From a virus, in IMG/VR virus record IMGVR_UViG_3300047494_000258, positions 1 to 63,334 of that record: a stretch of DNA of 63,334 bases. The stretch is one strand, 5' to 3'. Position 1 is the stretch's first letter; each line of letters starts with the position of its first letter. Under the pieces are notes generated by a model. That model did not search any database. It was not told where the DNA came from and saw nothing but the letters and a program-made list of their open reading frames with translations. Position numbers and translations under genes: made by a program. Positions 1 through 63,334 of this stretch are shown piece by piece.

Positions 1-384
1 TTAGACCTGATCGATACCGTAGGGTAGTGGCTCGGCGATCTGTAGATCAATGTAGGTGCCCCCAACGTGGATGACGTAGCAAAGGCGACCATGCCATTTG
101 CGGGTGAACTCACGGTCATCTCTGGTGTACGGCAAGAATGGGCAGTTGTCACTTTTCATCCAAGCAACCATGGCTTCGAGCATCTCGGCCGGCGACCAAG
201 GCCTTGCAATCCAAGGCATCGCAAAATAGTCGAGATCGCGCGCCAGCGACCCTTGAGCCATCAGGCAGTACCCGTGGTCTTTGGCGATCGCTTTGAGCGG
301 CTCAAAGAGAAAGTGATGGCACTTCTGGGCAGTTTCGAAGTTCCCGGGAAACCTTCGCGACTCGGTTCCCACGCTATCGACCAT
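1..384 (-). CDS. Phage protein with nucleotidyltransferase-like motif
   Basis: About 127 residues from ATG 384, which overlaps the end of the upstream DUF6527 gene; a longer in-frame reading to 441 exists, but the overlap favours 384. The stop TAA is complete at 3-1. Around residues 42-53 it reads AQGSLARDLDYF, which resembles the GS-x-A/R...D-x-D signature of nucleotidyltransferase-fold proteins. Trp-rich stretches follow. Similar short proteins occur near phage lysis genes with no known role. It is the most distal visible gene of the late operon. Function is not assigned; the nucleotidyltransferase link is inference from one motif. Confidence 0.7.
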   Translation of the reverse strand: MVDSVGTESRRFPGNFETAQKCHHFLFEPLKAIAKDHGYCLMAQGSLARDLDYFAMPWIARPWSPAEMLEAMVAWMKSDNCPFLPYTRDDREFTRKWHGRLCYVIHVGGTYIDLQIAEPLPYGIDQV

Positions 385-691
385 CCGGGAAATCCGGCAG
401 ATCGACAGTCTGGCCGGCCAACGCGTGCATTGAGTCCGCAAGAAACTCGATCCTCCCCTCCTTCACCCAAGAGTGACAAACATCCCGGCGAACGCCATTG
501 TCTTCCCACCACGTCATCACGGATGGATGAAAGGTAGGAGCATCGGGGTTGTCGTTATAGGACCAGACAAAATTGCTGCTGTAAGCGCCTGGCGGCGCGA
601 TCCCGACGACATGGGACATCTTGCAGCCCGGACACCAGAATGCGACCTGATAGTCGCAGACGCTCCTAAGTTTTGTGCCGAGACGCCCCAT
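374..691 (-). CDS. DUF6527-like zinc-binding phage protein
   Basis: 105 residues starting at an ATG that overlaps the stop of the upstream membrane gene (TGATG). It has a CPGC pair near residue 20, a C-H-x-W motif near 72-75, and the pattern of Trp and PSV segments seen in the DUF6527 family, small presumably metal-binding phage proteins often found downstream of spanin genes. No enzymatic role is established. It belongs to the tightly packed distal lysis cluster and is probably co-translated with its neighbours. Confidence 0.7.
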   Translation of the reverse strand: MGRLGTKLRSVCDYQVAFWCPGCKMSHVVGIAPPGAYSSNFVWSYNDNPDAPTFHPSVMTWWEDNGVRRDVCHSWVKEGRIEFLADSMHALAGQTVDLPDFPDGR

Positions 692-906
692 CAGCCGATA
701 TCCATCAGGCTGAACATGTAAACGACGAAGCCAACCAGCACGATCCCAACCGCCACGTCGATCGAGATCAGCGGGGTCCAGGAGAAATGCCAGTAGCCGA
801 AGGCGCGAAACACGTTAACGGCCAGCAAAACAACCAGCGAGAGCAGAAGCAAGGCGATGCTGCCGTCCACGATAAGCATGGTCCAGCCAAATGATGTGTC
901 GTTCAT
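691..906 (-). CDS. Small two-TM membrane protein
   Basis: 71 residues with two clear hydrophobic spans, roughly residues 10-33 and 46-68, separated by a short loop containing WHFSWTP. No recognised family. Its place after the Rz/Rz1-type genes suggests an inner-membrane role around lysis or superinfection, but it could equally be an accessory gene. Start ATG 906. Confidence 0.65.
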   Translation of the reverse strand: MNDTSFGWTMLIVDGSIALLLLSLVVLLAVNVFRAFGYWHFSWTPLISIDVAVGIVLVGFVVYMFSLMDIG

Positions 907-925
907 GGATACACCCCGAAAAGGT

Positions 926-1113
926 TCAGCCGATATCGATATCAGGATCTGGGAAGCCAGATACCTTCCAACCCGTGATCACCAGGAAGACGCAAGCGCG
1001 ATGGCAGAATTCGAGCTTCAGCCCGAGCACGCCGAAAACGAGCGCGGGATGCCAAAGAGCGAAAGCCAGATCGGAAAAGTGACGATCGCTTGAAGAATGC
1101 GAAGCGGGCTCAT
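926..1113 (-). pseudogene. Possible frameshifted small membrane protein
   Basis: An ATG at 1113 overlaps the stop of the o-spanin gene (ATGA) and opens a 31-residue hydrophobic reading frame that stops at 1018. A second frame continues immediately with hydrophobic, membrane-like sequence to a stop at 926. Joined by one frameshift the two would make a ~62-residue membrane protein. It may instead be just the 31-residue peptide, so the pseudogene reading is tentative. Confidence 0.35.
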
Positions 1114-1418
1114 TGGCAGGCCTCGATCGCAGCGAGCAGCTCGCTTTCGTAGCCTTGTCTCTGCAAGCGTTCGACGCGCAGCGCTTGCATCTGCGTCCAT
1201 GCATCCGATCCGAGCGGCAGCGCGTCGACGGCGAAAGCTGGCGGCACCGGTGCGTCGATCTTGCAGGGCACGGGTACCGGGACCTTGACCTCGGTTACTT
1301 CTGGCGCTGACGGGACTGTCGTACATCCGGTCAGTAGCGCCAGGACAATAAGGACCAGCACCACCAGGTAGACAGCATCGACAAGGCCGAACTTGTCTTC
1401 GTGAGTATCGATCGTCAT
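1110..1418 (-). CDS. Outer-membrane spanin lipoprotein (Rz1-like)
   Basis: 102 residues with an N-terminal hydrophobic segment ending in a lipobox-like LLTGC near residue 32, followed by a Pro/Val-rich stretch typical of o-spanins. Such proteins are anchored in the outer membrane and pair with an Rz i-spanin to fuse the two membranes at lysis. The gene starts 4 bp inside the end of the upstream coiled-coil membrane gene, the usual Rz/Rz1 arrangement. A longer pre-lipobox region than usual (31 residues) suggests a start further in, or a long signal peptide. Confidence 0.75.
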   Translation of the reverse strand: MTIDTHEDKFGLVDAVYLVVLVLIVLALLTGCTTVPSAPEVTEVKVPVPVPCKIDAPVPPAFAVDALPLGSDAWTQMQALRVERLQRQGYESELLAAIEACQ

Positions 1419-1864
1419 TTCTTGGCCCTTTCCTGTTTGAGTTCAGCATCAAAATCGGAAGCGGCGGCCTTACAGGAGTCGCCAGCCGGTTCTTTGGCTG
1501 CCAGCAGGGCCGCAATGGCGGCTTCCTTCGATTGGTTTGCCGCCTTTGCTGTCTGCATAGCCTCAGCCGCCCTTTTTGCGTTGGCGGCGCTTTCAGCCTT
1601 CAGATCGGCCACCGCAGCACTCTGAGTGTTCGTGTCGGTCTGGAGCTGGTTGTAGGAGGCCTGCAGCGTGGCCAGATCAGTTTGTGCTTTGGCCAACACT
1701 GGATCATCGAAATGCTTGGCGATCCGGAATCCGCCATAGGCGATCCCGCCCACTACAGCGAGGACCAGAAGGATCAGCGCGACCCACTTGGCCACGCCCA
1801 ACCCGGCCTTTACTTCGGCGACGCCCGGTACGGCATCCGCCACATCTCCGATGACACTCATCAC
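1415..1864 (-). CDS. Inner-membrane spanin (Rz-like)
   Basis: 149 residues: one transmembrane segment at about residues 27-48, then a long Ala/Gln/Lys-rich coiled coil extending to the C terminus with a single Cys near 131. This is the architecture of an Rz-type i-spanin, which reaches across the periplasm to the Rz1 lipoprotein. It overlaps the o-spanin gene downstream by 4 bp and the upstream secreted protein gene by 4 bp. Assignment rests on architecture and context, not on a strong family motif. Confidence 0.72.
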   Translation of the reverse strand: MMSVIGDVADAVPGVAEVKAGLGVAKWVALILLVLAVVGGIAYGGFRIAKHFDDPVLAKAQTDLATLQASYNQLQTDTNTQSAAVADLKAESAANAKRAAEAMQTAKAANQSKEAAIAALLAAKEPAGDSCKAAASDFDAELKQERAKK

Positions 1865-2184
1865 ATATCCTTTACTGGTTGAAATCGTTCGTATCCGAGG
1901 CGGAGTGGCGGTTCGTCTGGACTAATCCAGATATCCACGTAGTCGCCAGCAGCCCAGTTCGTGAGGAAATAACAGCCCGTCCTTGTCGTCCCATCGGTCA
2001 GAATGAAATCGACGTGCGATCGACCCTGATCACAACCTGAGGTATCGCCCCACCTCAGGACGATGTAGACACCCGGAAGAGCAAGAGTCCGGTTTTCGCC
2101 GTTGTGGCGTTCGAGCAGCGTGAAAGGCTCAGCAGGCGCCGGCAGAGCGAAAAGCGCTGCCAGAACCAGTGCGAGCAACCTCAT
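1861..2184 (-). CDS. Small secreted protein of the lysis cassette
   Basis: 107 residues with a Sec signal peptide (hydrophobic residues 3-16, probable cleavage after an APA motif near residue 18). The mature part has two Cys that could form a disulfide and is rich in Trp, Tyr and Asp. No known family is recognised. It starts with ATGA overlap on the holin gene stop and is packed between holin and i-spanin, so a periplasmic lysis-associated role is plausible but unproven. Confidence 0.65.
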   Translation of the reverse strand: MRLLALVLAALFALPAPAEPFTLLERHNGENRTLALPGVYIVLRWGDTSGCDQGRSHVDFILTDGTTRTGCYFLTNWAAGDYVDIWISPDEPPLRLGYERFQPVKDM

Positions 2185-2435
2185 GGTTTATCGGTGAATG
2201 CCTTGGCTGCGATGCCGACACCAACAACCGCGATCCCGCCGCAGATCGCGGCGAATCCGGTACCGAATGATGTGAAATCGAAGTGGCCCTCGATCGCAGC
2301 GCGGATGCCGCCAAAAATGTATGTTGGGATCGCCCCCAATGAGAGAACGAAGCCACCGACCCGTATTGGGTCGTAACTCGTGGCGTCGTTTTCCGTCAGG
2401 CAGTCGTGGATGATCTTTTTAAGGGTTTGCCACAC
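2181..2435 (-). CDS. Holin-like membrane protein
   Basis: About 84 residues from a GTG at 2435, chosen because a GGAGGG sequence lies six bases upstream; an earlier in-frame GTG at 2456 lacks this site. Two hydrophobic segments (about residues 25-45 and 55-75 of the shorter form) flank a charged loop, and the tail ends in KAFTDKP. Size, topology and place between endolysin and spanins support a holin that permeabilises the inner membrane. The start overlaps the end of the upstream cysteine-peptidase-like gene by 17 bp. Confidence 0.65.
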   Translation of the reverse strand: MWQTLKKIIHDCLTENDATSYDPIRVGGFVLSLGAIPTYIFGGIRAAIEGHFDFTSFGTGFAAICGGIAVVGVGIAAKAFTDKP

Positions 2436-2919
2436 GAGCAGCCCTCCTCGCTTCACGACTCCGCTGGCGGATGTTCTTTTGGTCCGGACGCTGGCATGTC
2501 TTGACCAGGATGCCGATCAGCCAGTCCTTCGGATCGCCGGCCAGTCCGGTGCGGGCGGGATGCGGATCAAACTCGACTTCACCGTTCTTACCGACGACGG
2601 CGTGCCAGATGCCACGGCCGCGCGGTGATGGGCCAGCCATGTAGTGGTAGAGATCCGCTGCGCTGAGCAGGTGCGCATGATCTTGAAAGGCCAGCCAGTT
2701 CATACGTAGGAAGGCGTAGCCGCGGACACTCAAGAATGCATCGACAGAATCCCAAGCGTCGTCGAATCGGCCCTGCACCTGGTCGAGTAAGAAATGTGGA
2801 ACGTCAGTGATCGGCAGATCAAGCAGGCTGGCGAAGACCGCGCGCATGCAGTCGCCCCATTGGGTCTGCTTACCGTCTGGCCCCCACTCAGCCATAAGCA
2901 GCTGGTCGACCGGTGTCAT
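2419..2919 (-). CDS. Putative C39/papain-fold cysteine-peptidase-like protein (copy 1)
   Basis: 166 residues. GDCMRA places a Cys at residue 24 ahead of a helix and a DLP turn; His106 lies in WHAVV and Asp118 in FDPHP. This Cys-His-Asp order matches papain-fold peptidase-like proteins of phages. A paralogue with the same C/H/D spacing is encoded at 38,278-38,694. The C terminus here adds a basic tail (RQRSREARRAARVANP). The substrate is unknown; in this position among lysis genes it could act on peptidoglycan peptides, but this is inference. Confidence 0.6.
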   Translation of the reverse strand: MTPVDQLLMAEWGPDGKQTQWGDCMRAVFASLLDLPITDVPHFLLDQVQGRFDDAWDSVDAFLSVRGYAFLRMNWLAFQDHAHLLSAADLYHYMAGPSPRGRGIWHAVVGKNGEVEFDPHPARTGLAGDPKDWLIGILVKTCQRPDQKNIRQRSREARRAARVANP

Positions 2920-3407
2920 TCCTGTGCCTCGTTCAGGCCCTGATCGTGATGGATGATCTCGATCGATGAGAACTGATAGCCCTCCTTACCGTACCGCTGC
3001 GCCATCCAGACCGGATGCGGGAGATCATGGATCCCTTCATCCTTGCCGATGTGGTGGTTTTTGCAGAGTAGGAGCCCGTTCACATTCATGTCGTCTACGA
3101 ACATGTAAGGGTCCGATTCGTCGAAGCTGCCCCAGGCGAACTGTGGAAACTCTTTTCTGATCACCGAACCAGGCGACCAGTCCACCATCTCAGCGAAGCT
3201 GCGTTCGATCGGATAGTGGTGTGCCTCGAGCGGATGGCCGGTTTCTTCAGCCGTGCAGTTGCAGACGTAGCACCGGCCCTGCTCGCGCTCGATCAGATGA
3301 AGGCGCGACTTGCGGAACAGCGTGGTGGTCTTCCGGGGATCGTGGCCAGGGATATTCACGTCGACCTGAAACGTGTTCTTTTCTTCGTGGACGTCCTTGA
3401 CACTCAT
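2916..3407 (-). CDS. HNH-like protein of the lysis region
   Basis: 163 residues. It contains a CYVC pair near residue 46, EAHHYPIE near 61, and a later NGLLLCKNHH segment, an arrangement resembling an HNH nuclease with a structural zinc site. Similar proteins are found near phage lysis and packaging genes. It starts within the endolysin stop (ATGA overlap) and ends over the next gene, so it is co-translated with the lysis genes. Catalytic activity is not certain. Confidence 0.6.
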   Translation of the reverse strand: MSVKDVHEEKNTFQVDVNIPGHDPRKTTTLFRKSRLHLIEREQGRCYVCNCTAEETGHPLEAHHYPIERSFAEMVDWSPGSVIRKEFPQFAWGSFDESDPYMFVDDMNVNGLLLCKNHHIGKDEGIHDLPHPVWMAQRYGKEGYQFSSIEIIHHDQGLNEAQE

Positions 3408-3859
3408 GGGGTCACCTCGTCGAGCTTGTCGAGACCGTGCGCTTTAATGATTTCGCAGATCTCGGTTGCATAATTGGGATCGGTCGCATAACCAGCCGCC
3501 GCTACGGCGTGCGCGAATGACTCGCCATCGGTGCACTGGAATGCCGGCGCATAGCGTTCGTTGTCGAGCAGGAACGCTGCATGGTCCTGGATGCTTCCAA
3601 GCCAATCTGTGTAGGCCCGGAAGCGAGCAGTGATGTAGACAGTCTGGCCTTTGACAACCTCGCGCGTGCGCTGAGTGGTGACAGGACCTGTCCAGCTTTG
3701 GTCGGCCTTAATGCCGAATAGATTCATGCCCGGCGCGTGCGCGCCCCAGCCTGACTCGAGAGCAGCTTCAGCCACAGTGAAACTGGCTGGGATCTTTGTG
3801 ACGGCAGCAGACTGGCACGCGGCCGGAGATACGGCAGCGATAAAATCTTTCGGAAGCAT
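3404..3859 (-). CDS. Endolysin, FlgJ/LytG-type glucosaminidase domain
   Basis: 151 residues from ATG 3859 (an in-frame ATG at 3901 lies inside the preceding gene). AEAALESGWG near residues 31-40 holds the catalytic-type Glu of the glucosaminidase family, followed by NLFGIKAD, the repeated FRAY segment, and AGYATDPNYA near the C terminus, all hallmarks of muramidase-2-type enzymes that cut the glycan of peptidoglycan. There is no signal peptide, consistent with release through the nearby holin. Confidence 0.85.
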   Translation of the reverse strand: MLPKDFIAAVSPAACQSAAVTKIPASFTVAEAALESGWGAHAPGMNLFGIKADQSWTGPVTTQRTREVVKGQTVYITARFRAYTDWLGSIQDHAAFLLDNERYAPAFQCTDGESFAHAVAAAGYATDPNYATEICEIIKAHGLDKLDEVTP

Positions 3860-3867
3860 GGGAAGCC

Positions 3868-4335
3868 TTAAAATAGCGCTTTGAATAGGAGAGGCAACCA
3901 TTCCGGCAAACGCCGATAGATCGCCCAGTAGGTCGCGAGGAACAGCACGCTGATGAGCAGCCAGTTCTTTCGGAAAATCTCGCCCATGCGCGCAAAGAAC
4001 TTTGAGATCGCGACGAAGAATCGACCGCCTGTTTTAATGTCAGCGGCGATCGAGACAAGCGGCGATGTGTTTTCAATCACCTGCGCGATGCTCTTGATCG
4101 CCTCGTCGACCTTCGTGGCCGTGCTCTCTGCCGTAAGGCGTAGGCCAGCAGTCATGTCCGTGTTCTGCTTGAGATTTGCTTCGAACACGTCGAGACGGTT
4201 CTCGATCAGCGACATGCGACGCTCGCCAGCCTCGAACTGTATGGCGTAGCGCGACGACTCCGCGCGACGTTCAGGCCCACGATATTCACCATCGTTCGCC
4301 GGTTGACGAATGCCGCCTTCATCGTTCTGATGCAT
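3868..4335 (-). CDS. Coiled-coil membrane protein of the lysis region
   Basis: 155 residues from ATG 4335 (another in-frame ATG lies at 4383). The N-terminal half is hydrophilic with RGPERR near residue 19 and a long coiled coil; the C-terminal part has one or two hydrophobic segments (about 108-140). This layout matches annotated phage holin-associated or antiholin-like proteins, but no strong signature is visible. It lies directly upstream of the endolysin. Confidence 0.6.
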   Translation of the reverse strand: MHQNDEGGIRQPANDGEYRGPERRAESSRYAIQFEAGERRMSLIENRLDVFEANLKQNTDMTAGLRLTAESTATKVDEAIKSIAQVIENTSPLVSIAADIKTGGRFFVAISKFFARMGEIFRKNWLLISVLFLATYWAIYRRLPEWLPLLFKALF

Positions 4336-4426
4336 GTGGAATTCCGGTAGAGCCAAATAAATAGCCCGCTTGGGAGCGGGCATGGCGTGATACGCTAAAG
4401 TCAGAAAAAACGACTTGGAGAAAGAA

Positions 4427-4632
4427 ATGCCTCAAGACATCGGGATGGCCGAGCTGGCCGCTCAGGTTCAGGAACTAGCCATTCAATTGGCCAAAGTGCC
4501 GCGATCAGCACAAAAATCTGGCGACAGCGATTCACACCGTGCTCAAGCGGGTCGAGAGCAACACCGGCAACAGCGGCGTGATCCTTTCCGCGATCAAAGA
4601 TTTGGCCCAAAAGGCTAAGGACTGCGCCTAAG
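4427..4632 (+). pseudogene. Rightward small gene split by a frameshift
   Basis: A GGAG-preceded ATG at 4427 opens a helical N terminus (AELAAQVQELAIQLAK) on the strand opposite to all neighbours. After about codon 22 the coding-like sequence moves to another frame (DQHKNLATAIHTVLKRVES and onward to KAKDCA, stop at 4632). The 206-nt span is not a multiple of three, so one shift near 4485-4505 is needed. Either a broken ~68-residue helical protein or an unrecognised recoding event. It runs convergently into the membrane gene at 4628. Confidence 0.45.
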
Positions 4633-4912
4633 CCGGTGTCTTGCTAGCTTGGTACGAATTCCATGCCACGACAGCGGCAAACGTGGCTGCGAGCGTGACC
4701 ATTCCCCACAGGTTTTTGACGAAGAACCATGCGGCCACAAACAGTGCCGCCTTTGTCACAACTTGAGCTGCTGGCGCGCCAATCTTTCCGCCCAGCCATG
4801 CCTCGAATGGATTCACCTCAGAGCCCCCGTGGCTCAGAACATAGAGAGTGAGGGCCGAGTCACCGAGAGCGAAGAGCACAAAGAGAAGATAAGCGATATG
4901 CAGAGTGGTCAT
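4628..4912 (-). CDS. Multi-pass small membrane protein
   Basis: 94 residues with three or four hydrophobic segments (about 4-24, 47-64 and 69-87) and a conserved-looking VNPFEAWLGGK loop. It resembles the DUF5658-type small membrane proteins seen in phages and bacteria, without known function. It sits between the fibre genes and the lysis cassette, so a holin-type or accessory role cannot be excluded. Confidence 0.6.
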   Translation of the reverse strand: MTTLHIAYLLFVLFALGDSALTLYVLSHGGSEVNPFEAWLGGKIGAPAAQVVTKAALFVAAWFFVKNLWGMVTLAATFAAVVAWNSYQASKTPA

Positions 4913-4921
4913 GGTAATGGC

Positions 4922-5344
4922 CTAGTTCGTGATAGGAATGGGATTGCCGTTTGCGTCTAGCATGACGTTACCGTTGGCATCGAGTTCATAAACCGGCGAC
5001 GGCGGGTTGACAGGCAATGGCGTGGAGTCCGGCGCAAAGATCAGCTTCGGAAACAGCGGCGTGATCGTGAATGGCGCCAGGGATGCTGGCAAAGGTACCT
5101 GCGACGCGACGTTAACGTTAAACATACCGTCACTCGCCATCGCGGGCGCCGTGCCCGTGCTGCCGTCTTGGTTCGTCACAGTGAGAGTTGCGCCTGTCGG
5201 CTTGTAGAGCGGGCCAATATAGGCAATGCAGACCTGAGTCGGGTCGACCAGCGGGTTTCCGGTGCCGTCATCGCCGAAGGCTTCGACGAAAGCGGCAATC
5301 GCTGCGGCTTGAGTCGGGAAGACCAGAAAGAAGTTCTGCCACAT
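4922..5344 (-). CDS. Probable tail-fibre-associated protein
   Basis: 140 residues from ATG 5344, preceded by AAGGG. The N terminus is MWQNFFLVFPTQAAAIAAF and the C terminus carries the repeat DANGNVMLDANGNPIPI, a pattern common at the ends of phage fibre-assembly or cap proteins. It follows the large fibre/spike gene by overlap and precedes the lysis genes. Exact role unknown; chaperone or fibre tip are the likeliest alternatives. Confidence 0.55.
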   Translation of the reverse strand: MWQNFFLVFPTQAAAIAAFVEAFGDDGTGNPLVDPTQVCIAYIGPLYKPTGATLTVTNQDGSTGTAPAMASDGMFNVNVASQVPLPASLAPFTITPLFPKLIFAPDSTPLPVNPPSPVYELDANGNVMLDANGNPIPITN

Positions 5345-5355
5345 AGTCGAACCCT

Positions 5356-7557
5356 TTAGGCGCTGGCGCCGGTAATGATCTTCAAAGTCGAATCGTTCGC
5401 CGCCTGGTTGGACAGATGCACTTTGCGGACAACGCCGAAGAGGGGCGTTGTGGTGTCCTGCTGCGAACCTAGCGTAAGGGTGTTCATCCCTGTCGGGGCA
5501 GTGCCACCAGTTCCTGCGAAAATAGACCCGGCATCGATACAAGAATCAGAGTTAGGGATGCCGTAGCTAATGGCTTGACGATGTACGGTCCCAACGGCAA
5601 TCGCCCCAAGGCTGAGGCCCGTTTGTTGCACACCAGCTGCTGTTACATAGCTATTTGCGGTTCCGCTTACCAAGAACGCGAGAACTCGATTGGTGGCGGT
5701 CCCATTGCTAAGTTCAGCAGCCGCTCCCGAGTTGAGGCCGGAATTAGGCGTCTGATTAACCGTAAACTCCACCTGCAACGTGCCCTGACTCGCATTGATG
5801 CTCGGCGTGGCGCTGCACAGGTCTTGCTGACACTGAACGGCTGCGTTCGTGGTGAAGATCACGTCTGAGGCTACGTCCGTCGAGGCCACCACTTGCTCGA
5901 GCTGAGGAGCACCGATACGGATGTTGAAGTTGTATGCGGTGCCGTTTACAAATGAAGCAAACAGGCCGTGATAAACACTTGTCGTACCAGCTGGGGCGAC
6001 AGCTGTGCCTTGAGCCCTTTGCGTACCGAGAGCAGCACTTGTTGGGGCAACCGCTGTGTTCAGCATGGTGCCGCCGCCCGCAGCCGTCATAGTGACCGTT
6101 GCTGCAGAAGGATTGAACGTCCCTGAGTTGCAGCGCAGGAAGAAGGAACCTGTCCAATACTGCCCAGGAGAGGCAGTAACCTGCGTCGTTGTGTCGAAGT
6201 AAATAAACAAATTTGACGTTGCAGTACACGTCCCAACCACGCTGAATTCGGTGTATGGGATGCCGTTTTCTGTGCCGATGCCGACAACCGAAACCGTGAC
6301 GCCAGTCGGCGTTGATGGTGTATTCCAATTGGTCGGCAACGTACCTGCTCCGCCGCCCACCATGGTGTTATTGCGAATCGAATTCGTCCGCGCGCCCCAC
6401 GCTCTGAGGCCAATCGCTGGATTCGTCAGGTCAATCGGCGTGCCAGCGTAGCTCTCAATGATGTTGTTGATGACTGCAGCGCCGCTGGTCGGCCGATACG
6501 ACGATGGCTGCTCGCCGTAGTTGCACTGCGAGCCATAGACCAGGATGTCGGTGTTGCCGCCACCATGATCTTGCACATAGCAGACCTGACAGCGATTGTC
6601 GCCTGTGTAGAGCTTCTGTCCGGTGTAGGTGAACTGCTGCCACTGCGTTGTCACAGTGTAAGTGTTTATGTGAACCGTGCCATCCCAGTCGACGAATCCG
6701 AAGTTCACGCTTTGACTGACGCCAGTGTTTGACTTCATCCAGATGGCGTTCGTGATGTACTGCAGCGGCGTCAGGCTAGGCACTTGGTAAAGTCGTGCCG
6801 TGCCTACTGTAATCTGGATGCGCGATGCGGTATTGCCACCTAGCGGGTCAGTGAACGCATTTTGCGTCACCGTGACGCCACCGCCACCGGTAGCCCAATT
6901 GCTCGGGCTGTTCGAGTATGGGACCAGATTCTCTTGGGTCACATTGCCGAGGCGCGTGGTAAAGAACTGTGAACCGTCGACGCCGGTGCCGTGGTAGGGA
7001 TAGGCGAGCACGCCTGTGCTCACATACTCAGACGCGATTGTTGGGTTAAGTGATGCGCTCTTATATTCTAACTGTCCTGAAGTGCACGAGCCTGTCACGG
7101 TTGAAGTCAAAATGCCTGCTGTGCAGGTGACAGCGATTGCAACCCTGACGTTCGCACCTTGGCCGACTAAAGTGCCTGTTGCTGCGCCCGACAAAACCAC
7201 CGTACCGGTACCAGAGAAACTCACCACGTAGCTACCAGCGCCAACCGTGTTGCCCTGTGTGGTCAACACCGAAGAGTTGGCGTAGAGATTCTTCACATAT
7301 CGCAGCTTGGGGAAGCACGCCTCATTCGCAGCAAGCTGGTTCACACACGAGTCGTTGTCGGACTGCGTGGTGCCGCTTGCTCGAGAGAAGCTAAAGCCGA
7401 CCGGAAGCGAACCTTGAGTAAGGTCCCACCCATAGGTGTATTTGAAAACACCTTTGCCGCTTGAGCCATTCAGCAATACTCGACGCGGCCCCATCAGACC
7501 CAGTCCAGCGATGCCAGACATTTCGCCATAGCGGCGAAGCAGATCGAGGATCAGCAT
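5356..7557 (-). CDS. Large tail fibre/spike protein with carbohydrate-binding-like modules
   Basis: 733 residues, beta-rich and poor in charge. Two CBM-like jelly-roll modules can be made out from segments such as NLVPYSNSPSNW (about residue 210) and NSIRNNTMVGG (about 391), each followed by regularly spaced aromatic strands. The C terminus resembles a LamG/concanavalin-like end (GTLQVEFTV, VRKVHLSNQ). A receptor-binding or decoration role is likely. It lies downstream of the tail fibre and a small structural gene. No variable repeat of the DGR is present here. Confidence 0.65.
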   Translation of the reverse strand: MLILDLLRRYGEMSGIAGLGLMGPRRVLLNGSSGKGVFKYTYGWDLTQGSLPVGFSFSRASGTTQSDNDSCVNQLAANEACFPKLRYVKNLYANSSVLTTQGNTVGAGSYVVSFSGTGTVVLSGAATGTLVGQGANVRVAIAVTCTAGILTSTVTGSCTSGQLEYKSASLNPTIASEYVSTGVLAYPYHGTGVDGSQFFTTRLGNVTQENLVPYSNSPSNWATGGGGVTVTQNAFTDPLGGNTASRIQITVGTARLYQVPSLTPLQYITNAIWMKSNTGVSQSVNFGFVDWDGTVHINTYTVTTQWQQFTYTGQKLYTGDNRCQVCYVQDHGGGNTDILVYGSQCNYGEQPSSYRPTSGAAVINNIIESYAGTPIDLTNPAIGLRAWGARTNSIRNNTMVGGGAGTLPTNWNTPSTPTGVTVSVVGIGTENGIPYTEFSVVGTCTATSNLFIYFDTTTQVTASPGQYWTGSFFLRCNSGTFNPSAATVTMTAAGGGTMLNTAVAPTSAALGTQRAQGTAVAPAGTTSVYHGLFASFVNGTAYNFNIRIGAPQLEQVVASTDVASDVIFTTNAAVQCQQDLCSATPSINASQGTLQVEFTVNQTPNSGLNSGAAAELSNGTATNRVLAFLVSGTANSYVTAAGVQQTGLSLGAIAVGTVHRQAISYGIPNSDSCIDAGSIFAGTGGTAPTGMNTLTLGSQQDTTTPLFGVVRKVHLSNQAANDSTLKIITGASA

Positions 7558-7558
7558 C

Positions 7559-8071
7559 TCAGTCTTGCAAGAAGCCGAATGTGACCGTCAGATCGGTTGT
7601 CGCCGTCGGAGTCAATGCGCCTCGCGCAATCAGAGCGGCGTAGAGCATGGTGGCGCCGGCAGCCGCCACGATGTCTTTCGCAATGTTGAGCGCTTGGTAC
7701 AAGACGGGCGTGCCGATCGAGATTGGCAATGTCATGGCGCCAGCGAAAATGACCTTAGCAGCGTCTGCCGCCGCCAGCGACGCTGTTGCATGATCATTGA
7801 AGGTCGAGGCGCTTGGGTTAGCGCTGAATAGCACCACATCAACTTCAGCGGACTGCGCCGAATTGAAGATCGCGGCAACGGACTGCAGCAACCCACTTCC
7901 CGGACCATCTGCGCGCAGCGCCCCGTTCAGAGTGATCAGGCCACCAATGCACTGGCCAGACGAATAGGCTGCGGCTGTGACGGCCGGCGCGGCTTGAACT
8001 TCGACAGTGATTCCACCGGCAGCGGCGAAAGGGAACGTTTTTCCATTGGCCGCGGTAGTTGTAGCAGACAT
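7559..8071 (-). CDS. Structural protein downstream of tail fibre
   Basis: 170 residues, Ala/Thr-rich and beta-strand-like with no signal peptide, ending TATTDLTVTFGFLQD. Related proteins are found beside fibre genes of proteobacterial prophages and are annotated as phage structural proteins. Trimming of the fibre or a capsid/tail decoration role is possible. Placement between two fibre genes is the main support. Confidence 0.55.
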   Translation of the reverse strand: MSATTTAANGKTFPFAAAGGITVEVQAAPAVTAAAYSSGQCIGGLITLNGALRADGPGSGLLQSVAAIFNSAQSAEVDVVLFSANPSASTFNDHATASLAAADAAKVIFAGAMTLPISIGTPVLYQALNIAKDIVAAAGATMLYAALIARGALTPTATTDLTVTFGFLQD

Positions 8072-8083
8072 GCGTGCTCCTGG

Positions 8084-9433
8084 TTAAGCGTATTCGTAGA
8101 TGATGATCACGCCCGGGGCGCCCGCGCCGCCGGCCTGTGCCGACTGGTTCTGCCCAGCGACGCCGCCGGTGGAACCTGCGCCGAAGTTGGTCGCATTGGC
8201 GGTCTGACCTGGGGAAGCTGTGGTCGTCGTGCAAGCTGATCCGCCAGGGCCAGCACCGAAAAGGCTCATGCCGCCTGCCCCGCCAATGTTGCCGCCAGCG
8301 CTTGCGATACCAACGCCACCAGCGGCACCGACAGACGATTCGAGGGTACCTCCCGTGATTGCACCGCCGCCCTGCGAGCCGCCCTGAGCATTAGCACTGG
8401 AATTGTTCGTACCGATCACGCCGCCCACACCACCGGCCACGGAAAAGATCGCACCCAGACTGGTTGGGCCGCCATTGCCGCCAGCCGCATTCGACGCGCC
8501 TGTTCCGCCGGACCCGATGGTGACCGTCGCGCCAGAAAAGCCGGTCGTAAATCGGCCCTTCGCATATGCGCCAGCGCCGCCGGCACCCCCCATCGAGTTG
8601 TAGCCCGCAATGTTCGAGGTGACTGGCGTACCACCGCCGCCACCGCCGCCGCCGCACCCTTCGACGATGATTGAGTTCGTGCCCAGGGTTGGCGTGTAGG
8701 TGCCGCTCGACGTGAAGCGCTGGACGTTGAGTAAGCGGCCGGTTGTCAGCGGCGTGATGATTGGCGCGCCCGGCGCGACCGAGATATTCGCGTTCAGAAC
8801 AGTTGTCTGACCGAATGCCACCGTTACGACGTAGAGCGGTAGCCAACCGGTATCCACTGAAGGTGTGACTTGGGACCCAGTGGTTGCCGCAGCTCCTGCC
8901 TTTACTTGGAAAGCAATAATCCCGTCGCGGAAAGTGTTTGATGGACTGCCGCTGTTGCCAGGGCCCGACAATGGACTCGCGGGTGTGGCTGAGTTATAGA
9001 ACGGGAGCACAACTGGCGTGGTACCCGTGGTCGGATCAACACTCAGATCGGAATCCTGGTACTGGGCCTCGATCAGATAGTTGATCGACTGACCGGTGGT
9101 GCCAGGTGCCGCAAATGTGCTACTTGCTGGCAAGAGAACCGGTGCGGCGGTTCCTAACAAGATTCCCTGCTTGAGAATCTGGTTCGTCGTATCGGCCGGC
9201 AGAGTGCCAGCAGTACTCGCCTCGAGCGACGCCATCTGATAAAGCTCGCCAGCACCAATGGCCACTTGCATCGACGGAACTGTGGTTTGCGTGCAAGCCA
9301 ACCCGTTCACCGATCCAGCCGTGCCAAGCACCGCCGCCGAGAGTTTCGACAAACCGACCATGTCGTTCTGTCCGGCTTTCGAGAACGCCCACTCCGGAAT
9401 GAATTGGCCAACGTAAGTAAGAATGCGGCGCAT
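8084..9433 (-). CDS. Tail fibre with polyglycine-rich receptor-binding tip
   Basis: 449 residues from ATG 9433, just after a terminator hairpin. Residues 1-80 look like a fibre attachment region; the region to about 250 is repetitive beta structure; from about residue 270 (GCGGGGGGG) to the end runs a glycine-rich domain with many GG-x motifs and a terminal IIIYEYA strand. Such polyglycine-rich ends occur in phage adhesins where glycine helices stack to display variable loops. It probably makes contact with the host receptor. Confidence 0.75.
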   Translation of the reverse strand: MRRILTYVGQFIPEWAFSKAGQNDMVGLSKLSAAVLGTAGSVNGLACTQTTVPSMQVAIGAGELYQMASLEASTAGTLPADTTNQILKQGILLGTAAPVLLPASSTFAAPGTTGQSINYLIEAQYQDSDLSVDPTTGTTPVVLPFYNSATPASPLSGPGNSGSPSNTFRDGIIAFQVKAGAAATTGSQVTPSVDTGWLPLYVVTVAFGQTTVLNANISVAPGAPIITPLTTGRLLNVQRFTSSGTYTPTLGTNSIIVEGCGGGGGGGGTPVTSNIAGYNSMGGAGGAGAYAKGRFTTGFSGATVTIGSGGTGASNAAGGNGGPTSLGAIFSVAGGVGGVIGTNNSSANAQGGSQGGGAITGGTLESSVGAAGGVGIASAGGNIGGAGGMSLFGAGPGGSACTTTTASPGQTANATNFGAGSTGGVAGQNQSAQAGGAGAPGVIIIYEYA

Positions 9434-9444
9434 CGAAACTCCAA

Positions 9445-9474
9445 TAAAAAAAAGCCACCGCAATGGGTGGCTTT
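9445..9474 (-). terminator. Intrinsic terminator between tail protein I-like gene and fibre gene
   Basis: On the minus strand a 9-bp stem (AAAGCCACC with GGTGGCTTT) and 6-nt loop are followed by a run of T residues. It lies inside the late operon ahead of the fibre genes, so fibre and lysis genes would need antitermination or partial read-through. Confidence 0.8.
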
Positions 9475-9495
9475 GTGAAAACTTTTGGGAAATGC

Positions 9496-10176
9496 CTAGT
9501 TCGTAATCAAGACGCCCATCACCGAAGCACATGGTTCGGTGGCGTTGATCGCAGCGAGAATTGCTGAATCGCTGATCGTCGATTCGTAAGTCGCGAGTGA
9601 TGCGGTATAGCTCTGCGAAGCCGTTGTGCGCATTGCTGACAACGAAGCGGCATTGCAATACGCCGCTCCCGCGATGCCCTGACCTGTAACCGCTGGTCGA
9701 TAAGCTTGGATGAATGCCGTGAACGGCATCGCCATCGACCCGTACCGCGCAACGCCGCAATAGGCACTACTCGTTTTCACACCCATTGCGCCTGTATCGG
9801 CGGGGTTGATCGGGACAAAGATCACTGGCACGCGGCGCGTAAGCACCGTCAGCACTTTGATCATTGCCGGTCGGCTCACGCGCGGCAGGAAGAGATTTGC
9901 AAGGATACGAAGCCTAAAGCTCGCATCGACTTCGCCAACATTGCGCGGTAGTGTCAACGCAAAGTAATCAGCGGAAATCAGATCCAGCCAGCCATCGGTT
10001 GCGGTCAGGATCCTGGTCTGATTCTTTGCGTAGGCGTAGAGCGAATACACATTCGACAAAACAGCAGCAAAGCCCGCCAGAAGGGCGCTGAGGATCGGGG
10101 TGACGCCAGAAAACCAGCCACGCGGAAGCCCAGCCTGCAGCCGGCCGGTGACATCGTTCGAATCACCGATGGCCAT
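9496..10176 (-). CDS. Tail protein I-like baseplate protein
   Basis: 226 residues directly after the gpJ homologue, the position of gpI in P2-like baseplate clusters. The N terminus has a hydrophobic segment (ILSALLAGFAAVLSNVYSLYAYAK) and a WLDLISADYF motif typical of proteins joining baseplate wedge to fibre. The C-terminal half is Ala/Ser-rich. Sequence similarity to P2 gpI is weak by eye, so the call depends on synteny. Confidence 0.65.
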   Translation of the reverse strand: MAIGDSNDVTGRLQAGLPRGWFSGVTPILSALLAGFAAVLSNVYSLYAYAKNQTRILTATDGWLDLISADYFALTLPRNVGEVDASFRLRILANLFLPRVSRPAMIKVLTVLTRRVPVIFVPINPADTGAMGVKTSSAYCGVARYGSMAMPFTAFIQAYRPAVTGQGIAGAAYCNAASLSAMRTTASQSYTASLATYESTISDSAILAAINATEPCASVMGVLITN

Positions 10177-11334
10177 TTAGCTCACCGAAATCGAGTTTGG
10201 CAAAATGACTTGGAGATTGGTGGCCACAACGTCCACCGAACCACCGTTAAGCGTGTACCCCGTGTTCACCTCTTGCACACCTGCCGAGGCTGCATAAGCA
10301 ACCTGCGCCAAGCGGGTGTACGAAAGGGTCTGACCCAGCACCAGCCCATTGATGTAAGCCGTGATCGCGGCATTGACTGCGGCGGCAACAGTTGCATGGA
10401 CGTAGCCAGCCGCTGAAACAATCGACATGACCACCGAAGCGGTTATCACTACGGGGGCATGTACCGAAAAACTCGACCCCAGCGGCTGGACGGCGGCAAC
10501 AGCCAGTCCCACATTGCTTAGCAACTGAGATGATGGATACCCGGTCCCATCGTCGACCACGACTGTGAAATAGCCGTTTTGAGTCGTTCCGTTGTACTGC
10601 GTGTTGGGAATGACCGTGCAATTCAGACCCTGCTGCACGCTCAGGATGGCTGCCGTGACGGCGCCTAGAGTGCCTTCAGCCAAGCTGTTAATGAAAATGG
10701 GAAAGCGCGCCTTTACGGCTTGATCTGTCTCCGGATTAGCGCCATTCGTGAACGCTGCAGCATTGTTGACCGTGTCGACACCATTAATAGCCTGCACCAA
10801 GGATGTGATGGTTCCGGCTGCAACGTTGCCAGTGGCATCGGGATAGCCGCTTGGCCCTGCGGTGATCGCGGTACCCGTGCAATTGATACTGTAGGTTCCA
10901 GCTGGGATGATGAAACCGCCACCAGCAATCACGGTCGCGCTATAGGCCGCGTTCGTGGTGTCCGCATTGATCACATATTGCTGAGTGCCATCGCTTGTCT
11001 GCACCAGGCTTCCGACAGGCACAATGGCCTGATTCGTCGGAGTGAACCGAGCGAATGTGATCAGGCCTGAGGCCGAAACCGCAGGCAACCTGGTGAATCC
11101 GAAATCTAACAACCAAGAATCGACGTCCGAGCCGCTCGAGGTAGAAAGCCTGGTCACCTGCAGAAGTTGCAGGATCAGGCCTTGCAACCAGAGCGCAACG
11201 CCGGCTGTCGCATCCGCCAGCGCGCGCAGGACGGTCCCAATCGTAAAGTTGACGAGCTGAGTACCGGCGCCTTGCACAGCCGTCGCGAAATTCGTGACGA
11301 TCTGCGTGAAGCTCTGGTTCTGGAGTGATGCCAT
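10177..11334 (-). CDS. Baseplate wedge protein J
   Basis: 385 residues. The pattern GSDVDSWLLDFGFTRLPAVSASG near residues 63-85 and the following FARFTPTNQAIVPVG, then NPETDQAVKARFP near 202, are characteristic of the gpJ/Mu gp47 baseplate family. This protein forms the wedge around the central hub of a contractile tail. It abuts the gp25-like gene upstream and the gpI-like gene downstream, the canonical W-J-I order. Confidence 0.9.
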   Translation of the reverse strand: MASLQNQSFTQIVTNFATAVQGAGTQLVNFTIGTVLRALADATAGVALWLQGLILQLLQVTRLSTSSGSDVDSWLLDFGFTRLPAVSASGLITFARFTPTNQAIVPVGSLVQTSDGTQQYVINADTTNAAYSATVIAGGGFIIPAGTYSINCTGTAITAGPSGYPDATGNVAAGTITSLVQAINGVDTVNNAAAFTNGANPETDQAVKARFPIFINSLAEGTLGAVTAAILSVQQGLNCTVIPNTQYNGTTQNGYFTVVVDDGTGYPSSQLLSNVGLAVAAVQPLGSSFSVHAPVVITASVVMSIVSAAGYVHATVAAAVNAAITAYINGLVLGQTLSYTRLAQVAYAASAGVQEVNTGYTLNGGSVDVVATNLQVILPNSISVS

Positions 11335-11744
11335 CAGTTGTTCACATCAAAGTTGAGGACGACTGGCAGGTTCGACAGAGCGTCGTTGTACTGAATGAAG
11401 GCGTTCAGTCCATTCTGGAAGGGGGTAACCGCAATCTGAGGGGCGGGGGACTGGCTGACGCCCTCTTCCTGGCTCATCTGCGACTGAATCACCGCAGTGA
11501 CGCCAACCACATCAATCGGTCCGCCGATCTCGCGCGGAAGGCCGGCGCCGTAGGTCGGGTGCCAGGTGTAATCCGGCGAAGCCAGGACATCCCCCTGATC
11601 GTCCACGAGCTGCGGATTCGTCATCAGCCGACGCAAGACCCGCTGCTCGGCGATCACCGTGCCGCTGGCCAGCAGAATGTCGCCATTGGCTGACGCCACC
11701 AGATCTGATTCCCAGAAATGGTAGAGGTCGGTTGCGACTGTCAT
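11334..11744 (-). CDS. Baseplate wedge protein, gpW/gp25-like
   Basis: 136 residues. It has the compact gp25-like fold features: EQRVLRRLMTNPQ near residue 33, then a DYTWHPTYGAGLP segment and a C terminus with beta strands. These proteins initiate sheath assembly on the baseplate. It is overlapped by the baseplate spike gene upstream (1 bp) and gpJ downstream. Confidence 0.8.
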   Translation of the reverse strand: MTVATDLYHFWESDLVASANGDILLASGTVIAEQRVLRRLMTNPQLVDDQGDVLASPDYTWHPTYGAGLPREIGGPIDVVGVTAVIQSQMSQEEGVSQSPAPQIAVTPFQNGLNAFIQYNDALSNLPVVLNFDVNN

Positions 11745-12376
11745 CAGAATGGCGTGCTAGTTGGAGTGCCGGGTGAATTGCTCGTGTGCTTATGCGGACT
11801 ACCAACATCGACGCCGTTATTCGTCAATGTGCCTGTGAGGCTGGTGTTGCCTGTCACATTCAAGTTCCCGACCAGGTCGATGGTGGGCGCTGACAGGGTC
11901 ATGGTGCCGCCTCCAGAGATATTGATCGGGCCAGTTGCGGTGATATTGATCGTCGGCGCAGTGGCGTCGATTTCCAATTCACCGTTGATCCCGACCTTGC
12001 CGTCGTTCGTGAGCTTCATGAACGAGCCGAGCTTGTGAACAACCCATACCTCACCGCTCGGAACATTCATCGCCACCTGCTGTGTCGAGAAAATTCGCGC
12101 GATCACTACACCGGAGTTGAAGTCACCTTCAGGGAACTCGACGATGACGTGATCACCGATCTGCGGACCGACAGCCACGCCCCAATCAGTGCCGATTCCA
12201 ATCGCACCAAGCGGCATCCAGTTAGATTCGATCGCTTCCGGCTGTATCAGGACCTTGACGGCATAGTTGGCGGGGTCATAGCTTGAAACAGTCGCATAGC
12301 GAGCCAGCGAACTACCATAGGACGCCTGCGCGCCGCTGCGCTTCATTGCCTCGGCAAGTTCGGCGTGACCGCTCAT
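11744..12376 (-). CDS. Baseplate spike/assembly protein, gpV-like
   Basis: 210 residues. Residues 20-110 form an OB-fold-like part (VKVLIQPEAIESNWMPLGAI, GDHVIVEFPEGDF). The C-terminal part is a repetitive beta-helix (INITATGPINISGGG, TMTLSAPTIDL) ending with an H-x-H motif (SPHKHTSN) that in P2 gpV-like spikes binds the metal ion at the membrane-piercing tip. It overlaps the gpD-like hub gene upstream. Confidence 0.88.
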   Translation of the reverse strand: MSGHAELAEAMKRSGAQASYGSSLARYATVSSYDPANYAVKVLIQPEAIESNWMPLGAIGIGTDWGVAVGPQIGDHVIVEFPEGDFNSGVVIARIFSTQQVAMNVPSGEVWVVHKLGSFMKLTNDGKVGINGELEIDATAPTINITATGPINISGGGTMTLSAPTIDLVGNLNVTGNTSLTGTLTNNGVDVGSPHKHTSNSPGTPTSTPF

Positions 12377-13473
12377 ATGGCGCCAATCTCAGAATCCGGC
12401 GAATGGTTCTTGGCCATGACGCTCATATCGAACCCGCCATTCCAGTCAAAGTTGCGTGTGATAGCGTCGGGATAGTAGGTTTGATCCCAGTCCGTCCCGG
12501 TTCCGGTCAGTTGAATCAACGACGTCGTGTCGAGTACCGTATCGGCCGGCATTTCAACCTGCAGCCGCATCTCGTGTTGAACGATGGCCTGATACAGCGA
12601 TTCAGCCTTCTTCTGCGCCTGGTCTTGCGTCAGATTCGGGAAGGTTCTTGAGTAAGTCTGGGGAGCGCTCGACCCTCCAACCTTCACGCCGGACTGTTTG
12701 TTCGGGTAGTAGGCCGTGAATCCCTTCTGCTGTTTCGAATTCCAGGACCGCACGATCACATTGATGCCGCGCGAGACCGTCAACGCGCGCGAGAGCTTCA
12801 GCGACTCCCAGTTGGTCACTGGTGGCCCCTGGATATCAGTGATCGTCTTGGTCAGCATGTACGGCGTGCCGGTGTCGATCGTTGTCGGCGGCTGAAAGTA
12901 AACCGTCTGCCCGCGAACGAAGACCAAAAAGCCTTCGGCACCAGCCAGATAATTCATGAGCTCCCACTCGGTACGCTCATCCGTCATATTGACGTGGTCG
13001 ATCTCGTAGTACTTGCCCGTCTGCGTCTTGGTCGCCGTCACAACTGCGTTGAGGCCGTGCGACTTGGCAAGCTGTGTGATGATCTGCGAGCTGGTCAGAT
13101 TCGGATACTTTTGCGTGGACTTCGTGTCGATGAAGACCCGCGTCAGATCCCTTCCTTCGACGCTGAGAATGTCCTGATCTGGGTCGTAGTCGATGTGATC
13201 GACCTGGCCGTAGATGAAACTCTTCAGATCGGTCGCCCCGAACGACTTCAGATTCGATGGAAACCCGCCGAAGAGCTCGACGTACATGTCTTTTTGTTGG
13301 CTAAACCACTGAGTATCGCGGTCGATCGGCAAAATCACACCGGCAAACTCGCACCTAAACGTGTCAGGCGTCGAGTTGTTGGTGTTGGTCACCGACCATC
13401 CGGTCCAGCCGACAATCGGAGTGCCATTAACCTTGACGATCCCGCGTGGTTGCGACGCAAAACTGTCAGACAC
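12373..13473 (-). CDS. Baseplate hub protein, gpD/gp27-like
   Basis: 366 residues. VEGRDLTRVFIDTK near residue 105 and LAKSHGLNAVVTAT near 136 are typical of late-control-D/gp27 hub proteins, which form the ring holding the spike and connecting to the tube. It overlaps the LysM-type protein gene upstream and the spike gene downstream, as in other contractile injection modules. Confidence 0.85.
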   Translation of the reverse strand: MSDSFASQPRGIVKVNGTPIVGWTGWSVTNTNNSTPDTFRCEFAGVILPIDRDTQWFSQQKDMYVELFGGFPSNLKSFGATDLKSFIYGQVDHIDYDPDQDILSVEGRDLTRVFIDTKSTQKYPNLTSSQIITQLAKSHGLNAVVTATKTQTGKYYEIDHVNMTDERTEWELMNYLAGAEGFLVFVRGQTVYFQPPTTIDTGTPYMLTKTITDIQGPPVTNWESLKLSRALTVSRGINVIVRSWNSKQQKGFTAYYPNKQSGVKVGGSSAPQTYSRTFPNLTQDQAQKKAESLYQAIVQHEMRLQVEMPADTVLDTTSLIQLTGTGTDWDQTYYPDAITRNFDWNGGFDMSVMAKNHSPDSEIGAI

Positions 13474-14428
13474 CGAAAACTCCGCCTGTCGATCGCTTCA
13501 ACGTCGGAATCGTGAGCGTCGTCAGACCGGTGATCTGTGGATCGCCACCTAGCGACGGGTTGGCTTGAGCAATCGTGGTCCATGCCGTCGCATCGCCGTA
13601 GCTCTTCGCCGCTAGGTCGAACAGATTGCCGCCCGGGATTGTCACCAGATTGGCGCTGGCATTCACCGATCCGAGGTTGTTCCCGATCCGGCCCAACACC
13701 GAAGACAAATTGAGGAGCGATCCCTGCTGGGTGCACGCCGTCACCTGAGCCGCCAGCGACGACACATTGAGACCGGTCAAAGCTCCAGCTGCTATGCCGC
13801 CCACAGATCCTGCAGCAGCGAGGATCGATTCGTTTCCGCTGATAAGGCCGTTTGTTGCGCTTTGCAGCGCCGTCAACGGGTTCAGAACACTCGCGATGCC
13901 GCTGCTTGTCAGCGAGGCAAAATTGGGGATCGCACCAATGGCGCCTGACAACGTGCTCGAGAGCGAACTAAGGCTCGGAATGTTCAGGCCAGACACCAAG
14001 CTGGTGACTGTCGACATATCGCCGTTGATGGCGTCGTTTACGTCCGGCGCGCCAGCGGTCGAGATGGCTTGGCTCTTGTCTTCGACCACCTCACAGGTGA
14101 TTCGGTACGGAATCTTGTACGCAAACTCGAAGTCGGCCACGTACTCGCTGATCACAACGATGTAGCTCAACTCAGACCACGATAGATTCAGTGGTAGCCC
14201 GGCATCCTTCATCGAATTCAGTTGTCTTGCGCGCTGCAAGGCGAGCGGCCCTAGAATTACCCCGCTCCAAGCCAGAGGGATTGGATCCGGTCCGAGCGTC
14301 TGCACGTTGCGCGCGCCGCCGATCAACTTCTTCACGACCGTGCGCTGCGCGCCCCCGAACGGAATGCGGCCAGGTATCTCCAGATCGGTGAAGGTAAAGC
14401 TGCCGAGCGATAGAGTGACGTCTGGCAT
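13466..14428 (-). CDS. LysM-containing tail/baseplate protein
   Basis: 320 residues. The N-terminal 120 residues resemble contractile-tail proteins encoded after the tape measure (YIVVISEYVADFEFAYK, a beta-rich domain). A Ser/Leu-rich helical linker follows, then a LysM-like end (IPGGNLFDLAAKSYGDA near 264-280, QANPSL, TTLTIP). It probably stabilises the tube-hub junction; LysM here may bind other tail parts, not peptidoglycan. Confidence 0.75.
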   Translation of the reverse strand: MPDVTLSLGSFTFTDLEIPGRIPFGGAQRTVVKKLIGGARNVQTLGPDPIPLAWSGVILGPLALQRARQLNSMKDAGLPLNLSWSELSYIVVISEYVADFEFAYKIPYRITCEVVEDKSQAISTAGAPDVNDAINGDMSTVTSLVSGLNIPSLSSLSSTLSGAIGAIPNFASLTSSGIASVLNPLTALQSATNGLISGNESILAAAGSVGGIAAGALTGLNVSSLAAQVTACTQQGSLLNLSSVLGRIGNNLGSVNASANLVTIPGGNLFDLAAKSYGDATAWTTIAQANPSLGGDPQITGLTTLTIPTLKRSTGGVFGV

Positions 14429-16509
14429 CAGTTCGTCTTCATCGAAACAGACGGCTGCGCCATGCTCAAGTCAAAAGAATTGCTCGATGGCGTGCGCAGC
14501 AAGCCCGTCGCAGTCACACCCGAGATGACTTCGGCAAGCGGCCGGCCGCCGTCCCGCAAGACAAGCTGAGCTGGTTTGCTATTGCCGCTGTCTGCTTTTG
14601 AGGGTGCAACAGACTTGATCGGGGTGCGAAGTGTCTCTTCCGCGGTGTCTTTGTGCGTCATCTGGTAGATGCGATCGCCCAGCGACAGCGCTTTCCCACC
14701 CGTTCCAGCCTGAATTGCCTTGTCGAGCAGCGGCGCCACGACATGCTTACCGAATTCAAATCCGGCGATCCCGGCCGCAAGCAGCAGCCCAGCAGACTTT
14801 GCAGCCATACCAAAGGCCGTTGTCGCCTTGGCCAAGTTATTAATGCCGACGACTCCACCCACTGCGCGCATGGCCAGCGAGCCACCCAAACCATTGAAGG
14901 CAGCAGAGAGCAGCATTCCACCGCCTTTGAGGCCAAGGCCGACCGCGACAAGGGCCAGCCCAGCGCCAATTGCCTTGAAGGTCCCTGGACCCATCGCGGC
15001 CATGCTGCGAAGGGCAGAACTGCCCAGGATCAAGAGGTTCGTGAGTTGAGGGAGGATCGTCGTTCCAAACACTGCCTTGAACGAATCCCACGCCGCACCG
15101 AACTCCGCCTCCTGACCAGCCGCGCTCTTACCAAACATGCCGCGCACCTGGTCGGATCCCATCGCATTCTTCGTGACGTTGTAGTCACGAAAGGTTTGAA
15201 GCGATTGGGTCGTAAAGATCGATGCTTGACCTGAAGCGGTCCGATTGCTCAGCAGATCATTGGTCGCCTTGAGAATGCCCGCTTCGTCGGAGATTCCCTT
15301 CTTCGCGAGCAGTGGCACCCAGACCTCATTGAAGAATCGCCGAGGGTCAGCCTGCAGCACCGCTGCGTACTGCTTGTTCATGTCGAACGTCGAGCTGGTC
15401 GACTTCTTGCCGCCGACAGATCCTGAAGTGACCTCCTTGATCTTACCGAGGCCCATTTCCTCCAGCAGCGCCATCGTCTTCTTCGGGGTGCGACCGGCAA
15501 CGAGGTTCTGGTAGATCGACATCAGGGCGGTACCGGCTCGAGCGCCGCCCTGCTCCTGGATCAATCCAGCCATACCGAGGACACCTTCGTCGCTCAGGCC
15601 GCGAAATGCGGTACCGGCTTGTTGCGAGAACGTGCCAAGGTCACCGAACCCGATAAAGCCACCGGAGCCCGTCACGAGCTTTTCAGCAAGATCCATTGCG
15701 GCATGACGAGACTTGTCGTCTTTCATGCCACCGCGGCGATCGATGAACTTGACGAGGCCTTTCAGCCCAGCTTCGTCGAGGTTGCCGATCTTCCCGTTGA
15801 AGATGGCTGCGTTCGCGGTGCCAAGGCTGGCCAGTTCAGGGGCAAACTTCTTCGCCTCCGAGAAATCGCCGCCCAAAATGCCGGTGACTTCCGACGTGGT
15901 CTTCATCAGCTCGGTGGCCGAAACGCCGAATACTCGAGCAGACTTCGCAAACTTGTCGGCTTCGGAGTTGACCTTATCACCCAGGTTGAGCGCCTGAAAG
16001 CGCATGAACCCGGTCTGGTATTCCTTGGCAGCTTCGAAGAGCCCATGGCCGGCATACGCGATCGCGGCGCTGGCCAGCAAAGGCCCAAAGGCATCGCCGG
16101 TGGCCATGCCAACCGAACCCAAGCCCACACCGTGCGTGCCGACGTGCACATTGCCGCCGTGAAATGGACCGTGACTCTTGTTGCCGGCGCCGGATCGCCC
16201 CCCACCCCCGCCCATACCGCCGCCTAGCGATGGCATCGCAGACATTGACCCTGCAGCTCGAATTGCTGCCATGCGACTTGCGAGATTTCCAGCTGCGATG
16301 GAAGCTTTCTCCATCGCTCGAGCAGAAGAGTTCGCTTCCCGCGCGATGCTGCCAATACCCTTGGCTTCAAGATTGATCTTCTTGAGGTTTTCGGTAACGG
16401 CTAGCGACAGAACATCCAGGCGTTCGAACTGCTTTGACACTTCCAGAAGCTGAGCAGATACTAGGTTGTTGAGCTTGAGACTGACGCTCACCCCATACGC
16501 TTCGAACAT
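14428..16509 (-). CDS. Tail tape measure protein
   Basis: 693 residues: N-terminal coiled coil (about 1-90), Gly/Ser-rich hinge near 98-125, a long alpha-helical central region and hydrophobic segments around 490-590. TMP proteins set tail length at roughly 0.15 nm per residue, giving about 100 nm if uncleaved. It is followed by the LysM/hub/spike cluster. A 205-bp interval separates it from the next minus-strand gene upstream and holds an opposite-strand ORF. Confidence 0.88.
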   Translation of the reverse strand: MFEAYGVSVSLKLNNLVSAQLLEVSKQFERLDVLSLAVTENLKKINLEAKGIGSIAREANSSARAMEKASIAAGNLASRMAAIRAAGSMSAMPSLGGGMGGGGGRSGAGNKSHGPFHGGNVHVGTHGVGLGSVGMATGDAFGPLLASAAIAYAGHGLFEAAKEYQTGFMRFQALNLGDKVNSEADKFAKSARVFGVSATELMKTTSEVTGILGGDFSEAKKFAPELASLGTANAAIFNGKIGNLDEAGLKGLVKFIDRRGGMKDDKSRHAAMDLAEKLVTGSGGFIGFGDLGTFSQQAGTAFRGLSDEGVLGMAGLIQEQGGARAGTALMSIYQNLVAGRTPKKTMALLEEMGLGKIKEVTSGSVGGKKSTSSTFDMNKQYAAVLQADPRRFFNEVWVPLLAKKGISDEAGILKATNDLLSNRTASGQASIFTTQSLQTFRDYNVTKNAMGSDQVRGMFGKSAAGQEAEFGAAWDSFKAVFGTTILPQLTNLLILGSSALRSMAAMGPGTFKAIGAGLALVAVGLGLKGGGMLLSAAFNGLGGSLAMRAVGGVVGINNLAKATTAFGMAAKSAGLLLAAGIAGFEFGKHVVAPLLDKAIQAGTGGKALSLGDRIYQMTHKDTAEETLRTPIKSVAPSKADSGNSKPAQLVLRDGGRPLAEVISGVTATGLLRTPSSNSFDLSMAQPSVSMKTN

Positions 16510-16522
16510 AGAGTCACCTAAA

Positions 16523-16729
16523 ATGCTTCTCAGACATCGAATTCAGGACTGGCTAGCGGACCGCATCTCATGGGTGCAATACCCGAACATCCGCGATGTC
16601 CCGACGTACGATCGAGCGCCAAGCGCATCACAGCGGTTCGCTCACATGAGCTACCGGCAGCGCTACTGGCTCTACTTCTGGGTTTTCTGGGGTCTGGTGG
16701 TGGCCGTCAGTTTCCTAGGGCCGTTTTGA
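16523..16729 (+). CDS. Opposite-strand small membrane protein inside the tail module
   Basis: 68 residues from ATG 16523: a basic N terminus (RHRIQDWLADRISWV), then YRQRYWLYFWVFWGLVVAVSF, one strong transmembrane segment. It fills most of the only large gap in the minus-strand tail genes, which argues that it is real. No clear ribosome site. It may be a lysogenically expressed accessory gene (moron). No family recognised. Confidence 0.5.
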   Translation: MLLRHRIQDWLADRISWVQYPNIRDVPTYDRAPSASQRFAHMSYRQRYWLYFWVFWGLVVAVSFLGPF

Positions 16730-17224
16730 TACTTTGAGACGCGGGCGCTTCCAACCGAGCCCGGCAATCCACGCAAGGGTCGTTTCAGCAGCGAGAACAC
16801 CAAGCTTCGGCTTTGAAGCGACACCGGCAGGCCCCATCACCGGCCGCGCCGGAATATGGCCGTCGCGCGTGCCTCGTTCCATGATCTCCCCGATGTCGTC
16901 GCCTTTATCGGTTTTGGGACCATCCTTGTAACCTGCTACTGCCACATCACCCGACGTCTCAGCGTGGATCGAGGCATAGAGCTCGCCCGTTCGCAGCAAC
17001 GGATTAAAGTCGGAATTGAACGCATACCCTTGGCGCTCTTTATCTGCCTTGGTCGAATCGGCCAGCTCAGCCCACCCCTTCTGCAGGTGACCGATCCGCT
17101 CGCGCGCATCGTCCGCGATGTCTTCAGCGGCATCTTGCAGGATATGGTGAGTAACTTCTGGCCCCTCGGCCGCCAAGACTAAGAGATGCGCGGCAAACGC
17201 ACGAGGAGATTCAAAGTTTCTCAT
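16715..17224 (-). CDS. Tail morphogenesis protein (virion morphogenesis-like)
   Basis: 169 residues from ATG 17224. The ATG overlaps the stop of the frameshifted chaperone product (ATGA), which decides the start over an in-frame ATG at 17248. DDARERIGHLQKGWAELADSTK and a later RTGELYASIHAE plus MERGTRDGHIPARPVM are hallmarks of gpG/gp10-like tail completion or Mu gpG-like morphogenesis proteins. It is probably a neck or tail terminator factor, although its place after the chaperone is unusual. Confidence 0.7.
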   Translation of the reverse strand: MRNFESPRAFAAHLLVLAAEGPEVTHHILQDAAEDIADDARERIGHLQKGWAELADSTKADKERQGYAFNSDFNPLLRTGELYASIHAETSGDVAVAGYKDGPKTDKGDDIGEIMERGTRDGHIPARPVMGPAGVASKPKLGVLAAETTLAWIAGLGWKRPRLKVSKRP

Positions 17225-17780
17225 TCCTTGAAATCCCACACATTCCAATCGAACGACCGACCACCTTGTTCGGACATGATGATGCAGGTCGCTGTCCGCA
17301 TCGCGTCATCCATTTCAAAAGCGACATCAACGGGAAAACCGTGGCGAATGAGCCAGATGCATTCCCGAAATGGCGTTGAGGTCGCTATTCTTTTACTTTG
17401 GCCTTTTTATCATCAAGCTCGGACTGATCGGCAAAGTGCTCTTCCAGCCCGTTGCGAAGCGCCAAAAAGCCATGGTCCTCGAGGCGCTGGATCAGCGCAT
17501 CAATTTCAGACTTGCGCCGCGGCGGAGGAACCGGCAGTCCGTCGATCGAGACGACGTAGATCAGCGGCAGAATCATCGACATGTAGACACGATTCTCAGC
17601 TGCCTCAGGACCCGCCGCCTCGACGATCTGAAACTGGGCGAGCAGGCCGGGCTTCTTCAGGGTGATCTGACGACCGATTGAGTCGATCACGACAACTTCT
17701 TGTGTGCTGCCCGCCATCTGAGCGCTAGGCGTCGAGGCTTGCGCTGCTGCACCGGTTGGCTTTCTGGTCAAAGTACCCAT
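17221..17780 (-). CDS. Tail assembly chaperone, -1 frameshift fusion product
   Basis: The upstream chaperone frame contains GAT AAA AAG (A-run at 17,403-17,408). A -1 shift there enters a frame open through codons for GQSKRIATSTPFRECIW...DVAFEMDDAMRTATC...WNVWDFKE and stopping at 17221, within the start of the next gene. Contractile and siphovirus tails commonly make such a G/GT pair by -1 slippage. The product would be about 187 residues. The extension otherwise sits in an uncovered 160-bp gap. The slippery heptamer (T-AAA-AAG) is not the ideal X-XXY-YYZ type. Confidence 0.75.
17385..17780 (-). CDS. Tail assembly chaperone, unshifted form
   Basis: 131 residues. It has an Ala/Thr-rich N terminus, then VVVIDSIGRQITLKKPG and a helical region with LPLIYVVSIDGLPVPPP, and ends with acidic/basic KKAKVKE. 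Position between tail tube and tape measure, the size, and the overlapping frame downstream identify it as the short form of the tail chaperone pair, which binds the tape measure during tube assembly and is absent from the virion. Confidence 0.8.
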   Translation of the reverse strand: MGTLTRKPTGAAAQASTPSAQMAGSTQEVVVIDSIGRQITLKKPGLLAQFQIVEAAGPEAAENRVYMSMILPLIYVVSIDGLPVPPPRRKSEIDALIQRLEDHGFLALRNGLEEHFADQSELDDKKAKVKE

Positions 17781-18217
17781 TAGCTAATCTTCACTTTCCG
17801 CGCCGCGTAGAACGACATCTTCTGCTCGATCTTGTTGAGCCCCTGAATCGTGCCGGCATCCTCAAGCCACAAGTCGACCTGGGTGTACTGGTACTGAGTC
17901 AGAGAACCATTCGCTTCCGTGACCGTTTCGGTGATCACGATCTGATCGGGCGGGAACCCGGCGAAGAAGTTGGCCTCTTGAGCCGCAAAGTAGTCCGTGA
18001 CGTTGCTATCGGCACGGTCATACATCAGCGAACCGGTATGACCGTTCGGTAGGTGCCGCGATCGCGTGATGCCGTCGATGCCGGCGACCTTCACGTCCGC
18101 GTACTGCGGCTTGACGTCGAACTGAACGAAGATGTTGAAGTTCAGAGGGCCGGTGAGACTGTTGATGGTCAACGTATAGTCGCGGCCAATGTTGAATTGA
18201 TTTACGCCCTGAGACAT
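17780..18217 (-). CDS. Tail tube protein
   Basis: 145 residues. VNQFNIGRDYTLTINSLTGPLNF at the N terminus and KPQYADVKVAGIDGITRSRHLPNGHTG fit the inner tube subunit of contractile tails. It immediately follows the sheath gene and precedes the chaperone pair. The C terminus (EQKMSFYAARKVKIS) has the beta-strand end expected for stacking tube rings. Confidence 0.8.
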   Translation of the reverse strand: MSQGVNQFNIGRDYTLTINSLTGPLNFNIFVQFDVKPQYADVKVAGIDGITRSRHLPNGHTGSLMYDRADSNVTDYFAAQEANFFAGFPPDQIVITETVTEANGSLTQYQYTQVDLWLEDAGTIQGLNKIEQKMSFYAARKVKIS

Positions 18218-18231
18218 TGTCAGCTCCTAGA

Positions 18232-20235
18232 TCAGAACGGTTGCGGGGTGGTATTGACGCTGACCGATGCGCCACCTTCCAGACTGATCACGAAGAACCG
18301 GACGATGCCAAGGAACTTCACCTTGACGTATGCAGCCAGGTACCCGAGCGCTACTTGCGGGCTTGGGTTGTTCGCGGCGTTGATCTGAACAGAGTACGGG
18401 GTCGTGTTCGGATTGTTCGGGTCGCCAATGAAAGGATTGCCGTTGCCCGGTTTCCAGAGATTGAGCAGGAACGACTGCATCGAGTTCTGCACCGTGGTCC
18501 GGAGCGATGGCGTTTGCGGCGCGCCGATCGAGAACCCATATGACGTCGCCAGGGTCAGCGCGATGAAGTTCGTCATCGCGGTGTAGGCTTCCGAATCCCG
18601 CGTCGCATCGCTCGAAGCGTTGTGATCGGTCTGGAATCCAAAGTAATTGCCGCCTGCAGATGGATTGGCCAGAAAGTCCAGCCGCGCCTGCGCAGCAGCA
18701 CCGAGCTCGGCATTGCTGTATGGCTGCTGGGCCACGGACCGCTGCGTGCCGATGATATTCAGCACCGGCTTGTTCAAGGTCGATTGATTCGGCGCGAGTG
18801 AGGCGCGCAGAGCCGACCAGACGGTCGCTGGGCCGAGCAGGCGTGTTACGTTGTTGACGTTGTCAGCCCAGTACACCCAGTCGCCCACCAGGACCTTCAG
18901 CCATGGCGAGTCAGCGCCGGCCGAGTTGAGAAGCGTCGAGGTCGCGGCGTATGGCGTTCCCGGTGGCGCCTGAACGCCGCAGAAAATACCCTCAGTCTGA
19001 CCAAAAGCGGCAATGGTGCCCCATGCGGTCGAATCGATGTGATCGACCAGGCAAAGCGTCTGGACGCCGGTACCACGCAGCGCATACATGCCTTTGCGCA
19101 CGTTGCCGTCGACACCGACAAGCGTCGAGCTTGCGGCGCTGGAAACTCCATCCGTGCCACCCGCCAGAACATAGGTCAGGGTGGTATTGGGGAGCACAGC
19201 AGTCAAAGTACCAATCGATGCAATGCAGATCTGTGACGGACCGCGCAGCGCGCTGTTACCGTTATTGACAGCGTTGACCAGGTTGAGCCAGATCGACGAG
19301 GAGACTGCGATCGATCCACCGGTACCGCCGCCGCCGACAATCGTTGCCGTCGCCGATGTGTAGCCGCTGCCGGGGTTCGTAATCGTGAACGTGCCGAGGC
19401 CGTAGACGATGTTGACCGTGGCGTTGATACCGACACCGGAGGTCGAGGATGGCGCGACAGGGTTGGTCGGAATCGCACCGCCGAGAACCGAGCCTGCCTG
19501 GGTAACGGTTAGAGCGGTGATTGTGCCGGCAGAGGCTGTGACCGTGAGCACCACGCCATTCGGCAGGGTGATCGTGTCACCGGTGACGTAGCCCGTACCA
19601 GCGGCGCTCACGGTGGCGGATAGTGCCTTGAGCGAAACCGATGCGGTCGCTTGTACGCCACCACTAAGTTGCGGGGCCGAAATAGTCAGCGCGGGCACAC
19701 TGGTGTAGCCCGTGCCAGCGGTCACCGTGCCTCCCGAAATGCCCTGCGCGATGTTGTCGTAGACCTCTGACGAATACCCCGGACGCGACAGAGTCAGCTT
19801 GTAGGTGCCGGACGCTTTGCCGGTGGTGATGGCTGCGCCAAGGGTATTGCCGACCGTACCAGTGTAATAACCAGTCAGAACTGCGCCTGTCACAGCGACA
19901 GTATCCAAGAGGTTAGCAGTGGCTGCAGTGTCGGTACCGTCTGTGGCACGAACCGCGCGGATATTGGCTTGGCCAAGCTGAAGCGCTAGACTGACGGCGG
20001 TCGAAAGATCAAACGATCGGTTGACCGGATTGCCCAGGTTCTGGACTTGATCCTGAGGCGAGCCAATGAGGTACGCGCTGTTCACCGGACCCCAACTGCC
20101 GACACCGACCAATCCTAGGATGTTCGTCGGGATTCCGTTGATCGAACGTGTTTGTGGCGGAACGATCTGCGTGTAAACACCAGGCGCGGTCAGCGCTGCA
20201 GTATTGAGTTGCCCGAGTTGGTAAATCGTCGTCAT
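18232..20235 (-). CDS. Contractile tail sheath protein with inserted repeat domain
   Basis: 667 residues. The N terminus (APGVYTQIVPPQTRSINGIPTNILGLVGVGSWGP) and C-terminal part (EAYTAMTNFIALTLATSYGFSIG..., GYLAAYVKVKFLGIVRFFVIS) are typical of tail sheaths. Between residues ~165 and ~310 lies an extra beta-rich insert with G-x-GYTS and GTGY motifs repeated about three times. The insert is probably surface-exposed on the sheath. It is the outer contractile layer driving the tube into the host envelope. Confidence 0.9.
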   Translation of the reverse strand: MTTIYQLGQLNTAALTAPGVYTQIVPPQTRSINGIPTNILGLVGVGSWGPVNSAYLIGSPQDQVQNLGNPVNRSFDLSTAVSLALQLGQANIRAVRATDGTDTAATANLLDTVAVTGAVLTGYYTGTVGNTLGAAITTGKASGTYKLTLSRPGYSSEVYDNIAQGISGGTVTAGTGYTSVPALTISAPQLSGGVQATASVSLKALSATVSAAGTGYVTGDTITLPNGVVLTVTASAGTITALTVTQAGSVLGGAIPTNPVAPSSTSGVGINATVNIVYGLGTFTITNPGSGYTSATATIVGGGGTGGSIAVSSSIWLNLVNAVNNGNSALRGPSQICIASIGTLTAVLPNTTLTYVLAGGTDGVSSAASSTLVGVDGNVRKGMYALRGTGVQTLCLVDHIDSTAWGTIAAFGQTEGIFCGVQAPPGTPYAATSTLLNSAGADSPWLKVLVGDWVYWADNVNNVTRLLGPATVWSALRASLAPNQSTLNKPVLNIIGTQRSVAQQPYSNAELGAAAQARLDFLANPSAGGNYFGFQTDHNASSDATRDSEAYTAMTNFIALTLATSYGFSIGAPQTPSLRTTVQNSMQSFLLNLWKPGNGNPFIGDPNNPNTTPYSVQINAANNPSPQVALGYLAAYVKVKFLGIVRFFVISLEGGASVSVNTTPQPF

Positions 20236-20247
20236 GGCCGGTTCCTG

Positions 20248-20439
20248 TTATGCAGCGATGGGCTTCTTCGAATCGGTCTTGTTGCTGACCGGAAGCTCCT
20301 GGGGTTTCCAGACGCGTCGGCAGTTGTGCTCGTTCTCGCTGTGCACTGCCTCGACTTCAGCGGGATCCGTGATTCGGTCGCCGCGCTTGTACGTCCCGAA
20401 GTCGTGAACGACAACGAGGTGGAAATGTTCTTGGCTCAA
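20248..20439 (-). CDS. Small conserved tail-region protein
   Basis: About 63 residues beginning at a TTG (20439) seven bases after AGGAG; no ATG fits. It reads HFHLVVVHDFGTYKRGDRITDPAEVEAV and ends DSKKPIAA. Similar short proteins lie just before sheath genes in Burkholderia-type phages; function unknown. The unusual start codon makes the gene easy to miss. Confidence 0.6.
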   Translation of the reverse strand: MSQEHFHLVVVHDFGTYKRGDRITDPAEVEAVHSENEHNCRRVWKPQELPVSNKTDSKKPIAA

Positions 20440-20449
20440 GGTCAAACTC

Positions 20450-21295
20450 CTATTGATTTGAGACGGACTGCACGGCGAGCGTCGTGGAGTTGAGGTTCGA
20501 TACTTGGAGATCGGTGACAACGGCGGTCTGCTGCGTTTGCGTCACCCCAAATTCGCAAAGCAAATCGATCTCTCGACGGTAGGACTGGGCCTTTTGGCCC
20601 GTGTCGTAGTCAGCTGACTTAACGACCCGCATTCGCGCAGCAGTTCCATCTGGCATGCTGAGAAAAGGCGTGTCGCCGAGGTAAGGCAGGATCCCGTTCA
20701 TCAGCGCGGCGCGCGCGACAGGCGATGGTGCGAACAACATCACCTTGAATAGTTGTTCGTACCTCCCGACTTCAAGGACCGAGGTACCAACGCCACCGAC
20801 CCGTGCCTGTGGCAGAGGTCCTGACGGCGCCATGCTGATCACCGGGCCAGAGCTGGTCGCACCTGGTAGAACCGCATTGATCAGGGTCGCCAGCGCAGCA
20901 GCAATCGAACTCAGCGTGTCTGCTGGTTGGACTGCGTACGCGAAGGCATTCGCACTTGTGACGATGACAATGTTGGTCGGCGAGAATGGGCTGGGCATTG
21001 ATCCGCCCAGAGTGATCGTCCGGTTTTGAACCGTTGCGGTGATCGTCGGCGCAGTGATTGACACCGTCTTCCATGCGTATGGGAAACGCGTCGTCTCGCG
21101 CACCGATGGTGTGCTGACAACAGAGATCTGCGCTTTTCCGCTGGCCAGATCAGCATCTAACTGGGCCGGGACAGGCCAACCCGGAAAAATGGCTGCTGCG
21201 ACGCCTTGCGCGGGTGGTAGCGATATTCCTTGCGGATAGACGTATCCGGCGATCAAACCCGCAATCGCATTTTCGACATCCGTCTGATCAGCCAT
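20450..21295 (-). CDS. Tail completion/neck-type structural protein
   Basis: 281 residues: a beta-rich N-terminal half with a LysM-like span (VQPADTLSSIAAALATLINAVLPG near 123-147) and a C-terminal half with VGRYEQLFKVMLFAPSPVARAAL and SYRREIDLLCEFGVTQT. It lies between head-tail connector genes and the sheath gene. Likely a tail terminator or neck protein; identity inferred from position. Confidence 0.6.
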   Translation of the reverse strand: MADQTDVENAIAGLIAGYVYPQGISLPPAQGVAAAIFPGWPVPAQLDADLASGKAQISVVSTPSVRETTRFPYAWKTVSITAPTITATVQNRTITLGGSMPSPFSPTNIVIVTSANAFAYAVQPADTLSSIAAALATLINAVLPGATSSGPVISMAPSGPLPQARVGGVGTSVLEVGRYEQLFKVMLFAPSPVARAALMNGILPYLGDTPFLSMPDGTAARMRVVKSADYDTGQKAQSYRREIDLLCEFGVTQTQQTAVVTDLQVSNLNSTTLAVQSVSNQ

Positions 21296-21296
21296 C

Positions 21297-21647
21297 TCAA
21301 ACCTCGAGCTTTTCGCACATCAGGTTGTGCCCGAGGAAGTTCCAATAAGCTGCAGTGACCTGGTACCGGTCGCCGAGATCGTCTGTCACCACATCGCGAT
21401 CGAGAACCACACCGAGGGCCAGTTGCGAACCCGGCACGAAGATGCGCCACACGGTTCTGGCTCTAATGTCAGCCGGCAATCCCTCTAACGGCGTTCCGGC
21501 GACACCCTTGGACTGAATCGATGCCGGAAGACCTGAGACAACCGTGGTCTCATTCGCTTGTGTCTCACCTTGGTAGCCCTGTAGCCCAACTGAGGTGGTT
21601 GTGTTGGCGCGCGTGATCGAAATCGTGCGCGGGTACAAAAGGCTCAT
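21297..21647 (-). CDS. Head-tail adaptor/stopper-type protein
   Basis: 116 residues, almost all beta strand: ISITRANTTTSVGLQGYQG, then DIRARTVWRIFVPGSQLALGVV and YQVTAAYWNFLGHNL. These features match stopper or joining proteins that seal the connector after DNA packaging. It overlaps the connector gene upstream by 4 bp. Confidence 0.6.
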   Translation of the reverse strand: MSLLYPRTISITRANTTTSVGLQGYQGETQANETTVVSGLPASIQSKGVAGTPLEGLPADIRARTVWRIFVPGSQLALGVVLDRDVVTDDLGDRYQVTAAYWNFLGHNLMCEKLEV

Positions 21648-22546
21648 ACGAAGGAATTGACCCTGAACTGCGCCAATGCATTCTTGGTGTCCGTATCAAG
21701 CAGGCTGGAGCTGAGCCGAACAATCGCGGAGTCGCCCGCCTTCAATGACTTATAGTCGCCGGCCTGCACCGAATTCATTCCAGAGGTGATCAGCGTGGCT
21801 GTCGCCTGCTTGATCGCGCTCGGAAGATTGGCATACGACCAACCCGCGACATATCGGAGCTTGACCTCGCTGTAGTACGCGAGCATCACGCCGGCCGGAA
21901 TCCATACCTGACCGGTATTGACGTCGATCGAGAGATTGGTTGGCTGAAAAAGCTCCCAAACTGGTGGGCCGCCGAACTTACTGATCGCGGCCAGCAGATT
22001 GAATTCGTTTACGTCATAGTTCGATGCGTCGCCGCGTCGTCCATACGCATACCTGCCAACGCCACATATAACGCGCATGAGCGGCGTGCGCGACAGGCCT
22101 GTGAGCGGCCGGTTTTCAGGAACGTACTTCTGTTCCTCAATCACCATGCCGTAGTCGCCCAGCGCGTTCGCCGCATGCGCATACGACACCGACTGAAGAA
22201 TCACGCCGGGATTGGTTACCGACGCGATCGTGACCGCTTCCAGTACTCCCGAATTGGCACGGTCTAGAATCAGCACGTCGCCGGTCTGCAGCATCGCTAC
22301 AGGACCTGTGAGATTCACCGGCACATTCAGTCCTGGCGCGATCGCCGAGCCGAGGCCAAAGCTGTAGATCGGCGTCTTGGCTGCCATGAAACATGGCTGA
22401 CCGCTTGCATCAGGCGTCCAGATGCAGCCCTCTGGTCGACCCAGATAGGTATCGATCAGAGTCGAGGCAAGCCCGATCTGCGCAGCCGTAGCATTTGGAA
22501 CCCCAAATGCTGCGAGATCGGTACCTGACAGGTACGCCGATGTCAC
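21644..22546 (-). CDS. Head-tail connector protein
   Basis: 300 residues. The N terminus (GVPNATAAQIGLASTLIDTYLGRPEGC) resembles the helical domain of gp6-like connectors, and the C-terminal part has ALAQFRVNSFV. A long beta insert lies between. It directly follows the capsid-proximal small gene and precedes the stopper, the usual connector order. Ends with a 4-bp overlap on the stopper gene. Confidence 0.65.
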   Translation of the reverse strand: MTSAYLSGTDLAAFGVPNATAAQIGLASTLIDTYLGRPEGCIWTPDASGQPCFMAAKTPIYSFGLGSAIAPGLNVPVNLTGPVAMLQTGDVLILDRANSGVLEAVTIASVTNPGVILQSVSYAHAANALGDYGMVIEEQKYVPENRPLTGLSRTPLMRVICGVGRYAYGRRGDASNYDVNEFNLLAAISKFGGPPVWELFQPTNLSIDVNTGQVWIPAGVMLAYYSEVKLRYVAGWSYANLPSAIKQATATLITSGMNSVQAGDYKSLKAGDSAIVRLSSSLLDTDTKNALAQFRVNSFV

Positions 22547-22797
22547 GCAACTCGCCTAAGCTTTGTCTCGATCGCCTTCAGCGGTTTGGGGAGAAGGAAC
22601 GACCAGCGGCTGGCCAAGTCATGCTCGATCATGTACTGACCGAGGTTATCGGCCACCTCGGCAACACCGTCGACGAACCAAACCTGAAACTGCTTGGCAT
22701 TTCCATTCGCGTCCACAAAGTCCGAGTTCGGAAACTCGATACCAGGACGCACAAAGATGCTCTGGCGACCTTTGGCACCAGGGTGGTAGACGCGCAT
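22543..22797 (-). CDS. Small head-proximal protein
   Basis: 84 residues from ATG 22797: MRVYHPGAKGRQSIFVRPGIEFPNS opening followed by VWFVDGVAEVADNLGQYMIEHDLA. Related short proteins are encoded directly after capsid genes in several prophages; no function known. It is separated from the capsid gene by a terminator hairpin. Confidence 0.6.
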   Translation of the reverse strand: MRVYHPGAKGRQSIFVRPGIEFPNSDFVDANGNAKQFQVWFVDGVAEVADNLGQYMIEHDLASRWSFLLPKPLKAIETKLRRVA

Positions 22798-22813
22798 GGA
22801 AATCCCCAATGTG

Positions 22814-22846
22814 AAAAGCCCCAACCGGTTTCCCGGCAGGGGCTTT
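22814..22846 (-). terminator. Hairpin after the major capsid gene
   Basis: Minus-strand stem AAAGCCCC/GGGGCTTT with an inner GC-rich extension and T-rich end, 27 bp after the capsid stop. Attenuating terminators after capsid genes raise capsid transcripts over downstream tail genes. Confidence 0.75.
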
Positions 22847-22873
22847 CGGAACTGCTTGTGTGCTAGTTGCTGC

Positions 22874-23878
22874 TTACGGGCGCTGGACGACCACGAGAGC
22901 GTGAGCGTAATTCGCACCCTTGACGATCAGGGTGTCGAACTTCAGGCCGACGAACTGGCCTGCCAAGTTGCCCACCAGACCGAGCTGGAACAGGCGTGGA
23001 TTCGGATTGTACGAATCGCCGGAAATGACCGGGATTTCGACTTCCGATTCCATGGAGATCACGCAGTAGTAGTTCTTGTTGCTTGCCGGTGGCGCCGTGA
23101 GACCGTAGGCCGAGGCGGTATCAGTCGGCATGAACGCTTCGCAGATCATCGGCAGATCGCCGCATTGCGTCGAGATCATGCTGACCGTGGTACCTGCCAC
23201 GACTTCCTTGGTCTTGAGCTCGATGTGAGCGGCCTTGGCTTCCTGGTCGATATAGTCCGCGAGCAGCGGGTTCATGAATAAGGCCGATGGCTTCACGTCG
23301 AAGGCCTGATTCGCGACCAACTGAGCCGTGGTGGTCTTGATGGCATCGATGATCGATGCACCAGGAGCCACGTACGTGATGAACGCGCCGGCCGTGAGAG
23401 CGATTTGGGGAATGAAGCCCATCCACTCCAGCGTGGTGGGTGCCGACAAGCTGGTGTCCGAACCGTTCCACAGCATTTTGGAGCGCTTCACTTCCACGGC
23501 GTTGATAACGTCGTCGACGTCCTTCGCTACCACGGAGGCGAACTGACCTTGCTGCTGGGTCACTTCTTTGTCAAACAAGGAAATGTTCGTTTGAGCGGTT
23601 ACAGCCTTGATGAAGGCAGGACGCTCAACGCGGGTCGGGCCGGTCGCTGCGGTGTTCTGCAGGTTGCGAGGATCGACTGCGGCAGCGGCAGCGATCGCCA
23701 ACTGCTCGAAGTAACGATGCGGATGGCCAGTGGCCGGTTTGGAACGAATCCGACGCAGCGCGATGGAGCCGCGACGGACAACGTCGAGAATCTCATCTTC
23801 GAAGATCGGGGTTTCGATCGCACCTGGTCCGAGGTAGTCGGCAGCCGCATCCAGGGTGACGCTTTTTGCTTCAATCAT
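22874..23878 (-). CDS. Major capsid protein
   Basis: 334 residues without a long delta domain. The E-loop-like region (KAVTAQTNISLFDKEVTQQQGQF, about 90-112), FMNPLLADYIDQEAK and the C-terminal beta strands with RLFQLGLVGNLAGQFVGLKF fit an HK97-fold shell protein. Its position after the protease/scaffold gene and before connector genes is the standard order. Followed by a hairpin terminator. Confidence 0.85.
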   Translation of the reverse strand: MIEAKSVTLDAAADYLGPGAIETPIFEDEILDVVRRGSIALRRIRSKPATGHPHRYFEQLAIAAAAAVDPRNLQNTAATGPTRVERPAFIKAVTAQTNISLFDKEVTQQQGQFASVVAKDVDDVINAVEVKRSKMLWNGSDTSLSAPTTLEWMGFIPQIALTAGAFITYVAPGASIIDAIKTTTAQLVANQAFDVKPSALFMNPLLADYIDQEAKAAHIELKTKEVVAGTTVSMISTQCGDLPMICEAFMPTDTASAYGLTAPPASNKNYYCVISMESEVEIPVISGDSYNPNPRLFQLGLVGNLAGQFVGLKFDTLIVKGANYAHALVVVQRP

Positions 23879-23905
23879 TTCAATGCTCCTGTATGGGTTG
23901 TCGAG

Positions 23906-25309
23906 TTAAGCGGCGATCAGGCCGGCGTTCGACATCTGGATCTTCACAGCGATGCGTTGCTGACGATCCATCCCTGATGCGGTCAAGCTCTTGTCCAGAT
24001 CGGCGACAGAAATCTTGCCTTCGCCATTGGCGGTGAGGCTGTATTTCTTCAAGAGGTTGGCCGCGTCAACGACGGGGCGAGTTTCGCGCGTGGGCTGCTG
24101 AGCCTGGCTGAAGCCTTTCGCCTCCAGATCGGCGACCTTGGTCTTGGCTGCTGCCAGCTCGGCTTGAACCGGCTCGAGAGCCTTCTTGACCGCGGCATCG
24201 ATCGCAGCAGTCTGGTCGACCACGACCTGGTCGCCCTTGGCGGACATGAAGTCGTGATCGCGATAGATGTGCGGTACCTTGCCCATCACGCCATCGGCTT
24301 CCATCTGATTCGCCATATGGTTCAGCACCTTCACATGGCCACGATTGGGGTCACCGCCGATACCGGCCGCTTCCATGCTCGCAGCGCAGTTGCGCAGGGT
24401 TTCGGCGTGCGGACGCACCATGTCGGCGGTCTTGCTTGCCTCTAGCTGCTTGGCTTCCATCGCGTCGACCTTCTTGACGACGCCTTCGACTGAGGCGGCC
24501 AAGGGGGCGAGCACTTCGCCAAACAGCTTCTTGATTTCTTCCGGGGTCATATCCAGCTCCTGATCGGCATTGGCTGCCAGAGAGGTTTGTTGGTACGCGG
24601 CTTTGTCCTTGTAGAGGACGGCTGCGCCAGTGAACGTGCCGCCGACGATCTGAAGCAGGTCGCCCACCATCGGAAGAGTTTGAGCCTTGATCTCGTACGA
24701 GAAACCGAGGTCCTCTTTCTCTGCCTTGATGCGCTTGCATACCTGCGGAAAGTCTGCTGCGTAGAAAAATCCTTCGATGCGAAGTTCGTCTCCGACGATC
24801 TCCGCACCAGTGATCAACCCGACCTTTTTCTGAGCGTCGTGTCCATCAAAATTGGGGGTGTAGTCGATGCCCATGCCCATCAGGCTCGGGAGCATCTGCT
24901 CTGCAACGTCTTTGGGCATGTACACGCGCTTACCGCCTGCGCCGCCCACAGCCATGTCAGATGGCTGGTTCACGAACGTCATGACGCCCTTGAAGGGCAT
25001 CCGGTTCGGATGGTCTTTCACGTCCGGCATCTCGATCGCCATTGCTGAGAGGCATGACAAGAGAGCCGAAGCGGTTACCGCTTTACTGCCGGTGTCCCAA
25101 TCCTCGGTGTCAACGTCCTGCTCTTTCGCGCGATCGAGAATGCGCGTACGAGCTTCGGAGCGATCGGCATCGGACAGACCACCGGTCCGGTCGACCATGT
25201 CCCACGCCTGGCGCGTATGCGTCGCGTCGTGGATGGGCAGCTTGCGCTTGCCCGGAACGGCGAAATCACTATCCGGCAGTGCCTTTCGCTGTTCCTTGCT
25301 GAGCGACAT
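23906..25309 (-). CDS. Prohead protease-scaffold-like protein
   Basis: 467 residues. Residues 10-60 match the DUF6582-type segment (LPDSDFAVPGKRKLPIHDATHTRQAW). A middle domain (about 85-240) with MAIEMPDVKDHPNRMPFKGVM and SYEIKAQTLPMVGDLLQIVGGTFTGAAVL resembles a prohead serine-protease fold. The C-terminal 200 residues are charged and helical, as in an internal scaffold. It precedes the capsid gene, so head maturation is the likely role; catalytic residues are not certain. Confidence 0.7.
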   Translation of the reverse strand: MSLSKEQRKALPDSDFAVPGKRKLPIHDATHTRQAWDMVDRTGGLSDADRSEARTRILDRAKEQDVDTEDWDTGSKAVTASALLSCLSAMAIEMPDVKDHPNRMPFKGVMTFVNQPSDMAVGGAGGKRVYMPKDVAEQMLPSLMGMGIDYTPNFDGHDAQKKVGLITGAEIVGDELRIEGFFYAADFPQVCKRIKAEKEDLGFSYEIKAQTLPMVGDLLQIVGGTFTGAAVLYKDKAAYQQTSLAANADQELDMTPEEIKKLFGEVLAPLAASVEGVVKKVDAMEAKQLEASKTADMVRPHAETLRNCAASMEAAGIGGDPNRGHVKVLNHMANQMEADGVMGKVPHIYRDHDFMSAKGDQVVVDQTAAIDAAVKKALEPVQAELAAAKTKVADLEAKGFSQAQQPTRETRPVVDAANLLKKYSLTANGEGKISVADLDKSLTASGMDRQQRIAVKIQMSNAGLIAA

Positions 25310-25311
25310 AA

Positions 25312-25839
25312 CTACAGCGCGGCCTTGAGTTTGGTGAGGAGAACCGCTGCCTCACCTTCGACCTTGGTCAGCGCATGGGCAGTGGCGTTGTAGACGCCTG
25401 CCATGGCCATTTCGACATTGTGCAAGGCGCCGTGAAGCTCCATGTCACCGTCCTGAAAAGCCTTGGTGGAGAGCGCCTTCAACTTGGCCAAGCTGAACCC
25501 GGCGTCGCTTTCAACCACAGTCGCGTCTTTTACCAGGTCGGCGGCGCCGGTCTCAAGTTGAGTCTGGGCCGTTTTGGCTGAGTCTTCGACCTTGGTTTCC
25601 AGATCAGAGACTTCCGTCTTGACCTTCGCCTCGGCGTCGGCTGCGTCGGTTTTGAGATCGCTCGCGACATCGCTGGCCACATTTTTCACTTCCGAGGCTG
25701 CGTCGTTCTCGAGCACTTTTGCCACGCCAGCGGCGGCGGCATCAGCCACGGTCGACAGTGTCGTGTCGGGAGTAGGCGCAGGGGCGGCTGGAGCAGGCGG
25801 CTGAGCTTGCGACTTTGAAACGTATGGAGTTTTGGCCAT
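25312..25839 (-). CDS. Helical Ala/Lys/Glu-rich virion-region protein
   Basis: 175 residues: Pro/Ala-rich N-terminal linker (about 10-28), then a long amphipathic helix with heptad-like A/V-K/D/E repeats (EVKNVASDVASDLKTD...) to residue ~110 and a second helical block. Could be a scaffold or internal head protein. No family recognised. Confidence 0.55.
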   Translation of the reverse strand: MAKTPYVSKSQAQPPAPAAPAPTPDTTLSTVADAAAAGVAKVLENDAASEVKNVASDVASDLKTDAADAEAKVKTEVSDLETKVEDSAKTAQTQLETGAADLVKDATVVESDAGFSLAKLKALSTKAFQDGDMELHGALHNVEMAMAGVYNATAHALTKVEGEAAVLLTKLKAAL

Positions 25840-25843
25840 GGTT

Positions 25844-26065
25844 TTAAGCGAGCGCCGTCAGAATGGTGTTGATCGCCGTGATGTTCGTGTCGCCAGAGTT
25901 GGCGGCTGTGAGGATGGCGTTGATGCGGTTGAGCTGCTGGATCATCTCGGCCGAGTTGACGATTGCCGACTGAATGACGCCGGTAATGTCCTCAAACGAC
26001 GCGTTTCCAGCGGTTTGCTCCGCCACGCTGACTGACAGCGCTTTGAGGTTGGTGAGAACGGTCAT
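25844..26065 (-). CDS. Small helical protein, paralogue family member A
   Basis: 73 residues, MTVLTNLKALSVSVAEQTAGN... ending SGDTNITAINTILTALA. It shares the opening M-x-VLT-x-LK, the S-E-x-I-x-x-LN core and the D-x-NI-x-x-x-N-x-I-x-x-L ending with the adjacent gene at 26,075, and more loosely with 27,774. A tandem duplication is likely. Probably a virion component given its place between head genes. Confidence 0.6.
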   Translation of the reverse strand: MTVLTNLKALSVSVAEQTAGNASFEDITGVIQSAIVNSAEMIQQLNRINAILTAANSGDTNITAINTILTALA

Positions 26066-26074
26066 GAAAAGCTC

Positions 26075-26287
26075 CTAGGAAAGCGACGTGATAATTCCGT
26101 TGAGGGTGGCGATGTTGGGGTCGCCATTGGGAAGCAGCGCGACAATGTTGTTCAAACTGATGATCAGCTCAGAGGTCTTGGACTGGGTCGCCGCGAGCAA
26201 ACCAATCGCGTCAAGTCCGATCGCGCACGCTGCCGCCTGTTGCGTCGGCGTGGGCGAAATGCCCTTGAGCGTCGTCAGAACGCCCAT
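26075..26287 (-). CDS. Small helical protein, paralogue family member B
   Basis: 70 residues, MGVLTTLKGISPTPTQQAAAC ... NGDPNIATLNGIITSLS. It is a paralogue of the neighbouring 73-residue protein. Its ATG lies against the stop of the 474-residue structural gene, consistent with co-expression. Function unknown. Confidence 0.6.
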   Translation of the reverse strand: MGVLTTLKGISPTPTQQAAACAIGLDAIGLLAATQSKTSELIISLNNIVALLPNGDPNIATLNGIITSLS

Positions 26288-27711
26288 TAGTCGAAGTTAA
26301 CTGCGAGAACCTGACCTGTGCCGGGGACCAGGACGATGCCCGTGGCGCATGGCCAGTCAAGGTAGATCACTCCGACAGCGTTGGGGATCGTCGCGATCTG
26401 GTTAGCGGCTGCGGCTGCACCTGTCGAGGCGCAATCGTTGGCGGTGCCAACGGTGGAACCGGCCGTCACAACCGAGACGCGCATCAAACGACCTGGCGCG
26501 GCCTTGATCGCCGTCGCAGCAGTGACGTTGTACGTGTTCGAGATGCCGCCGCCGCGTGTCGACTCAGCACCGATTGCGTTGAGCGCGGCGCGGGCCCGAT
26601 CCATCGAGGCGCCGTTCCACAATCCCGGGCTTTCCAGCACGACGTTCTGAGGCGCACAAGCGTCGGCAGTGGCCGCGCGCTCGATGTAGAACAGGCCCGA
26701 GACGGGATCCCACAGCGCTTCTTCCTCGATGCCGATGCCAGTCGCGTTGAAACCGTTCAGGCCAGGACCGTTTGCCGAGAAAGAGTCGTAGGCAATCGTG
26801 TCGTACGGGACGCTCAGGACAATAGCCGAGGTCAGCGGAACTGTGGTGCCGCCTTCGACGTATGAAGGGTCGATGTAGACGACTTCAAAGCTGCCAGCAG
26901 CAGGGAATGTCGCGGCTTTCAGCAAGGTAATCTGCATCCCTGCCTTCAGGGTGCCGGCTGACGCCACGACCAAGCTGGTTGAGCCCTGAGTACCGCCGCT
27001 CGAGATCGTCGCGGTGGTCCGAGCCTTTGCCTGGACACTGCGCGCACGGTCGAAATTGCCTCCACCAGGTCCCCCGCCGTTGAACTCATATTCAGCAGCG
27101 ACCGCAGTACCAATCCCCGTGGCGCCGTCCGCCTCACCAGCAGCATCACGCTCCTGGTTATATACGAACCCACGGATGACTGGGTTGGTATGCGACTTGG
27201 CGAAGAGCGCTTGGAACGTCGTCGCGGACGGCAGCGAAATGACGGTCACGGCTTCCTGATTGGTACCGGTATCGATCAGAAGCGTAGAGCCGGCCTGAAT
27301 CGACCAGGGCACGCCACCAATAACACCGGACATCGCAGCGGGCGTCACTGTCTGAGTACCGATCGAGATCGCGCCACTCGATGAGGTCTTGAACCCCATG
27401 GCGAACTGGGCGGCACCGGTGGCAATGCCTTGTGACGGTACGCCGTCAGTTCCGGTTTCGCGCTGGCGATCAAGGTTACCCGCGACGTTCAGAACTTGAG
27501 CGACGCCGCCCGTCAGAATGCCGGCCGCGCTGGCACCAGGTTGCTGATTGTCAGCCTGGTGAAGAACTTGGACCGAGGCTTTCAGCCCCGTGCTGGGGTC
27601 GGTAACAGAAGACGAACCCACATAGGCGTTCGAATTGGTCGGGTCTTGGGTGACCGAGAGAGATTGGGTCGCGTTATTCGCGTCCTTGACTGCAAGTGCC
27701 CCAGCTGCCAT
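26287..27711 (-). CDS. Large head-region structural (fibre/decoration-like) protein
   Basis: 474 residues, beta-rich, low charge, with multiple TTT/SVT strands, a GGSTSLVVASAGTLKAG segment (about 240-260) and a C terminus VVTAGSTVGTANDCASTG...VIYLDWPCATGIVLVPGTGQVLAVNFD. It lies between portal-side and capsid-side genes and is flanked by three small paralogues. A capsid fibre or decoration protein is likely. Confidence 0.55.
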   Translation of the reverse strand: MAAGALAVKDANNATQSLSVTQDPTNSNAYVGSSSVTDPSTGLKASVQVLHQADNQQPGASAAGILTGGVAQVLNVAGNLDRQRETGTDGVPSQGIATGAAQFAMGFKTSSSGAISIGTQTVTPAAMSGVIGGVPWSIQAGSTLLIDTGTNQEAVTVISLPSATTFQALFAKSHTNPVIRGFVYNQERDAAGEADGATGIGTAVAAEYEFNGGGPGGGNFDRARSVQAKARTTATISSGGTQGSTSLVVASAGTLKAGMQITLLKAATFPAAGSFEVVYIDPSYVEGGTTVPLTSAIVLSVPYDTIAYDSFSANGPGLNGFNATGIGIEEEALWDPVSGLFYIERAATADACAPQNVVLESPGLWNGASMDRARAALNAIGAESTRGGGISNTYNVTAATAIKAAPGRLMRVSVVTAGSTVGTANDCASTGAAAAANQIATIPNAVGVIYLDWPCATGIVLVPGTGQVLAVNFD

Positions 27712-27731
27712 GTATGGCTCCTAGAATGACA

Positions 27732-27755
27732 AAACTGCCCGTAGGCGGTTTGTTT
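27732..27755 (-). terminator. Weak hairpin before the 474-residue structural gene
   Basis: Minus-strand AAACCGCC/GGGCAGTTTT forms an imperfect 8-bp stem with one G-T type mismatch and a short T run, in the only sizable gap between head genes. May lower or reset transcription. The evidence is weak. Confidence 0.35.
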
Positions 27756-27773
27756 TGATGCGGATGAGCGGTT

Positions 27774-28061
27774 TTAGGCGAAGACCTTGATGGTCAGGAC
27801 CTGTCCAGAGTTCTGAGGCAGGGAGAAATTGAGTTGGCCCGTTGCCTGTACCGTCAAGCACAAACCATTGATCGTGGTCTGAACCGGATCGCTTGCGATC
27901 GGGAATGCCGTCAGCAGCGAGCGTAGCGCCATGAACAGATCGCCCATTCGTTCCTGCGCCTCGGCCAGCATTCCAGCGACATCACCCGGCGCATTTGCTG
28001 CATACGCAAGTTCAGCAGCAGTCGTGGTGACTGCCCGGATCGTCGTCAGAAGGTCTGCCAT
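27774..28061 (-). CDS. Small helical protein, paralogue family member C
   Basis: 95 residues: MADLLTTIRAVTTTAAELA..., then QERMGDLFMALRSLLTAFPIASDPVQTTINGLCL and a beta-type C terminus (QLNFSLPQNSGQVLTIKVFA). The first 70 residues resemble the 70- and 73-residue proteins at 25.8-26.3 kb, with an added tail. Likely virion part or assembly factor. Confidence 0.55.
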   Translation of the reverse strand: MADLLTTIRAVTTTAAELAYAANAPGDVAGMLAEAQERMGDLFMALRSLLTAFPIASDPVQTTINGLCLTVQATGQLNFSLPQNSGQVLTIKVFA

Positions 28062-28063
28062 AC

Positions 28064-28375
28064 CTAGGCAGTAACCAGAACGTCAAACGTACCAACAGCC
28101 AGCGTGTTCGCCGCAAGCCGAGGGGTGAGCGTGACGTTGAAGCCCGACTGCGTCTTGCCGCTGACGAACGGGACGCAATCTTGGCTGGGCGTGACCTGAA
28201 CGTTGTAACTGGCAGGCAGTGCGCCTGCAGCCACAGCGATCGCGGTAACAACTGCCGCCCCTGCTCCGCCACCGGCCACGTTTGGCACAGCGGTGTCGAT
28301 GAGGACCGAGAGACGATCTTGATTGGCCTGATTCGACCCTGTCATGAGGTCGACGGTGTGAACGGGTTTGCCCAT
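28064..28375 (-). CDS. Small virion-type beta protein
   Basis: 103 residues, Gly/Ala/Val-rich: PNVAGGGAGAAVVTAIAVAAGALPASYNVQVTPSQDC and TQSGFNVTLTPRLAANTL. Beta-rich composition and location after portal suggest a head decoration or stabilising protein. No family recognised. Confidence 0.5.
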   Translation of the reverse strand: MGKPVHTVDLMTGSNQANQDRLSVLIDTAVPNVAGGGAGAAVVTAIAVAAGALPASYNVQVTPSQDCVPFVSGKTQSGFNVTLTPRLAANTLAVGTFDVLVTA

Positions 28376-28377
28376 GG

Positions 28378-29691
28378 CTATTCCTTGTTTATTAGCTCTG
28401 GATTGACTTGCTTGGCACCTTGAGCGCCCTTGATTGCGATATCGACGTCAGCGCTCATCAGGTCACCCCAGTCGCTGTCGCTCGGTTCCTTGCCGAATTT
28501 CTCTCTGATCTCGTTTGGAGTCAGCGCATTCATCTTGTAGTAGCGCTCGAGGATCTGGCTGGTTGCATCCTCATCTTCGCGATCAAGGCCGATGAAGCGG
28601 AACTCGATCTGAGAGAAACCCAAACGGCCGTGAATCGATCGACGATTGAGGTAGGACTGGTAGTTCCGGGCCATCGGGATGATGGTGTTATCCCAGTCCA
28701 TGTCCTCCAGCGTTTCGCCGGTATTTCGGTTCACGTCCTGCTGCAAGCCGAGCGTCATAGGGCTGATTTCGAACGCAACCGCGATCTCGCGGATCAGCAT
28801 CTCCTGATACTTCAGGTATAGCGCGTCGTCATTCGCACCGCGGAGCTTTTCGACTTGAACCTGGCCAGCACCTTCCTTATCGGCGGGCGTGGACAGGATT
28901 GGCATCTGGCCTTGACCCTCGACCTCGTTCCGCCAGAAATTACGTACCGCCTGAATCTGCTCTTGCGACATGCCCCGAAAGAGCAGCATGTTTTCCGGCT
29001 GGGCGTTCGATGCCATGTCACCGGCGAACTCGGACACGCCCAGCAAGCGATTGACCGCATTGAATGCGATTTCGAGCGGGCCCCAGCCGAACGGTGAGTC
29101 GGTTGACGGGTCCTTGCGGATGTAGACCAGCTCCTCATCAAACAACGGCTTACCCTGCACGCCGCCGACGTTGCCGTAGCCCAGCACCTGCATGTAGCGC
29201 GGCTTTTCAGGCTCGCCATTCCAGCCGGCGAATACCTCGATCGACAAGGCGTCAACTGGCCACATCCACAATGGCCGGGCTGGATCGCCGCCGAGCTGCT
29301 GCTCATAAGTTCCGACACCACCGGTCAACAGATCCTCAATGATCTGCTCGGAGAACGAGCGGAAACTGTCGTCGCGGTTCGGAGAATTCAGGCAAGCCAC
29401 CACAATATCGATCTGCCGCTGCAGCTCTGGATTGAGGTCGATGCCATGCTTTGGCGTCACTTCCCACTCCAGCATTGCAATCGGATTCTTGATCCGATTC
29501 ATCGCGCGGCGCGCATACGGAGTCTTGGAGAACCTACGCAGGTTGGTCGGGGTCGGCTTCGGAAGCGGACGATCCTTCATGTAGTTGTAGCCACCCAGCG
29601 ACATCAGCCGGGCGTACACCTGGGTATCTCGAACGGGCGCCTTGCGTAAGCGCCCAGCGAAGAAGCGCTTCAATGAGTCAAGTGCGGCCAT
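28378..29691 (-). CDS. Portal protein
   Basis: 437 residues from ATG 29691, which follows the upstream terminase stop; a longer in-frame reading from 29742 would overlap terminase. RAMNRIKNPIAMLEWEV, ELVYIRKDPSTDSPFGWGPLEIAF and ALYLKYQEMLIREIAVAFEISPMTLGLQQDVNRNTGETL are typical of the HK97-type portal family. It forms the dodecameric ring through which DNA is packaged. Located immediately after TerL. Confidence 0.9.
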   Translation of the reverse strand: MAALDSLKRFFAGRLRKAPVRDTQVYARLMSLGGYNYMKDRPLPKPTPTNLRRFSKTPYARRAMNRIKNPIAMLEWEVTPKHGIDLNPELQRQIDIVVACLNSPNRDDSFRSFSEQIIEDLLTGGVGTYEQQLGGDPARPLWMWPVDALSIEVFAGWNGEPEKPRYMQVLGYGNVGGVQGKPLFDEELVYIRKDPSTDSPFGWGPLEIAFNAVNRLLGVSEFAGDMASNAQPENMLLFRGMSQEQIQAVRNFWRNEVEGQGQMPILSTPADKEGAGQVQVEKLRGANDDALYLKYQEMLIREIAVAFEISPMTLGLQQDVNRNTGETLEDMDWDNTIIPMARNYQSYLNRRSIHGRLGFSQIEFRFIGLDREDEDATSQILERYYKMNALTPNEIREKFGKEPSDSDWGDLMSADVDIAIKGAQGAKQVNPELINKE

Positions 29692-29704
29692 ATCAACCTT
29701 TTTC

Positions 29705-31189
29705 TTAGACCGAACCCAAGTCCCACTCTCCCAACGGGCCAATCAATTCTGCGAAGGCGCGCGACAGTGCGTCGATCTGATCGTCGTGCGCGCCGCCACC
29801 ATCAGGGTGGAAAGTCCGCATCTCTTCGACCAATGCTGTGTTCCATGAAGCTCTGAGCATCAGCACGTTGCCGACGTTGACCTGAGCTGCGAATGGTTCA
29901 GCGCGGACGCCTTTGTCTCCGGACTCAGGAGAGGCTTTGATTACGAGACCAGGAACCATCCTGGCCATGTACTTGACTTGTGTGGCACCGGCTTGCCCGG
30001 GGTCCTGTGGGATACTGATGATCGTTTCCCGACCATCAGCGATGCAGGTGTTGACGAATGCGCGGTCGCGATTGTCAGGACCAACCTGTGCTCGATACAT
30101 ATCGGCGATCAGGAATCGACCGTCCATGAGCTTGTAGAGCTTGGCGCCGACCGTGTAATCGCCACCACCCTCGGTACTGGCCAAGTCCCAACCACGCGCC
30201 GATTTCTCGGTGAATGCGGGGATCGCATCGACCACCAGAATGTTGGCGGGCTTGAAGAAGTCGCCTTCGAGCGGCGAAGGAATCTGTTGGTACAGCGCAG
30301 ACCATGTCCGCAGATTCGATTCAAACTGGGCCCAGTGCTTCCGGTCAAACCACTCAGGCCAGAGGTATTCGCCGTGCTTACGGCCGAGCGGGTCGCTATC
30401 AACCTCGCATCGTGCCTGGAGACAGAGAACCTCCCAGACGTTTCCGTCCTTGCAGAGAATCTTGCCGCTCTCGCCCTTCCAGTTATCAGGAAGGATACGA
30501 CCAGCAAGATCGTTCTCGTGCCACCTGGTCTGGATCAGCACGATCCAGCCACCCGGGATTAGCCGGGTCTTGATGTCATCTTCGTAGGCGTCCCACGTCT
30601 TATTGCGGATCGTCTCTGAGTTCGCCTGCTCACGGCCTTTGATCGGGTCATCAATGATGATGCCGTTGGCGCGATTGCCGGTGATCCCCGACAAGATCCC
30701 GCAGGACATGTATTCGCTGCCGTTCGACAGCGCAAATTCCTGGGCAGCTTGCGAGTCTGCAGCAAGCCCGGTACCGAATATTCCTCGATAGCGAGCCTGC
30801 CGGCAGATCGATCGCGTGCGGCGGCCCATCTTTCTGGCCAGATCATCGCCATAGCTGGCAAGGATCAGTTTCCTGTTCGGCTGCGCCCCCAAGAACTTGG
30901 AGGGGAATACCACCGAGGCATACGTTGACTTCGCGCTGCCAGGCGGCATGAACACCATCATGCGGCCATGCGGCGTGTTGCTGACTTCCTCGAGCTTCGT
31001 GAGCAACAGCCGATGATGATCGGCCATCGTCGTTTCGATGGGTTCGAAGAACTCTGTGTCTGGGTCGTCCCCGGATGGCTTACCGGGAACTTCGATCGCG
31101 TTCGCGAACTGGAGGATATCCTCACGAGCCCTGCGACGGATCAGCAGCTCTCTAGCCGCCTCCCTCTGCAATGGCGAGTAATTCTTCAT
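29705..31189 (-). CDS. Terminase large subunit
   Basis: 494 residues. MVFMPPGSAKSTYASVVFPSKFLG (about 78-101) carries a Walker-A-like GSAKST motif; IIDDPIKGREQANSETIRNKTWD contains the acidic Walker-B-like pair; GWDLASTEGGGDYTVGAKLYK and DQIDALSRAFAEL fit the C-terminal nuclease domain. The motor translocates DNA into the prohead. It overlaps the small subunit gene by 38 bp and is followed by the portal gene. Confidence 0.92.
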   Translation of the reverse strand: MKNYSPLQREAARELLIRRRAREDILQFANAIEVPGKPSGDDPDTEFFEPIETTMADHHRLLLTKLEEVSNTPHGRMMVFMPPGSAKSTYASVVFPSKFLGAQPNRKLILASYGDDLARKMGRRTRSICRQARYRGIFGTGLAADSQAAQEFALSNGSEYMSCGILSGITGNRANGIIIDDPIKGREQANSETIRNKTWDAYEDDIKTRLIPGGWIVLIQTRWHENDLAGRILPDNWKGESGKILCKDGNVWEVLCLQARCEVDSDPLGRKHGEYLWPEWFDRKHWAQFESNLRTWSALYQQIPSPLEGDFFKPANILVVDAIPAFTEKSARGWDLASTEGGGDYTVGAKLYKLMDGRFLIADMYRAQVGPDNRDRAFVNTCIADGRETIISIPQDPGQAGATQVKYMARMVPGLVIKASPESGDKGVRAEPFAAQVNVGNVLMLRASWNTALVEEMRTFHPDGGGAHDDQIDALSRAFAELIGPLGEWDLGSV

Positions 31190-31616
31190 CGGTCATTGCT
31201 TTGGTCTTGCGAGTCGTTTCAAGCTTTCCATCAAACTCGACTCGGCGACGGTTTGAATACGCGTCGCCACACTCCTTGGCGATCTGCTCCAAGAACTGCG
31301 CTGCCAGGACCATGTTCCCCTGATCTTCGGCCTTCTCGGCCATGCGCTGGAGAGCCTGAAGACGAACCGCCTTATGCGTGACAGGAATGGCGTCGATGTT
31401 TTCAAGGAACGCCTTTCGAGACGCGTGAAAGCGATCAATCCACTCCTGGCTGAGGCTCTTCGCTGACACCGAGCCCGGGAGATATGCATCCACCTGCTGG
31501 CGCGTGACCGTGATGCCGAACTCAGCTTGGACCGCATCCGCAACCGCCTTCTGCTTTTGATAAGCAGCTAGCGAGTCGACGATGAAAGCCTTAACAAGTT
31601 TGGAGAGCGCGGCCAT
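31152..31616 (-). CDS. Terminase small subunit (DUF2280-like)
   Basis: 154 residues. LSKLVKAFIVDSLAAYQKQKAVADAVQAEFGITVTRQQVDAY and RKAFLENIDAIPVTHKAVRLQALQRMAEKAEDQGNM are the signature of the DUF2280 family, which acts as the DNA-recognition subunit of phage terminases. It precedes TerL in the operon. Confidence 0.85.
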   Translation of the reverse strand: MAALSKLVKAFIVDSLAAYQKQKAVADAVQAEFGITVTRQQVDAYLPGSVSAKSLSQEWIDRFHASRKAFLENIDAIPVTHKAVRLQALQRMAEKAEDQGNMVLAAQFLEQIAKECGDAYSNRRRVEFDGKLETTRKTKAMTDEELLAIAEGGG

Positions 31617-31649
31617 GAATTTCGTCTTTCGTCCAAGCGCAGTCCAAGG

Positions 31650-32270
31650 TCACGCCGCCTTCAGCAGACAGGTACCGCAGGACTGAGCGATGGTCGCGGC
31701 GCCAACCTCTGGACGGCTATTAGCGGCTCGGACCAGTTCGGCGACGCTCCCATCAGGAGCACCAGTGCCGTAGCGCTTGACCACGCCAACAAACTCTTCG
31801 ACATCGTGACCTCGGATGCAGAGAACAGGCCTCCCAGTGTCCTTACGGAAGCGGGGAGCGCCGAACATGTCCCGGGCATGAGCAATGTGGAAAAGCTCGT
31901 GCTCGATCAAAGCGCAGAAGTCGCGATCGCTACACACATGGGCGTAGCCAGCATGGATGGTGATCACGAACTCTGGGACGCGCCCGAACCATTCCTCCAT
32001 CTGCTGCTCTTGGCGACCCTTCTGCCAGGCGCCGCAGCGAAATGTGACTTCCTCGCACAGGCCGACGATCCGCCGAAGCTGGCGGGTATAATCCATCCTG
32101 GCCCAGAGGAACGCGATATCGGCATGGCGCAGATGCGCTTGCTCAGGGTTATAGAGCTTGTGCTCTTCAGCCAAGATCGTCGAAGCAACCCAATCCCGTA
32201 CCTCAGGCGCGGGCTGGAAGGTCGGTCCTTCCCGAGGCGGGAATGGCCGGATGATCTTGGAAGGTTTCAT
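31650..32270 (-). CDS. Putative phage metallopeptidase (HExxH)
   Basis: 206 residues with HELFH at 124-128 and a CIRGHDVEEFVGVVKRYG segment supplying likely third-ligand residues. This is the putative-metallopeptidase family often found beside terminase genes. Two C-terminal Cys (CGTC) may bind a second metal. The target is unknown. Confidence 0.8.
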   Translation of the reverse strand: MKPSKIIRPFPPREGPTFQPAPEVRDWVASTILAEEHKLYNPEQAHLRHADIAFLWARMDYTRQLRRIVGLCEEVTFRCGAWQKGRQEQQMEEWFGRVPEFVITIHAGYAHVCSDRDFCALIEHELFHIAHARDMFGAPRFRKDTGRPVLCIRGHDVEEFVGVVKRYGTGAPDGSVAELVRAANSRPEVGAATIAQSCGTCLLKAA

Positions 32271-32557
32271 AAGGGACTACGCGCCCGCCTGTCGATTCCT
32301 ACCGGCCAAAGGTGAGCCAGCGAATCGCCGCCATCGAGCGCTGCTCCGTTTTCAGCCACTAAGAGCTTGGCTGCCGGCGTTGCGCCAGCTCCCATCTGCG
32401 CAGGACGCGCAGGTCACCACCACCACGACAAAATTATGGTTTCGATACCCAGTGAGCGCCGGTGGCTGGCTCGACGATGGAGAGCACACCATCAAGGTGG
32501 CCAGCGCTTGGGCTGCTGCACGCATGAATGCCCGCAATACGTGACTGAGAGGCCATC
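32271..32557. other. 287-bp interval with degraded phosphatase C-terminal remnants
   Basis: No intact gene is supported. On the minus strand, beyond the phosphatase stop, one frame reads YCGHSCVQQPKRW, which lines up with the GHT-x-V-x-x-P metal-binding turn of lambda-type phosphatases. A +1-shifted frame then reads GHLDGVLSIVEPATGAHWVSKP before a stop. The rest shows only short ORFs on both strands. The interval therefore looks like decayed 3' sequence of the upstream gene. Confidence 0.5.
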
Positions 32558-33067
32558 CTAAGACTTTCCGTCCCAGTTGCCCCCGATCAGATCGCGGCCC
32601 CATTGGATGGCCATCTGATCGATCCTGCCAGCGTCCAAGTCCGCGTCAGAGCCAAAGAACTCAGCATGGATTACATTGAACCGGTTTTCACCCTCAGCTA
32701 CGGCGATGGCGAGCGGGAGCTCTTCGATCCAGGCAGCGTAGTCCGTGAGCTCGCCGGGCTTGGTGTCAAGCGCCCAGCGACCACCGTTCTGGACCCACAA
32801 CGCGTGATGCCGGCCGCCTTTGACCACATCGAGCAGCATCTGCTCATGGTTGCCGCGGCATGCGTGAAACCATGACTGCTGCGTGAGCGCCAAGCACTTC
32901 GCCGAATCGGGACCTCGGTCGATCAAGTCACCGACGCTGAACACGCGATCAACCTTTGGATCCAGCTCTAACCCTTCAACGAAGGCCATGAAGAGGTCGA
33001 AGCAGCCATGCATGTCGCCGACGACGAAGTCCCGGCCCGACACGTTCTGTGGGAAGTGTCTGACCAT
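32558..33067 (-). pseudogene. Lambda-type serine/threonine phosphatase, C-terminally truncated
   Basis: 170 residues. FVVGDMHGCFD, FSVGDLIDRGPDS and ACRGNHEQM give the GDxHG, GDxxDRG and GNHE metal-binding motifs of calcineurin-like PP2A-type phosphatases. Lambda PP is about 221 residues; here a TAG ends the frame before the conserved GHT-x-V and IDTGA segments, whose remnants lie downstream in shifted frames. A strong terminator ends 13 bp upstream of the ATG with no ribosome site visible. Probably a decayed gene, though a shortened active form cannot be excluded. Confidence 0.65.
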
Positions 33068-33079
33068 GGCGCGCGGAAT

Positions 33080-33102
33080 AAAAAAACCCGCACGAATGCG
33101 GG
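33080..33102 (-). terminator. Intrinsic terminator upstream of phosphatase remnant
   Basis: Minus-strand CCCGCA-TTCG-TGCGGG with a seven-T tail: a 6-bp GC-rich stem closed by a stable TTCG tetraloop. It sits between the small protein gene at 33,165 and the phosphatase ATG at 33,067. Confidence 0.8.
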
Positions 33103-33164
33103 AAAGAATCGTGTCAGGGAGTGCACCACGATCCACTTGGAGACTGGTTCCTACACAGCGGTCG

Positions 33165-33356
33165 CTAGACCGCAAAACTTGAATTGGCAAACCCGAATGG
33201 CTGGTTGCGATCACGCCGGTCTTTAGCTTCCTGCAGCCGTACGATCTCAGCCTTGTGAGCAGCGCGCGCGGCAGCTTTCGCTTCGCGTTGCCGCTTTAGG
33301 CGAGCCTCTTCCGCCACGATCTCGTTGGTACGTGAGGGGAGTGGCCAGCTGGGCAT
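33165..33356 (-). CDS. Small basic coiled-coil protein
   Basis: 63 residues from ATG 33356, just downstream of the late terminator (longer in-frame reading from 33470 crosses it). Highly charged helix EARLKRQREAKAAARAAHKAEIVRLQEAKDRRDR followed by NQPFGFANSSF. No family recognised. As the first gene after tR'-like hairpin it would be the first product of antiterminated late transcription. Confidence 0.5.
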   Translation of the reverse strand: MPSWPLPSRTNEIVAEEARLKRQREAKAAARAAHKAEIVRLQEAKDRRDRNQPFGFANSSFAV

Positions 33357-33372
33357 ATTCGGTTCGCCAATG

Positions 33373-33405
33373 AAAAAAGCCGCCCCAAAAATGGAAGCGG
33401 CTTTT
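33373..33405 (-). terminator. tR'-like terminator at head of late operon
   Basis: Minus-strand AAAAGCCGC ... GCGGCTTTT stem of 9 bp with a 13-nt loop and six T residues. It lies about 30 bp downstream of the start point predicted for the late promoter at 33,441-33,470, the same order as lambda pR'-tR'. Late genes would then be expressed only when the Q-like product modifies RNA polymerase. Confidence 0.75.
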
Positions 33406-33440
33406 AAAGAGACAGTTCGAGAAATTATCGAATGGGACAG

Positions 33441-33470
33441 ATAATCCCGCATCCAAATATCTGTCGTCAA
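33441..33470 (-). promoter_or_regulatory. Candidate late promoter (pR'-like)
   Basis: Minus strand TTGACG (33470-33465), 18-nt spacer, GATTAT (33446-33441). It begins at the end of the Q-like gene and is followed after a short untranslated stretch by a terminator. The AT-rich stretch downstream (ATAATTTCTCG) could contain the Q recognition or pause site. Not proven. Confidence 0.5.
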
Positions 33471-33471
33471 T

Positions 33472-34095
33472 TCAAATTATTCCGGCTTGTTGCAAAACTG
33501 CATCCGCTTCCTCCCAGGCGCGCATTTCTAAGCCCTTTTTAGGTAGTTTTACTTTCTTCGTTTCTTTCTCGCCGTACATCCATAGCTCGATGCGCGCGCG
33601 ATAAGCTGGGATGGTGTCCCGGTTCACATCATAGAATTTCGCGAGCGCGGCATCGGTTCGACCATCGGAAAACTTGAAGAACCGCTTGATCATTGCCTCG
33701 ATCAAACCTCGTTTGGTGAGCGCACCAGGAAACTCCGCAACAGAGGCGCTAACGATCCGAGTGATCGCCTCCTCCCAAAACCAATTTGGTTTGGCTTTGG
33801 AACAGCAAGGACTACCGCACGAACACGCGCTGCGGTGAGGCGAGCAGCGAGCTGTCAGCACCGCGAAATGCAGATCGGAGACGTTGCGGCGCACGATAGA
33901 GATAATCAACCCAGCCTGGGCAGCACCGTCCAAGCCGCCAAGGCCTTTGCCGGAGCCGCCTCCTGATGGTCCGGACATTTGGCTCATCGCAGATTTCTGG
34001 TATTGCTCGCTCGAGAACCGCATGGCGAACATGATCGCCTGCTGTGCGCCTCGGAAGAGCGGCTCAACCGCTGTTGCTTCGGGTACTGCGCTCAT
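33472..34095 (-). CDS. Putative Q-like late antiterminator
   Basis: 207 residues from ATG 34095, with GGAGGAAGC just upstream. The middle has a zinc-finger-like cluster (CSPHRSACSCGSPCCSKAKPNWFW, about 82-105 in 20-residue-overlapping pieces), followed by a helical region with AALAKFYDVNRDTIPAYRARIELWM, a probable helix-turn-helix. Lambda-type Q proteins contain a similar Cys cluster. It ends the replication operon and is followed by a promoter-terminator pair, the classical place for Q. Function inferred from position and cluster. Confidence 0.55.
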   Translation of the reverse strand: MSAVPEATAVEPLFRGAQQAIMFAMRFSSEQYQKSAMSQMSGPSGGGSGKGLGGLDGAAQAGLIISIVRRNVSDLHFAVLTARCSPHRSACSCGSPCCSKAKPNWFWEEAITRIVSASVAEFPGALTKRGLIEAMIKRFFKFSDGRTDAALAKFYDVNRDTIPAYRARIELWMYGEKETKKVKLPKKGLEMRAWEEADAVLQQAGII

Positions 34096-34105
34096 GCTTC
34101 CTCCG

Positions 34106-34492
34106 TTACCTGGTTGATTCACACATCGCCGCAAAGCGGCCGATGCCGCTCGCATAACCCTTCAAAGGCTTGAACTCCAGCATCGGCAACCCCTCGCACA
34201 GTGCGGACAGCCTGACCGGCTTTGGCATGTTATGCGGCTCGCTACGTGAACTGATCACGATGTCTGGACCACGAACATAACGCCGGGGTCTTCCCGGGTT
34301 TTTGAGCCTGCTGCACCCGCAACTGGTCGACCGCTGAGCATTTAGCGAGTGATGTGGCACCGTTCGAACCTCACCACATGCGCAGCGGCAGACCCATTTC
34401 AGCCGGCCGTCCGTAGCCTTTTCTTCCGTAGCAGAAATGATCGTCCAGTGACCTATCCGATCCCCTACCTTCAGTTGCGCGACTCTTGGCAT
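34106..34492 (-). CDS. Zinc-ribbon protein of AP2/HNH-associated type
   Basis: 128 residues. GDRIGHWTIIS, then CRCACGEVRTVPHHSL and STSCGCSRLK match the small zinc-binding domain found at the N terminus of phage AP2/HNH proteins and in free-standing phage genes. The rest (CEGLPMLEFKPLKGYASG) is not recognised. Start preceded by AAGGGG. Confidence 0.6.
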   Translation of the reverse strand: MPRVAQLKVGDRIGHWTIISATEEKATDGRLKWVCRCACGEVRTVPHHSLNAQRSTSCGCSRLKNPGRPRRYVRGPDIVISSRSEPHNMPKPVRLSALCEGLPMLEFKPLKGYASGIGRFAAMCESTR

Positions 34493-34494
34493 GT

Positions 34495-34716
34495 CTACAC
34501 CCCTTTTTCAATGAACTGAACGCATCGCCGTCCGGCGCCGCGCTGGCATTTCGGCTCATCACCCTTTGTGCAGAACGTGCACGCGATGACCTTGCCGTTA
34601 AATCTGAACCGCCCTGCTTCGGCATGTTTGCAACCGGCACAGGTTTCTTCCTGCAAGCGCTGCATGATCTCAGCAGGGTCGCGACCAAAATGCGAGCGCG
34701 GTATGTCGCGCGTCAT
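34495..34716 (-). CDS. Small Cys-rich phage protein
   Basis: 73 residues with six Cys: TCAGC, ACTFC, then PKC and RRC. Two zinc-binding knuckles or an Fe-S site are possible. It overlaps the next upstream gene start region. A common accessory in phage replication regions, with no known function. Confidence 0.6.
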   Translation of the reverse strand: MTRDIPRSHFGRDPAEIMQRLQEETCAGCKHAEAGRFRFNGKVIACTFCTKGDEPKCQRGAGRRCVQFIEKGV

Positions 34717-35042
34717 GCCGCCAGCTTTCCGCGAATCTGGACATAGCGACGCTGTAGGTATTCGAGCAGCTCATCCTCGGTGCCGTACGCCGCTTCGAAT
34801 CGGGCCTTGTAGGGATGCCGGCTGATCTCTCCAGATCCTGCAGGGGCGGCACGGTGATGGTGATAGCAGAGCGACAGCGTCTTTAGGTGGCCAAGCCGCC
34901 GATTGCCAGACACGATGTGATGGATCTCGGTTGGAACAAACCCGCGCCCCTGTCGCCGACACACGCAGCAGCCGAAGTCTTGGAGAAAGTCCATCCAATG
35001 CTTCTCGGCAGCGGTTGGCGTCCCCGTTGAATGCGACATCAT
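34713..35042 (-). CDS. Ref-like HNH nuclease
   Basis: 109 residues. CCVCRRQGRGFVPTEIHHIVSGNRRLGHLKTLSLCYHHH (about 25-63) matches the core of the P1 Ref family, RecA-dependent HNH-like endonucleases, also seen as NinG/DUF968-like recombination genes. It sits in the nin-like region among DUF1367 and zinc-binding genes. Confidence 0.75.
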   Translation of the reverse strand: MMSHSTGTPTAAEKHWMDFLQDFGCCVCRRQGRGFVPTEIHHIVSGNRRLGHLKTLSLCYHHHRAAPAGSGEISRHPYKARFEAAYGTEDELLEYLQRRYVQIRGKLAA

Positions 35043-35560
35043 TCTTCGAACTCCAGAAGCACCCCGTCCATCATCTCGGCAGCCTTACCCTCGTCAAGAT
35101 GTGGCCAGAGGTAGCGTGCTGCGTGCGGCCCGCGTAGAAATGTCACCACGCGATCATGGAAGTCGCGGAATTCGTCCTCGTCGGCTTTGGCGTAGCTCAC
35201 AGACCGAGGTATTGGCACCACACCACCTTTCGGCCCTGCGCACCACGTAACCCAACCAGCACCAACCTTGAGCCAGTAGAACATCTGATCACGGTGTTCA
35301 AAGCGCTCTTGAGACTCGAACAACGCAGACTCCAGAGCGAAGTGGCGCCGATGGAATGGTCCACTCCGATCACGATGCGTCTTGATCTCGACCATCTCAC
35401 CAGGCTGCAGTTTGAACAGCCCGTTCACAAATCGGCGCCAAGACTTTTTGCCAACTTCGCCCAGCCCGTCGATCGCGCCGAACAACACTTTCCTGGCGAT
35501 CGCTCTCTCCGACTCTGGGATTTCGGTCTCAGTTTGACGGACCAAGATGATGTCTGTCAT
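35039..35560 (-). CDS. DUF1367 family protein
   Basis: 173 residues with LQPGEMVEIKTHRDRSGPFHRRHFALESALFE and AKADEDEFRDFHDRVVTFL, typical of DUF1367 in lambdoid replication regions. The HRR-x-FAL core is conserved in the family; function unknown. Overlaps both flanking genes by 4 bp. Confidence 0.8.
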   Translation of the reverse strand: MTDIILVRQTETEIPESERAIARKVLFGAIDGLGEVGKKSWRRFVNGLFKLQPGEMVEIKTHRDRSGPFHRRHFALESALFESQERFEHRDQMFYWLKVGAGWVTWCAGPKGGVVPIPRSVSYAKADEDEFRDFHDRVVTFLRGPHAARYLWPHLDEGKAAEMMDGVLLEFEE

Positions 35561-36459
35561 GCGGCCTCCCGGTGATACTTATTTTCAAGACACTTCGCGA
35601 AACCCGATGGCGACATCAGAAAATCAAGGTCAGCCAAAAATGGTGGCTTACCATCTCGAGCTTTGGTCTTGCCGGTCAGAAAATCGGACATCGCGCAGGT
35701 CTCGAAAAATTGCCGCCATGCCGCGATACCAGCTGCGCCGGTGCCGTAGCCAAACGGCTTGCAATTGAGCTTGGCTGCCTCTCTCCACCTCGCCGCGATA
35801 GCGCGCTTCCGCGCTTCATTGAGGACTTTCAACCTGGGGTTGTCAGGCATCAGTTCGTGGTAAGCCTCAACGATCTGCTGTACAGGGCATGGAATTGGTA
35901 ATGTCGATCGGCCCCCGGTCGCTGCCGTTACCGCCGATCCGACGAAGTCGGTAGAGGCGTTAGCCTCTCTCTTCTTCTGCTCCTGTTCCTGCTCTTGGCT
36001 TGCATGGGGCTTCGAAGGGGCTTCGTTTAAACCACCTTCTCGACACAAAGCAGGCAGGTGGTAAGCAACTGCATACCTAGCCCTAAAGCCTTGCCAGCAT
36101 TGGTTTTTTGGCACCTTCGCAAGCTCGTTTGAAACCCCTTGAACACGCTTATCAGCAATCGCAAGTTCTTCGCCGATCTGATAGGCCGCGAACTCGTGAA
36201 CGAACACGTACTCGCTCTCTTCGTCATAGGTGCAAAAACCAGCTTCGATGGCCCTTGCAAGCCCCTTCAAAGCATCTTCAAGAGAAAGGCCCGTATCCAC
36301 TGCTACATAGGCCAATGGGCAGTGATACACGCCGATCATATTGGCGTGCGGGCTAGTCATCAGATATAGGCCGACGATGACGCCCTCCTTCGTCTTTTTA
36401 AGCGCCTTTCCAGTTCTGCCAGTCCAGAACTGTGGCGCGACCTTTGCGTAATCCCGCAT
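35557..36459 (-). CDS. Replication initiator/helicase-loader-type protein
   Basis: 300 residues. An N-terminal winged-helix-like region (KVAPQFWTGRTGKALKK...VIVGLYLMTSPHANMIGVYHCP, about 5-50) is followed by a variable, charged linker (QEQEQEQKKRE) and a C-terminal helical domain with WRQFFETCAMSDFLTGKT and GFAKCLENKYH, a common end in phage replication proteins. It would bind the origin and bring in DnaB, encoded two genes upstream. The Gln/Glu repeat may contain origin sites (iteron-like), which I cannot resolve. Confidence 0.7.
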   Translation of the reverse strand: MRDYAKVAPQFWTGRTGKALKKTKEGVIVGLYLMTSPHANMIGVYHCPLAYVAVDTGLSLEDALKGLARAIEAGFCTYDEESEYVFVHEFAAYQIGEELAIADKRVQGVSNELAKVPKNQCWQGFRARYAVAYHLPALCREGGLNEAPSKPHASQEQEQEQKKREANASTDFVGSAVTAATGGRSTLPIPCPVQQIVEAYHELMPDNPRLKVLNEARKRAIAARWREAAKLNCKPFGYGTGAAGIAAWRQFFETCAMSDFLTGKTKARDGKPPFLADLDFLMSPSGFAKCLENKYHREAA

Positions 36460-36860
36460 CAGCGGATGCTCAAGAAAGCGTTGCCGATCTGAAGTACTCC
36501 GGTTTCTAAGCGCGTGCGGTAGAGCGCGCTCTCTGAATACAGGAACTGCTCCAGCTCATGATCGACTCGCGAAACAATGTCCTCCTCACCAAAGAGGAGA
36601 TCGGCGAGTATCAGCAAGTCGCACTTGAAGAATTCGCGACCAGGAGATACGCGGTACTTATCAAGTGCCGCATGGAGTTCTTGTTCTACGCTTCTGGCGT
36701 TAGAGACCTCTACATAGCAGACGACCTGGAACGGGCATGGCACGCCGGATGAATTGGATAGTTCCTCAGCTCGACGGTTGGGGCTGCGGTCTGTAAATCC
36801 CAGCTTGTATATTCCAGGCATTCCCCGGTTAGCCATGATGTAGACGAAGCCGTAGTTCAC
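36459..36860 (-). CDS. GIY-YIG (T5orf172-type) nuclease
   Basis: 134 residues from GTG 36860, whose GTGA overlaps the DnaB stop. YGFVYIMANRGMPGIYKLGFT (residues 3-23 in overlapping parts) has the GFVYI and YKLG blocks of GIY-YIG nucleases, with E-rich helix and REFFKCD. It is inserted between dnaB and the initiator gene; such nucleases may be homing-type or modification-linked. Confidence 0.75.
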   Translation of the reverse strand: MNYGFVYIMANRGMPGIYKLGFTDRSPNRRAEELSNSSGVPCPFQVVCYVEVSNARSVEQELHAALDKYRVSPGREFFKCDLLILADLLFGEEDIVSRVDHELEQFLYSESALYRTRLETGVLQIGNAFLSIR

Positions 36861-38281
36861 TCGAATCCCCTGCCTTTCTTTGATCCTGCGTTTGGTACAG
36901 TTGCGCGCCAGCCCGGCTCCATAGATCCAAACCAAGAATGCTCACCGCGGAAAAGCAGCGGGACCAGGCCTGTTTCACCATCGCGACTCTTTGCGATATT
37001 GATTTCGGTTACGCCTTTGTCAGGCGAGTCCGGGTTGTAGTAGTCATCGCGGTACATCAGCATGATGACGTCGCTATCCTGCTCGATCTCGCCACTCTCA
37101 CGAAGGTCGCTCATCATCGGCCGCTTATTGGCACGCTCCTCACATTTGCGTGAAAGTTGGGAGAGCGCCAGGACCGGGCATTCCATTTCTCGAGCGAGCT
37201 GCTTTAGGCCGCGACTGATCGATCCGATTTCACCCGTCCGGTTGTCACCGGTGCCTGTCATCAGTTGGATATAGTCGACGACCACTAGACCGAGCGCGCC
37301 GTGTTGACGCTTCAGGGTCCGGGCCTTCGCGCGAAGCTGGTTGATATGCAAACCAGGTCGTTCATCGATGATGAATGTGACCTCGTGAAGCTTCTGAATC
37401 GCATGGGTGAGTCTTGGCCAATCATCTTCGTGGAGCTTTCCGTTCTTCAAACGACCGCCGTCGATGCGACCCACGTTGGACATCATTCGCCTGGCCAACT
37501 GCTTGGCGCCCATCTCCCCCGACCATGCGTAGACCGGGAGTCGGTGGCCGACCGCGACGTTGACGGCGATATGGAAGGCCAATGCTGATTTGCCCATGCT
37601 GGGACGGCCAGCCAGTACGATCAACTCGCCCGGACCCATGCCGCTCAATCGCCCATCCAAGTCAGGGAACCCGGTTGGTACGCCGGTTATTCCTGTGTTA
37701 TCAGGAGCGTGGTAGAGATCGTCGATGCGCTCGACCAATGCGCTTAGAACCGTCGAAAGTTCAGTGGTGTCGACCTGCTTCGAACGATCTGCCAGCGTGT
37801 CAATCAGCGCGCCGGCTTGAAGGATCTTGTCCTCCGTATCCATTGAGCCATCCCAACCCATCTCGGCGATGCGGTCAGCGATACCGATCAGATTCCTGAG
37901 CCGCCCCTTGTCAGCGACGATCTCGGCGTGTCGACGGACACCAGCGGCAGACACCGTGTTATTGACCAAGGTGGTGAGATACGGGAGGCCTCCAACCTCA
38001 TCCGCCTTGTTGCTTGCTGAAAGTGACTCAAAAACAGTCACCACGTCTGCGGGCTGGTTTCGCTCGAGCAGCCGGACGATGTGCTGATAGATCAGCCGAT
38101 GGTCGTAGCGGTAAAAGTGGTCGAGTACCAGGATGTCGCCGACTCGATCCCAAGCCGTGTTATCGATCATCATCGCGCCAAGTACTGCCTGCTCGGCCTG
38201 ATCAGAGTGAGGTGGCACGCGCATGTACTCCGACTCTGGAGGCGGCATCTCGTCATTGGCGGGCATGGGTAGAGCGCTCAT
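36857..38281 (-). CDS. dnaB: Replicative DNA helicase DnaB
   Basis: 474 residues. N-terminal domain (SDQAEQAVLGAMMIDN, about 26-41) and a RecA-type motor with GRPSMGKS at 225-232, DYIQLMTG (Walker B), and ALSQLSRKCEERANKRPMMSDLRESGEIEQDSDV near 380-415, all typical of DnaB. The helicase unwinds DNA at the phage fork. It overlaps the GIY-YIG gene and lies two genes upstream of the initiator. Confidence 0.93.
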   Translation of the reverse strand: MSALPMPANDEMPPPESEYMRVPPHSDQAEQAVLGAMMIDNTAWDRVGDILVLDHFYRYDHRLIYQHIVRLLERNQPADVVTVFESLSASNKADEVGGLPYLTTLVNNTVSAAGVRRHAEIVADKGRLRNLIGIADRIAEMGWDGSMDTEDKILQAGALIDTLADRSKQVDTTELSTVLSALVERIDDLYHAPDNTGITGVPTGFPDLDGRLSGMGPGELIVLAGRPSMGKSALAFHIAVNVAVGHRLPVYAWSGEMGAKQLARRMMSNVGRIDGGRLKNGKLHEDDWPRLTHAIQKLHEVTFIIDERPGLHINQLRAKARTLKRQHGALGLVVVDYIQLMTGTGDNRTGEIGSISRGLKQLAREMECPVLALSQLSRKCEERANKRPMMSDLRESGEIEQDSDVIMLMYRDDYYNPDSPDKGVTEINIAKSRDGETGLVPLLFRGEHSWFGSMEPGWRATVPNAGSKKGRGFE

Positions 38282-38694
38282 TTCTTGACGAACACCGTAA
38301 AGCCCTGCGGATAGACATCGAGCAGCAGCCCTGCTCGGCTTGGATGGGGGTCGTGGACCATCTTGTCAGCGAACCAGACGGTGTCATGCAGGGCCGGGCC
38401 TCGCGATGTGTTCCCGCAACGCAGATAGTGGAATGGCCACCTCAAAGCCCAATCCTCCGCCGCGCAATCTGATTCGTAGAAGATGGCGACATAACCACGA
38501 GGTTCTAGCCAAGCCTGCAAGCGATTGATCCATGGAAGAATGCCGTTCTCATCTGGCGCCTCTTCGCCGCTATGGCAGAAGTGAGGAACCGCATGCGGAG
38601 GCAGATCGAAGACGGTCGCAACGCAGCAACGGCAGCAATCACCCCAGACCCCGTTGTCAGGGTCATGTATCAATGTCATGTCTGCCGGCGTCAT
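38278..38694 (-). CDS. Putative C39/papain-fold cysteine-peptidase-like protein (copy 2)
   Basis: 138 residues. GDCCRCC (Cys20 in GDC), His103 and Asp115 in HDPHPSR, with PHFCHSGEE and HYLRCGNTSRGP between. Same order and spacing as the protein at 2,419-2,919. It has two extra Cys near the first. Location between dnaB and the PAPS-reductase-like gene, away from lysis, argues against a simple lysis role for the family. Confidence 0.6.
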   Translation of the reverse strand: MTPADMTLIHDPDNGVWGDCCRCCVATVFDLPPHAVPHFCHSGEEAPDENGILPWINRLQAWLEPRGYVAIFYESDCAAEDWALRWPFHYLRCGNTSRGPALHDTVWFADKMVHDPHPSRAGLLLDVYPQGFTVFVKK

Positions 38695-39917
38695 GCGTCT
38701 GCCTCAGAAAAAAGAAGTGGTTGGACCGCACCGTTTTGATAGACGACCGGAAGCACCGTGTCGGCGCTTGGTTCGTCACCCTCCCAGCCTTCAGGCCAGG
38801 TCTCTGCAGCTATCAATTCCCGAATCCGAGATTCTTCTTCGTGATTCAGCAGATCGATCGTGGGACGACCAAGAGCCAGGGCCGATGCGTTGATTTCGGA
38901 CTGGATACCGAGGACGCGCTGCAGTCCCATCTCCCTCGACTCCAACTTGAGCGGGCCCATGCGCTGAGGGTTTTTTGCGATCGAGCCGTCCTTCAGCCGT
39001 TCCAGACCTTCCTTCTTAATGCGGTGCTGGGGCTCCCGAAGCTGCCTGTACAAAACCCTAAGGCCCAGCAATGGCTTCAGATAAGCCCAGTCCGGATTGG
39101 TCAACACGGTGTTTAGAGCCGTGTCTTCGCTCGCCAGTGGACAACCAACACAGCCCGTTCGCGCGTTGATTTCCTCTGCCTCATCGCCGCCGTAGGCGTC
39201 GGCAATCATTGCCGTTGACCAATCACCAAATTCGACAGTCGGAGCCCAGTGCTTCAGCCACTCCCAGACATGGCAGACGCGCCAGTGGAGGATCGGCGCC
39301 AGGGTGGCTATCCGGCCGGCAGCGCCCTTAGAGGTAGGCAAGGTCTGCTGATACCAACCCTGTCCACATTCGGCGCCATCCTTGCCGCAACTCATCTCAA
39401 TCCGGCGATCACGGATCGCGCTCTCGCCCTGGCGCACCCCAGTAATCATCAGAATCGATGAGTCCAGGTTATCCACCGCATCGACGATCGCATGCGACAT
39501 CGGATCGACCTTGATCTGGCGAGTGCACCAGCGCAAGGTATTGTTGTTTGGCGGGGGAACTCCCCGGCCGAGGATGTATACAAAGAATCGCTTGTCCAAC
39601 GGCGCACGGACAACTCGCACGTCAATGCCTCGGTCTCGAAGTTCATCGATGATGTGCTCAGCGGCGATCGCGAGTGGAGTCAACTCCATCCGGGTGTCGG
39701 CGTAGAACACAATGAGAACGCGAGGCGCCTTGATCTTTCCTATGCTGATCAGGTACAGAATCAAGGTCAGGACAGTCGTCGAGTCCTTGCCACCGGACCA
39801 AGCGATGCCCCAACAGTCATGATCGGGGCCGTAGGCAAGCAGCGACTGAATCGTGAGCTCAATGCTCTCGGTCATTTGAAGCCGTTGGCCGCCATCGAAG
39901 AAACCAACTTGCCTCAT
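38691..39917 (-). CDS. PAPS-reductase/DndC-like ATP-pyrophosphatase
   Basis: 408 residues from ATG 39917 (ATGA overlap on the methyltransferase stop). WSGGKDSTTVL at 40-50 is the PP-loop of PAPS reductases and sulfurtransferases; LRWCTRQIKVDP and TGCVGCPLA give Cys residues that could hold a thiol or Fe-S as in DndC. The family includes the sulfur-activating enzyme of DNA phosphorothioation, but many phage members have no known role. Sited directly downstream of a DNA methyltransferase, so a DNA-modification role is worth testing. Confidence 0.75.
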   Translation of the reverse strand: MRQVGFFDGGQRLQMTESIELTIQSLLAYGPDHDCWGIAWSGGKDSTTVLTLILYLISIGKIKAPRVLIVFYADTRMELTPLAIAAEHIIDELRDRGIDVRVVRAPLDKRFFVYILGRGVPPPNNNTLRWCTRQIKVDPMSHAIVDAVDNLDSSILMITGVRQGESAIRDRRIEMSCGKDGAECGQGWYQQTLPTSKGAAGRIATLAPILHWRVCHVWEWLKHWAPTVEFGDWSTAMIADAYGGDEAEEINARTGCVGCPLASEDTALNTVLTNPDWAYLKPLLGLRVLYRQLREPQHRIKKEGLERLKDGSIAKNPQRMGPLKLESREMGLQRVLGIQSEINASALALGRPTIDLLNHEEESRIRELIAAETWPEGWEGDEPSADTVLPVVYQNGAVQPLLFSEADA

Positions 39918-42900
39918 GCTGCCAGCTCCTCCGATGCGAACAGATCTGGCATCGCCATTTCTCGAGCAGCAGCCTCGCAATACGTCACACCGTCGAGGAA
40001 ATAGCGATTCGACAGTTCGATCCCGTAGCCTCGGCGCTTCAGCATCATGGCCCGGTATGGGACTGTCATGAGACCCCCGAACGGATCGAGCACCAGCTCG
40101 CCCGGCATCGTCCACTGAGCGATCGCGCGGTCAGCGATATCGAACTGCATCGGGCATAGATGCATTTCGCGCCCCTTGACCGACTGAGCGCCGTTGAGGG
40201 TCAACATCCGAGTGATATCGCTCCAAACTTCGTCGCTCCAGGACTGCGGCTGCAGGAGCATAAATCCGCTAGGCAGCATCCCCTGCGTTTCAAGATGCTC
40301 TGCGATTCTGACGTGATGCTCGAAGTCATAGGTCTCTTCAAGGCTGTACTGCTTGAACATTTTGAAGATGGCGTCATGCGGCATGCCGTCGAGTTCTTCA
40401 GGCTGCAGGAGTCGATTGCCAGAGGACCTGGTGAAGGCGTGGGCGTCAGTCTGCCACCGGCTGCGGGTGTATTCAGCCTTGCTCTTAACCACTGGCAGAT
40501 CGGCGTAGCTCTTCTCAGTGCTACTAGGCGGCTTGCGGAAGATCAACAGGTACTCAGGCATGCCGACACCCATCTTGGAGCCGTCCTTGCACTGCTCGGT
40601 CCACCCCAGGCGGTATGTCTGATTGTTCTCGCGCACCACGTCCGTGACGATGGTCTTCATGCCCATATAGGCGAAGCCGTGCCGGGTGTAATGCTCAATG
40701 CAGCGCGCGTGAAATGGATACACAGTCTGGAAGCCGAGGCCTGTCATGCCACCAGGAACAATGCGGTCCTTGACGTGGATCGCGGCGAGACGGCCTGGCT
40801 GCAGCACCTTGAGCAGGTTTGGCGTCAGGAAATCCATCTGCGCGAAGAAATGCTGGTTGTTATCTGTATGGCCGAAGTCAGCGTAGTTGGGGCTGTACTC
40901 GTACTGTGTGGCGAACGGAATGCTGGTCAGAATCAGCCCGACCGAGTTTTCTTCCATGCGCGCCGTCTCAAGCACGCAGTCGTTATTGACACAGGTAAAT
41001 CCATCACCGCTGACCTCGACGCGCTCGACACCAAGTGCGCGTGTCAGTTGCTCCATCACCCCGGCCTGTGACAGGCCGTACTTCTTGATAATTTCCGTCA
41101 TCTTCGCCGCCATTTCTTCGTGCTGAGCCCACTTCCGCTCGAGATCGCGGCGGACCTTTCGTTCTGCTTCGGTGTAGATAAGATCGATGCGCACAGGCTT
41201 CGTCTGTAGGAAGCGCTGGATGCGGTGAACCGCCTGGATGAAATCGTTGAACTTAAAGCCGATGCCGAGGAAGATGGCCCAAGAGCAGTGGCGTTGAAAG
41301 TTGCAACCGCTGCCCGCAATGACCGGCTTCGCCGCAAGTTCCTGGATGCGCCCCTCGCTGAAATCAATGATCGCTGTCTCGCGCTCATCGAGATCCTGTG
41401 AGCCGTAGACACTAGTCATGCCAGTCATGCGCTCGACAGACGGAACCTGCAGGGTCGGAAGCGCTTCAAGGATGACGAGGTTGCGACTCTTAGAGCGACC
41501 GCAATTCGTCCAACCGGCCTGTTTAAAGCAATAGCCTGGATTAGCGCTCGCGACTTTCTTTTCGTTAACGTAGGTATATAGCCGCGCGTCTGGCCAGCGT
41601 TGCCACGCGATCGCCATCGCTTCCTTGATCAGATCTGAGGAAAGGATTGGACCTTCGTTGCGAAATATCGCGCAGTTAATTCCCTGCTGCCCACTATCGT
41701 CGATGAACTTCCGCCAGACGAAGAGGGCCTTGCGGTCTCGCGTCAAAAGAACCGTCTTGAAACCAGGACCGGCGAAGCGATCGCGTTCTCGGCCGTCCTT
41801 GTATGGAAGAGCGCTGTAGTGACGTTCAAACAGCGCTAGACCGTCCGGGTTGCCATCTTGCAGCTCTTCCCAATGATTCCAGCGGGCCCGCGGAAGCGAT
41901 GCCTCTAACGCGTGGCGCTCTGCTTCCAAGTCATGCCAGATCAACCGATGCGCGTCAGGATCTTCGGCTCGTAGTTCCAACATCTTTGCGATGCGGGCGC
42001 CCAGGCTGTCCCTCTTCTCGCGCGAGGCCTCTACGATCCCGATCGCTTCGGGCTTGAACATCCGGCCCTGCCCCCAGAACTCCTGGCCAGCATCACTGTG
42101 ATCGCTGGGTAATTCGTGCCAACGAACGTCGAGCGGCGGCAAAGCATAGCCTGCGTCACTGAATCCAAGGTCACTCGGCCGCTGGACGAACAGAGCCCAG
42201 CTGGAGCACCAGAGCCAGAACTCGTCGACCTTGTGTTCATGGATGGTGAGCTGATCCGCCTTCTCACTATTGCGCTTGAAGAACCGAGTCTTCGCCTGGC
42301 CAACATCCATAATCCCAAGGAATACGCTGTAGGCCAGAAGCTCGATAAACTCGTTCGGACTGGGTGTGGCCGTGGCCACAAAGCGATACTGCACACCCGC
42401 GCTACGCTCGCGACTGTCCATTCGCTTGTAGTCACCCGCAAACAGCCCCATGAACTCACGGAATGTTTTTGTGCCACCGAAGCCGCGCAAGCAGCTCGCT
42501 TCATCGAGGCTGGCTACGACGAAGTGCCGAGGATCCAACTTGCCGTCACGGACCGTCTCGTAGTTGGTCAGGTAGATGCCGGCCGGATCGTCGCATTCCT
42601 CGATCGAGCGGATGAACTTGATCTTTATCCCCAGGAGAGCAGCGTCGCGAATGAACTCCTGCCGAACGCCAAGGGGAATAACGATGATCCCCATCCCCGC
42701 CACCTTCGTAAGGATGATGCGGATAATCTCGAGTTGAATGACGCTCTTGCCTAGCCCGAAGGCGGCAAAGATCGCTCGCCGGCCGCCACGTACCGCCCAG
42801 CAGACGATGGCGACCTGGTGCGGCTTGAGCAGAGGATTTACCTCGCTCGGATCGCAGGGGAACCCAGCCTCACTGGCCAGTTCCACTTTCGCCTTTAGGA

Positions 42901-42919
42901 ACGACAGATAGGCGTCCAT
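39914..42919 (-). CDS. SF2 helicase fused to N-type DNA methyltransferase
   Basis: 1001 residues from ATG 42919 (TGATG with the upstream stop). The N-terminal half is a helicase: GLGKS at 55-59, DEAS at 139-142, TATPSPN at 183-189, and HRIQRFLQTKPVR near 620. The C-terminal third is a DNA amino-methyltransferase: TSIPF near residue 666 takes the place of the (D/S)PPY motif, and LDPFGG near 944 with MLKRRGYGIELS binds AdoMet. This order (catalytic before AdoMet motif) is the beta class. Similar helicase-methylases act in phage anti-restriction (as DarB of P1). Confidence 0.85.
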   Translation of the reverse strand: MDAYLSFLKAKVELASEAGFPCDPSEVNPLLKPHQVAIVCWAVRGGRRAIFAAFGLGKSVIQLEIIRIILTKVAGMGIIVIPLGVRQEFIRDAALLGIKIKFIRSIEECDDPAGIYLTNYETVRDGKLDPRHFVVASLDEASCLRGFGGTKTFREFMGLFAGDYKRMDSRERSAGVQYRFVATATPSPNEFIELLAYSVFLGIMDVGQAKTRFFKRNSEKADQLTIHEHKVDEFWLWCSSWALFVQRPSDLGFSDAGYALPPLDVRWHELPSDHSDAGQEFWGQGRMFKPEAIGIVEASREKRDSLGARIAKMLELRAEDPDAHRLIWHDLEAERHALEASLPRARWNHWEELQDGNPDGLALFERHYSALPYKDGRERDRFAGPGFKTVLLTRDRKALFVWRKFIDDSGQQGINCAIFRNEGPILSSDLIKEAMAIAWQRWPDARLYTYVNEKKVASANPGYCFKQAGWTNCGRSKSRNLVILEALPTLQVPSVERMTGMTSVYGSQDLDERETAIIDFSEGRIQELAAKPVIAGSGCNFQRHCSWAIFLGIGFKFNDFIQAVHRIQRFLQTKPVRIDLIYTEAERKVRRDLERKWAQHEEMAAKMTEIIKKYGLSQAGVMEQLTRALGVERVEVSGDGFTCVNNDCVLETARMEENSVGLILTSIPFATQYEYSPNYADFGHTDNNQHFFAQMDFLTPNLLKVLQPGRLAAIHVKDRIVPGGMTGLGFQTVYPFHARCIEHYTRHGFAYMGMKTIVTDVVRENNQTYRLGWTEQCKDGSKMGVGMPEYLLIFRKPPSSTEKSYADLPVVKSKAEYTRSRWQTDAHAFTRSSGNRLLQPEELDGMPHDAIFKMFKQYSLEETYDFEHHVRIAEHLETQGMLPSGFMLLQPQSWSDEVWSDITRMLTLNGAQSVKGREMHLCPMQFDIADRAIAQWTMPGELVLDPFGGLMTVPYRAMMLKRRGYGIELSNRYFLDGVTYCEAAAREMAMPDLFASEELAA

Positions 42920-43071
42920 CAACGGTCCAGCCATGTCAGGCAGGTGGTCATGGACCGCATCACTGCCGTTCCCAGCCACGCGAAGAAATAGCCAAGCGAG
43001 CCGATCGCACCAATGGCAGCGAGTGCAATGGTGTACCCAATTGCGGTTAAGAACGCGCGAAGAGCCTTCAC
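42919..43071 (-). CDS. 50-residue single-TM protein
   Basis: GTG 43071 (GTGA overlap with the upstream stop). FLTAIGYTIALAAIGAIGSLGYFFAWLG makes a single transmembrane helix with small residues. Ends in TGATG with the helicase-methylase. Translational coupling to both neighbours supports it. Function unknown. Confidence 0.6.
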   Translation of the reverse strand: MKALRAFLTAIGYTIALAAIGAIGSLGYFFAWLGTAVMRSMTTCLTWLDR

Positions 43072-43223
43072 GACCGGGCCCCCGCGTTGCTCCATGCATC
43101 GGCAATGATCGCGGCTATGAGCATAAAGACGCAAAACACCGCGCACGCAGCTATCGCGAACGCGAGATACAGCCCCGTCAGAATCATTCCGATGACTGCG
43201 AATAGAAAGTAGAGAACCTTCAC
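43068..43223 (-). CDS. 51-residue small membrane protein
   Basis: Starts at GTG 43223 (GTGA with the upstream stop) and stops at 43068. YFLFAVIGMILTGLYLAF and AACAVFCVFMLIAAII are two hydrophobic stretches. Same start mode and size as the next gene; the two may act as a pair. Too short for routine gene finding. Function unknown. Confidence 0.6.
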   Translation of the reverse strand: MKVLYFLFAVIGMILTGLYLAFAIAACAVFCVFMLIAAIIADAWSNAGARS

Positions 43224-43420
43224 AGGCAGTCGTATCCAAAGGTCTGCGAGCGGCGACGAAAGCGCGTGATGCCACGGGCGGGGCGCGGGATAGCGATCGC
43301 TGGTTGCGGATCGAACTTCGCAACCAGTTCGATATCAGACTGTCCGGGACAGTCGACGTGGTCGCAGTTTTCGTGCAGAGCGACTTTTCGATTGCACGTC
43401 AAGCAAGTGATTTCATTCAT
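43220..43420 (-). CDS. Small zinc-knuckle protein
   Basis: 66 residues from ATG 43420 (ATGA on the preceding stop). MNEITCLTCNRKVALHENCDHVDCPG contains C-x2-C and C-x4-C sets able to bind zinc, then a basic tail. No family recognised. Part of an unbroken chain of 4-bp overlaps. Confidence 0.6.
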   Translation of the reverse strand: MNEITCLTCNRKVALHENCDHVDCPGQSDIELVAKFDPQPAIAIPRPARGITRFRRRSQTFGYDCL

Positions 43421-43755
43421 AGGACGGCTCTCCAGACGGCTGCATTGGCACAATGAGCTTTGGGATTCGTGACTTGACCAAACCCCACTCTTCTAATTAA
43501 CCCCGCGCGTGCGGCGCGCAGGAATACCGAACCCCAAGCGCGCAAATGTGGCGGCTGGGACAATCCAGTTTTGGCCGCAAATTCTCTGACCTGCTCAGCC
43601 ATGAATTCACCGCGGTGCGATCCGATGAAGCGAATCAATGCTTGATGCGCGCTCTCTGGCCAGTTCGGATCGACAGATTCAGCGTGGCCGATCGCTTGGG
43701 CCATGCCCATGTCGCGAAGGTCCTTGCCGCTAAAGTCCAGAGAGGCTTGGTTCAC
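43417..43755 (-). CDS. Small phage protein with winged-helix-like C terminus
   Basis: 112 residues from GTG 43755 (GTGA overlap with the preceding stop), chosen over longer in-frame ATGs that overlap the neighbour entirely. WPESAHQALIRFIGSHRGEFMAEQVREFAAKTGLSQPP and LRAWGSVFLRAARAGLIRRVGFG resemble a helix-turn-helix/wing unit. Possibly DNA-binding in replication control; no name assigned. Confidence 0.55.
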   Translation of the reverse strand: MNQASLDFSGKDLRDMGMAQAIGHAESVDPNWPESAHQALIRFIGSHRGEFMAEQVREFAAKTGLSQPPHLRAWGSVFLRAARAGLIRRVGFGQVTNPKAHCANAAVWRAVL

Positions 43756-43961
43756 GCAAGCACCCGGAAAGGAATCTGATGGTCGCGGGCGATCGAGTGC
43801 AGATGCGACGTGCGCAGAACGCGCCCACCAGGCAGCGCCCACCACAGTTCCGTGCAATCGGGCTCGAGCGAATCGTTGTGCGGATAAAGCATCACGCCGT
43901 TGAGAAGAGCGCGACGCATCAGGATGGCCTCTCGGCGATCCGCTTCAGATAGCGCGGTCAC
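43752..43961 (-). CDS. Small hypothetical phage protein
   Basis: 69 residues: DRREAILMRRALLNGVMLYPHND and LWWALPGGRVLRTSHLHSIARDHQ. Coupled to both flanking genes. No family recognised. Confidence 0.5.
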   Translation of the reverse strand: MTALSEADRREAILMRRALLNGVMLYPHNDSLEPDCTELWWALPGGRVLRTSHLHSIARDHQIPFRVLA

Positions 43962-44128
43962 AGAGCTACCTCCTCACTCAGTTGCATATTGGCGACCACC
44001 GCTTCTTCGATCGACATGTCCAAGTGCTTGGCACTCTCCGACCGATCGCCACGCTCGTATTCAGTGATCGCGAGCCCCATCAGAGCGACCGCGTGTTTCA
44101 TCCTCCCGAGCGGTGTCTGATCAGCCAT
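43958..44128 (-). CDS. Small helical phage protein
   Basis: 56 residues from ATG 44128, MADQTPLGRMKHAVALMGLAIT..., with two amphipathic helices and an acidic C terminus. Another ATG at 44155 would add nine residues and overlap more of the neighbour. Function unknown. Confidence 0.5.
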   Translation of the reverse strand: MADQTPLGRMKHAVALMGLAITEYERGDRSESAKHLDMSIEEAVVANMQLSEEVAL

Positions 44129-44228
44129 GCAAACCCCCGGCATGGCGCTTGCCATAAATCGTTTGCGTCAACCCGCAGGGAGTCATTTGCGCCCGGCGTT
44201 CAGGAAACCGCGAAAAAAAGGAACTCAT
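44121..44228 (-). CDS. 35-residue candidate peptide
   Basis: ATG 44228 overlaps the stop of the upstream 44-residue frame (ATGA) and the frame closes over the next ATG. Basic, no hydrophobic segment. Only the overlap pattern supports it. Confidence 0.3.
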   Translation of the reverse strand: MSSFFSRFPERRAQMTPCGLTQTIYGKRHAGGLHG

Positions 44229-44359
44229 GCGGACTCCGGAACAGGGTCAAAGACCGGGTCGTTTGCAGGCTCTGGCCCCAAAACGCGCATCACTGCGAAC
44301 ATGGAGCCGGGCATGTGCAACGGCTTGGCCAAAAAGGGGCGAATAAAGTGAAGGTTCAC
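44225..44359 (-). CDS. 44-residue candidate protein
   Basis: GTG 44359 is coupled (GTGA) to the stop of the upstream 83-residue gene. VNLHFIRPFLAKPLHMPGSMF followed by an acidic Pro-rich tail. It fills a 200-bp interval otherwise without a gene, supporting but not proving expression. Confidence 0.45.
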   Translation of the reverse strand: MNLHFIRPFLAKPLHMPGSMFAVMRVLGPEPANDPVFDPVPESA

Positions 44360-44607
44360 GCTGCGACTTCCAACTCTTGATCGACTTCAAGGGGCTCGCC
44401 TTCTGGGCGGATCGGCATTAACGAGCAGTCGCCCCACACCCCTAAACTTTCATCGGCGAATCGCACCAACCATCCAGCGCCATTGAGGCCACCTTCCATC
44501 TCGTATTCATTTGGATGCGCCCATTCAACAACGGTAACCACCACGCCCAGATGCGCTTCATTCCACGCCTTCAGAGTGATAGCAAGATCGCCGGGTTTGC
44601 ACTTCAT
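44356..44607 (-). CDS. Small conserved phage protein
   Basis: 83 residues: MKCKPGDLAITL, LGVVVTVVEW, GAGWLVRF and SLMPIRP, a beta-barrel-like SH3-type pattern seen in short phage proteins of early leftward operons. It overlaps the CII-like gene by 4 bp. Confidence 0.6.
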   Translation of the reverse strand: MKCKPGDLAITLKAWNEAHLGVVVTVVEWAHPNEYEMEGGLNGAGWLVRFADESLGVWGDCSLMPIRPEGEPLEVDQELEVAA

Positions 44608-44981
44608 GCGCGCTTCCTTCCTTTGTTAGCAGTCGGCATTAGCTCAGCGACCTGAGCGAGCAACTCCTCGACGCGTTTCATCGCATGCGCATCGCTCGCC
44701 TCCTCGCCCAGATACCGAGAGATCAACCAATGGATTGGCGTCAAATCCTTTTGCGTTTCGATGTATCGCTCAAGATCGTCCGTGCCCAGCTTTCGCTGTG
44801 ACTCATCGTTGAGCATGCAACTCAGGTTGCCCGGCGCCACGTCAAGATCGCCCGCAACACGCTTCAGGCCACGTTGATAGGTTCCGGCCGCGACCACGTC
44901 ACGCAGGCAACGAAATCGATCAGTTAACCCAGGCTCCAGTTCGAGAGTGAGTTGGCGGGGACTGATAACGGTTGATGCCAT
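44604..44981 (-). CDS. CII-like regulatory protein
   Basis: 125 residues. FRCLRDVVAAGTYQRGLKRVAGDLDVAPGNLSCMLND contains a helix-turn-helix (about 25-58), followed by LERYIETQKDLTPIHWLISRYLG, the signature of the phage CII-type regulatory family in proteobacterial phages. Second gene of the leftward early operon after Cro, as for lambda cII. It would activate lysogeny promoters; its sites are not identified. Confidence 0.65.
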   Translation of the reverse strand: MASTVISPRQLTLELEPGLTDRFRCLRDVVAAGTYQRGLKRVAGDLDVAPGNLSCMLNDESQRKLGTDDLERYIETQKDLTPIHWLISRYLGEEASDAHAMKRVEELLAQVAELMPTANKGRKRA

Positions 44982-45090
44982 TTGCTATCAGTCCTTCTCT
45001 GCTTTTATCAGTGCCGCGCAGCAAAAATGAGCAGCATTGAGATTCGAAAACGGCTCGTAGGGAGGAGAGGTAAAGATGAGGTCCATACAG

Positions 45091-45333
45091 TCACGCAGCC
45101 TCATCAACGATGGCTCGATGCCAATCGAAATCGGGGCGCATCTGCTCGCAAGTCACAATTCCCTTGCACAAGCGCTCCAAGGGAATGCAGCGTTCAATAG
45201 GAACGGTGGCGCGCTTAATCCAGCCGCTGACCGAGGCCGGACTGATCTGAAACTCTCGAGCCACAGCCGAGGTTCCGCCTGCAGCCTCGATCGCTCGCTC
45301 GATGAGCTGTTGTCCAGGTGACTTTGAAGACAT
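45091..45333 (-). CDS. Cro/YdaS-type transcriptional regulator
   Basis: 80 residues from ATG 45333 (MSSKSPGQQLIERA); an in-frame ATG at 45369 lies within the promoter's -10 region. GGTSAVAREFQISPASVSGWIKRATVP is a compact helix-turn-helix as in YdaS/Cro proteins. Divergent from the CI gene across 110 bp holding three operators, so it should repress both promoters during lytic growth. Confidence 0.85.
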   Translation of the reverse strand: MSSKSPGQQLIERAIEAAGGTSAVAREFQISPASVSGWIKRATVPIERCIPLERLCKGIVTCEQMRPDFDWHRAIVDEAA

Positions 45334-45367
45334 GAGGTTTTTAGTGGGCCGAAAGGATTTAGTCCCC

Positions 45368-45396
45368 AATTTAGCATAGGACTAAACATTATTCAA
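45368..45396 (-). promoter_or_regulatory. Leftward early promoter (PR-like)
   Basis: Minus strand TTGAAT (45396-45391), 17-nt spacer, TAAATT (45373-45368) preceded by an extended -10 TGC. Operators at 45,370-45,386 and 45,393-45,409 cover its -10/spacer and -35. Would drive cro, cII-like and replication genes. Confidence 0.6.
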
Positions 45397-45434
45397 GCAT
45401 TGCACTAAAAACAGCGCTTTAGTTTAAAACTAAG
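45370..45434. promoter_or_regulatory. Three-site repressor operator array
   Basis: Three 17-bp sites of form TTTAGY-N5-ACTAAR lie at 45,370-45,386 (TTTAGC..ACTAAA), 45,393-45,409 (one good half, ACTAAA, with TCAAGC) and 45,418-45,434 (TTTAGT..ACTAAG). Starts are spaced 23-25 bp, close to the lambda OR1-OR3 arrangement. They overlap both divergent promoters. Confidence 0.7.
45400..45428 (+). promoter_or_regulatory. Repressor-maintenance promoter (PRM-like)
   Basis: TTGCAC (45,400-45,405), 17-nt spacer, TTTAAA (45,423-45,428). The predicted start point is only a few bases from the CI ATG at 45,443, so the transcript would be nearly leaderless, as for lambda pRM. The operators at 45,393 and 45,418 overlap the -35 and -10. 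Confidence 0.55.
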
Positions 45435-45442
45435 ATTCGGAA

Positions 45443-46240
45443 ATGCCACTATCCATCGTCGACATCCGCAGGGGTAACCTCCGCCACTACGTCAAGGAGA
45501 TGGGAGGCTCGCGCGAATTCATCGCTAAGTACGCCCACTTATACGACGGCACGCTCTCGGACTCCTACTTGAGCCAATTGCTTAGCGGAAAGAGTTCCTT
45601 CGGCGCGCAGACAGCTAGGAAATTGGAAATCGCTATGGGACTAGCGGTAAACGCACTGGACCATGAGCCGACCTTCAGGAAGAACGCGTTGATGGACAAT
45701 CTGCTCAATCGGCAGGTGGTGTCCAGGATTCCTCATATAGCCAGTGAAAATAGCTACTCCTCGCTCCATCCGATCCTCGCTTGGGAACACCCTGATGATT
45801 TGCCCGAAGGCGAATATGTTCAAATCCCAAGGCTAGAGATTCAGCTGTCTGCTGGCCATGGCAGCGATCAAATTGAGATTGAGTTCGTGAAGCAACAGCC
45901 TCAGGCGTTCCGTACAGAGTGGATCAGAAAGAAGCGCCTCAAGCCAGCGAAGCTGGCATGCATGTATGCCAGCGGTGATTCAATGGAAGATCGAATCTTC
46001 GACGGCGATTCCCTGGTGATCGACACAGGGGATATAACTGTTGTAGACGGCCGCGTGTATGCGCTCTGGTATGACGGAGGTGAGCGTGTCAAGCGCCTGT
46101 ATAGGAGGCCTGGCGGCGGCCTGCTCATTCGAAGTGACAATGAGCGCAAATATCCAGAAATCATTCTCACTGCGGATGAAGCGGAGCACGTTCGTATCAT
46201 AGGCAGAGTCGCCCAGGTGTCAGGAGATCAGGGGCTATGA
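45443..46240 (+). CDS. CI-type repressor with LexA/S24 autocleavage domain
   Basis: 265 residues. The N-terminal ~70 residues (FIAKYAHLYDGTLSDSYLSQLLSGKSSFG) are a helix-turn-helix DNA-binding domain. The C-terminal half has Ser180 in SGDSME and Lys217 in ERVKRLY, the catalytic dyad of S24 peptidases, and an Ala137-Gly138 (LSAGHG) as the likely RecA-stimulated cleavage site. Maintains lysogeny by binding the TTTAGT-type operators; SOS damage should release it. Followed by a lipoprotein gene with ATGA overlap. Confidence 0.92.
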   Translation: MPLSIVDIRRGNLRHYVKEMGGSREFIAKYAHLYDGTLSDSYLSQLLSGKSSFGAQTARKLEIAMGLAVNALDHEPTFRKNALMDNLLNRQVVSRIPHIASENSYSSLHPILAWEHPDDLPEGEYVQIPRLEIQLSAGHGSDQIEIEFVKQQPQAFRTEWIRKKRLKPAKLACMYASGDSMEDRIFDGDSLVIDTGDITVVDGRVYALWYDGGERVKRLYRRPGGGLLIRSDNERKYPEIILTADEAEHVRIIGRVAQVSGDQGL

Positions 46241-46950
46241 GAGCCTTAACAACCTCATGTGTTTTTGCGCTGGTAGTCGCCGCCTGTTCCGACGACTCGC
46301 ATCAGACCAACACGCCCGTTGAATCTCCGACGCCAGCCACCACCGCAGCCGTTCACAAAGACGCCGATTCTCCGACCCAAATTACCAGACCGGCCGCACG
46401 ACCAGCATCCGCCAAAGAATGGAAGTCGTTGCAAGACTACGTCTCAGCGGAATGGACGATTGCCCACAAAGAGGGTCTAGCACACGAGGCTCTAATGGCG
46501 TCGATGAGCAAGGCATACCGGCACCAGGACGTGGATGGTGTCGCCGATGCAATGGAGCTTTACCGGTCCACGCTGAATAAACTCGCTGAACAGAGCGACA
46601 AATTGATTGCCCCAGATATTGCCAACGAAGATACCCAAAGATACTTGGAGGCGGCAACGGGTGCTCTTGCTGCTTCGGATTTAGTGGAGATGACAAAGAC
46701 TGCTGCACTGCTTGGTGGATTCAACGGAACGCGGAAACAACCGACAGACGAAGAAATCGAACGCCTTACCCAAGAGGAAAACATGGAGATGCTGAAGGCA
46801 GTCCTCGCGTTTCAGCTCGTCTACCAGAACTACGGCTACACGCTCGACGACATTGATGTTTCGACGTATCGCATAAAACCGAAGGCGAAGCCGAGCGCCA
46901 TCGCGACATTAGTTGAGCGATTCGACACCATAAAAACAGCCTCGAACTGA
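46237..46950 (+). CDS. Lysogeny-expressed lipoprotein of unknown function
   Basis: 237 residues with a short signal peptide and lipobox LVVAAC (Cys17), then a Thr/Pro-rich linker and a helical domain (EWKSLQDYVSAEWTIAHKEGL, EALMASMSKAYRHQDVDG). The start is fused to the CI stop by ATGA, and a terminator follows, so it is transcribed with the repressor in the lysogen. Phage lipoproteins expressed this way often block infection by related phages. No homologue recognised; exclusion role is inference. Confidence 0.75.
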   Translation: MRALTTSCVFALVVAACSDDSHQTNTPVESPTPATTAAVHKDADSPTQITRPAARPASAKEWKSLQDYVSAEWTIAHKEGLAHEALMASMSKAYRHQDVDGVADAMELYRSTLNKLAEQSDKLIAPDIANEDTQRYLEAATGALAASDLVEMTKTAALLGGFNGTRKQPTDEEIERLTQEENMEMLKAVLAFQLVYQNYGYTLDDIDVSTYRIKPKAKPSAIATLVERFDTIKTASN

Positions 46951-46970
46951 CCGAACCAAGCCACCCCCAA

Positions 46971-46995
46971 AACCCGCCGCTGGCGGGTTTTTTTT
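46971..46995 (+). terminator. Terminator after CI-lipoprotein operon
   Basis: AACCCGCC-GCT-GGCGGGTT stem of 8 bp with a triloop, then a T8 run. Insulates the rightward early promoter from lysogenic transcription. Confidence 0.92.
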
Positions 46996-47035
46996 CGCCT
47001 AGCTTCCACCCCAAAAGCGAAACACTGAAAAATAA

Positions 47036-47077
47036 TTTAGTTCCATGCTTGCATTTACTTTAGTTTGGTACTAAAGT
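47036..47077 (+). promoter_or_regulatory. Rightward early promoter with two operators (PL-like)
   Basis: TTGCAT (47,049-47,054), 17-nt spacer, TAAAGT (47,072-47,077). Operators TTTAGT-N5-GCTTGC at 47,036-47,052 and a perfect TTTAGT-N5-ACTAAA at 47,059-47,075, the latter within ACTTTAGT..ACTAAAGT. Same half-sites as in the CI/Cro region, so the same repressor should silence this operon. Confidence 0.7.
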
Positions 47078-47115
47078 TACTCCATACAAACAAACGCATC
47101 TCTTGGAGTCAGCCC

Positions 47116-47340
47116 ATGTACCCAACCACCGCCAAGGTCTTTCAGTTCCCCCAGGCCGAGAAGTCCATCACGGTCCGCGTCACCAAGAACTACGGGGTCG
47201 AGGCCATCTACCCGGTCTGCCCTCAGGCCGCTCTATTCGCCCAGCTGGTTGGCACCAAAACGCTGACCCGCGCATCCATCGAGACGATTAAGGCCCTTGG
47301 CTATTCGATCGAAGTCGCCGCTGACCGGGTTGTTCTGTGA
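47116..47340 (+). CDS. Small early protein, first gene of rightward operon
   Basis: 74 residues from ATG 47116 with a TTGGAGTC site upstream; a longer in-frame ATG at 47,065 falls within the operator. MYPTTAKVFQFPQAEKSITVRV... ends AADRVVL. Beta-rich. Position suggests an immediate-early role. No family recognised. Confidence 0.65.
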   Translation: MYPTTAKVFQFPQAEKSITVRVTKNYGVEAIYPVCPQAALFAQLVGTKTLTRASIETIKALGYSIEVAADRVVL

Positions 47341-47486
47341 ACGCTTTCCACGCCATCGCTAAGCAAGTCGAATCCGATCTGAAGCTGGCCGAGTTGTATG
47401 CAGCGGCCGGCATGAAGCAGTTCGCCTACGACCATCTGAACGCCGCCAATCGCGGCATCGCAAACCTCACCAACCTCCACGCCTAA
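47337..47486 (+). CDS. 49-residue helical early protein
   Basis: GTG 47337 with GTGA overlap on the previous stop; the frame runs FHAIAKQVESDLKLAELYAAAG and ANRGIANLTNLHA to TAA at 47,486. Alpha-helical, Ala-rich. It fills the interval before the first DGR target. Too short for routine gene finding. Confidence 0.65.
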   Translation: MNAFHAIAKQVESDLKLAELYAAAGMKQFAYDHLNAANRGIANLTNLHA

Positions 47487-47491
47487 ATCAA

Positions 47492-47959
47492 ATGAACTCA
47501 CTTGTTGAAAACGCTTTAGCCGAAATTCGCACCAAGCAAGCCGATCTGGCCGCCAGCATTGCGGCTGTCGAATCGCGCTTCAAGGCTTCGCAAATGATCT
47601 TCATTCCGGAGACGGGGCTAGAAATCTTCGCGGGTGAGCACTATGCCGGTGTCGTGATCGGCGAAAGCGGTGTTGCTAGTCACCACCTAATCTTGATGGC
47701 GGGTGAGAAGGAAAGCATCAACTGGACAGACGCAGTCGATTGGGCAAAGTCGATCGGCGGTGAGTTGCCAACACGCCAAGAGCAAGCGCTGCTGTACGCA
47801 AACCTAAAGAGCCAGTTCACAGAAAACTACTACTGGTCTGGCGAGCGTCATAAGGACGAGCGCTACGCGTGGTACCAGTACTTCCACGACGGCAACCAGT
47901 ACGGCTACAACGTCTACTACACCCTCCGGGCCCGCGCCGTCCGCAGATCAGTCATTTAA
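47492..47959 (+). CDS. DGR variable protein 1 (C-type-lectin-fold target)
   Basis: 155 residues: N-terminal coiled coil (about 5-35), then a domain with GEHYAGVVIG, HHLILMAG and GGELPTRQEQALLYANL, and the variable end AWYQYFHDGNQYGYN..LRARAVRRSVI. The domain is the DUF1566/formylglycine-enzyme-like fold used by DGR targets. A VR occupies codons 126-153. Ten residues' codons differ from the template at A positions. No signal peptide or TM. It is a paralogue of target 3 and lies about 8.6 kb from the template. Confidence 0.88.
   Translation: MNSLVENALAEIRTKQADLAASIAAVESRFKASQMIFIPETGLEIFAGEHYAGVVIGESGVASHHLILMAGEKESINWTDAVDWAKSIGGELPTRQEQALLYANLKSQFTENYYWSGERHKDERYAWYQYFHDGNQYGYNVYYTLRARAVRRSVI
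47867..47950 (+). repeat. DGR variable repeat VR1
   Basis: 84 bp aligned without gaps to the template at 56,557. Ten differences fall on template adenines (codons read TAC, CAC, GAC, GGC, ACC in place of AAC). No other change until the constant end, where AGA replaces AAA. The CTCCGGGCCCGCGCC block is the GC-rich initiation (IMH) part. An 8-bp inverted repeat (TAACCCTT/AAGGGTTA, 47,957-47,982) follows just after. Confidence 0.95.
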
Positions 47960-47988
47960 CCCTTCAATCCTTTTAAGGGTTACCTGCC

Positions 47989-48246
47989 ATGTTCCGTCAT
48001 CGTCCACTTACCACAACCCGAATCGTCATCGCGTCGATTCTTGGCCTTCTAGGCGCCCAGACTTTCGAGTCGCTTTCTCAACCATTCACGCCACCGTCAC
48101 GACCCCGTTATCACAGCAGCAAGCGTCGCCATCAAAACGCGGCCGGCAAGTATCTCAAAAACTACGGCGGCCGCTACAGCCATGTGCTCACCGAATACTG
48201 CACCGAGCAAAACCTTCGTCGCATGCGTCAAGGAAAGCGTAAGTGA
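47989..48246 (+). CDS. Small basic early protein
   Basis: 85 residues, Arg/His-rich: MFRHRPLTTTRIVIASILGLLG has a short hydrophobic span, then PRYHSSKRRHQNAAGKYLKNYGG and EQNLRRMRQGKRK. Its AAGGG ribosome site lies in the right arm of the inverted repeat after VR1. Possibly membrane-anchored and nucleic-acid binding. Function unknown. Confidence 0.5.
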   Translation: MFRHRPLTTTRIVIASILGLLGAQTFESLSQPFTPPSRPRYHSSKRRHQNAAGKYLKNYGGRYSHVLTEYCTEQNLRRMRQGKRK

Positions 48247-48512
48247 ACGCCCGGGCCAACTTCATCTGGGACGCACCGCTTGAGCTGGATGGTGCGCAAG
48301 CGCATGTACTTTGCGAAGCATTGGATCGGCTGACAGAGCCACGTGATCGCGCAAGAGACATCGCTGATCGTATCGGACCGATTAACCGTACAGAAGCCGC
48401 TGATCTTCTGCGCGCCATCACGATTTCACTGAAGACCGATTTGCCCGATCGCGCAGAACTTTGCGAAGCAATCGGTGACATCGCGTTCGAACTACTGACG
48501 GCCGCGCGATGA
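48243..48512 (+). CDS. Small acidic helical protein
   Basis: 89 residues: MNARANFIWDAPLELDGAQAH, then RDRARDIADRIGPINRTEAADLL. No family recognised. ATG lies in a GTGA-type overlap with the preceding gene. Likely part of the early operon. Confidence 0.5.
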   Translation: MNARANFIWDAPLELDGAQAHVLCEALDRLTEPRDRARDIADRIGPINRTEAADLLRAITISLKTDLPDRAELCEAIGDIAFELLTAAR

Positions 48513-48736
48513 GCTCTGCGCGCAAAGACTGGTTGATCGCGACATTTGTTGTGTTTGCGTTCCTTATCGGGTGCTCAAAAATCAGTCCGGAGGACTGCGA
48601 GCACACCACTGAAACCCAACAGGCTGTCACGGCGCTTGGAGAGGAAGCACGCATGTCTTATCCACTCGCAACGCACTGTGCAGTCGAGCCAGACGGCGTC
48701 GAAATCTGCACCCAAACCGAAAGGAATTTGAAGTGA
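48509..48736 (+). CDS. Small lipoprotein
   Basis: 75 residues with signal peptide and lipobox FLIGC (Cys22), followed by KISPEDCEHTTETQQAV. Three further Cys follow in the mature part. Third small lipoprotein-type gene in the phage. Role unknown. Confidence 0.55.
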   Translation: MSSARKDWLIATFVVFAFLIGCSKISPEDCEHTTETQQAVTALGEEARMSYPLATHCAVEPDGVEICTQTERNLK

Positions 48737-49734
48737 ATGCCCTCGTAGAGAACCAATTCAACACTGGCGGACTGTCCACGCAGTCGTCAGCTGGCGTAGC
48801 TCAGGTTGAGCAGCGCGAACAGGCTGAAGTGCAATCCATGGTGATCATGGCTAAGCGCTTCCCTCGCAACCCGCTCAAAGCGATGGACAACATCATCAAT
48901 GCGTTCACCCGCACGATGCTGGCCGAGCAAAGCCAATACCAGTTCAGCAAGGGCGGCTCAGAAGTCGCAGGCCCTTCGATTCGCTCGGCTGAAGCCATTG
49001 CTCAGCAGTGGGGGAACATTGACTGGGGTTTCCGCGAAGTCTCGCGTGGAGTCGGCGCCAATGGCGTGCCGTTCTCAGAAGTTGTGGCCTATGCCTGGGA
49101 CCTTGAAACCGTCAGCCGCCGCGCGTTGCAGTTCATCGTGCCTCACTGGCGCGATACCAAGAGCGGCGGCTACCGCATCAAGGAAGAACGCGACATCTAC
49201 GAGCTGGTGGCAAATATGGCTCAGCGCCGCGTGCGCGCCTGCCTGCTTGGCGTAATCCCCGGAGACGTGACGGAACAGGCAATGAAACAGGCGGACGTGA
49301 CGCTTCGTGCCGCCGCAGACACGTCACCTGAGGCCATGCAGAAGATGGTCGATGCGTTTGGCATCTTCGAAGTGACAAAAGAGCAGATCGAGAAGCGGAT
49401 TCAACGTCGGCTAGATGCCATTCAGCCGGCGCAGGTTGTCACCTTGAAACGCATCTACGTGAGCTTGCGGGACGGTATGAGCACAGTCGCTGACTGGTTC
49501 GAAGTCGCCGGAGAAGGCGAAGTCGGTACCGGACAAGCCGAGGCGAAGCCTCCCTACCCGCAGGACAAGTTCGAAAAGAACCTGCCCGGCTGGCGCGATC
49601 TGATCGCCAAAGGAAACAAGACCGTCGAACAGATCATCGCTACAGCGGAATCGAAACACCCGCTCACTGATGATCAAAAGAAAGCGATCGCCGCGCCTGG
49701 TGCTCAGTCCGACCAAGACCAATCAGTTGAATAG
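48733..49734 (+). CDS. Recombination-associated, annealing-protein-like
   Basis: 333 residues from GTG 48733 (GTGA overlap). FPRNPLKAMDNIINAFTRTMLAEQSQYQFSKGGSEVAGPSIRSAEAIAQQWGNIDWGF and DIYELVANMAQRRVRACLLG form the core. It is followed at once by a YqaJ-type exonuclease, the position of a Red-beta/RecT-like annealing protein. I see no decisive RecT motif, so the function is inferred from the gene pair. Confidence 0.6.
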   Translation: MNALVENQFNTGGLSTQSSAGVAQVEQREQAEVQSMVIMAKRFPRNPLKAMDNIINAFTRTMLAEQSQYQFSKGGSEVAGPSIRSAEAIAQQWGNIDWGFREVSRGVGANGVPFSEVVAYAWDLETVSRRALQFIVPHWRDTKSGGYRIKEERDIYELVANMAQRRVRACLLGVIPGDVTEQAMKQADVTLRAAADTSPEAMQKMVDAFGIFEVTKEQIEKRIQRRLDAIQPAQVVTLKRIYVSLRDGMSTVADWFEVAGEGEVGTGQAEAKPPYPQDKFEKNLPGWRDLIAKGNKTVEQIIATAESKHPLTDDQKKAIAAPGAQSDQDQSVE

Positions 49735-49750
49735 CTCCAGGGAGCGAGTG

Positions 49751-51301
49751 ATGGAACGTCAAGTCCACAACCTTGTGCAGGGCACCCCAGAATGGGATGC
49801 CTTCCGCGCCTGTCATGACGGAGCAAGCGAAGCCGCGCCTGTCATGGGTCTTTCCAAGAAGGCGACGCGCACAGAGATTCTTCGACTCAAAGCGCTCGGC
49901 TTGGCGAAAGAGTTCAGCGAATACGTTCAGAAGAACATATTAGCCAAGGGCCACGCCGTCGAGGCACTCGCACGCCCGATCATTGAAGAACTCATAGGCG
50001 AAGACCTGTACCCAGCAACGTACAGCTACGGGCGGCTTTCCGCATCTGTCGACGGTATCAACATGGCCGCGACGCTTGCTATGGAGCACAAGCAGTTCGA
50101 AAAGGAACTGTTTGCCTCGGTCAAAGCCGGAGTGCTTCCAGAGGAGCACTGGCCACAGACCCAACAGATTCTACTGGTCACCGGTGCAGAAAGGCTCATT
50201 TTCGTCGTATCGGACGGCACGGCCGAGAACATGGCGTACCTGTATGTCGAGCCCGACGAGGCCTATCAACAGCGCATCGTTGCTGCTTGGAAGCAATTCA
50301 ACGAAGACGTTGCGAACTACGTTCCAGAAACGCCTGTCGTCCAGGCCGTCGGTGCACCAATCATGGCTCTTCCCGCCTTGAATGTCCGCATCCGAGGCGA
50401 GGTCGTGGTCAGCAACCTCCCCATCTATGAGGAGGCAGCGCTGGCTTTCATTGCAAAGATTCCAACGCTCCTTGAGACCGACCAGGACTTCGCGAATGCC
50501 GCGAAGACCATCAGTTACTTCGAAGAATCCGAAAAGGACCTGGAGGCCGTCAAGAAGCGCGCTCTTGAAGAGACCGTAGCGATTGATCAACTGTTCAAGA
50601 CAATCGACGTCATCAAGGAATCGATGCGCGCCAAGCGCCTCGAACTGGACAAGATCGTCGAGGCCCGCAAAGTTTCAATCCGGGGCGACGTGATCAGGAG
50701 CGGAAAAGATCGTCTGGCGATGCATATCGCAACTTTGAACGCAAGGCTCGGCGGCAACATCATGCCAACCATCGATGCGGACTTCGCGGGTGCCATCAAG
50801 GGCAAGCGCACGGTGGTCAGCCTTCACAACGCCGTCGACACTGAGCTTGCCAATAAGAAGATCGAAGCCAGCGAGATCGCAGACCGCATCGAGATCAATC
50901 AGCGCGTCTTCCGCGTCCTGGCAGCCGATCACACCGCTTTGTTCCCAGACCTGAATGCATTGCTGATCAAACTGGCAGATGACTTCCGCAATGCAGTCCA
51001 GCAGCGCATCAAGGAATTTAACGATCAGCCGATCGTCGTGGCCCCACTTGCGGCGCCCGCTGAGCCACCGGCCCGTGGAATGTTCACTTCCCCGGTGGCC
51101 GAGGTTACTTCGCCAGCAGCAGTCTTTGCAACCAGCAAACCGGCGACCACCGAGCTGCCATGGCACGAGCAGTCGCACCAGTCCGTTCTCGAGAACATCT
51201 ATCTATTCGCCTCGGACCGGAAGTACTCGGACGCCGATGCACGCGAAACGATTCTCAAGATTGTCACGCCTTTTGTGGTTCGCGAGAAAAAAGCAGCCTA
51301 A
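49751..51301 (+). CDS. YqaJ/lambda-exonuclease-family nuclease with C-terminal helical domain
   Basis: 516 residues from ATG 49751 with CAGGGAG upstream; a longer in-frame ATG at 49,670 overlaps the preceding gene. LVQGTPEWDAFRACHDGASEAAPVMG, GHAVEALARPIIEELIG, SYGRLSASVDG and PQTQQILLVTG are the exonuclease core of YqaJ enzymes. The C-terminal ~290 residues are a coiled-coil (DUF1351-like) extension. Works with the annealing-type protein upstream in phage recombination. Confidence 0.85.
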   Translation: MERQVHNLVQGTPEWDAFRACHDGASEAAPVMGLSKKATRTEILRLKALGLAKEFSEYVQKNILAKGHAVEALARPIIEELIGEDLYPATYSYGRLSASVDGINMAATLAMEHKQFEKELFASVKAGVLPEEHWPQTQQILLVTGAERLIFVVSDGTAENMAYLYVEPDEAYQQRIVAAWKQFNEDVANYVPETPVVQAVGAPIMALPALNVRIRGEVVVSNLPIYEEAALAFIAKIPTLLETDQDFANAAKTISYFEESEKDLEAVKKRALEETVAIDQLFKTIDVIKESMRAKRLELDKIVEARKVSIRGDVIRSGKDRLAMHIATLNARLGGNIMPTIDADFAGAIKGKRTVVSLHNAVDTELANKKIEASEIADRIEINQRVFRVLAADHTALFPDLNALLIKLADDFRNAVQQRIKEFNDQPIVVAPLAAPAEPPARGMFTSPVAEVTSPAAVFATSKPATTELPWHEQSHQSVLENIYLFASDRKYSDADARETILKIVTPFVVREKKAA

Positions 51302-51408
51302 CCGATCAATGGGCGAAACGTTGAGCCCTCGCCTCTCCTGTCAGTGGACGCACCGACGGGAACGCGAGGGCAAGAGACAAAGTAGCCCACCATTTTTGAA
51401 AGAGTGAA

Positions 51409-51726
51409 ATGCCAAACATCCCAATGACAGAAGTCGAATCCGACAATATCTTTGCTATCGGCTACGACGCCGAGATCAAGACGATGTACGTCCGGTTTAA
51501 GAGTTGGCCAAAGAAAGATGCCGCTGGCGTGCAACAGCCTGGCGTCCCGACGTCGCTCTATAGCTATGAGCACGTCGATGCTGCCACTTATCGCCGGGTC
51601 ACAACGCGCTTCATTGAAGACAGCGTCACCAAGTCCTTCAATGGGCTCGTGAAGGCTCATCCGACGAAATTCCCATACACCAAGCTCGAATCGGCTCCTG
51701 GCGTGCCCGCGACGGTGGCTGCGTGA
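51409..51726 (+). CDS. KTSC domain protein
   Basis: 105 residues. VESDNIFAIGYDAEIKTMYVRF, SLYSYEHVDAATYRRV and KSFNGLVKAHPTKFPYTKLE match the KTSC domain, a short beta domain found in phage early genes with no established biochemical role. It ends 4 bp inside the methyltransferase gene. Confidence 0.75.
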   Translation: MPNIPMTEVESDNIFAIGYDAEIKTMYVRFKSWPKKDAAGVQQPGVPTSLYSYEHVDAATYRRVTTRFIEDSVTKSFNGLVKAHPTKFPYTKLESAPGVPATVAA

Positions 51727-53873
51727 ATCAAGACTCGCTTATCCGAGAAATCCGACACGGCCATCTATTTTGCGGGCTTGGTGGCGGCGCCAAGGGCTTT
51801 AATCGTGGCAAGGCGCGCGTTGGCAATACGACCGCTAAGTTCCGCTGCTTGGGCGGCATTGACGTCGACGCGGCCTCGATCCGTGACTTCGGGCGGCTCG
51901 CTGGCGTAGCGGGCACGGTGATGGATCTGTTCGATCGCGACCAATATGTCGCTTTCCACGGCCGCGAGCCTGCATCGCACTGGCGCGAGGCTATGCCGTC
52001 CGACATCGTCAAAGCGATGGGCAATGAGCGGCCCCACATCTGGTTCCTCTCGGCGCCCTGCAAGGGCTTCAGCGGCCTGCTTTCGGAAACCAAGTCCCTG
52101 ACCACCAAGTACCAGGCGCTTAACCGACTGACGCTGCGTGGCATCTGGCTGGCGCTAGAAGCCTACAAGGACGATCCGGTCGAAATGATCGTCTTCGAAA
52201 ATGTCCCTCGCATCGCGACGCGCGGCCGGCATCTGTTGGATCAGATTGTCGGACTGCTCAAGGCCTACGGCTACGCAGTCGCCGAAACGACGCATGACTG
52301 TGGCGAGCTCGGTGGATTGGCCCAGAGCCGCAAACGCTTCCTTCTGGTCGCTCGGCATCACGAGAAGGTGCCACCTTTCCTGTACGAGCCAGAGAAGCGA
52401 TCGCTTCGGGCCGTGGGCGACGTGCTCGGCCGCATGCCGATGCCAGGCGTGGGCGGACCAATGCACCGCATCCCGTCCCTGCAATGGAAGACATGGGTGC
52501 GCCTTGCGTTTGTCGAGGCGGGCTCCGACTGGCGGTCGCTGAACAAGCTGGCCATTCAGGACGGGTACTTGAGAGATTTCCTGATCGTGCCAGAAATGCA
52601 TCGCACCTCACTTGGCGTGAATGCTTGGGACGAGTCTGGTCCGACCATCACCAGCCGGGGCTTCCCTCTCAATGGTGCATTCTCGGTCGCCGATCCACGC
52701 CAAGTGGCGTTCAAGAACGGTTATGGCGTTATGGACTGGCAACAGGCATCCGGTGCCGTGGCTGGCGAGGCCGCGCCGTCCAATGGCCGCTACGCGATCG
52801 CTGATCCTCGGTTCAAGCAATCTGCTGAATGGCATGACGGACACGCCTATGGAGTCACAGCGTGGGGCGAACCTTCTTCGACGGTCACCGCGCGCGGCAA
52901 CCCGGGCAGCGGTTACTTCACGGTCCAGGATCCTCGAGTCGATGGAGTGCGGCACAGCAATGTCTACCGCATCGTCGCCTGGGACGAGGTTGGCCGTTCA
53001 GTAACGGCTGGCAGCGGACCGAGCGCCGGAGGAATTGGCGTTGCCGACCCTCGGGGTGGATCAGACCCAACACTGCTACACGGGAAGTATCGCGTCACAG
53101 ATTGGGAAGAGTCCAGTCGCGCAGTGATCGCAGGTGACGATAACGGCGCCTATGCCGTTGCTGATCCTCGGCCGTCGCAGCGCGAGGACTACAAGCAGAC
53201 CAAATATCGCGTCAATAGCTTCGATGAAAGCACTGGCTCAGTTATAGCTGCCTCGACCACCGGGAACGGCGCATTTGCTGTCGCAGATCCTCGCCCGGGC
53301 TACGGGCCATCGACGCACCACAATGTTTTGCATATGACAGAGTGGGATTCGACTGCAAAAACTGTCACGGGCAGCGGACATCCTGCAGGGGGTGCTCTAA
53401 GCGTCGCAGACCCTCGTCCGAACATTGACCGCTCGAAAGGTGATCACTACCTAACCGGCGGTCACTACGGCGTGTTGCCATGGGATGGTACGAGCGGGGC
53501 AGTATCGGCGTCCGCCAACCAAGACAACGGTCGCTGGTCAGTCGCCGATCCAAGGTTGCCGGAAGCAACCGACAAGGTCATCGCGATCATCCGCGCGCGC
53601 GACGGCACCTGGCATAGGCCGTTCACCACGCTAGAACTCGCTGCCTTGCAGAGCTTGGTCGATCCAGAGGAATACCTCGAACTAGATGGCCTGTCTGACA
53701 GCGCCTGGCGCGAGCGGATCGGCAACGCTGTGCCACCTGAGGCTGCGGAAGCTATCGCAGGCGTCATGGGCACCACACTGCTTCTAGCGTGGGCTGGCGA
53801 GACGTTCACTCTGTCAGCGCAGCCAATCTGGGTTCGTCCGATGGCTGTCGCACTGAGCGTGCGAGGCAACTGA
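51723..53873 (+). CDS. DNA cytosine-5 methyltransferase with eight ADPR-type repeats
   Basis: 716 residues. Motif I (LFCGLGGGAKGF, 15-26), the PC motif with Cys113 in APCKGFSG, ENV at 159-161, and QSRKRF at 201-206 identify a C5 methyltransferase. Between about residues 295 and 615, where the target-recognition region is expected, lie eight ~40-residue repeats each ending in (V/I/Q)-(A/x)-DPR. Motif X (RERIGNAVPPEAAEAIA) closes the fold. Each repeat contains W-x-(D/E)-x3-(T/V), like the canonical pre-motif IX segment. Confidence 0.9.
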   Translation: MNQDSLIREIRHGHLFCGLGGGAKGFNRGKARVGNTTAKFRCLGGIDVDAASIRDFGRLAGVAGTVMDLFDRDQYVAFHGREPASHWREAMPSDIVKAMGNERPHIWFLSAPCKGFSGLLSETKSLTTKYQALNRLTLRGIWLALEAYKDDPVEMIVFENVPRIATRGRHLLDQIVGLLKAYGYAVAETTHDCGELGGLAQSRKRFLLVARHHEKVPPFLYEPEKRSLRAVGDVLGRMPMPGVGGPMHRIPSLQWKTWVRLAFVEAGSDWRSLNKLAIQDGYLRDFLIVPEMHRTSLGVNAWDESGPTITSRGFPLNGAFSVADPRQVAFKNGYGVMDWQQASGAVAGEAAPSNGRYAIADPRFKQSAEWHDGHAYGVTAWGEPSSTVTARGNPGSGYFTVQDPRVDGVRHSNVYRIVAWDEVGRSVTAGSGPSAGGIGVADPRGGSDPTLLHGKYRVTDWEESSRAVIAGDDNGAYAVADPRPSQREDYKQTKYRVNSFDESTGSVIAASTTGNGAFAVADPRPGYGPSTHHNVLHMTEWDSTAKTVTGSGHPAGGALSVADPRPNIDRSKGDHYLTGGHYGVLPWDGTSGAVSASANQDNGRWSVADPRLPEATDKVIAIIRARDGTWHRPFTTLELAALQSLVDPEEYLELDGLSDSAWRERIGNAVPPEAAEAIAGVMGTTLLLAWAGETFTLSAQPIWVRPMAVALSVRGN

Positions 53874-54889
53874 TGGCCGAGAATTCATCCATCGAATGGT
53901 GCGACCACACCTTCAACGGCTGGATAGGCTGTAGTCGCGTCGGTCCGGGTTGCGATAACTGCTATGCCGCGGTGAGCACCCCGGTACGCGTGGCCGGGAT
54001 CAAATGGGGCCCGGGAGAAGATCGTGTTAGGACCAAGCCATCGAATTGGGCAAAGCCGCGTCAATGGGAGCGGAACGCCGAGTCCTTTATGGCGCAACAC
54101 GGTCGTCGTCAGCGGGTGTTTTGTTCAAGCCTCGCAGATGTTTTCGACAACGAAGTGCCGACCCAGTGGCGCACCGATCTACTGCGGCTGATTCTGGAAA
54201 CTCCGAGTCTCGATTGGCTGCTGCTCACCAAGCGGATTGGAAATGCTAGGCGAATGCTTGACGACGCAGTAACGGTCGATGGTCGTCTGATGGACGCGAG
54301 CGACCGTTATCGGCCCCTGCCGAATGTCTGGATCGGGGCGACAGTGGTTAACCAGGATGAGGCCGACCGAGACATACCGAAGCTACTTGAAGTTCCAGCG
54401 GCAATTCGCTTTCTCAGCATTGAGCCAATGCTAGGCGCGATCGATCTTTCTCGATTCTTGTGGCAATGCTGCGGGAACTATCAGGATGGTGCTGAGCATA
54501 TGGGAAGCCGCGAGGGTCCCGTTTGCTGCGGGAATCCCGAAACAAAGGACTTGCTTCACTGGATCATCGTTGGGGGCGAAAGCGGTCCTAAAGCACGCCC
54601 GGCTCATCCAAATTGGTTTAGAAGCCTGCGTGACCAGTGCGCGCAAGCCGAGGTGCCGTATTTGTTCAAGCAGTGGGGTGAGTGGGCTCCTCATCGTGCT
54701 GGTGCCGGTGGCGATGAGGGCGGCGACCTGCGTCGAGGCCACGTCAGATATTTGGAGGGCGATGGACGTAGACCAGATGGCCACTTCCGCAAAGGAGATG
54801 CCGCCGTCGCACGCATCGGCAAGAAGGCATCCGGCCGGCTCATAGACGGCATCGAACACAACGGTTTCCCGCAGTCATTCCATAACTAG
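53873..54889 (+). CDS. Gp37/Gp68 (DUF5131) phage protein
   Basis: 338 residues from ATG 53873 (TGATG with the methyltransferase stop). Cys10, Cys20, Cys27 and Cys30 (CSRVGPGCDNCYA) form a metal or Fe-S cluster site, then FCSSLADVFDNEVPTQWRTDLLRLI and WIIVGGESGPKARP. The Gp37/Gp68 family resembles radical-SAM or deazaflavin-type enzymes, but its activity is unknown. Lies between a DNA methyltransferase and the DGR, so a nucleic-acid-modification role is possible. Confidence 0.85.
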   Translation: MAENSSIEWCDHTFNGWIGCSRVGPGCDNCYAAVSTPVRVAGIKWGPGEDRVRTKPSNWAKPRQWERNAESFMAQHGRRQRVFCSSLADVFDNEVPTQWRTDLLRLILETPSLDWLLLTKRIGNARRMLDDAVTVDGRLMDASDRYRPLPNVWIGATVVNQDEADRDIPKLLEVPAAIRFLSIEPMLGAIDLSRFLWQCCGNYQDGAEHMGSREGPVCCGNPETKDLLHWIIVGGESGPKARPAHPNWFRSLRDQCAQAEVPYLFKQWGEWAPHRAGAGGDEGGDLRRGHVRYLEGDGRRPDGHFRKGDAAVARIGKKASGRLIDGIEHNGFPQSFHN

Positions 54890-54898
54890 GAGCACGAA

Positions 54899-55504
54899 AT
54901 GTCAGCAGTCTTAAAACAAGATTTTCCCGTCGCAGTTGGCGACCCCTTTGAGGGCGGCTATTTTGCAGGACTTTTCGGTGTTTCGGGAAGGGTGGCTGCG
55001 CTCATCGTGGCGCCAAAGGCTACCGGCGAACTGAAAGCGACATCCCTCTCGCGCAACTACCCCGCGCCGCGCGCATCCTCGATCAACGACGGGATTGTCA
55101 ATACGCTTGTTCTTGAGAAAGAGAGCGAAATCGCGTCCTGGGCACTCGGTCTAGAAATCGCAGGCCATAAGGATTGGTATATCCCCAGTATCGATGAGCT
55201 AGAGATTCTCTATCGAGCCTTCAAGCCAACAACCCGCGAGAACTTTATCTACAACCGGTCGGGCTTAAATTTATCGGCGCTTCCCGCTACACCAGCTTAC
55301 ACGCTGGCCAACCCTCTTCAGACATCGATCGATTTGTTCAGAGCTGGTAACACAGAGGCGTTTGAAGACGATTGGTACTGGAGTTCGACCGTCTTGGAAG
55401 ACCCGAACTATGCGTGGTACCAGAACTTCTACAACGGCTACCAGGGCCACTACCACGTCTACTACCACCTCCGGGCCCGCGCCGTCCGCAGATCGTTTCT
55501 TTAA
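54899..55504 (+). CDS. DGR variable protein 2 (C-type-lectin-fold target)
   Basis: 201 residues, AGGAG-type ribosome site upstream. It lacks the coiled coil of targets 1 and 3, beginning with a beta-rich part (GGYFAGLFGVSGRVAALIV) and then KDWYIPSIDELEILYRAF and DDWYWSSTVL, the DUF1566 pattern. The VR covers the last 28-30 codons, AWYQNFYNGYQGHYH...RAVRRSFL. Ten VR codon changes all fall on template adenines. No signal peptide or TM. Confidence 0.88.
   Translation: MSAVLKQDFPVAVGDPFEGGYFAGLFGVSGRVAALIVAPKATGELKATSLSRNYPAPRASSINDGIVNTLVLEKESEIASWALGLEIAGHKDWYIPSIDELEILYRAFKPTTRENFIYNRSGLNLSALPATPAYTLANPLQTSIDLFRAGNTEAFEDDWYWSSTVLEDPNYAWYQNFYNGYQGHYHVYYHLRARAVRRSFL
55412..55495 (+). repeat. 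DGR variable repeat VR2
   Basis: 84 bp gaplessly aligned with the template; ten substitutions at template adenines, none elsewhere before the constant IMH block. AAC codons become TAC, GGC or CAC. A 5-bp stem (AACTC/GAGTT, 55,503-55,526) lies just after the stop, similar in place to that after VR1. Confidence 0.95.
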
Positions 55505-55529
55505 CTCTTAGTCCTTTCAGGGAGTTCGC

Positions 55530-56009
55530 ATGACTCAGGCAACACTCGAAGCTATCCAGGCGAAGCGTGACGAAGTTATCGGCCACGTCGCTGAACTGGA
55601 CAAGTTGATTGAATCTTTCAAAACAGCGCCGCCAGTGCGCATCAGCCTTGATATGAACGTTCCGCTGCAGCCGGGCGAAATGTACGCCGGCCTGATCCTG
55701 CACAAGGGACTGCGCGAGGGGCATCACATCATCTTACTGCCAGGCGATCACGATGCATCGAACTGGGCTGATGCCAAGAAATGGGCAGCATCCATCGGTG
55801 GCGATCTACCGTCTCGGCCAGAACAAGCGCTTCTGTTCGCTGACTTCCGCGATGAGTTCAAGAAAGAGGCCTATTGGTCCAACACGGCGTATGAGCACGC
55901 CAGTGGCTACGCGTGGTTCCAGAGCTTCAACGGCGGCACCCAGAACTTCAGCCACGTCAACAACTACCGCCGGGCCCGCGCCGTCCGCAGATTAGTTTTT
56001 AGTCTTTAG
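55530..56009 (+). CDS. DGR variable protein 3 (C-type-lectin-fold target)
   Basis: 159 residues, GGGAG ribosome site. N-terminal coiled coil (about 5-33), then GEMYAGLILHKG, HHIILLPGDHD and GGDLPSRPEQALLFADF, similar throughout to target 1. The variable end reads AWFQSFNGGTQNFSHVNN...RARAVRRLVFSL. VR3 occupies codons 128-155. One non-adenine change (T to G) also occurs. No signal peptide or TM. Confidence 0.88.
   Translation: MTQATLEAIQAKRDEVIGHVAELDKLIESFKTAPPVRISLDMNVPLQPGEMYAGLILHKGLREGHHIILLPGDHDASNWADAKKWAASIGGDLPSRPEQALLFADFRDEFKKEAYWSNTAYEHASGYAWFQSFNGGTQNFSHVNNYRRARAVRRLVFSL
55911..55994 (+). repeat. DGR variable repeat VR3
   Basis: 84 bp aligned to the template. Ten changes at template adenines, including the TAC codon (to TTC), plus a CTC-to-CGC change at 55,969 that is not an adenine. 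The end reads AGA TTA where the template has AAA TCA, so the IMH-proximal end is less conserved than in VR1 and VR2. Confidence 0.95.
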
Positions 56010-56024
56010 TTCTTTTTCACCGGC

Positions 56025-56384
56025 ATGGCACTTCACACCGAACTGACGATTTACAAGGACGCTTCCGCGCTCTTCGCCCTTGCAATGAAAGTGGCCACGA
56101 ACATGCGTCGAGATTCTAAGCAGCTCATCGGCGGCAAGTTTCGAGACGAATGCATGGAGATCCTTCACGCGGTTGCAGACGCAAATAGCGTTTTCGGCCA
56201 AGAGAAGGTCGCCTTCATCGACACTTTGCACAAGCGGCTCCGCGGCGTAGAGATCCTGTTGCGGCTGTCCCGCGATCAAGGGCTCGTTCCAACGAGCCAG
56301 TACTCGCAGGCGATCCAGCTAACCCAAAGCATCGGGCGTCAGGCGGGTGGATGGCGCCGTAAAGCACTTGCGCCCGCTTCATGA
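56025..56384 (+). CDS. avd: DGR accessory variability determinant (Avd)
   Basis: 119 residues, basic four-helix-bundle pattern: ASALFALAMKVATNMRRDSKQ, FRDECMEILHAVADANS, TLHKRLRGVEILLRLSRDQG and the end QSIGRQAGGWRRKAL, which resembles the C-terminal helix of the Bordetella phage Avd. Avd binds the reverse transcriptase and the template RNA. Its stop overlaps the reverse-transcriptase frame (ATGA at 56,381). Identified by size, composition and place. Confidence 0.8.
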   Translation: MALHTELTIYKDASALFALAMKVATNMRRDSKQLIGGKFRDECMEILHAVADANSVFGQEKVAFIDTLHKRLRGVEILLRLSRDQGLVPTSQYSQAIQLTQSIGRQAGGWRRKALAPAS

Positions 56385-57751
56385 TGGTTAAGGCCAACAT
56401 GACTGAGCGTTTCATTGATCTGGTCGTGCCCCTGGCTCACAAGGCCACGGACAGGCGCATTGCAGATACCGCTGGCAGTAGCCAGGTCAGGTCTAGCGCA
56501 GTTTCTCGACTGGCTGGCGATCGCCTCCGGTCGGGCGACGTGAATAGCACGATGTGGCGTGGTACCAGAACTTCAACAACGGCAACCAGAACAACAACAA
56601 CGTCAACAACAACCTCCGGGCCCGCGCCGTCCGCAAATCAATCCGCGCGCCCCCATGCCGGTTTTTCTTTTCAGGACCTCGTGCAGGCCTATCTGGACTG
56701 CCGGCGCACCAAGCGCAATTCCGATAGCGCCCTCGCCTTCGAGGCCGATCTCGAGCGCAACCTGTCAGAACTGTACGAGGAACTGATCAGCGGCCGATAT
56801 CAACCGGGCCGAAGCATCTGCTTTGTCATCACCAAGCCAAAGCCGCGGGAAGTATGGGCGGCGCCATTTCGCGATCGTATCCCGCACCACCTGCTCTACG
56901 ACGCGATATCGCCCCTTTTCTACCCGTCTTTCATCGCCGACAGTTGCGCCTGTATCCCTGGCCGCGGTACGCACTACGCAGCGCGTCGGCTCGAAGCCAA
57001 GGTGCGAAGCATCACACAGAACTGGACGCGTCCCGCGTTCTACCTGAAATGCGACCTGGCTAACTTTTTCGTCTCGATCGACAAGGACATCGTTTGGAAA
57101 TTGCTGGCCAAGCGAGTGCCTGATCCGGCGCAGTTGGCGCTGGCTCGCACCATCCTATTCAACGATCCGCGCATTGGCGCCGAGATCAGGTCCACCGGAG
57201 CCAAGATGGCACGGGTACCGGCTCACAAAAGCTTACTCAACCAGGTCGATGGGAAAGGCCTGCCGATTGGGAATCTCAGTTCCCAGTTCTTCGCCAACAT
57301 CTACCTCAACGAGCTCGACCAGTTCGTAAAGCATCGGATCGGCTGCAAGCATTACATCCGGTATGTGGATGACTTTATCCTCCTGGACGAATCGCCTGCG
57401 CGCCTGAACGAAGCTCTGGCCAGAATCGATGCTTTCCTACCTGAGACGCTCAACGTTCGCCTGAACCCAGCCAAGACCATTGTGCAGCCCGTGGCGCGTG
57501 GTGTCGATTTTGTTGGCCAAGTTATCAAACCATTCCGCAGGACAGTGCGTCGCCGCACAGCGATCGCCTCCTTGAGCCGACTTGAGGATCTGCCGGCCGA
57601 GGATGTCCTGGCCTCTGCCAATAGCTACTTCGGGATCTTCCGGCAAGCAAGTGGCCACCGGGACCAAGTAAGGCTCGCCAACGCGCTCAGAAAGCGTGGA
57701 CACAGCATCAATTCATCAATCACCAAAACATATCGAAGGGCCAAGGCATGA
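56381..57751 (+). CDS. DGR reverse transcriptase with N-terminal extension overlapping the template
   Basis: 456 residues if started at ATG 56381 (ATGA overlap with avd). The catalytic part begins near residue 95 (FSFQDLVQAYLDCRRTKRNSD); GLPIGN at 293-298 and YVDD at 328-331 (IRYVDDFILLD) are reverse-transcriptase core motifs; the end is the DGR-type thumb. Residues ~58-87 are read from the template repeat in another frame, giving a Thr/Arg-rich linker. Alternative in-frame starts: ATG 56,552 or GTG 56,681. Either the template is part of the coding region or the true start is later. Confidence 0.92.
   Translation: MMVKANMTERFIDLVVPLAHKATDRRIADTAGSSQVRSSAVSRLAGDRLRSGDVNSTMWRGTRTSTTATRTTTTSTTTSGPAPSANQSARPHAGFSFQDLVQAYLDCRRTKRNSDSALAFEADLERNLSELYEELISGRYQPGRSICFVITKPKPREVWAAPFRDRIPHHLLYDAISPLFYPSFIADSCACIPGRGTHYAARRLEAKVRSITQNWTRPAFYLKCDLANFFVSIDKDIVWKLLAKRVPDPAQLALARTILFNDPRIGAEIRSTGAKMARVPAHKSLLNQVDGKGLPIGNLSSQFFANIYLNELDQFVKHRIGCKHYIRYVDDFILLDESPARLNEALARIDAFLPETLNVRLNPAKTIVQPVARGVDFVGQVIKPFRRTVRRRTAIASLSRLEDLPAEDVLASANSYFGIFRQASGHRDQVRLANALRKRGHSINSSITKTYRRAKA
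56557..56640 (+). repeat. DGR template repeat (TR)
   Basis: 84 bp with 11 AAC codons and one TAC in the VR reading frame, spaced by constant TTC, GGC, CAG and GTC codons. The 3' 24 bp are GC-rich (CTCCGGGCCCGCGCC) ending AAATCA, versus AGATC in the variable repeats. Every variable-repeat difference in VR1 and VR2, and ten of eleven in VR3, falls on an A of this template. It lies between avd and the catalytic part of the reverse transcriptase. Confidence 0.96.
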
Positions 57752-58350
57752 CTGAGCCGATGGAAGCCTATCCGTTGTACTGGCCAGAGGGTCGCCCTCG
57801 AGTGCCACGGTACAGCCGCCAGAAAGCCAAGTTTGACACGAGCTTCGTCCGCGCGCGCGACAACATCGTTCGCGAAGTGAAGCTGCTGACGAACTCCTAT
57901 CGGGAACCGACCGTCATCATCTCGACCAATCTCCCGCTGCGCCGTGACGGATTGCCATTGGCGAGTGCAAAGAAGGTCGACGATCCTGCCGTAGCCGTCT
58001 ACTTCACCTACAAGGATCGCCAGCGCTGCTTTGCCTGTGATCGCTGGGATGCCATCGAAGACAATATGCAGGCGATCTGCAAGACGATCGAGGCGCTGCG
58101 TGGCATCGCTCGGTGGGGTACCGGGGACATGTTGGAAGCGGCGTTTACAGGATTCACAGCGCTCCCTTCGAACAAAGCGAAGCACTGGACCGAGGTCCTC
58201 GGCTTCCCATCAAACGTGACCATTACCGCAGACCAGGTACGTGCCAAGTATCGCGAATTGGCGGCGATCCACCATCCGGATCGCGGGGGCAGTCACACCA
58301 AAATGGCAGAGATCAATGCCGCACGAGACGAAGCGCTAAGGAGCCTTTAA
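57748..58350 (+). CDS. J-domain phage protein
   Basis: 200 residues, ATGA overlap with the reverse transcriptase. Residues ~155-200 form a J domain with HHPDRGGS (HPD at about 176-178), able to stimulate Hsp70/DnaK. The N-terminal part (PLYWPEGRPRVPRYSRQKAKFDTSF, TVIISTNLPLRRDGLPLA) is common in Burkholderia-type phages. It may recruit host DnaK in replication; the coupling to the DGR may be only positional. Confidence 0.8.
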   Translation: MTEPMEAYPLYWPEGRPRVPRYSRQKAKFDTSFVRARDNIVREVKLLTNSYREPTVIISTNLPLRRDGLPLASAKKVDDPAVAVYFTYKDRQRCFACDRWDAIEDNMQAICKTIEALRGIARWGTGDMLEAAFTGFTALPSNKAKHWTEVLGFPSNVTITADQVRAKYRELAAIHHPDRGGSHTKMAEINAARDEALRSL

Positions 58351-59429
58351 TGACCAGATCAGAAGCAATCGAGAGTGCTGCGCGAGCCACGGCAAAATGG
58401 CTACGTGCCCAAGCGTCTAACTCTGGTGAAGCGACTGGGCCGACATGGGGCCATATCCTCAACCTCGAGCGTCAGCTCGCCCTTCCCCCCGACCCAGCGC
58501 CGAAGATGCCAGAGCCGATTGGCTACCTGCTGCCAAAAGATGTAGAGCATTTACGCAAGGGAACCGACCACAATCGAACGGCATTTGTCTACGCAGAGCC
58601 ACAGGGCGATTGGACGTTTCCAATTTACGCCAGCGCCCCAGTCGCCGCGCAAGGTGAGGCAGTGCTTAAAGGCGAAGAACTAGCCCGTTTCTTGATGCGC
58701 AGCGCTGGATTGCCGACTAAAGACGAACCGAGTGATCAGGAGCCGAGCGCGCAGAGCGTTACCGTTGACGGCGTGCGCTTTGACTTTGCGTATCTCTCGG
58801 TGCTCGCCAAGGCTCCCATTGGCACGCTGATTCGCGTGGCAGATCGGGAGGGCGACGGTCTTGTGCTCGTTAATGAGTCGCAGCCCATTCCGGCAGATAG
58901 CGGGGCGAGAGAGGCATTTGTGTTGATGCCTGTCGAGCCGACTAAAGCGATGATTGAGGCCGGTCTGTTAGACGATGACAGCCCAGATGGTTTTGTGAAT
59001 ATGGATGCAGCGTATCGCCGCATGCTCGACGCCCACCCCTCCGCACCACAACGACCCTCAGATGACGAACTCTGGGACCAGACTCTTCAAGAGCGCGACG
59101 ACTACCACGAATGGGCCGACAAACTCGCCAATGCCATTGCGAGCCATTTTGGTGTTGAGATTGGCGAGCACAGCAATCTTAATGAGCCTTGGGCCAATGC
59201 ACTTGAGGCAATCGAAGCGGCGCACGAACCCTCCGCACCAAATGACGAGGCGCGAGAAGCGCTGAAGGAACTGCTGAGACTTTATGACTGGCGCTTTGTT
59301 TTGGCTGACCGAGAGAAGGCCGAAGGAGACGAAGCCTTTCAACGTGAAACTAGCAAGTTGTTGCGGCAATATGGCGAAGAGAAAAAGGTCGCATGGGTCA
59401 ACGCACGCCGCGTTCTGGGGGACAAATGA
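58350..59429 (+). CDS. Modular early protein of unknown function
   Basis: 359 residues from ATG 58350, overlapping the previous stop by one base; longer in-frame starts fall inside the J-domain gene. Contains MPEPIGYLLPKDVEHLRKG, a disordered Ser/Pro stretch near 125-135, VEPTKAMIEAGLLDDDSPDGF...AAYRRMLDAHPSAPQRP and a helical C terminus. This composite layout occurs in phage Ea22/Ead-type early genes. Function unknown. Confidence 0.6.
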   Translation: MTRSEAIESAARATAKWLRAQASNSGEATGPTWGHILNLERQLALPPDPAPKMPEPIGYLLPKDVEHLRKGTDHNRTAFVYAEPQGDWTFPIYASAPVAAQGEAVLKGEELARFLMRSAGLPTKDEPSDQEPSAQSVTVDGVRFDFAYLSVLAKAPIGTLIRVADREGDGLVLVNESQPIPADSGAREAFVLMPVEPTKAMIEAGLLDDDSPDGFVNMDAAYRRMLDAHPSAPQRPSDDELWDQTLQERDDYHEWADKLANAIASHFGVEIGEHSNLNEPWANALEAIEAAHEPSAPNDEAREALKELLRLYDWRFVLADREKAEGDEAFQRETSKLLRQYGEEKKVAWVNARRVLGDK

Positions 59430-59569
59430 ACTACTGCCTATCCTGCAAATCTTTCAACCCGGTTCACTGGGATTGGTGCCCTACATGCGCCGCTAGAAAG
59501 GCGGTTAGGCAGGCGTTTAAAGCCGCACGCCGCGTTCTCGGCCAGGGAGAGAATGGAGAGGGGACGTGA
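59426..59569 (+). CDS. 47-residue zinc-ribbon protein
   Basis: ATG 59426 overlaps the stop of the preceding gene. MNYCLSCKSFNPVHWDWCPTC gives C-x2-C...C-x2-C, followed by a basic helix (RKAVRQAFKAARRVL). Coupled to the XRE gene by a 4-bp overlap. Probably nucleic-acid or protein-binding. Confidence 0.65.
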   Translation: MNYCLSCKSFNPVHWDWCPTCAARKAVRQAFKAARRVLGQGENGEGT

Positions 59570-59880
59570 GCCTATCCGTACTTTTCGGCGAGTGGGTCAA
59601 GAGGCAACGTGACTCTCGCAATTGGACCTTGGATCAGGTCGCTAATTCCGCTGGCGTATCGCGCGCATCGCTTTGGGAAATCGAGCACGGTCGCATCAAA
59701 GCGACGCTAGAGCATGCGGAGAAGATTGCCGGTGCTTTCGGCTATGGTCTGATTGAAGCTCTCGCTGAGGCCGTCAAGGGTTTTCAGGAACCACGCGCCT
59801 ACGAAGTAGCCATCCAAGAGGCCCTTGCAATGGCGGAACGCTGCGCTGCTGTTTTGAAGCGTGAGCTGAGTGAACCATGA
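59566..59880 (+). CDS. XRE-family regulator
   Basis: 104 residues from GTG 59566. FGEWVKRQRDSRNWTLDQVANSAGVSRASLWEIEHGR is a classic XRE helix-turn-helix (about 7-43), followed by a helical region AEKIAGAFGYGLIEALAEAV. Regulates unknown targets in the early arm, perhaps the adjacent lysogeny genes. Confidence 0.8.
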   Translation: MSLSVLFGEWVKRQRDSRNWTLDQVANSAGVSRASLWEIEHGRIKATLEHAEKIAGAFGYGLIEALAEAVKGFQEPRAYEVAIQEALAMAERCAAVLKRELSEP

Positions 59881-60053
59881 CCTCAAGCAAAGCAACGCCT
59901 CAAATCCCACTCGGAGCAAGTCCAAATCATCGGTGCTTCATTCCCGACAAGTGGCAATGCTTAAACTGTCAGAACGTCAACACTGATTGGATTCTTTGGT
60001 GTTTACGTTGCTCGGTGCCAAAGCAATTCTTTAATGCCGGGAAGTGTCTGTGA
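59877..60053 (+). CDS. 58-residue zinc-ribbon-like protein
   Basis: ATG 59877 (ATGA with the preceding stop). PDKWQCLNCQNVNTDWILWCLRCSVPKQ carries C-x2-C...C-x2-C. Similar in layout to the 47-residue protein two genes upstream. Not detected as a typical ORF because of length. Confidence 0.6.
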   Translation: MTSSKATPQIPLGASPNHRCFIPDKWQCLNCQNVNTDWILWCLRCSVPKQFFNAGKCL

Positions 60054-60166
60054 CCCCAACCAAGGAGCAGCAGCAAGTGAGCGGTCTTCGTGCGCCGAAG
60101 CATCCACTGATGCTCAGCTATGACACCAAGCTCGACACCTACAATTCATCGGGAGAATATTCTTGA
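60050..60166 (+). CDS. 38-residue candidate protein
   Basis: GTG 60050 overlaps the previous stop (GTGA) and the frame runs to TGA at 60,166. GLRAPKHPLMLSYDTKLDTYNSSGEY. The stop overlaps the TTG start of the next gene. Supported only by coupling. Confidence 0.4.
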   Translation: MTPTKEQQQVSGLRAPKHPLMLSYDTKLDTYNSSGEYS

Positions 60167-60903
60167 ACAAAAAGAGCATCCACGCACTATTTTCTATCGC
60201 CTGCTTAGTCTCGGGTTGTGGCGGCGGCGGAGGAGGATCTAGCTCCGCAACTGCTACCCCGCCACCGGTCATCAAGCATGCCGTTGTTGTTGCTGCCTAT
60301 GGAGATTCGACGGTGGAATCTCTGTCGCTGATCGATGGTTCCTATCAGTTCACGTCGCCCACTGTGACTCAGCTGCTGCAGGCGGACCTAGATGATCCAC
60401 TGATGACGGTCCAAAACGACGGCGATGGCGGCAGCACCTCCCAGGACTGGCTGTACGGCGGAAACGCGACGGGCCAGGTGCGCCGGACAATCACCCAGAC
60501 GTGGGCGCAAACGATGGCCGCGCAGCCCGCCAAGGTGATCGATATCACACTGGGGATCAACGATTCTGGTGCGCTCAAGTTGTCGGTCGCTCAGTTCATG
60601 GCAAACATCGAAACGATGGTTCTGCAGGCCGAGGCTGCCGGGAAGGTCGTGATCCTTGAGTCACCGAACGCAACAAACCCGCCCAATGACGAACTGGGCT
60701 ATTTCTCCCTAGCCGAAGCCGCATTCTGCAAAACGAATGGCTGCATCTTTGTCGACCAGTACTACCACATGAGGTCGCTGGCCAATTGGGAGGCGCTCCT
60801 CTCTGATGGCATTCATCCAACCCTCGCTGGCTACGAGATGAAGGCGGCTTACTCGGCGTCAATCATCAGGCCTGCGCTGGAAAAGCTCGAGAACGCGCAG
60901 TAG
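60163..60903 (+). CDS. SGNH-hydrolase lipoprotein
   Basis: 246 residues from TTG 60163 with GGGAG upstream. Signal peptide and lipobox LVSGC (Cys19), then a Gly/Ser linker. SGNH blocks: AYGDS with catalytic Ser49, Asn133 in LGIND, and Asp215-x-x-His218 in SDGIHPT. An envelope-anchored esterase/lipase-type enzyme, possibly removing acetyl groups from surface sugars. Lies next to the integrase, a site for lysogenic-conversion genes. Confidence 0.8.
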   Translation: MNKKSIHALFSIACLVSGCGGGGGGSSSATATPPPVIKHAVVVAAYGDSTVESLSLIDGSYQFTSPTVTQLLQADLDDPLMTVQNDGDGGSTSQDWLYGGNATGQVRRTITQTWAQTMAAQPAKVIDITLGINDSGALKLSVAQFMANIETMVLQAEAAGKVVILESPNATNPPNDELGYFSLAEAAFCKTNGCIFVDQYYHMRSLANWEALLSDGIHPTLAGYEMKAAYSASIIRPALEKLENAQ

Positions 60904-60921
60904 GGAGAATCGAACCACGCT

Positions 60922-61128
60922 ATGAGCAGGTTTCTGACCGACCCAGAGGTCCGCATACTGACTGGACGTGCTCATAAGGGCGCCCAGATTGACCAGTTGC
61001 GCCGCATGGGGATACCCTTCTTTATCAACGCGGCCGGTCGGCCTGTGGTGACTACCAGCGCTGTTGAAGGAAAGAAGGAAGAACCCATGCCGAAAACTTG
61101 GACTCCGAGGCTGGTCAATGGGACGTAG
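60922..61128 (+). CDS. DUF4224 protein next to integrase
   Basis: 68 residues: FLTDPEVRILTGRAHKGAQIDQLRRMGIPFFINAAGRPVV is the DUF4224 core, a small helix-turn-helix-like domain frequently encoded immediately before phage integrases. May act as an excisionase or directionality factor. It overlaps the start of the integrase by 11 bp. Confidence 0.8.
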   Translation: MSRFLTDPEVRILTGRAHKGAQIDQLRRMGIPFFINAAGRPVVTTSAVEGKKEEPMPKTWTPRLVNGT

Positions 61129-62152
61129 GCCCACACGTAACCCGAATCTGCCGCGAGGGATGCGTGCGCGTTATCGTGGGAAGAAGGTCTATTACTTCTA
61201 CGATGCCGGTGGCGTACCTCGCAAAGAGATCGCGCTGGGAAGTGACTACGTGCTCGCCGTCAAAAAGTGGGCTGAGCTGGATATCAAACCCATTCCGGAG
61301 AACCTGGTGATGTTAAAAGACGTCACCGATCGATATCTGCGGGAGGTTGTGCCTAAGAAGGCGGCGCGCACCCAAAAGGACAATGCTATCGAGATGAAGA
61401 ACCTACTGGCGTTCTTCAATGACCCTCCAGCAGCACTAGATCAGATCCGTCCGCTGCATGTCCGTCAGTACTTGGAGCACCGCAAGGATGCCAAGGTGCG
61501 TGCGACGCGCGAGAAAGCGCTGCTGTCTCACGTTTTCAATATGGCGAGGGAATGGGGCTATACCGACATGCCCAACCCTTGCGCCGGTATCAAAGGCGTC
61601 AAATCACAGCGAACCGTCTATATCGAAGAGGAGATCTATCGCGCAGTCTACGAGGCCGCGAATCAACCGCTGCGCGATGCTATGGATTTGGCCTATCTGA
61701 CGGGCCAGCGGCCGGCAGATACCCTTTCCATGTCAGAAACAGACATCCGCGATGGGGCGTTGGAAGTCGATCAGGGTAAGACCGGCACCAAGGTTCGGAT
61801 CGAGATCGTCGGCGAGCTCAAGACGCTGCTCGACAACATCGCTGCCCGCAAGAAGTTGATGCCGGTCAGAGCGCTTGCCCTTGTGATCAACGAGAAAGGG
61901 CGACCTTTCAGCTATTCGGCGATGGACAACCGCTGGGAGCACGCGCGCGCGCGGGCCGTAAAGGCGTACCCAAAGCTGAAGGAAGCGATTCTGCAGTTCC
62001 AGTTCCGGGACTTGCGCGCCAAGGCCGGTACCGACAAAGCGGCATCGGATGGCGTCCACCAGGCGCAGCGGCAACTGGGCCATTCGTCAGTGACGACCAC
62101 GGAAATCTACGTGCGCAACCGGAGGGGTGAGAAGGTCACGCCGACCAGGTGA
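61118..62152 (+). CDS. int: Tyrosine integrase
   Basis: 344 residues from ATG 61118 (a longer frame to 61,064 lies inside the DUF4224 gene). Arg198 in TGQRPADTL, Arg300 in RDLRAK, His322 in LGHSS and Tyr331 in EIYVRN are the catalytic residues. At the position of the usual His two before Arg300 sits Arg297, a substitution seen in this branch. The N-terminal arm (RRPTRNPNLPRGMRARYRGKKVYYFYD) should bind arm-type sites. Ends 119 bp before the tRNA fragment, as expected for attP-proximal integrases. Confidence 0.93.
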   Translation: MGRRPTRNPNLPRGMRARYRGKKVYYFYDAGGVPRKEIALGSDYVLAVKKWAELDIKPIPENLVMLKDVTDRYLREVVPKKAARTQKDNAIEMKNLLAFFNDPPAALDQIRPLHVRQYLEHRKDAKVRATREKALLSHVFNMAREWGYTDMPNPCAGIKGVKSQRTVYIEEEIYRAVYEAANQPLRDAMDLAYLTGQRPADTLSMSETDIRDGALEVDQGKTGTKVRIEIVGELKTLLDNIAARKKLMPVRALALVINEKGRPFSYSAMDNRWEHARARAVKAYPKLKEAILQFQFRDLRAKAGTDKAASDGVHQAQRQLGHSSVTTTEIYVRNRRGEKVTPTR

Positions 62153-62155
62153 AAA

Positions 62156-62230
62156 CCGTTCCGCAAAAACGGAGGCATCCGCGCCCAGCCTAGCTTTCCA
62201 GACCCCATTTGTGGTACTTTTGCGGAACGG
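62156..62230. repeat. 13-bp inverted repeats beside attR
   Basis: CCGTTCCGCAAAA at 62,156-62,168 and its exact reverse complement at 62,218-62,230, separated by 49 bp, lying between the integrase stop and the tRNA fragment. Suited to be integrase or excisionase arm-type sites. They could alternatively fold as a weak terminator after int. Confidence 0.6.
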
Positions 62231-62270
62231 AAATCTGGCTAAAACCCGCATGGATGCTCAGTTCTGCGAC

Positions 62271-62318
62271 GGACTGTTAATCCGCAGGTCCCTGGTTCGA
62301 GTCCAGGTCGGGGAGCCA
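62271..62318 (+). tRNA. tRNA-Asn 3' fragment (attR core)
   Basis: GGACTGTTAATCC (anticodon GTT loop) runs into CCTGG-TTCGAGT-CCAGG (T arm) and the acceptor strand TCGGGGA-G-CCA, ending at 62,318. The D-arm and 5' acceptor strand are absent: the sequence upstream (ATGGATGCTCAG) does not pair. So this is the 3' half of tRNA-Asn left by integration. The full tRNA should be at the other phage end. Confidence 0.88.
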
Positions 62319-62324
62319 AATTGG

Positions 62325-62350
62325 AACGGCTTGCAACGATGCAAGCCGTT
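62325..62350 (+). terminator. Host terminator after tRNA-Asn
   Basis: AACGGCTTGCA and TGCAAGCCGTT make an 11-bp perfect stem with ACGA loop, starting six bases after the tRNA CCA. The following T tract is weak. Likely the original 3' terminator of the host tRNA gene, now downstream of attR. Confidence 0.7.
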
Positions 62351-62407
62351 TGCATTTCTGAGCGTGGAATCAACTCAGCCGCACGCCCTAACAGTCAGAA
62401 GAAGGCC

Positions 62408-63334
62408 TCAGGCTGCGGCCTTAAATCGTTCATATCGCTGCGCGAGGCGGTCCCGATCCGGGCGGTCTTTAGCACGGTTGGGCAAGTAAATCATTTCACC
62501 GTTCAGCCGCTTTAGAGCTTCGAGCATAGGCCCGTCGTTTTGCACCAGCAGTCGGTCGGCGACGTGCAATTTGTAGTCCGGATCGATGCCGATCAGATGA
62601 GCATCGAATGCCGCATGATGGATTTTCGAGAGTGGGATGCCGTTTGGTACCATCGGCTGCCCGAGCTTCTCGTCCTTGTCAGAAATGATGTGCGCGGCGT
62701 CAAGCAACAAGGCTTCCGGTAAACCTGATAGCGCACAGCGACCGTTATAGGCGGTAATGACAGCCTCGCGAAATGATGCCTGATGCAGACGTTGCTTGAC
62801 AGCTCGCAGCGCGTAACGCCGTTCAAGGGCATTCTCCGGCGGCACGAGTGCATCTTGATCCGGTGCGCCGAACGACACCCTCGCTTTCAACGCCTTCGCG
62901 TCCCAGCCTGAAATGAACGCTGGCAACATGGCTTTGTAGCGGCCAGGTGCGATTCCAAGAAAATAGATGATCGGTACTCGGTCCTCGAACGCCTCTCGCA
63001 ACCACCGGTTATCGGCCGCGTCCGGGTTCTGCCCCATGAAGGCATAGTCCACCGTCTCGTCACCCTCGAATATCTGGCGGTGCACCTCGCGCTGGTCGTC
63101 GTACCAGACCTTGGCACCCGGTTTCGGGAATACGGTCTTTATCGAGAGCAGGAACCGCATTCGCTGCGGCTTGAAAATCCCGCGCTGCGGATTGATGAGC
63201 GGAAAGCGTTCACCTTGAAAGACAAAGCCGGGCTTTAACTCGATTGCCGTCAAATGATCGTGAATTTCCCCCAACTTTCGGACCTGCCCGAAAGCCGCCA
63301 ATCGCATCTGCGTATCGGTGTCACCTTCAGCCAT
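62408..63334 (-). CDS. Host HNH endonuclease (restriction-type)
   Basis: 308 residues with ATG at 63,334, the window edge; more N-terminal sequence outside cannot be excluded. The C-terminal domain reads YNGRCALSGLPEALLLDAAHIISDKD, LGQPMVPNGIPLSKIHHAAFDAHLIGI, the HNH motif of the YisB/putative restriction endonuclease family. The N-terminal ~180 residues form a DNA-reading-type domain (WYDDQREVHRQIFEGDETVDYAFMG). It follows the att site, so it is host DNA flanking the prophage. Confidence 0.8.
   Translation of the reverse strand: MAEGDTDTQMRLAAFGQVRKLGEIHDHLTAIELKPGFVFQGERFPLINPQRGIFKPQRMRFLLSIKTVFPKPGAKVWYDDQREVHRQIFEGDETVDYAFMGQNPDAADNRWLREAFEDRVPIIYFLGIAPGRYKAMLPAFISGWDAKALKARVSFGAPDQDALVPPENALERRYALRAVKQRLHQASFREAVITAYNGRCALSGLPEALLLDAAHIISDKDEKLGQPMVPNGIPLSKIHHAAFDAHLIGIDPDYKLHVADRLLVQNDGPMLEALKRLNGEMIYLPNRAKDRPDRDRLAQRYERFKAAA

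Follow-up and report, generated by a model that had tools for sequence, protein, structure and literature searches.

Three-target diversity-generating retroelement with an RT-15 RNA leader in an integrated temperate myophage

Introduction

A 63,334-nt viral contig from IMG/VR (record IMGVR_UViG_3300047494_000258; the whole of this stretch is referred to here as the window) carries four copies of a repeat, one of them between an avd gene and a reverse transcriptase (RT) gene and the remaining three at the 3' ends of other genes. This arrangement raises the question whether the locus is a working diversity-generating retroelement (DGR) and, if so, how its template RNA is built and what the products of its three target genes may do for the phage.

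Results

Template, variable repeats and the adenine signature

The positions of the template repeat (TR) and of the three variable repeats (VRs) that had been proposed in an earlier, sequence-only reading of this DNA were confirmed, and a block with the features of an IMH* could be delimited in TR:

56557-56640, + strand: template repeat TR, with 29 adenines; partner of the three VRs
47867-47950, + strand: variable repeat VR1, differing from TR at 11 positions, each of them a template adenine
55412-55494, + strand: variable repeat VR2, with all differences from TR at template adenines
55911-55992, + strand: variable repeat VR3, with 11 differences at template adenines and two others over 84 nt
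56613-56634, + strand: IMH*-like, A-free, GC-rich block of 22 nt at the 3' end of TR

The differences between TR and the VRs are specific to template adenines: over 84 nt and the three VRs, 34 of 36 fall at these positions, the adenine content of TR being 29/84 (pooled hypergeometric P ~4e-16). Within the first 79 positions, VR1 and VR2 differ from TR at 10 positions each, all of them template adenines, and VR3 at 10 template adenines and one T; the count of 30 of 31 differences at template adenines, given previously for this variable part, proved exact. As many as 27 of the 29 template adenines are the first or second base of a codon in the target frame, which fits diversification free of stop codons, and TR holds 11 AAC codons, with 15 amino acids and no stop within reach of each. 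The 22-nt block (TR positions 57-78) is the same in VR1 and VR2 and has a single T>G change in VR3; such a near-invariant, A-free and GC-rich block is what is expected of an IMH. Beyond it, position 80 is A in TR and G in all three VRs, which fits a boundary between IMH and IMH*, so that a GC-rich IMH at the 3' ends of the VRs is accompanied by a differing IMH* in TR. No further VRs beyond these three were found in the 63-kb record.

Reverse transcriptase and Avd

Two genes adjoining TR encode the predicted proteins of the element:

56025-56384, + strand: avd, accessory variability determinant (phrog_3206 'Avd protein of DGR', E 3.7e-24)
56381-57751, + strand: open frame holding the DGR reverse transcriptase (RVT_1, E 3e-14; phrog_1423, 1.5e-115)

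The assignment of Avd, as an accessory protein encoded next to TR and RT, is based on its PHROG match, as its matches to Pfam bAvd (2.6e-8) and NCBIfam Avd (2e-11) are both under the curated cutoffs, and a phmmer search of PDB with Avd gave no meaningful match. The RT contains IGNLSSQ at 57266, matching the [ILV]GxxxSQ motif of DGR enzymes, and YVDD at 57362, of the YxDD type; by these motifs it is assigned to the DGR clade. Its best PDB match is 8ub7, annotated as 'Reverse transcriptase', which we take to be the BPP-1 enzyme.

RT-15 RNA as the leader of the template RNA

The region upstream of TR contains an RNA element of a known family:

56368-56559, + strand: RT-15 RNA (RF03018; 169 bits), a structured leader 5' of TR in the template RNA

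The match to RT-15 is full-length, and its score of 169.4 bits, against a gathering score of 82, places it in this family. The element overlaps the end of avd and ends at TR. It was absent from the sequence-only reading. In 20 of 20 loci chosen by RT similarity, TR starts from 3 nt before to 6 nt after the end of RT-15. Additionally, when 399 genomes, sampled at family level around C. pauculus, were searched by the RNA alone, 27 loci above the cutoff were obtained (L233 seems to repeat the contig of L008), of which 26 have TR at the end of RT-15 together with Avd, RT, and A-specific VRs; in the 27th, L210, TR and most of the RT have been lost to inserted genes. In a set of 17 loci, 26 of the 49 base pairs of the leader change on both sides, and the covariation score is 0.339 as compared with 0.05-0.07 for slid partners, with 0 of 500 shuffles reaching a value as high. 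Because of this constant position and strong covariation, we assign RT-15 as the 5' part of the template RNA of this DGR clade.

A structured spacer between TR and RT, like that of BPP-1, was not found; in the relatives measured, the RT motif follows TR by 34-57 nt. A search for a folding signal 3' of TR, in the first RT codons, revealed no general one, although 3 of 17 loci, at z ~-3, do fold strongly. Synonymous conservation at the start of RT is slightly raised (permutation p 0.004 for the first 40 codons; not significant at 20 or 60).

Reading frame of RT through the template

In the window, the canonical start closest to the conserved N-terminal motif of RT on its 5' side is the ATG at 56552, and TR thus apparently lies inside the RT coding sequence. 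This overlap had also passed unmentioned in the earlier reading. The interval separating the RT motif from the end of TR is divisible by three in 41 of 41 measurable loci, although it takes 11 different lengths, from 39 to 72; TR is read in another frame in L009, and in L158 it is parted from RT by an insertion. Of 44 loci, 39 have the last ATG, GTG or TTG that precedes the conserved N-terminal motif either in TR (23) or upstream of it (16), so that TR would be translated at least in part, except if the start codon of these RTs were an unusual one. The public annotation of phage Magia also places the start of the RT gene upstream of TR.

The RT ORF has an N-terminal extension of 93 residues, which was considered as a conserved protein domain. 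For its RT-15 part this was rejected, as in-frame stops and frame shifts occur in that part in the relatives and the RNA covaries; the part formed by TR and the linker was not rejected as protein by the frame tests.

Tentatively, and with less than even confidence, we propose that in this DGR clade one RNA serves as both template and messenger: RT-15 would replace the 3' spacer of BPP-1, TR would be translated as an N-terminal tail of RT, and copying or folding would compete with translation. If this is true, the location of the start codon 56552 at the closing helix of RT-15 would make the folding of RT-15 and the synthesis of RT mutually exclusive.

Target genes and their products

The three VRs are located at the 3' ends of the following genes:

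47492-47959, + strand: target gene 1 (155 aa), an ORF with a match to Lcl_C (E 1.5e-4, under the curated cutoff) and VR1 at its 3' end
54899-55504, + strand: target gene 2 (201 aa), with a match to Lcl_C (E 6.7e-11, over the cutoff)
55530-56009, + strand: target gene 3 (159 aa), with a match to Lcl_C (E 3e-4, under the curated cutoff), supported by alignment

The alignment assigns target 3 to the same family as target 1. The AlphaFold2 model of target 1 (pLDDT 92.8) shows a long helix at the N-terminus and, after it, a C-type lectin (Lcl_C/DUF1566), and its best PDB match is the C-terminal domain of Legionella Lcl (8q4e); the best match of the target 2 model, which is less certain than that of target 1, is also 8q4e. 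All three targets carry the Lcl_C (DUF1566)/C-type-lectin domain, which, according to a survey, is the Pfam domain most often present in targets of DGRs (PMC6642488). As predicted from these models, the VRs occupy the 3' ends of genes with a C-type-lectin fold; the encoded proteins are small C-type lectins, and two of the three begin with a helix. Neither a recognisable signal peptide nor a strongly hydrophobic N-terminus was found in the three targets.

The presence of three targets in one phage, which the sequence-only reading implied to be rare, is not new. Three VRs are present in the window, L010, Magia and Cruim01 in our first set of relatives and in 11 of 27 loci in the independent set, and multiple VRs have been reported in 28.6% of the DGRs surveyed (PMC6642488). 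DGRs with three VRs, one of them in a distant target, are frequent in the DGR family of the window, and Magia, with a like layout, has already been published (PMC7883833).

Carrier phage and the place of the target genes

The record encodes structural proteins of the sheath, baseplate wedge, portal, and terminase families, as well as an S24-type repressor and a tyrosine integrase, beside which there is a tRNA-like 3' end. On account of this gene content we classify the carrier as an integrated temperate myophage; a temperate myophage had been suggested earlier. No end repeat longer than 14 nt that could mark the left attachment site was found in the record, and the left end of the prophage is therefore probably outside it. 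A megablast comparison of the first 25 kb of the record with phage records gave no match.

Two target genes adjoin avd, and one is located 8.7 kb upstream. All of them belong to the arm extending from the repressor to the integrase, together with recombination genes, on the strand opposite to that of the structural and late genes. None of the VRs in the 63-kb record is within tail genes, and no target gene lies within or beside them, as a gene for a tail receptor-binding protein might. The module has the same place in myophages (window, Magia, and QDWS) and, according to their annotation, in siphophages (Cruim01, Haboob, and phPA-G).

Because the targets are encoded in the recombination and integration arm, the most likely role of the lectins, to which we would give about an even chance, is that of early or lysogeny proteins, the variable face of which would bind changing partners, rather than of ordinary tail-fibre parts. 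Their position speaks against the latter, even though products of early-arm genes can still reach the virion. A less probable explanation, which we consider rather unlikely, is tropism switching as in BPP-1, with the three lectins being adsorption proteins of the virion that are produced early and become attached to the tail or to one another. The C-type-lectin fold and the Lcl_C domain of the targets would suit this role, most viral targets of several DGR clades have been annotated as tail proteins (PMC8144416), and the authors of the Magia report suggest a change of host range (PMC7883833). It is at odds, however, with the opposite-strand location of the targets between repressor and integrase, and with the occurrence of the module in phages with contractile and non-contractile tails, the sheath of the window having no tblastn match in Magia. 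Since the targets sit away from the tail genes in phages of both tail types, and their products lack a recognisable signal peptide, the description of these products as receptor-like, put forward in the sequence-only reading, is unproven.

Diversification in relatives

An exact 22-mer scan of IMG/VR revealed no second isolate of this phage, and we infer diversification in this element from its own TR and VRs and from its relatives. In three pairs of related prophages or phages (Cupriavidus pauculus prophages; P. aeruginosa phages phPA-G and Haboob; Magia and QDWS), the TRs of which are identical or have one base changed, 73 of 73 VR-VR differences are at TR adenines. In a larger set of pairs, which share sequences and are not independent of one another, this concerns 687 of 705 differences between VRs of the same gene, including VRs ~7-10 kb from TR; the distant third VR varies in the relatives like the others. 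As a rule, the relatives have TR and one to three VRs with 0-1 non-A mismatch. In natural pairs, the VRs differ almost only at template adenines, and their flanks differ at all bases. Variation of VR adenines with the remaining positions and TR fixed, which had been named beforehand as the test of this DGR, is thus seen in the relatives, and indicates natural diversification of VRs in this DGR family.

A decayed or frozen DGR, in which the VRs would be old relics of rewriting that has ended, is improbable. No second isolate was available for comparison, and decayed relatives do exist: L095 is devoid of Avd and targets and has a degenerate RT-15, and in L210 TR and most of the RT are replaced. 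In the window, however, RT, Avd, RT-15 and TR are intact, as are the three target genes, which are open, and only 2 of 36 differences are not at adenines, while an idle element would gather changes everywhere. Ordinary paralogy of four repeats in a gene family, with the A bias due to chance or codon selection, can be practically dismissed: the targets are indeed paralogous lectins, but their repeats match a copy that is located between avd and RT, outside any target, the P value of the bias is 4e-16, and it is the flanks, not the VRs, that differ at all bases in natural pairs.

Discussion

Results of our analysis support the presence of a DGR with A-specific mutagenic homing and three targets, as proposed in the sequence-only reading: 34 of 36 differences are at template adenines, and both Avd and RT are present. 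We conclude, with a probability of about 0.9, that the locus is a functional multi-target DGR of the Magia kind in an integrated temperate myophage. Its action may be envisaged as follows. A transcript would extend across avd, the RT-15 leader, TR and RT, and its RT-15 part would fold. By analogy with BPP-1, RT and Avd would make a cDNA copy of TR, with errors arising opposite adenines. This copy would then replace the 3' ends of the three target genes, with the A-free GC-rich block acting as an anchor (IMH).

As a three-target DGR, the element is a good but ordinary example; less ordinary are its RT-15 leader, the RT frame running through TR, and the place of its targets. The RNA family RT-15 gains a place as the 5' portion of the template RNA of a DGR. 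In this layout, RT is read across the template, and the role that the 3' spacer has in BPP-1 cannot be kept unchanged. The keeping of hypervariable lectins in the early or lysogeny arm of phages with different tails poses the question of what phage DGRs diversify besides host-attachment proteins.

Comparison with known systems

The element most similar to that of the window is the DGR of Magia (MT701587; PMC7883833), likewise a temperate myophage, with an RT about 60% identical, the same order of RT-15 leader, TR and avd, two VR genes adjoining avd, and a third at a distance of about 7 kb upstream, in the recombination arm. Genes 47 and 57 of Magia are named as DGR targets by its depositors, and two targets are given for this DGR by the authors of the Magia report (PMC7883833); our alignment identifies gene 46 as the carrier of a third VR. 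The two phages differ in structural genes (as with the sheath, see above) and in TR, and the window has one target of another type (target 2, 201 aa).

The DGR of Bordetella phage BPP-1, the prototype, shares with that of the window the order Avd-TR-RT, A-specific copying, and a lectin-fold gene with a 3' VR and IMH. In the case of BPP-1, a structured spacer, which lies between TR and RT, serves to recruit RT-Avd and to prime cDNA synthesis (PMC12875486). The window, by contrast, has its structured RNA on the 5' side of TR and lacks a comparable spacer on the 3' side, and its TR and RT frame overlap. Moreover, the BPP-1 DGR targets a tail protein, and that of the window three early-arm genes. 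RT-15 is described in Rfam (RF03018) as a stand-alone RNA family, while here it ends at TR, as the 5' part of the DGR template RNA. More than one lectin target per TR is also a feature of the two-target DGRs of gut phages with tentaclins (PMC10743442); in those, one target combines a lectin with Ig domains, whereas the DGR of the window diversifies three small lectins.

Other genes of the window and a probable right attachment site

Several further features of the window accompany the diversity-generating retroelement (DGR):

38691-40115, minus strand: ORF resembling PAPS reductase, as judged by eye alone
39914-43105, minus strand: large ORF in which a helicase and a DNA methylase appear fused, as judged by eye alone
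46237-46950, plus strand: lipoprotein-like ORF, sequence MRALTTSCVFALVVAAC...
51723-53873, plus strand: C5 cytosine methylase (Pfam DNA_methylase)
~62290-62320, plus strand: 3' half of a tRNA-like gene, adjoining the integrase gene

The two minus-strand ORFs overlap each other, and the middle part of the C5 cytosine methylase contains about eight degenerate tandem repeats that end in 'ADPR/VADPR' (repeat family D2). The lipoprotein-like ORF, which immediately follows the repressor gene, may be a lysogenic conversion or exclusion gene. The tRNA-like 3' half probably marks where the prophage's right attachment site lies, and the sequence past it is then likely to be host DNA.

Related retroelements

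Natural wrecks of this DGR are found at related loci L095/L096 and L210. L095 has kept the reverse transcriptase (RT) and lacks Avd and the targets, its RT-15 leader being degenerate (35 bits), while L210 has kept RT-15 and lost the template repeat and most of the RT. Genome G144 holds this DGR twice, in separate prophages (L225 and L228), the templates of which are similar, whereas their variable repeats differ.

In the DGR of Burkholderia phage Magia (L159), one gene is to be added to the targets named by its depositors:

L159 8164-8628: gene 46, annotated 'hypothetical protein'

The variable repeat in this gene differs from the template at 11 positions, all of them template adenines, with no differences elsewhere. 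By this alignment, Magia gene 46 is a third DGR target, previously unrecognised.
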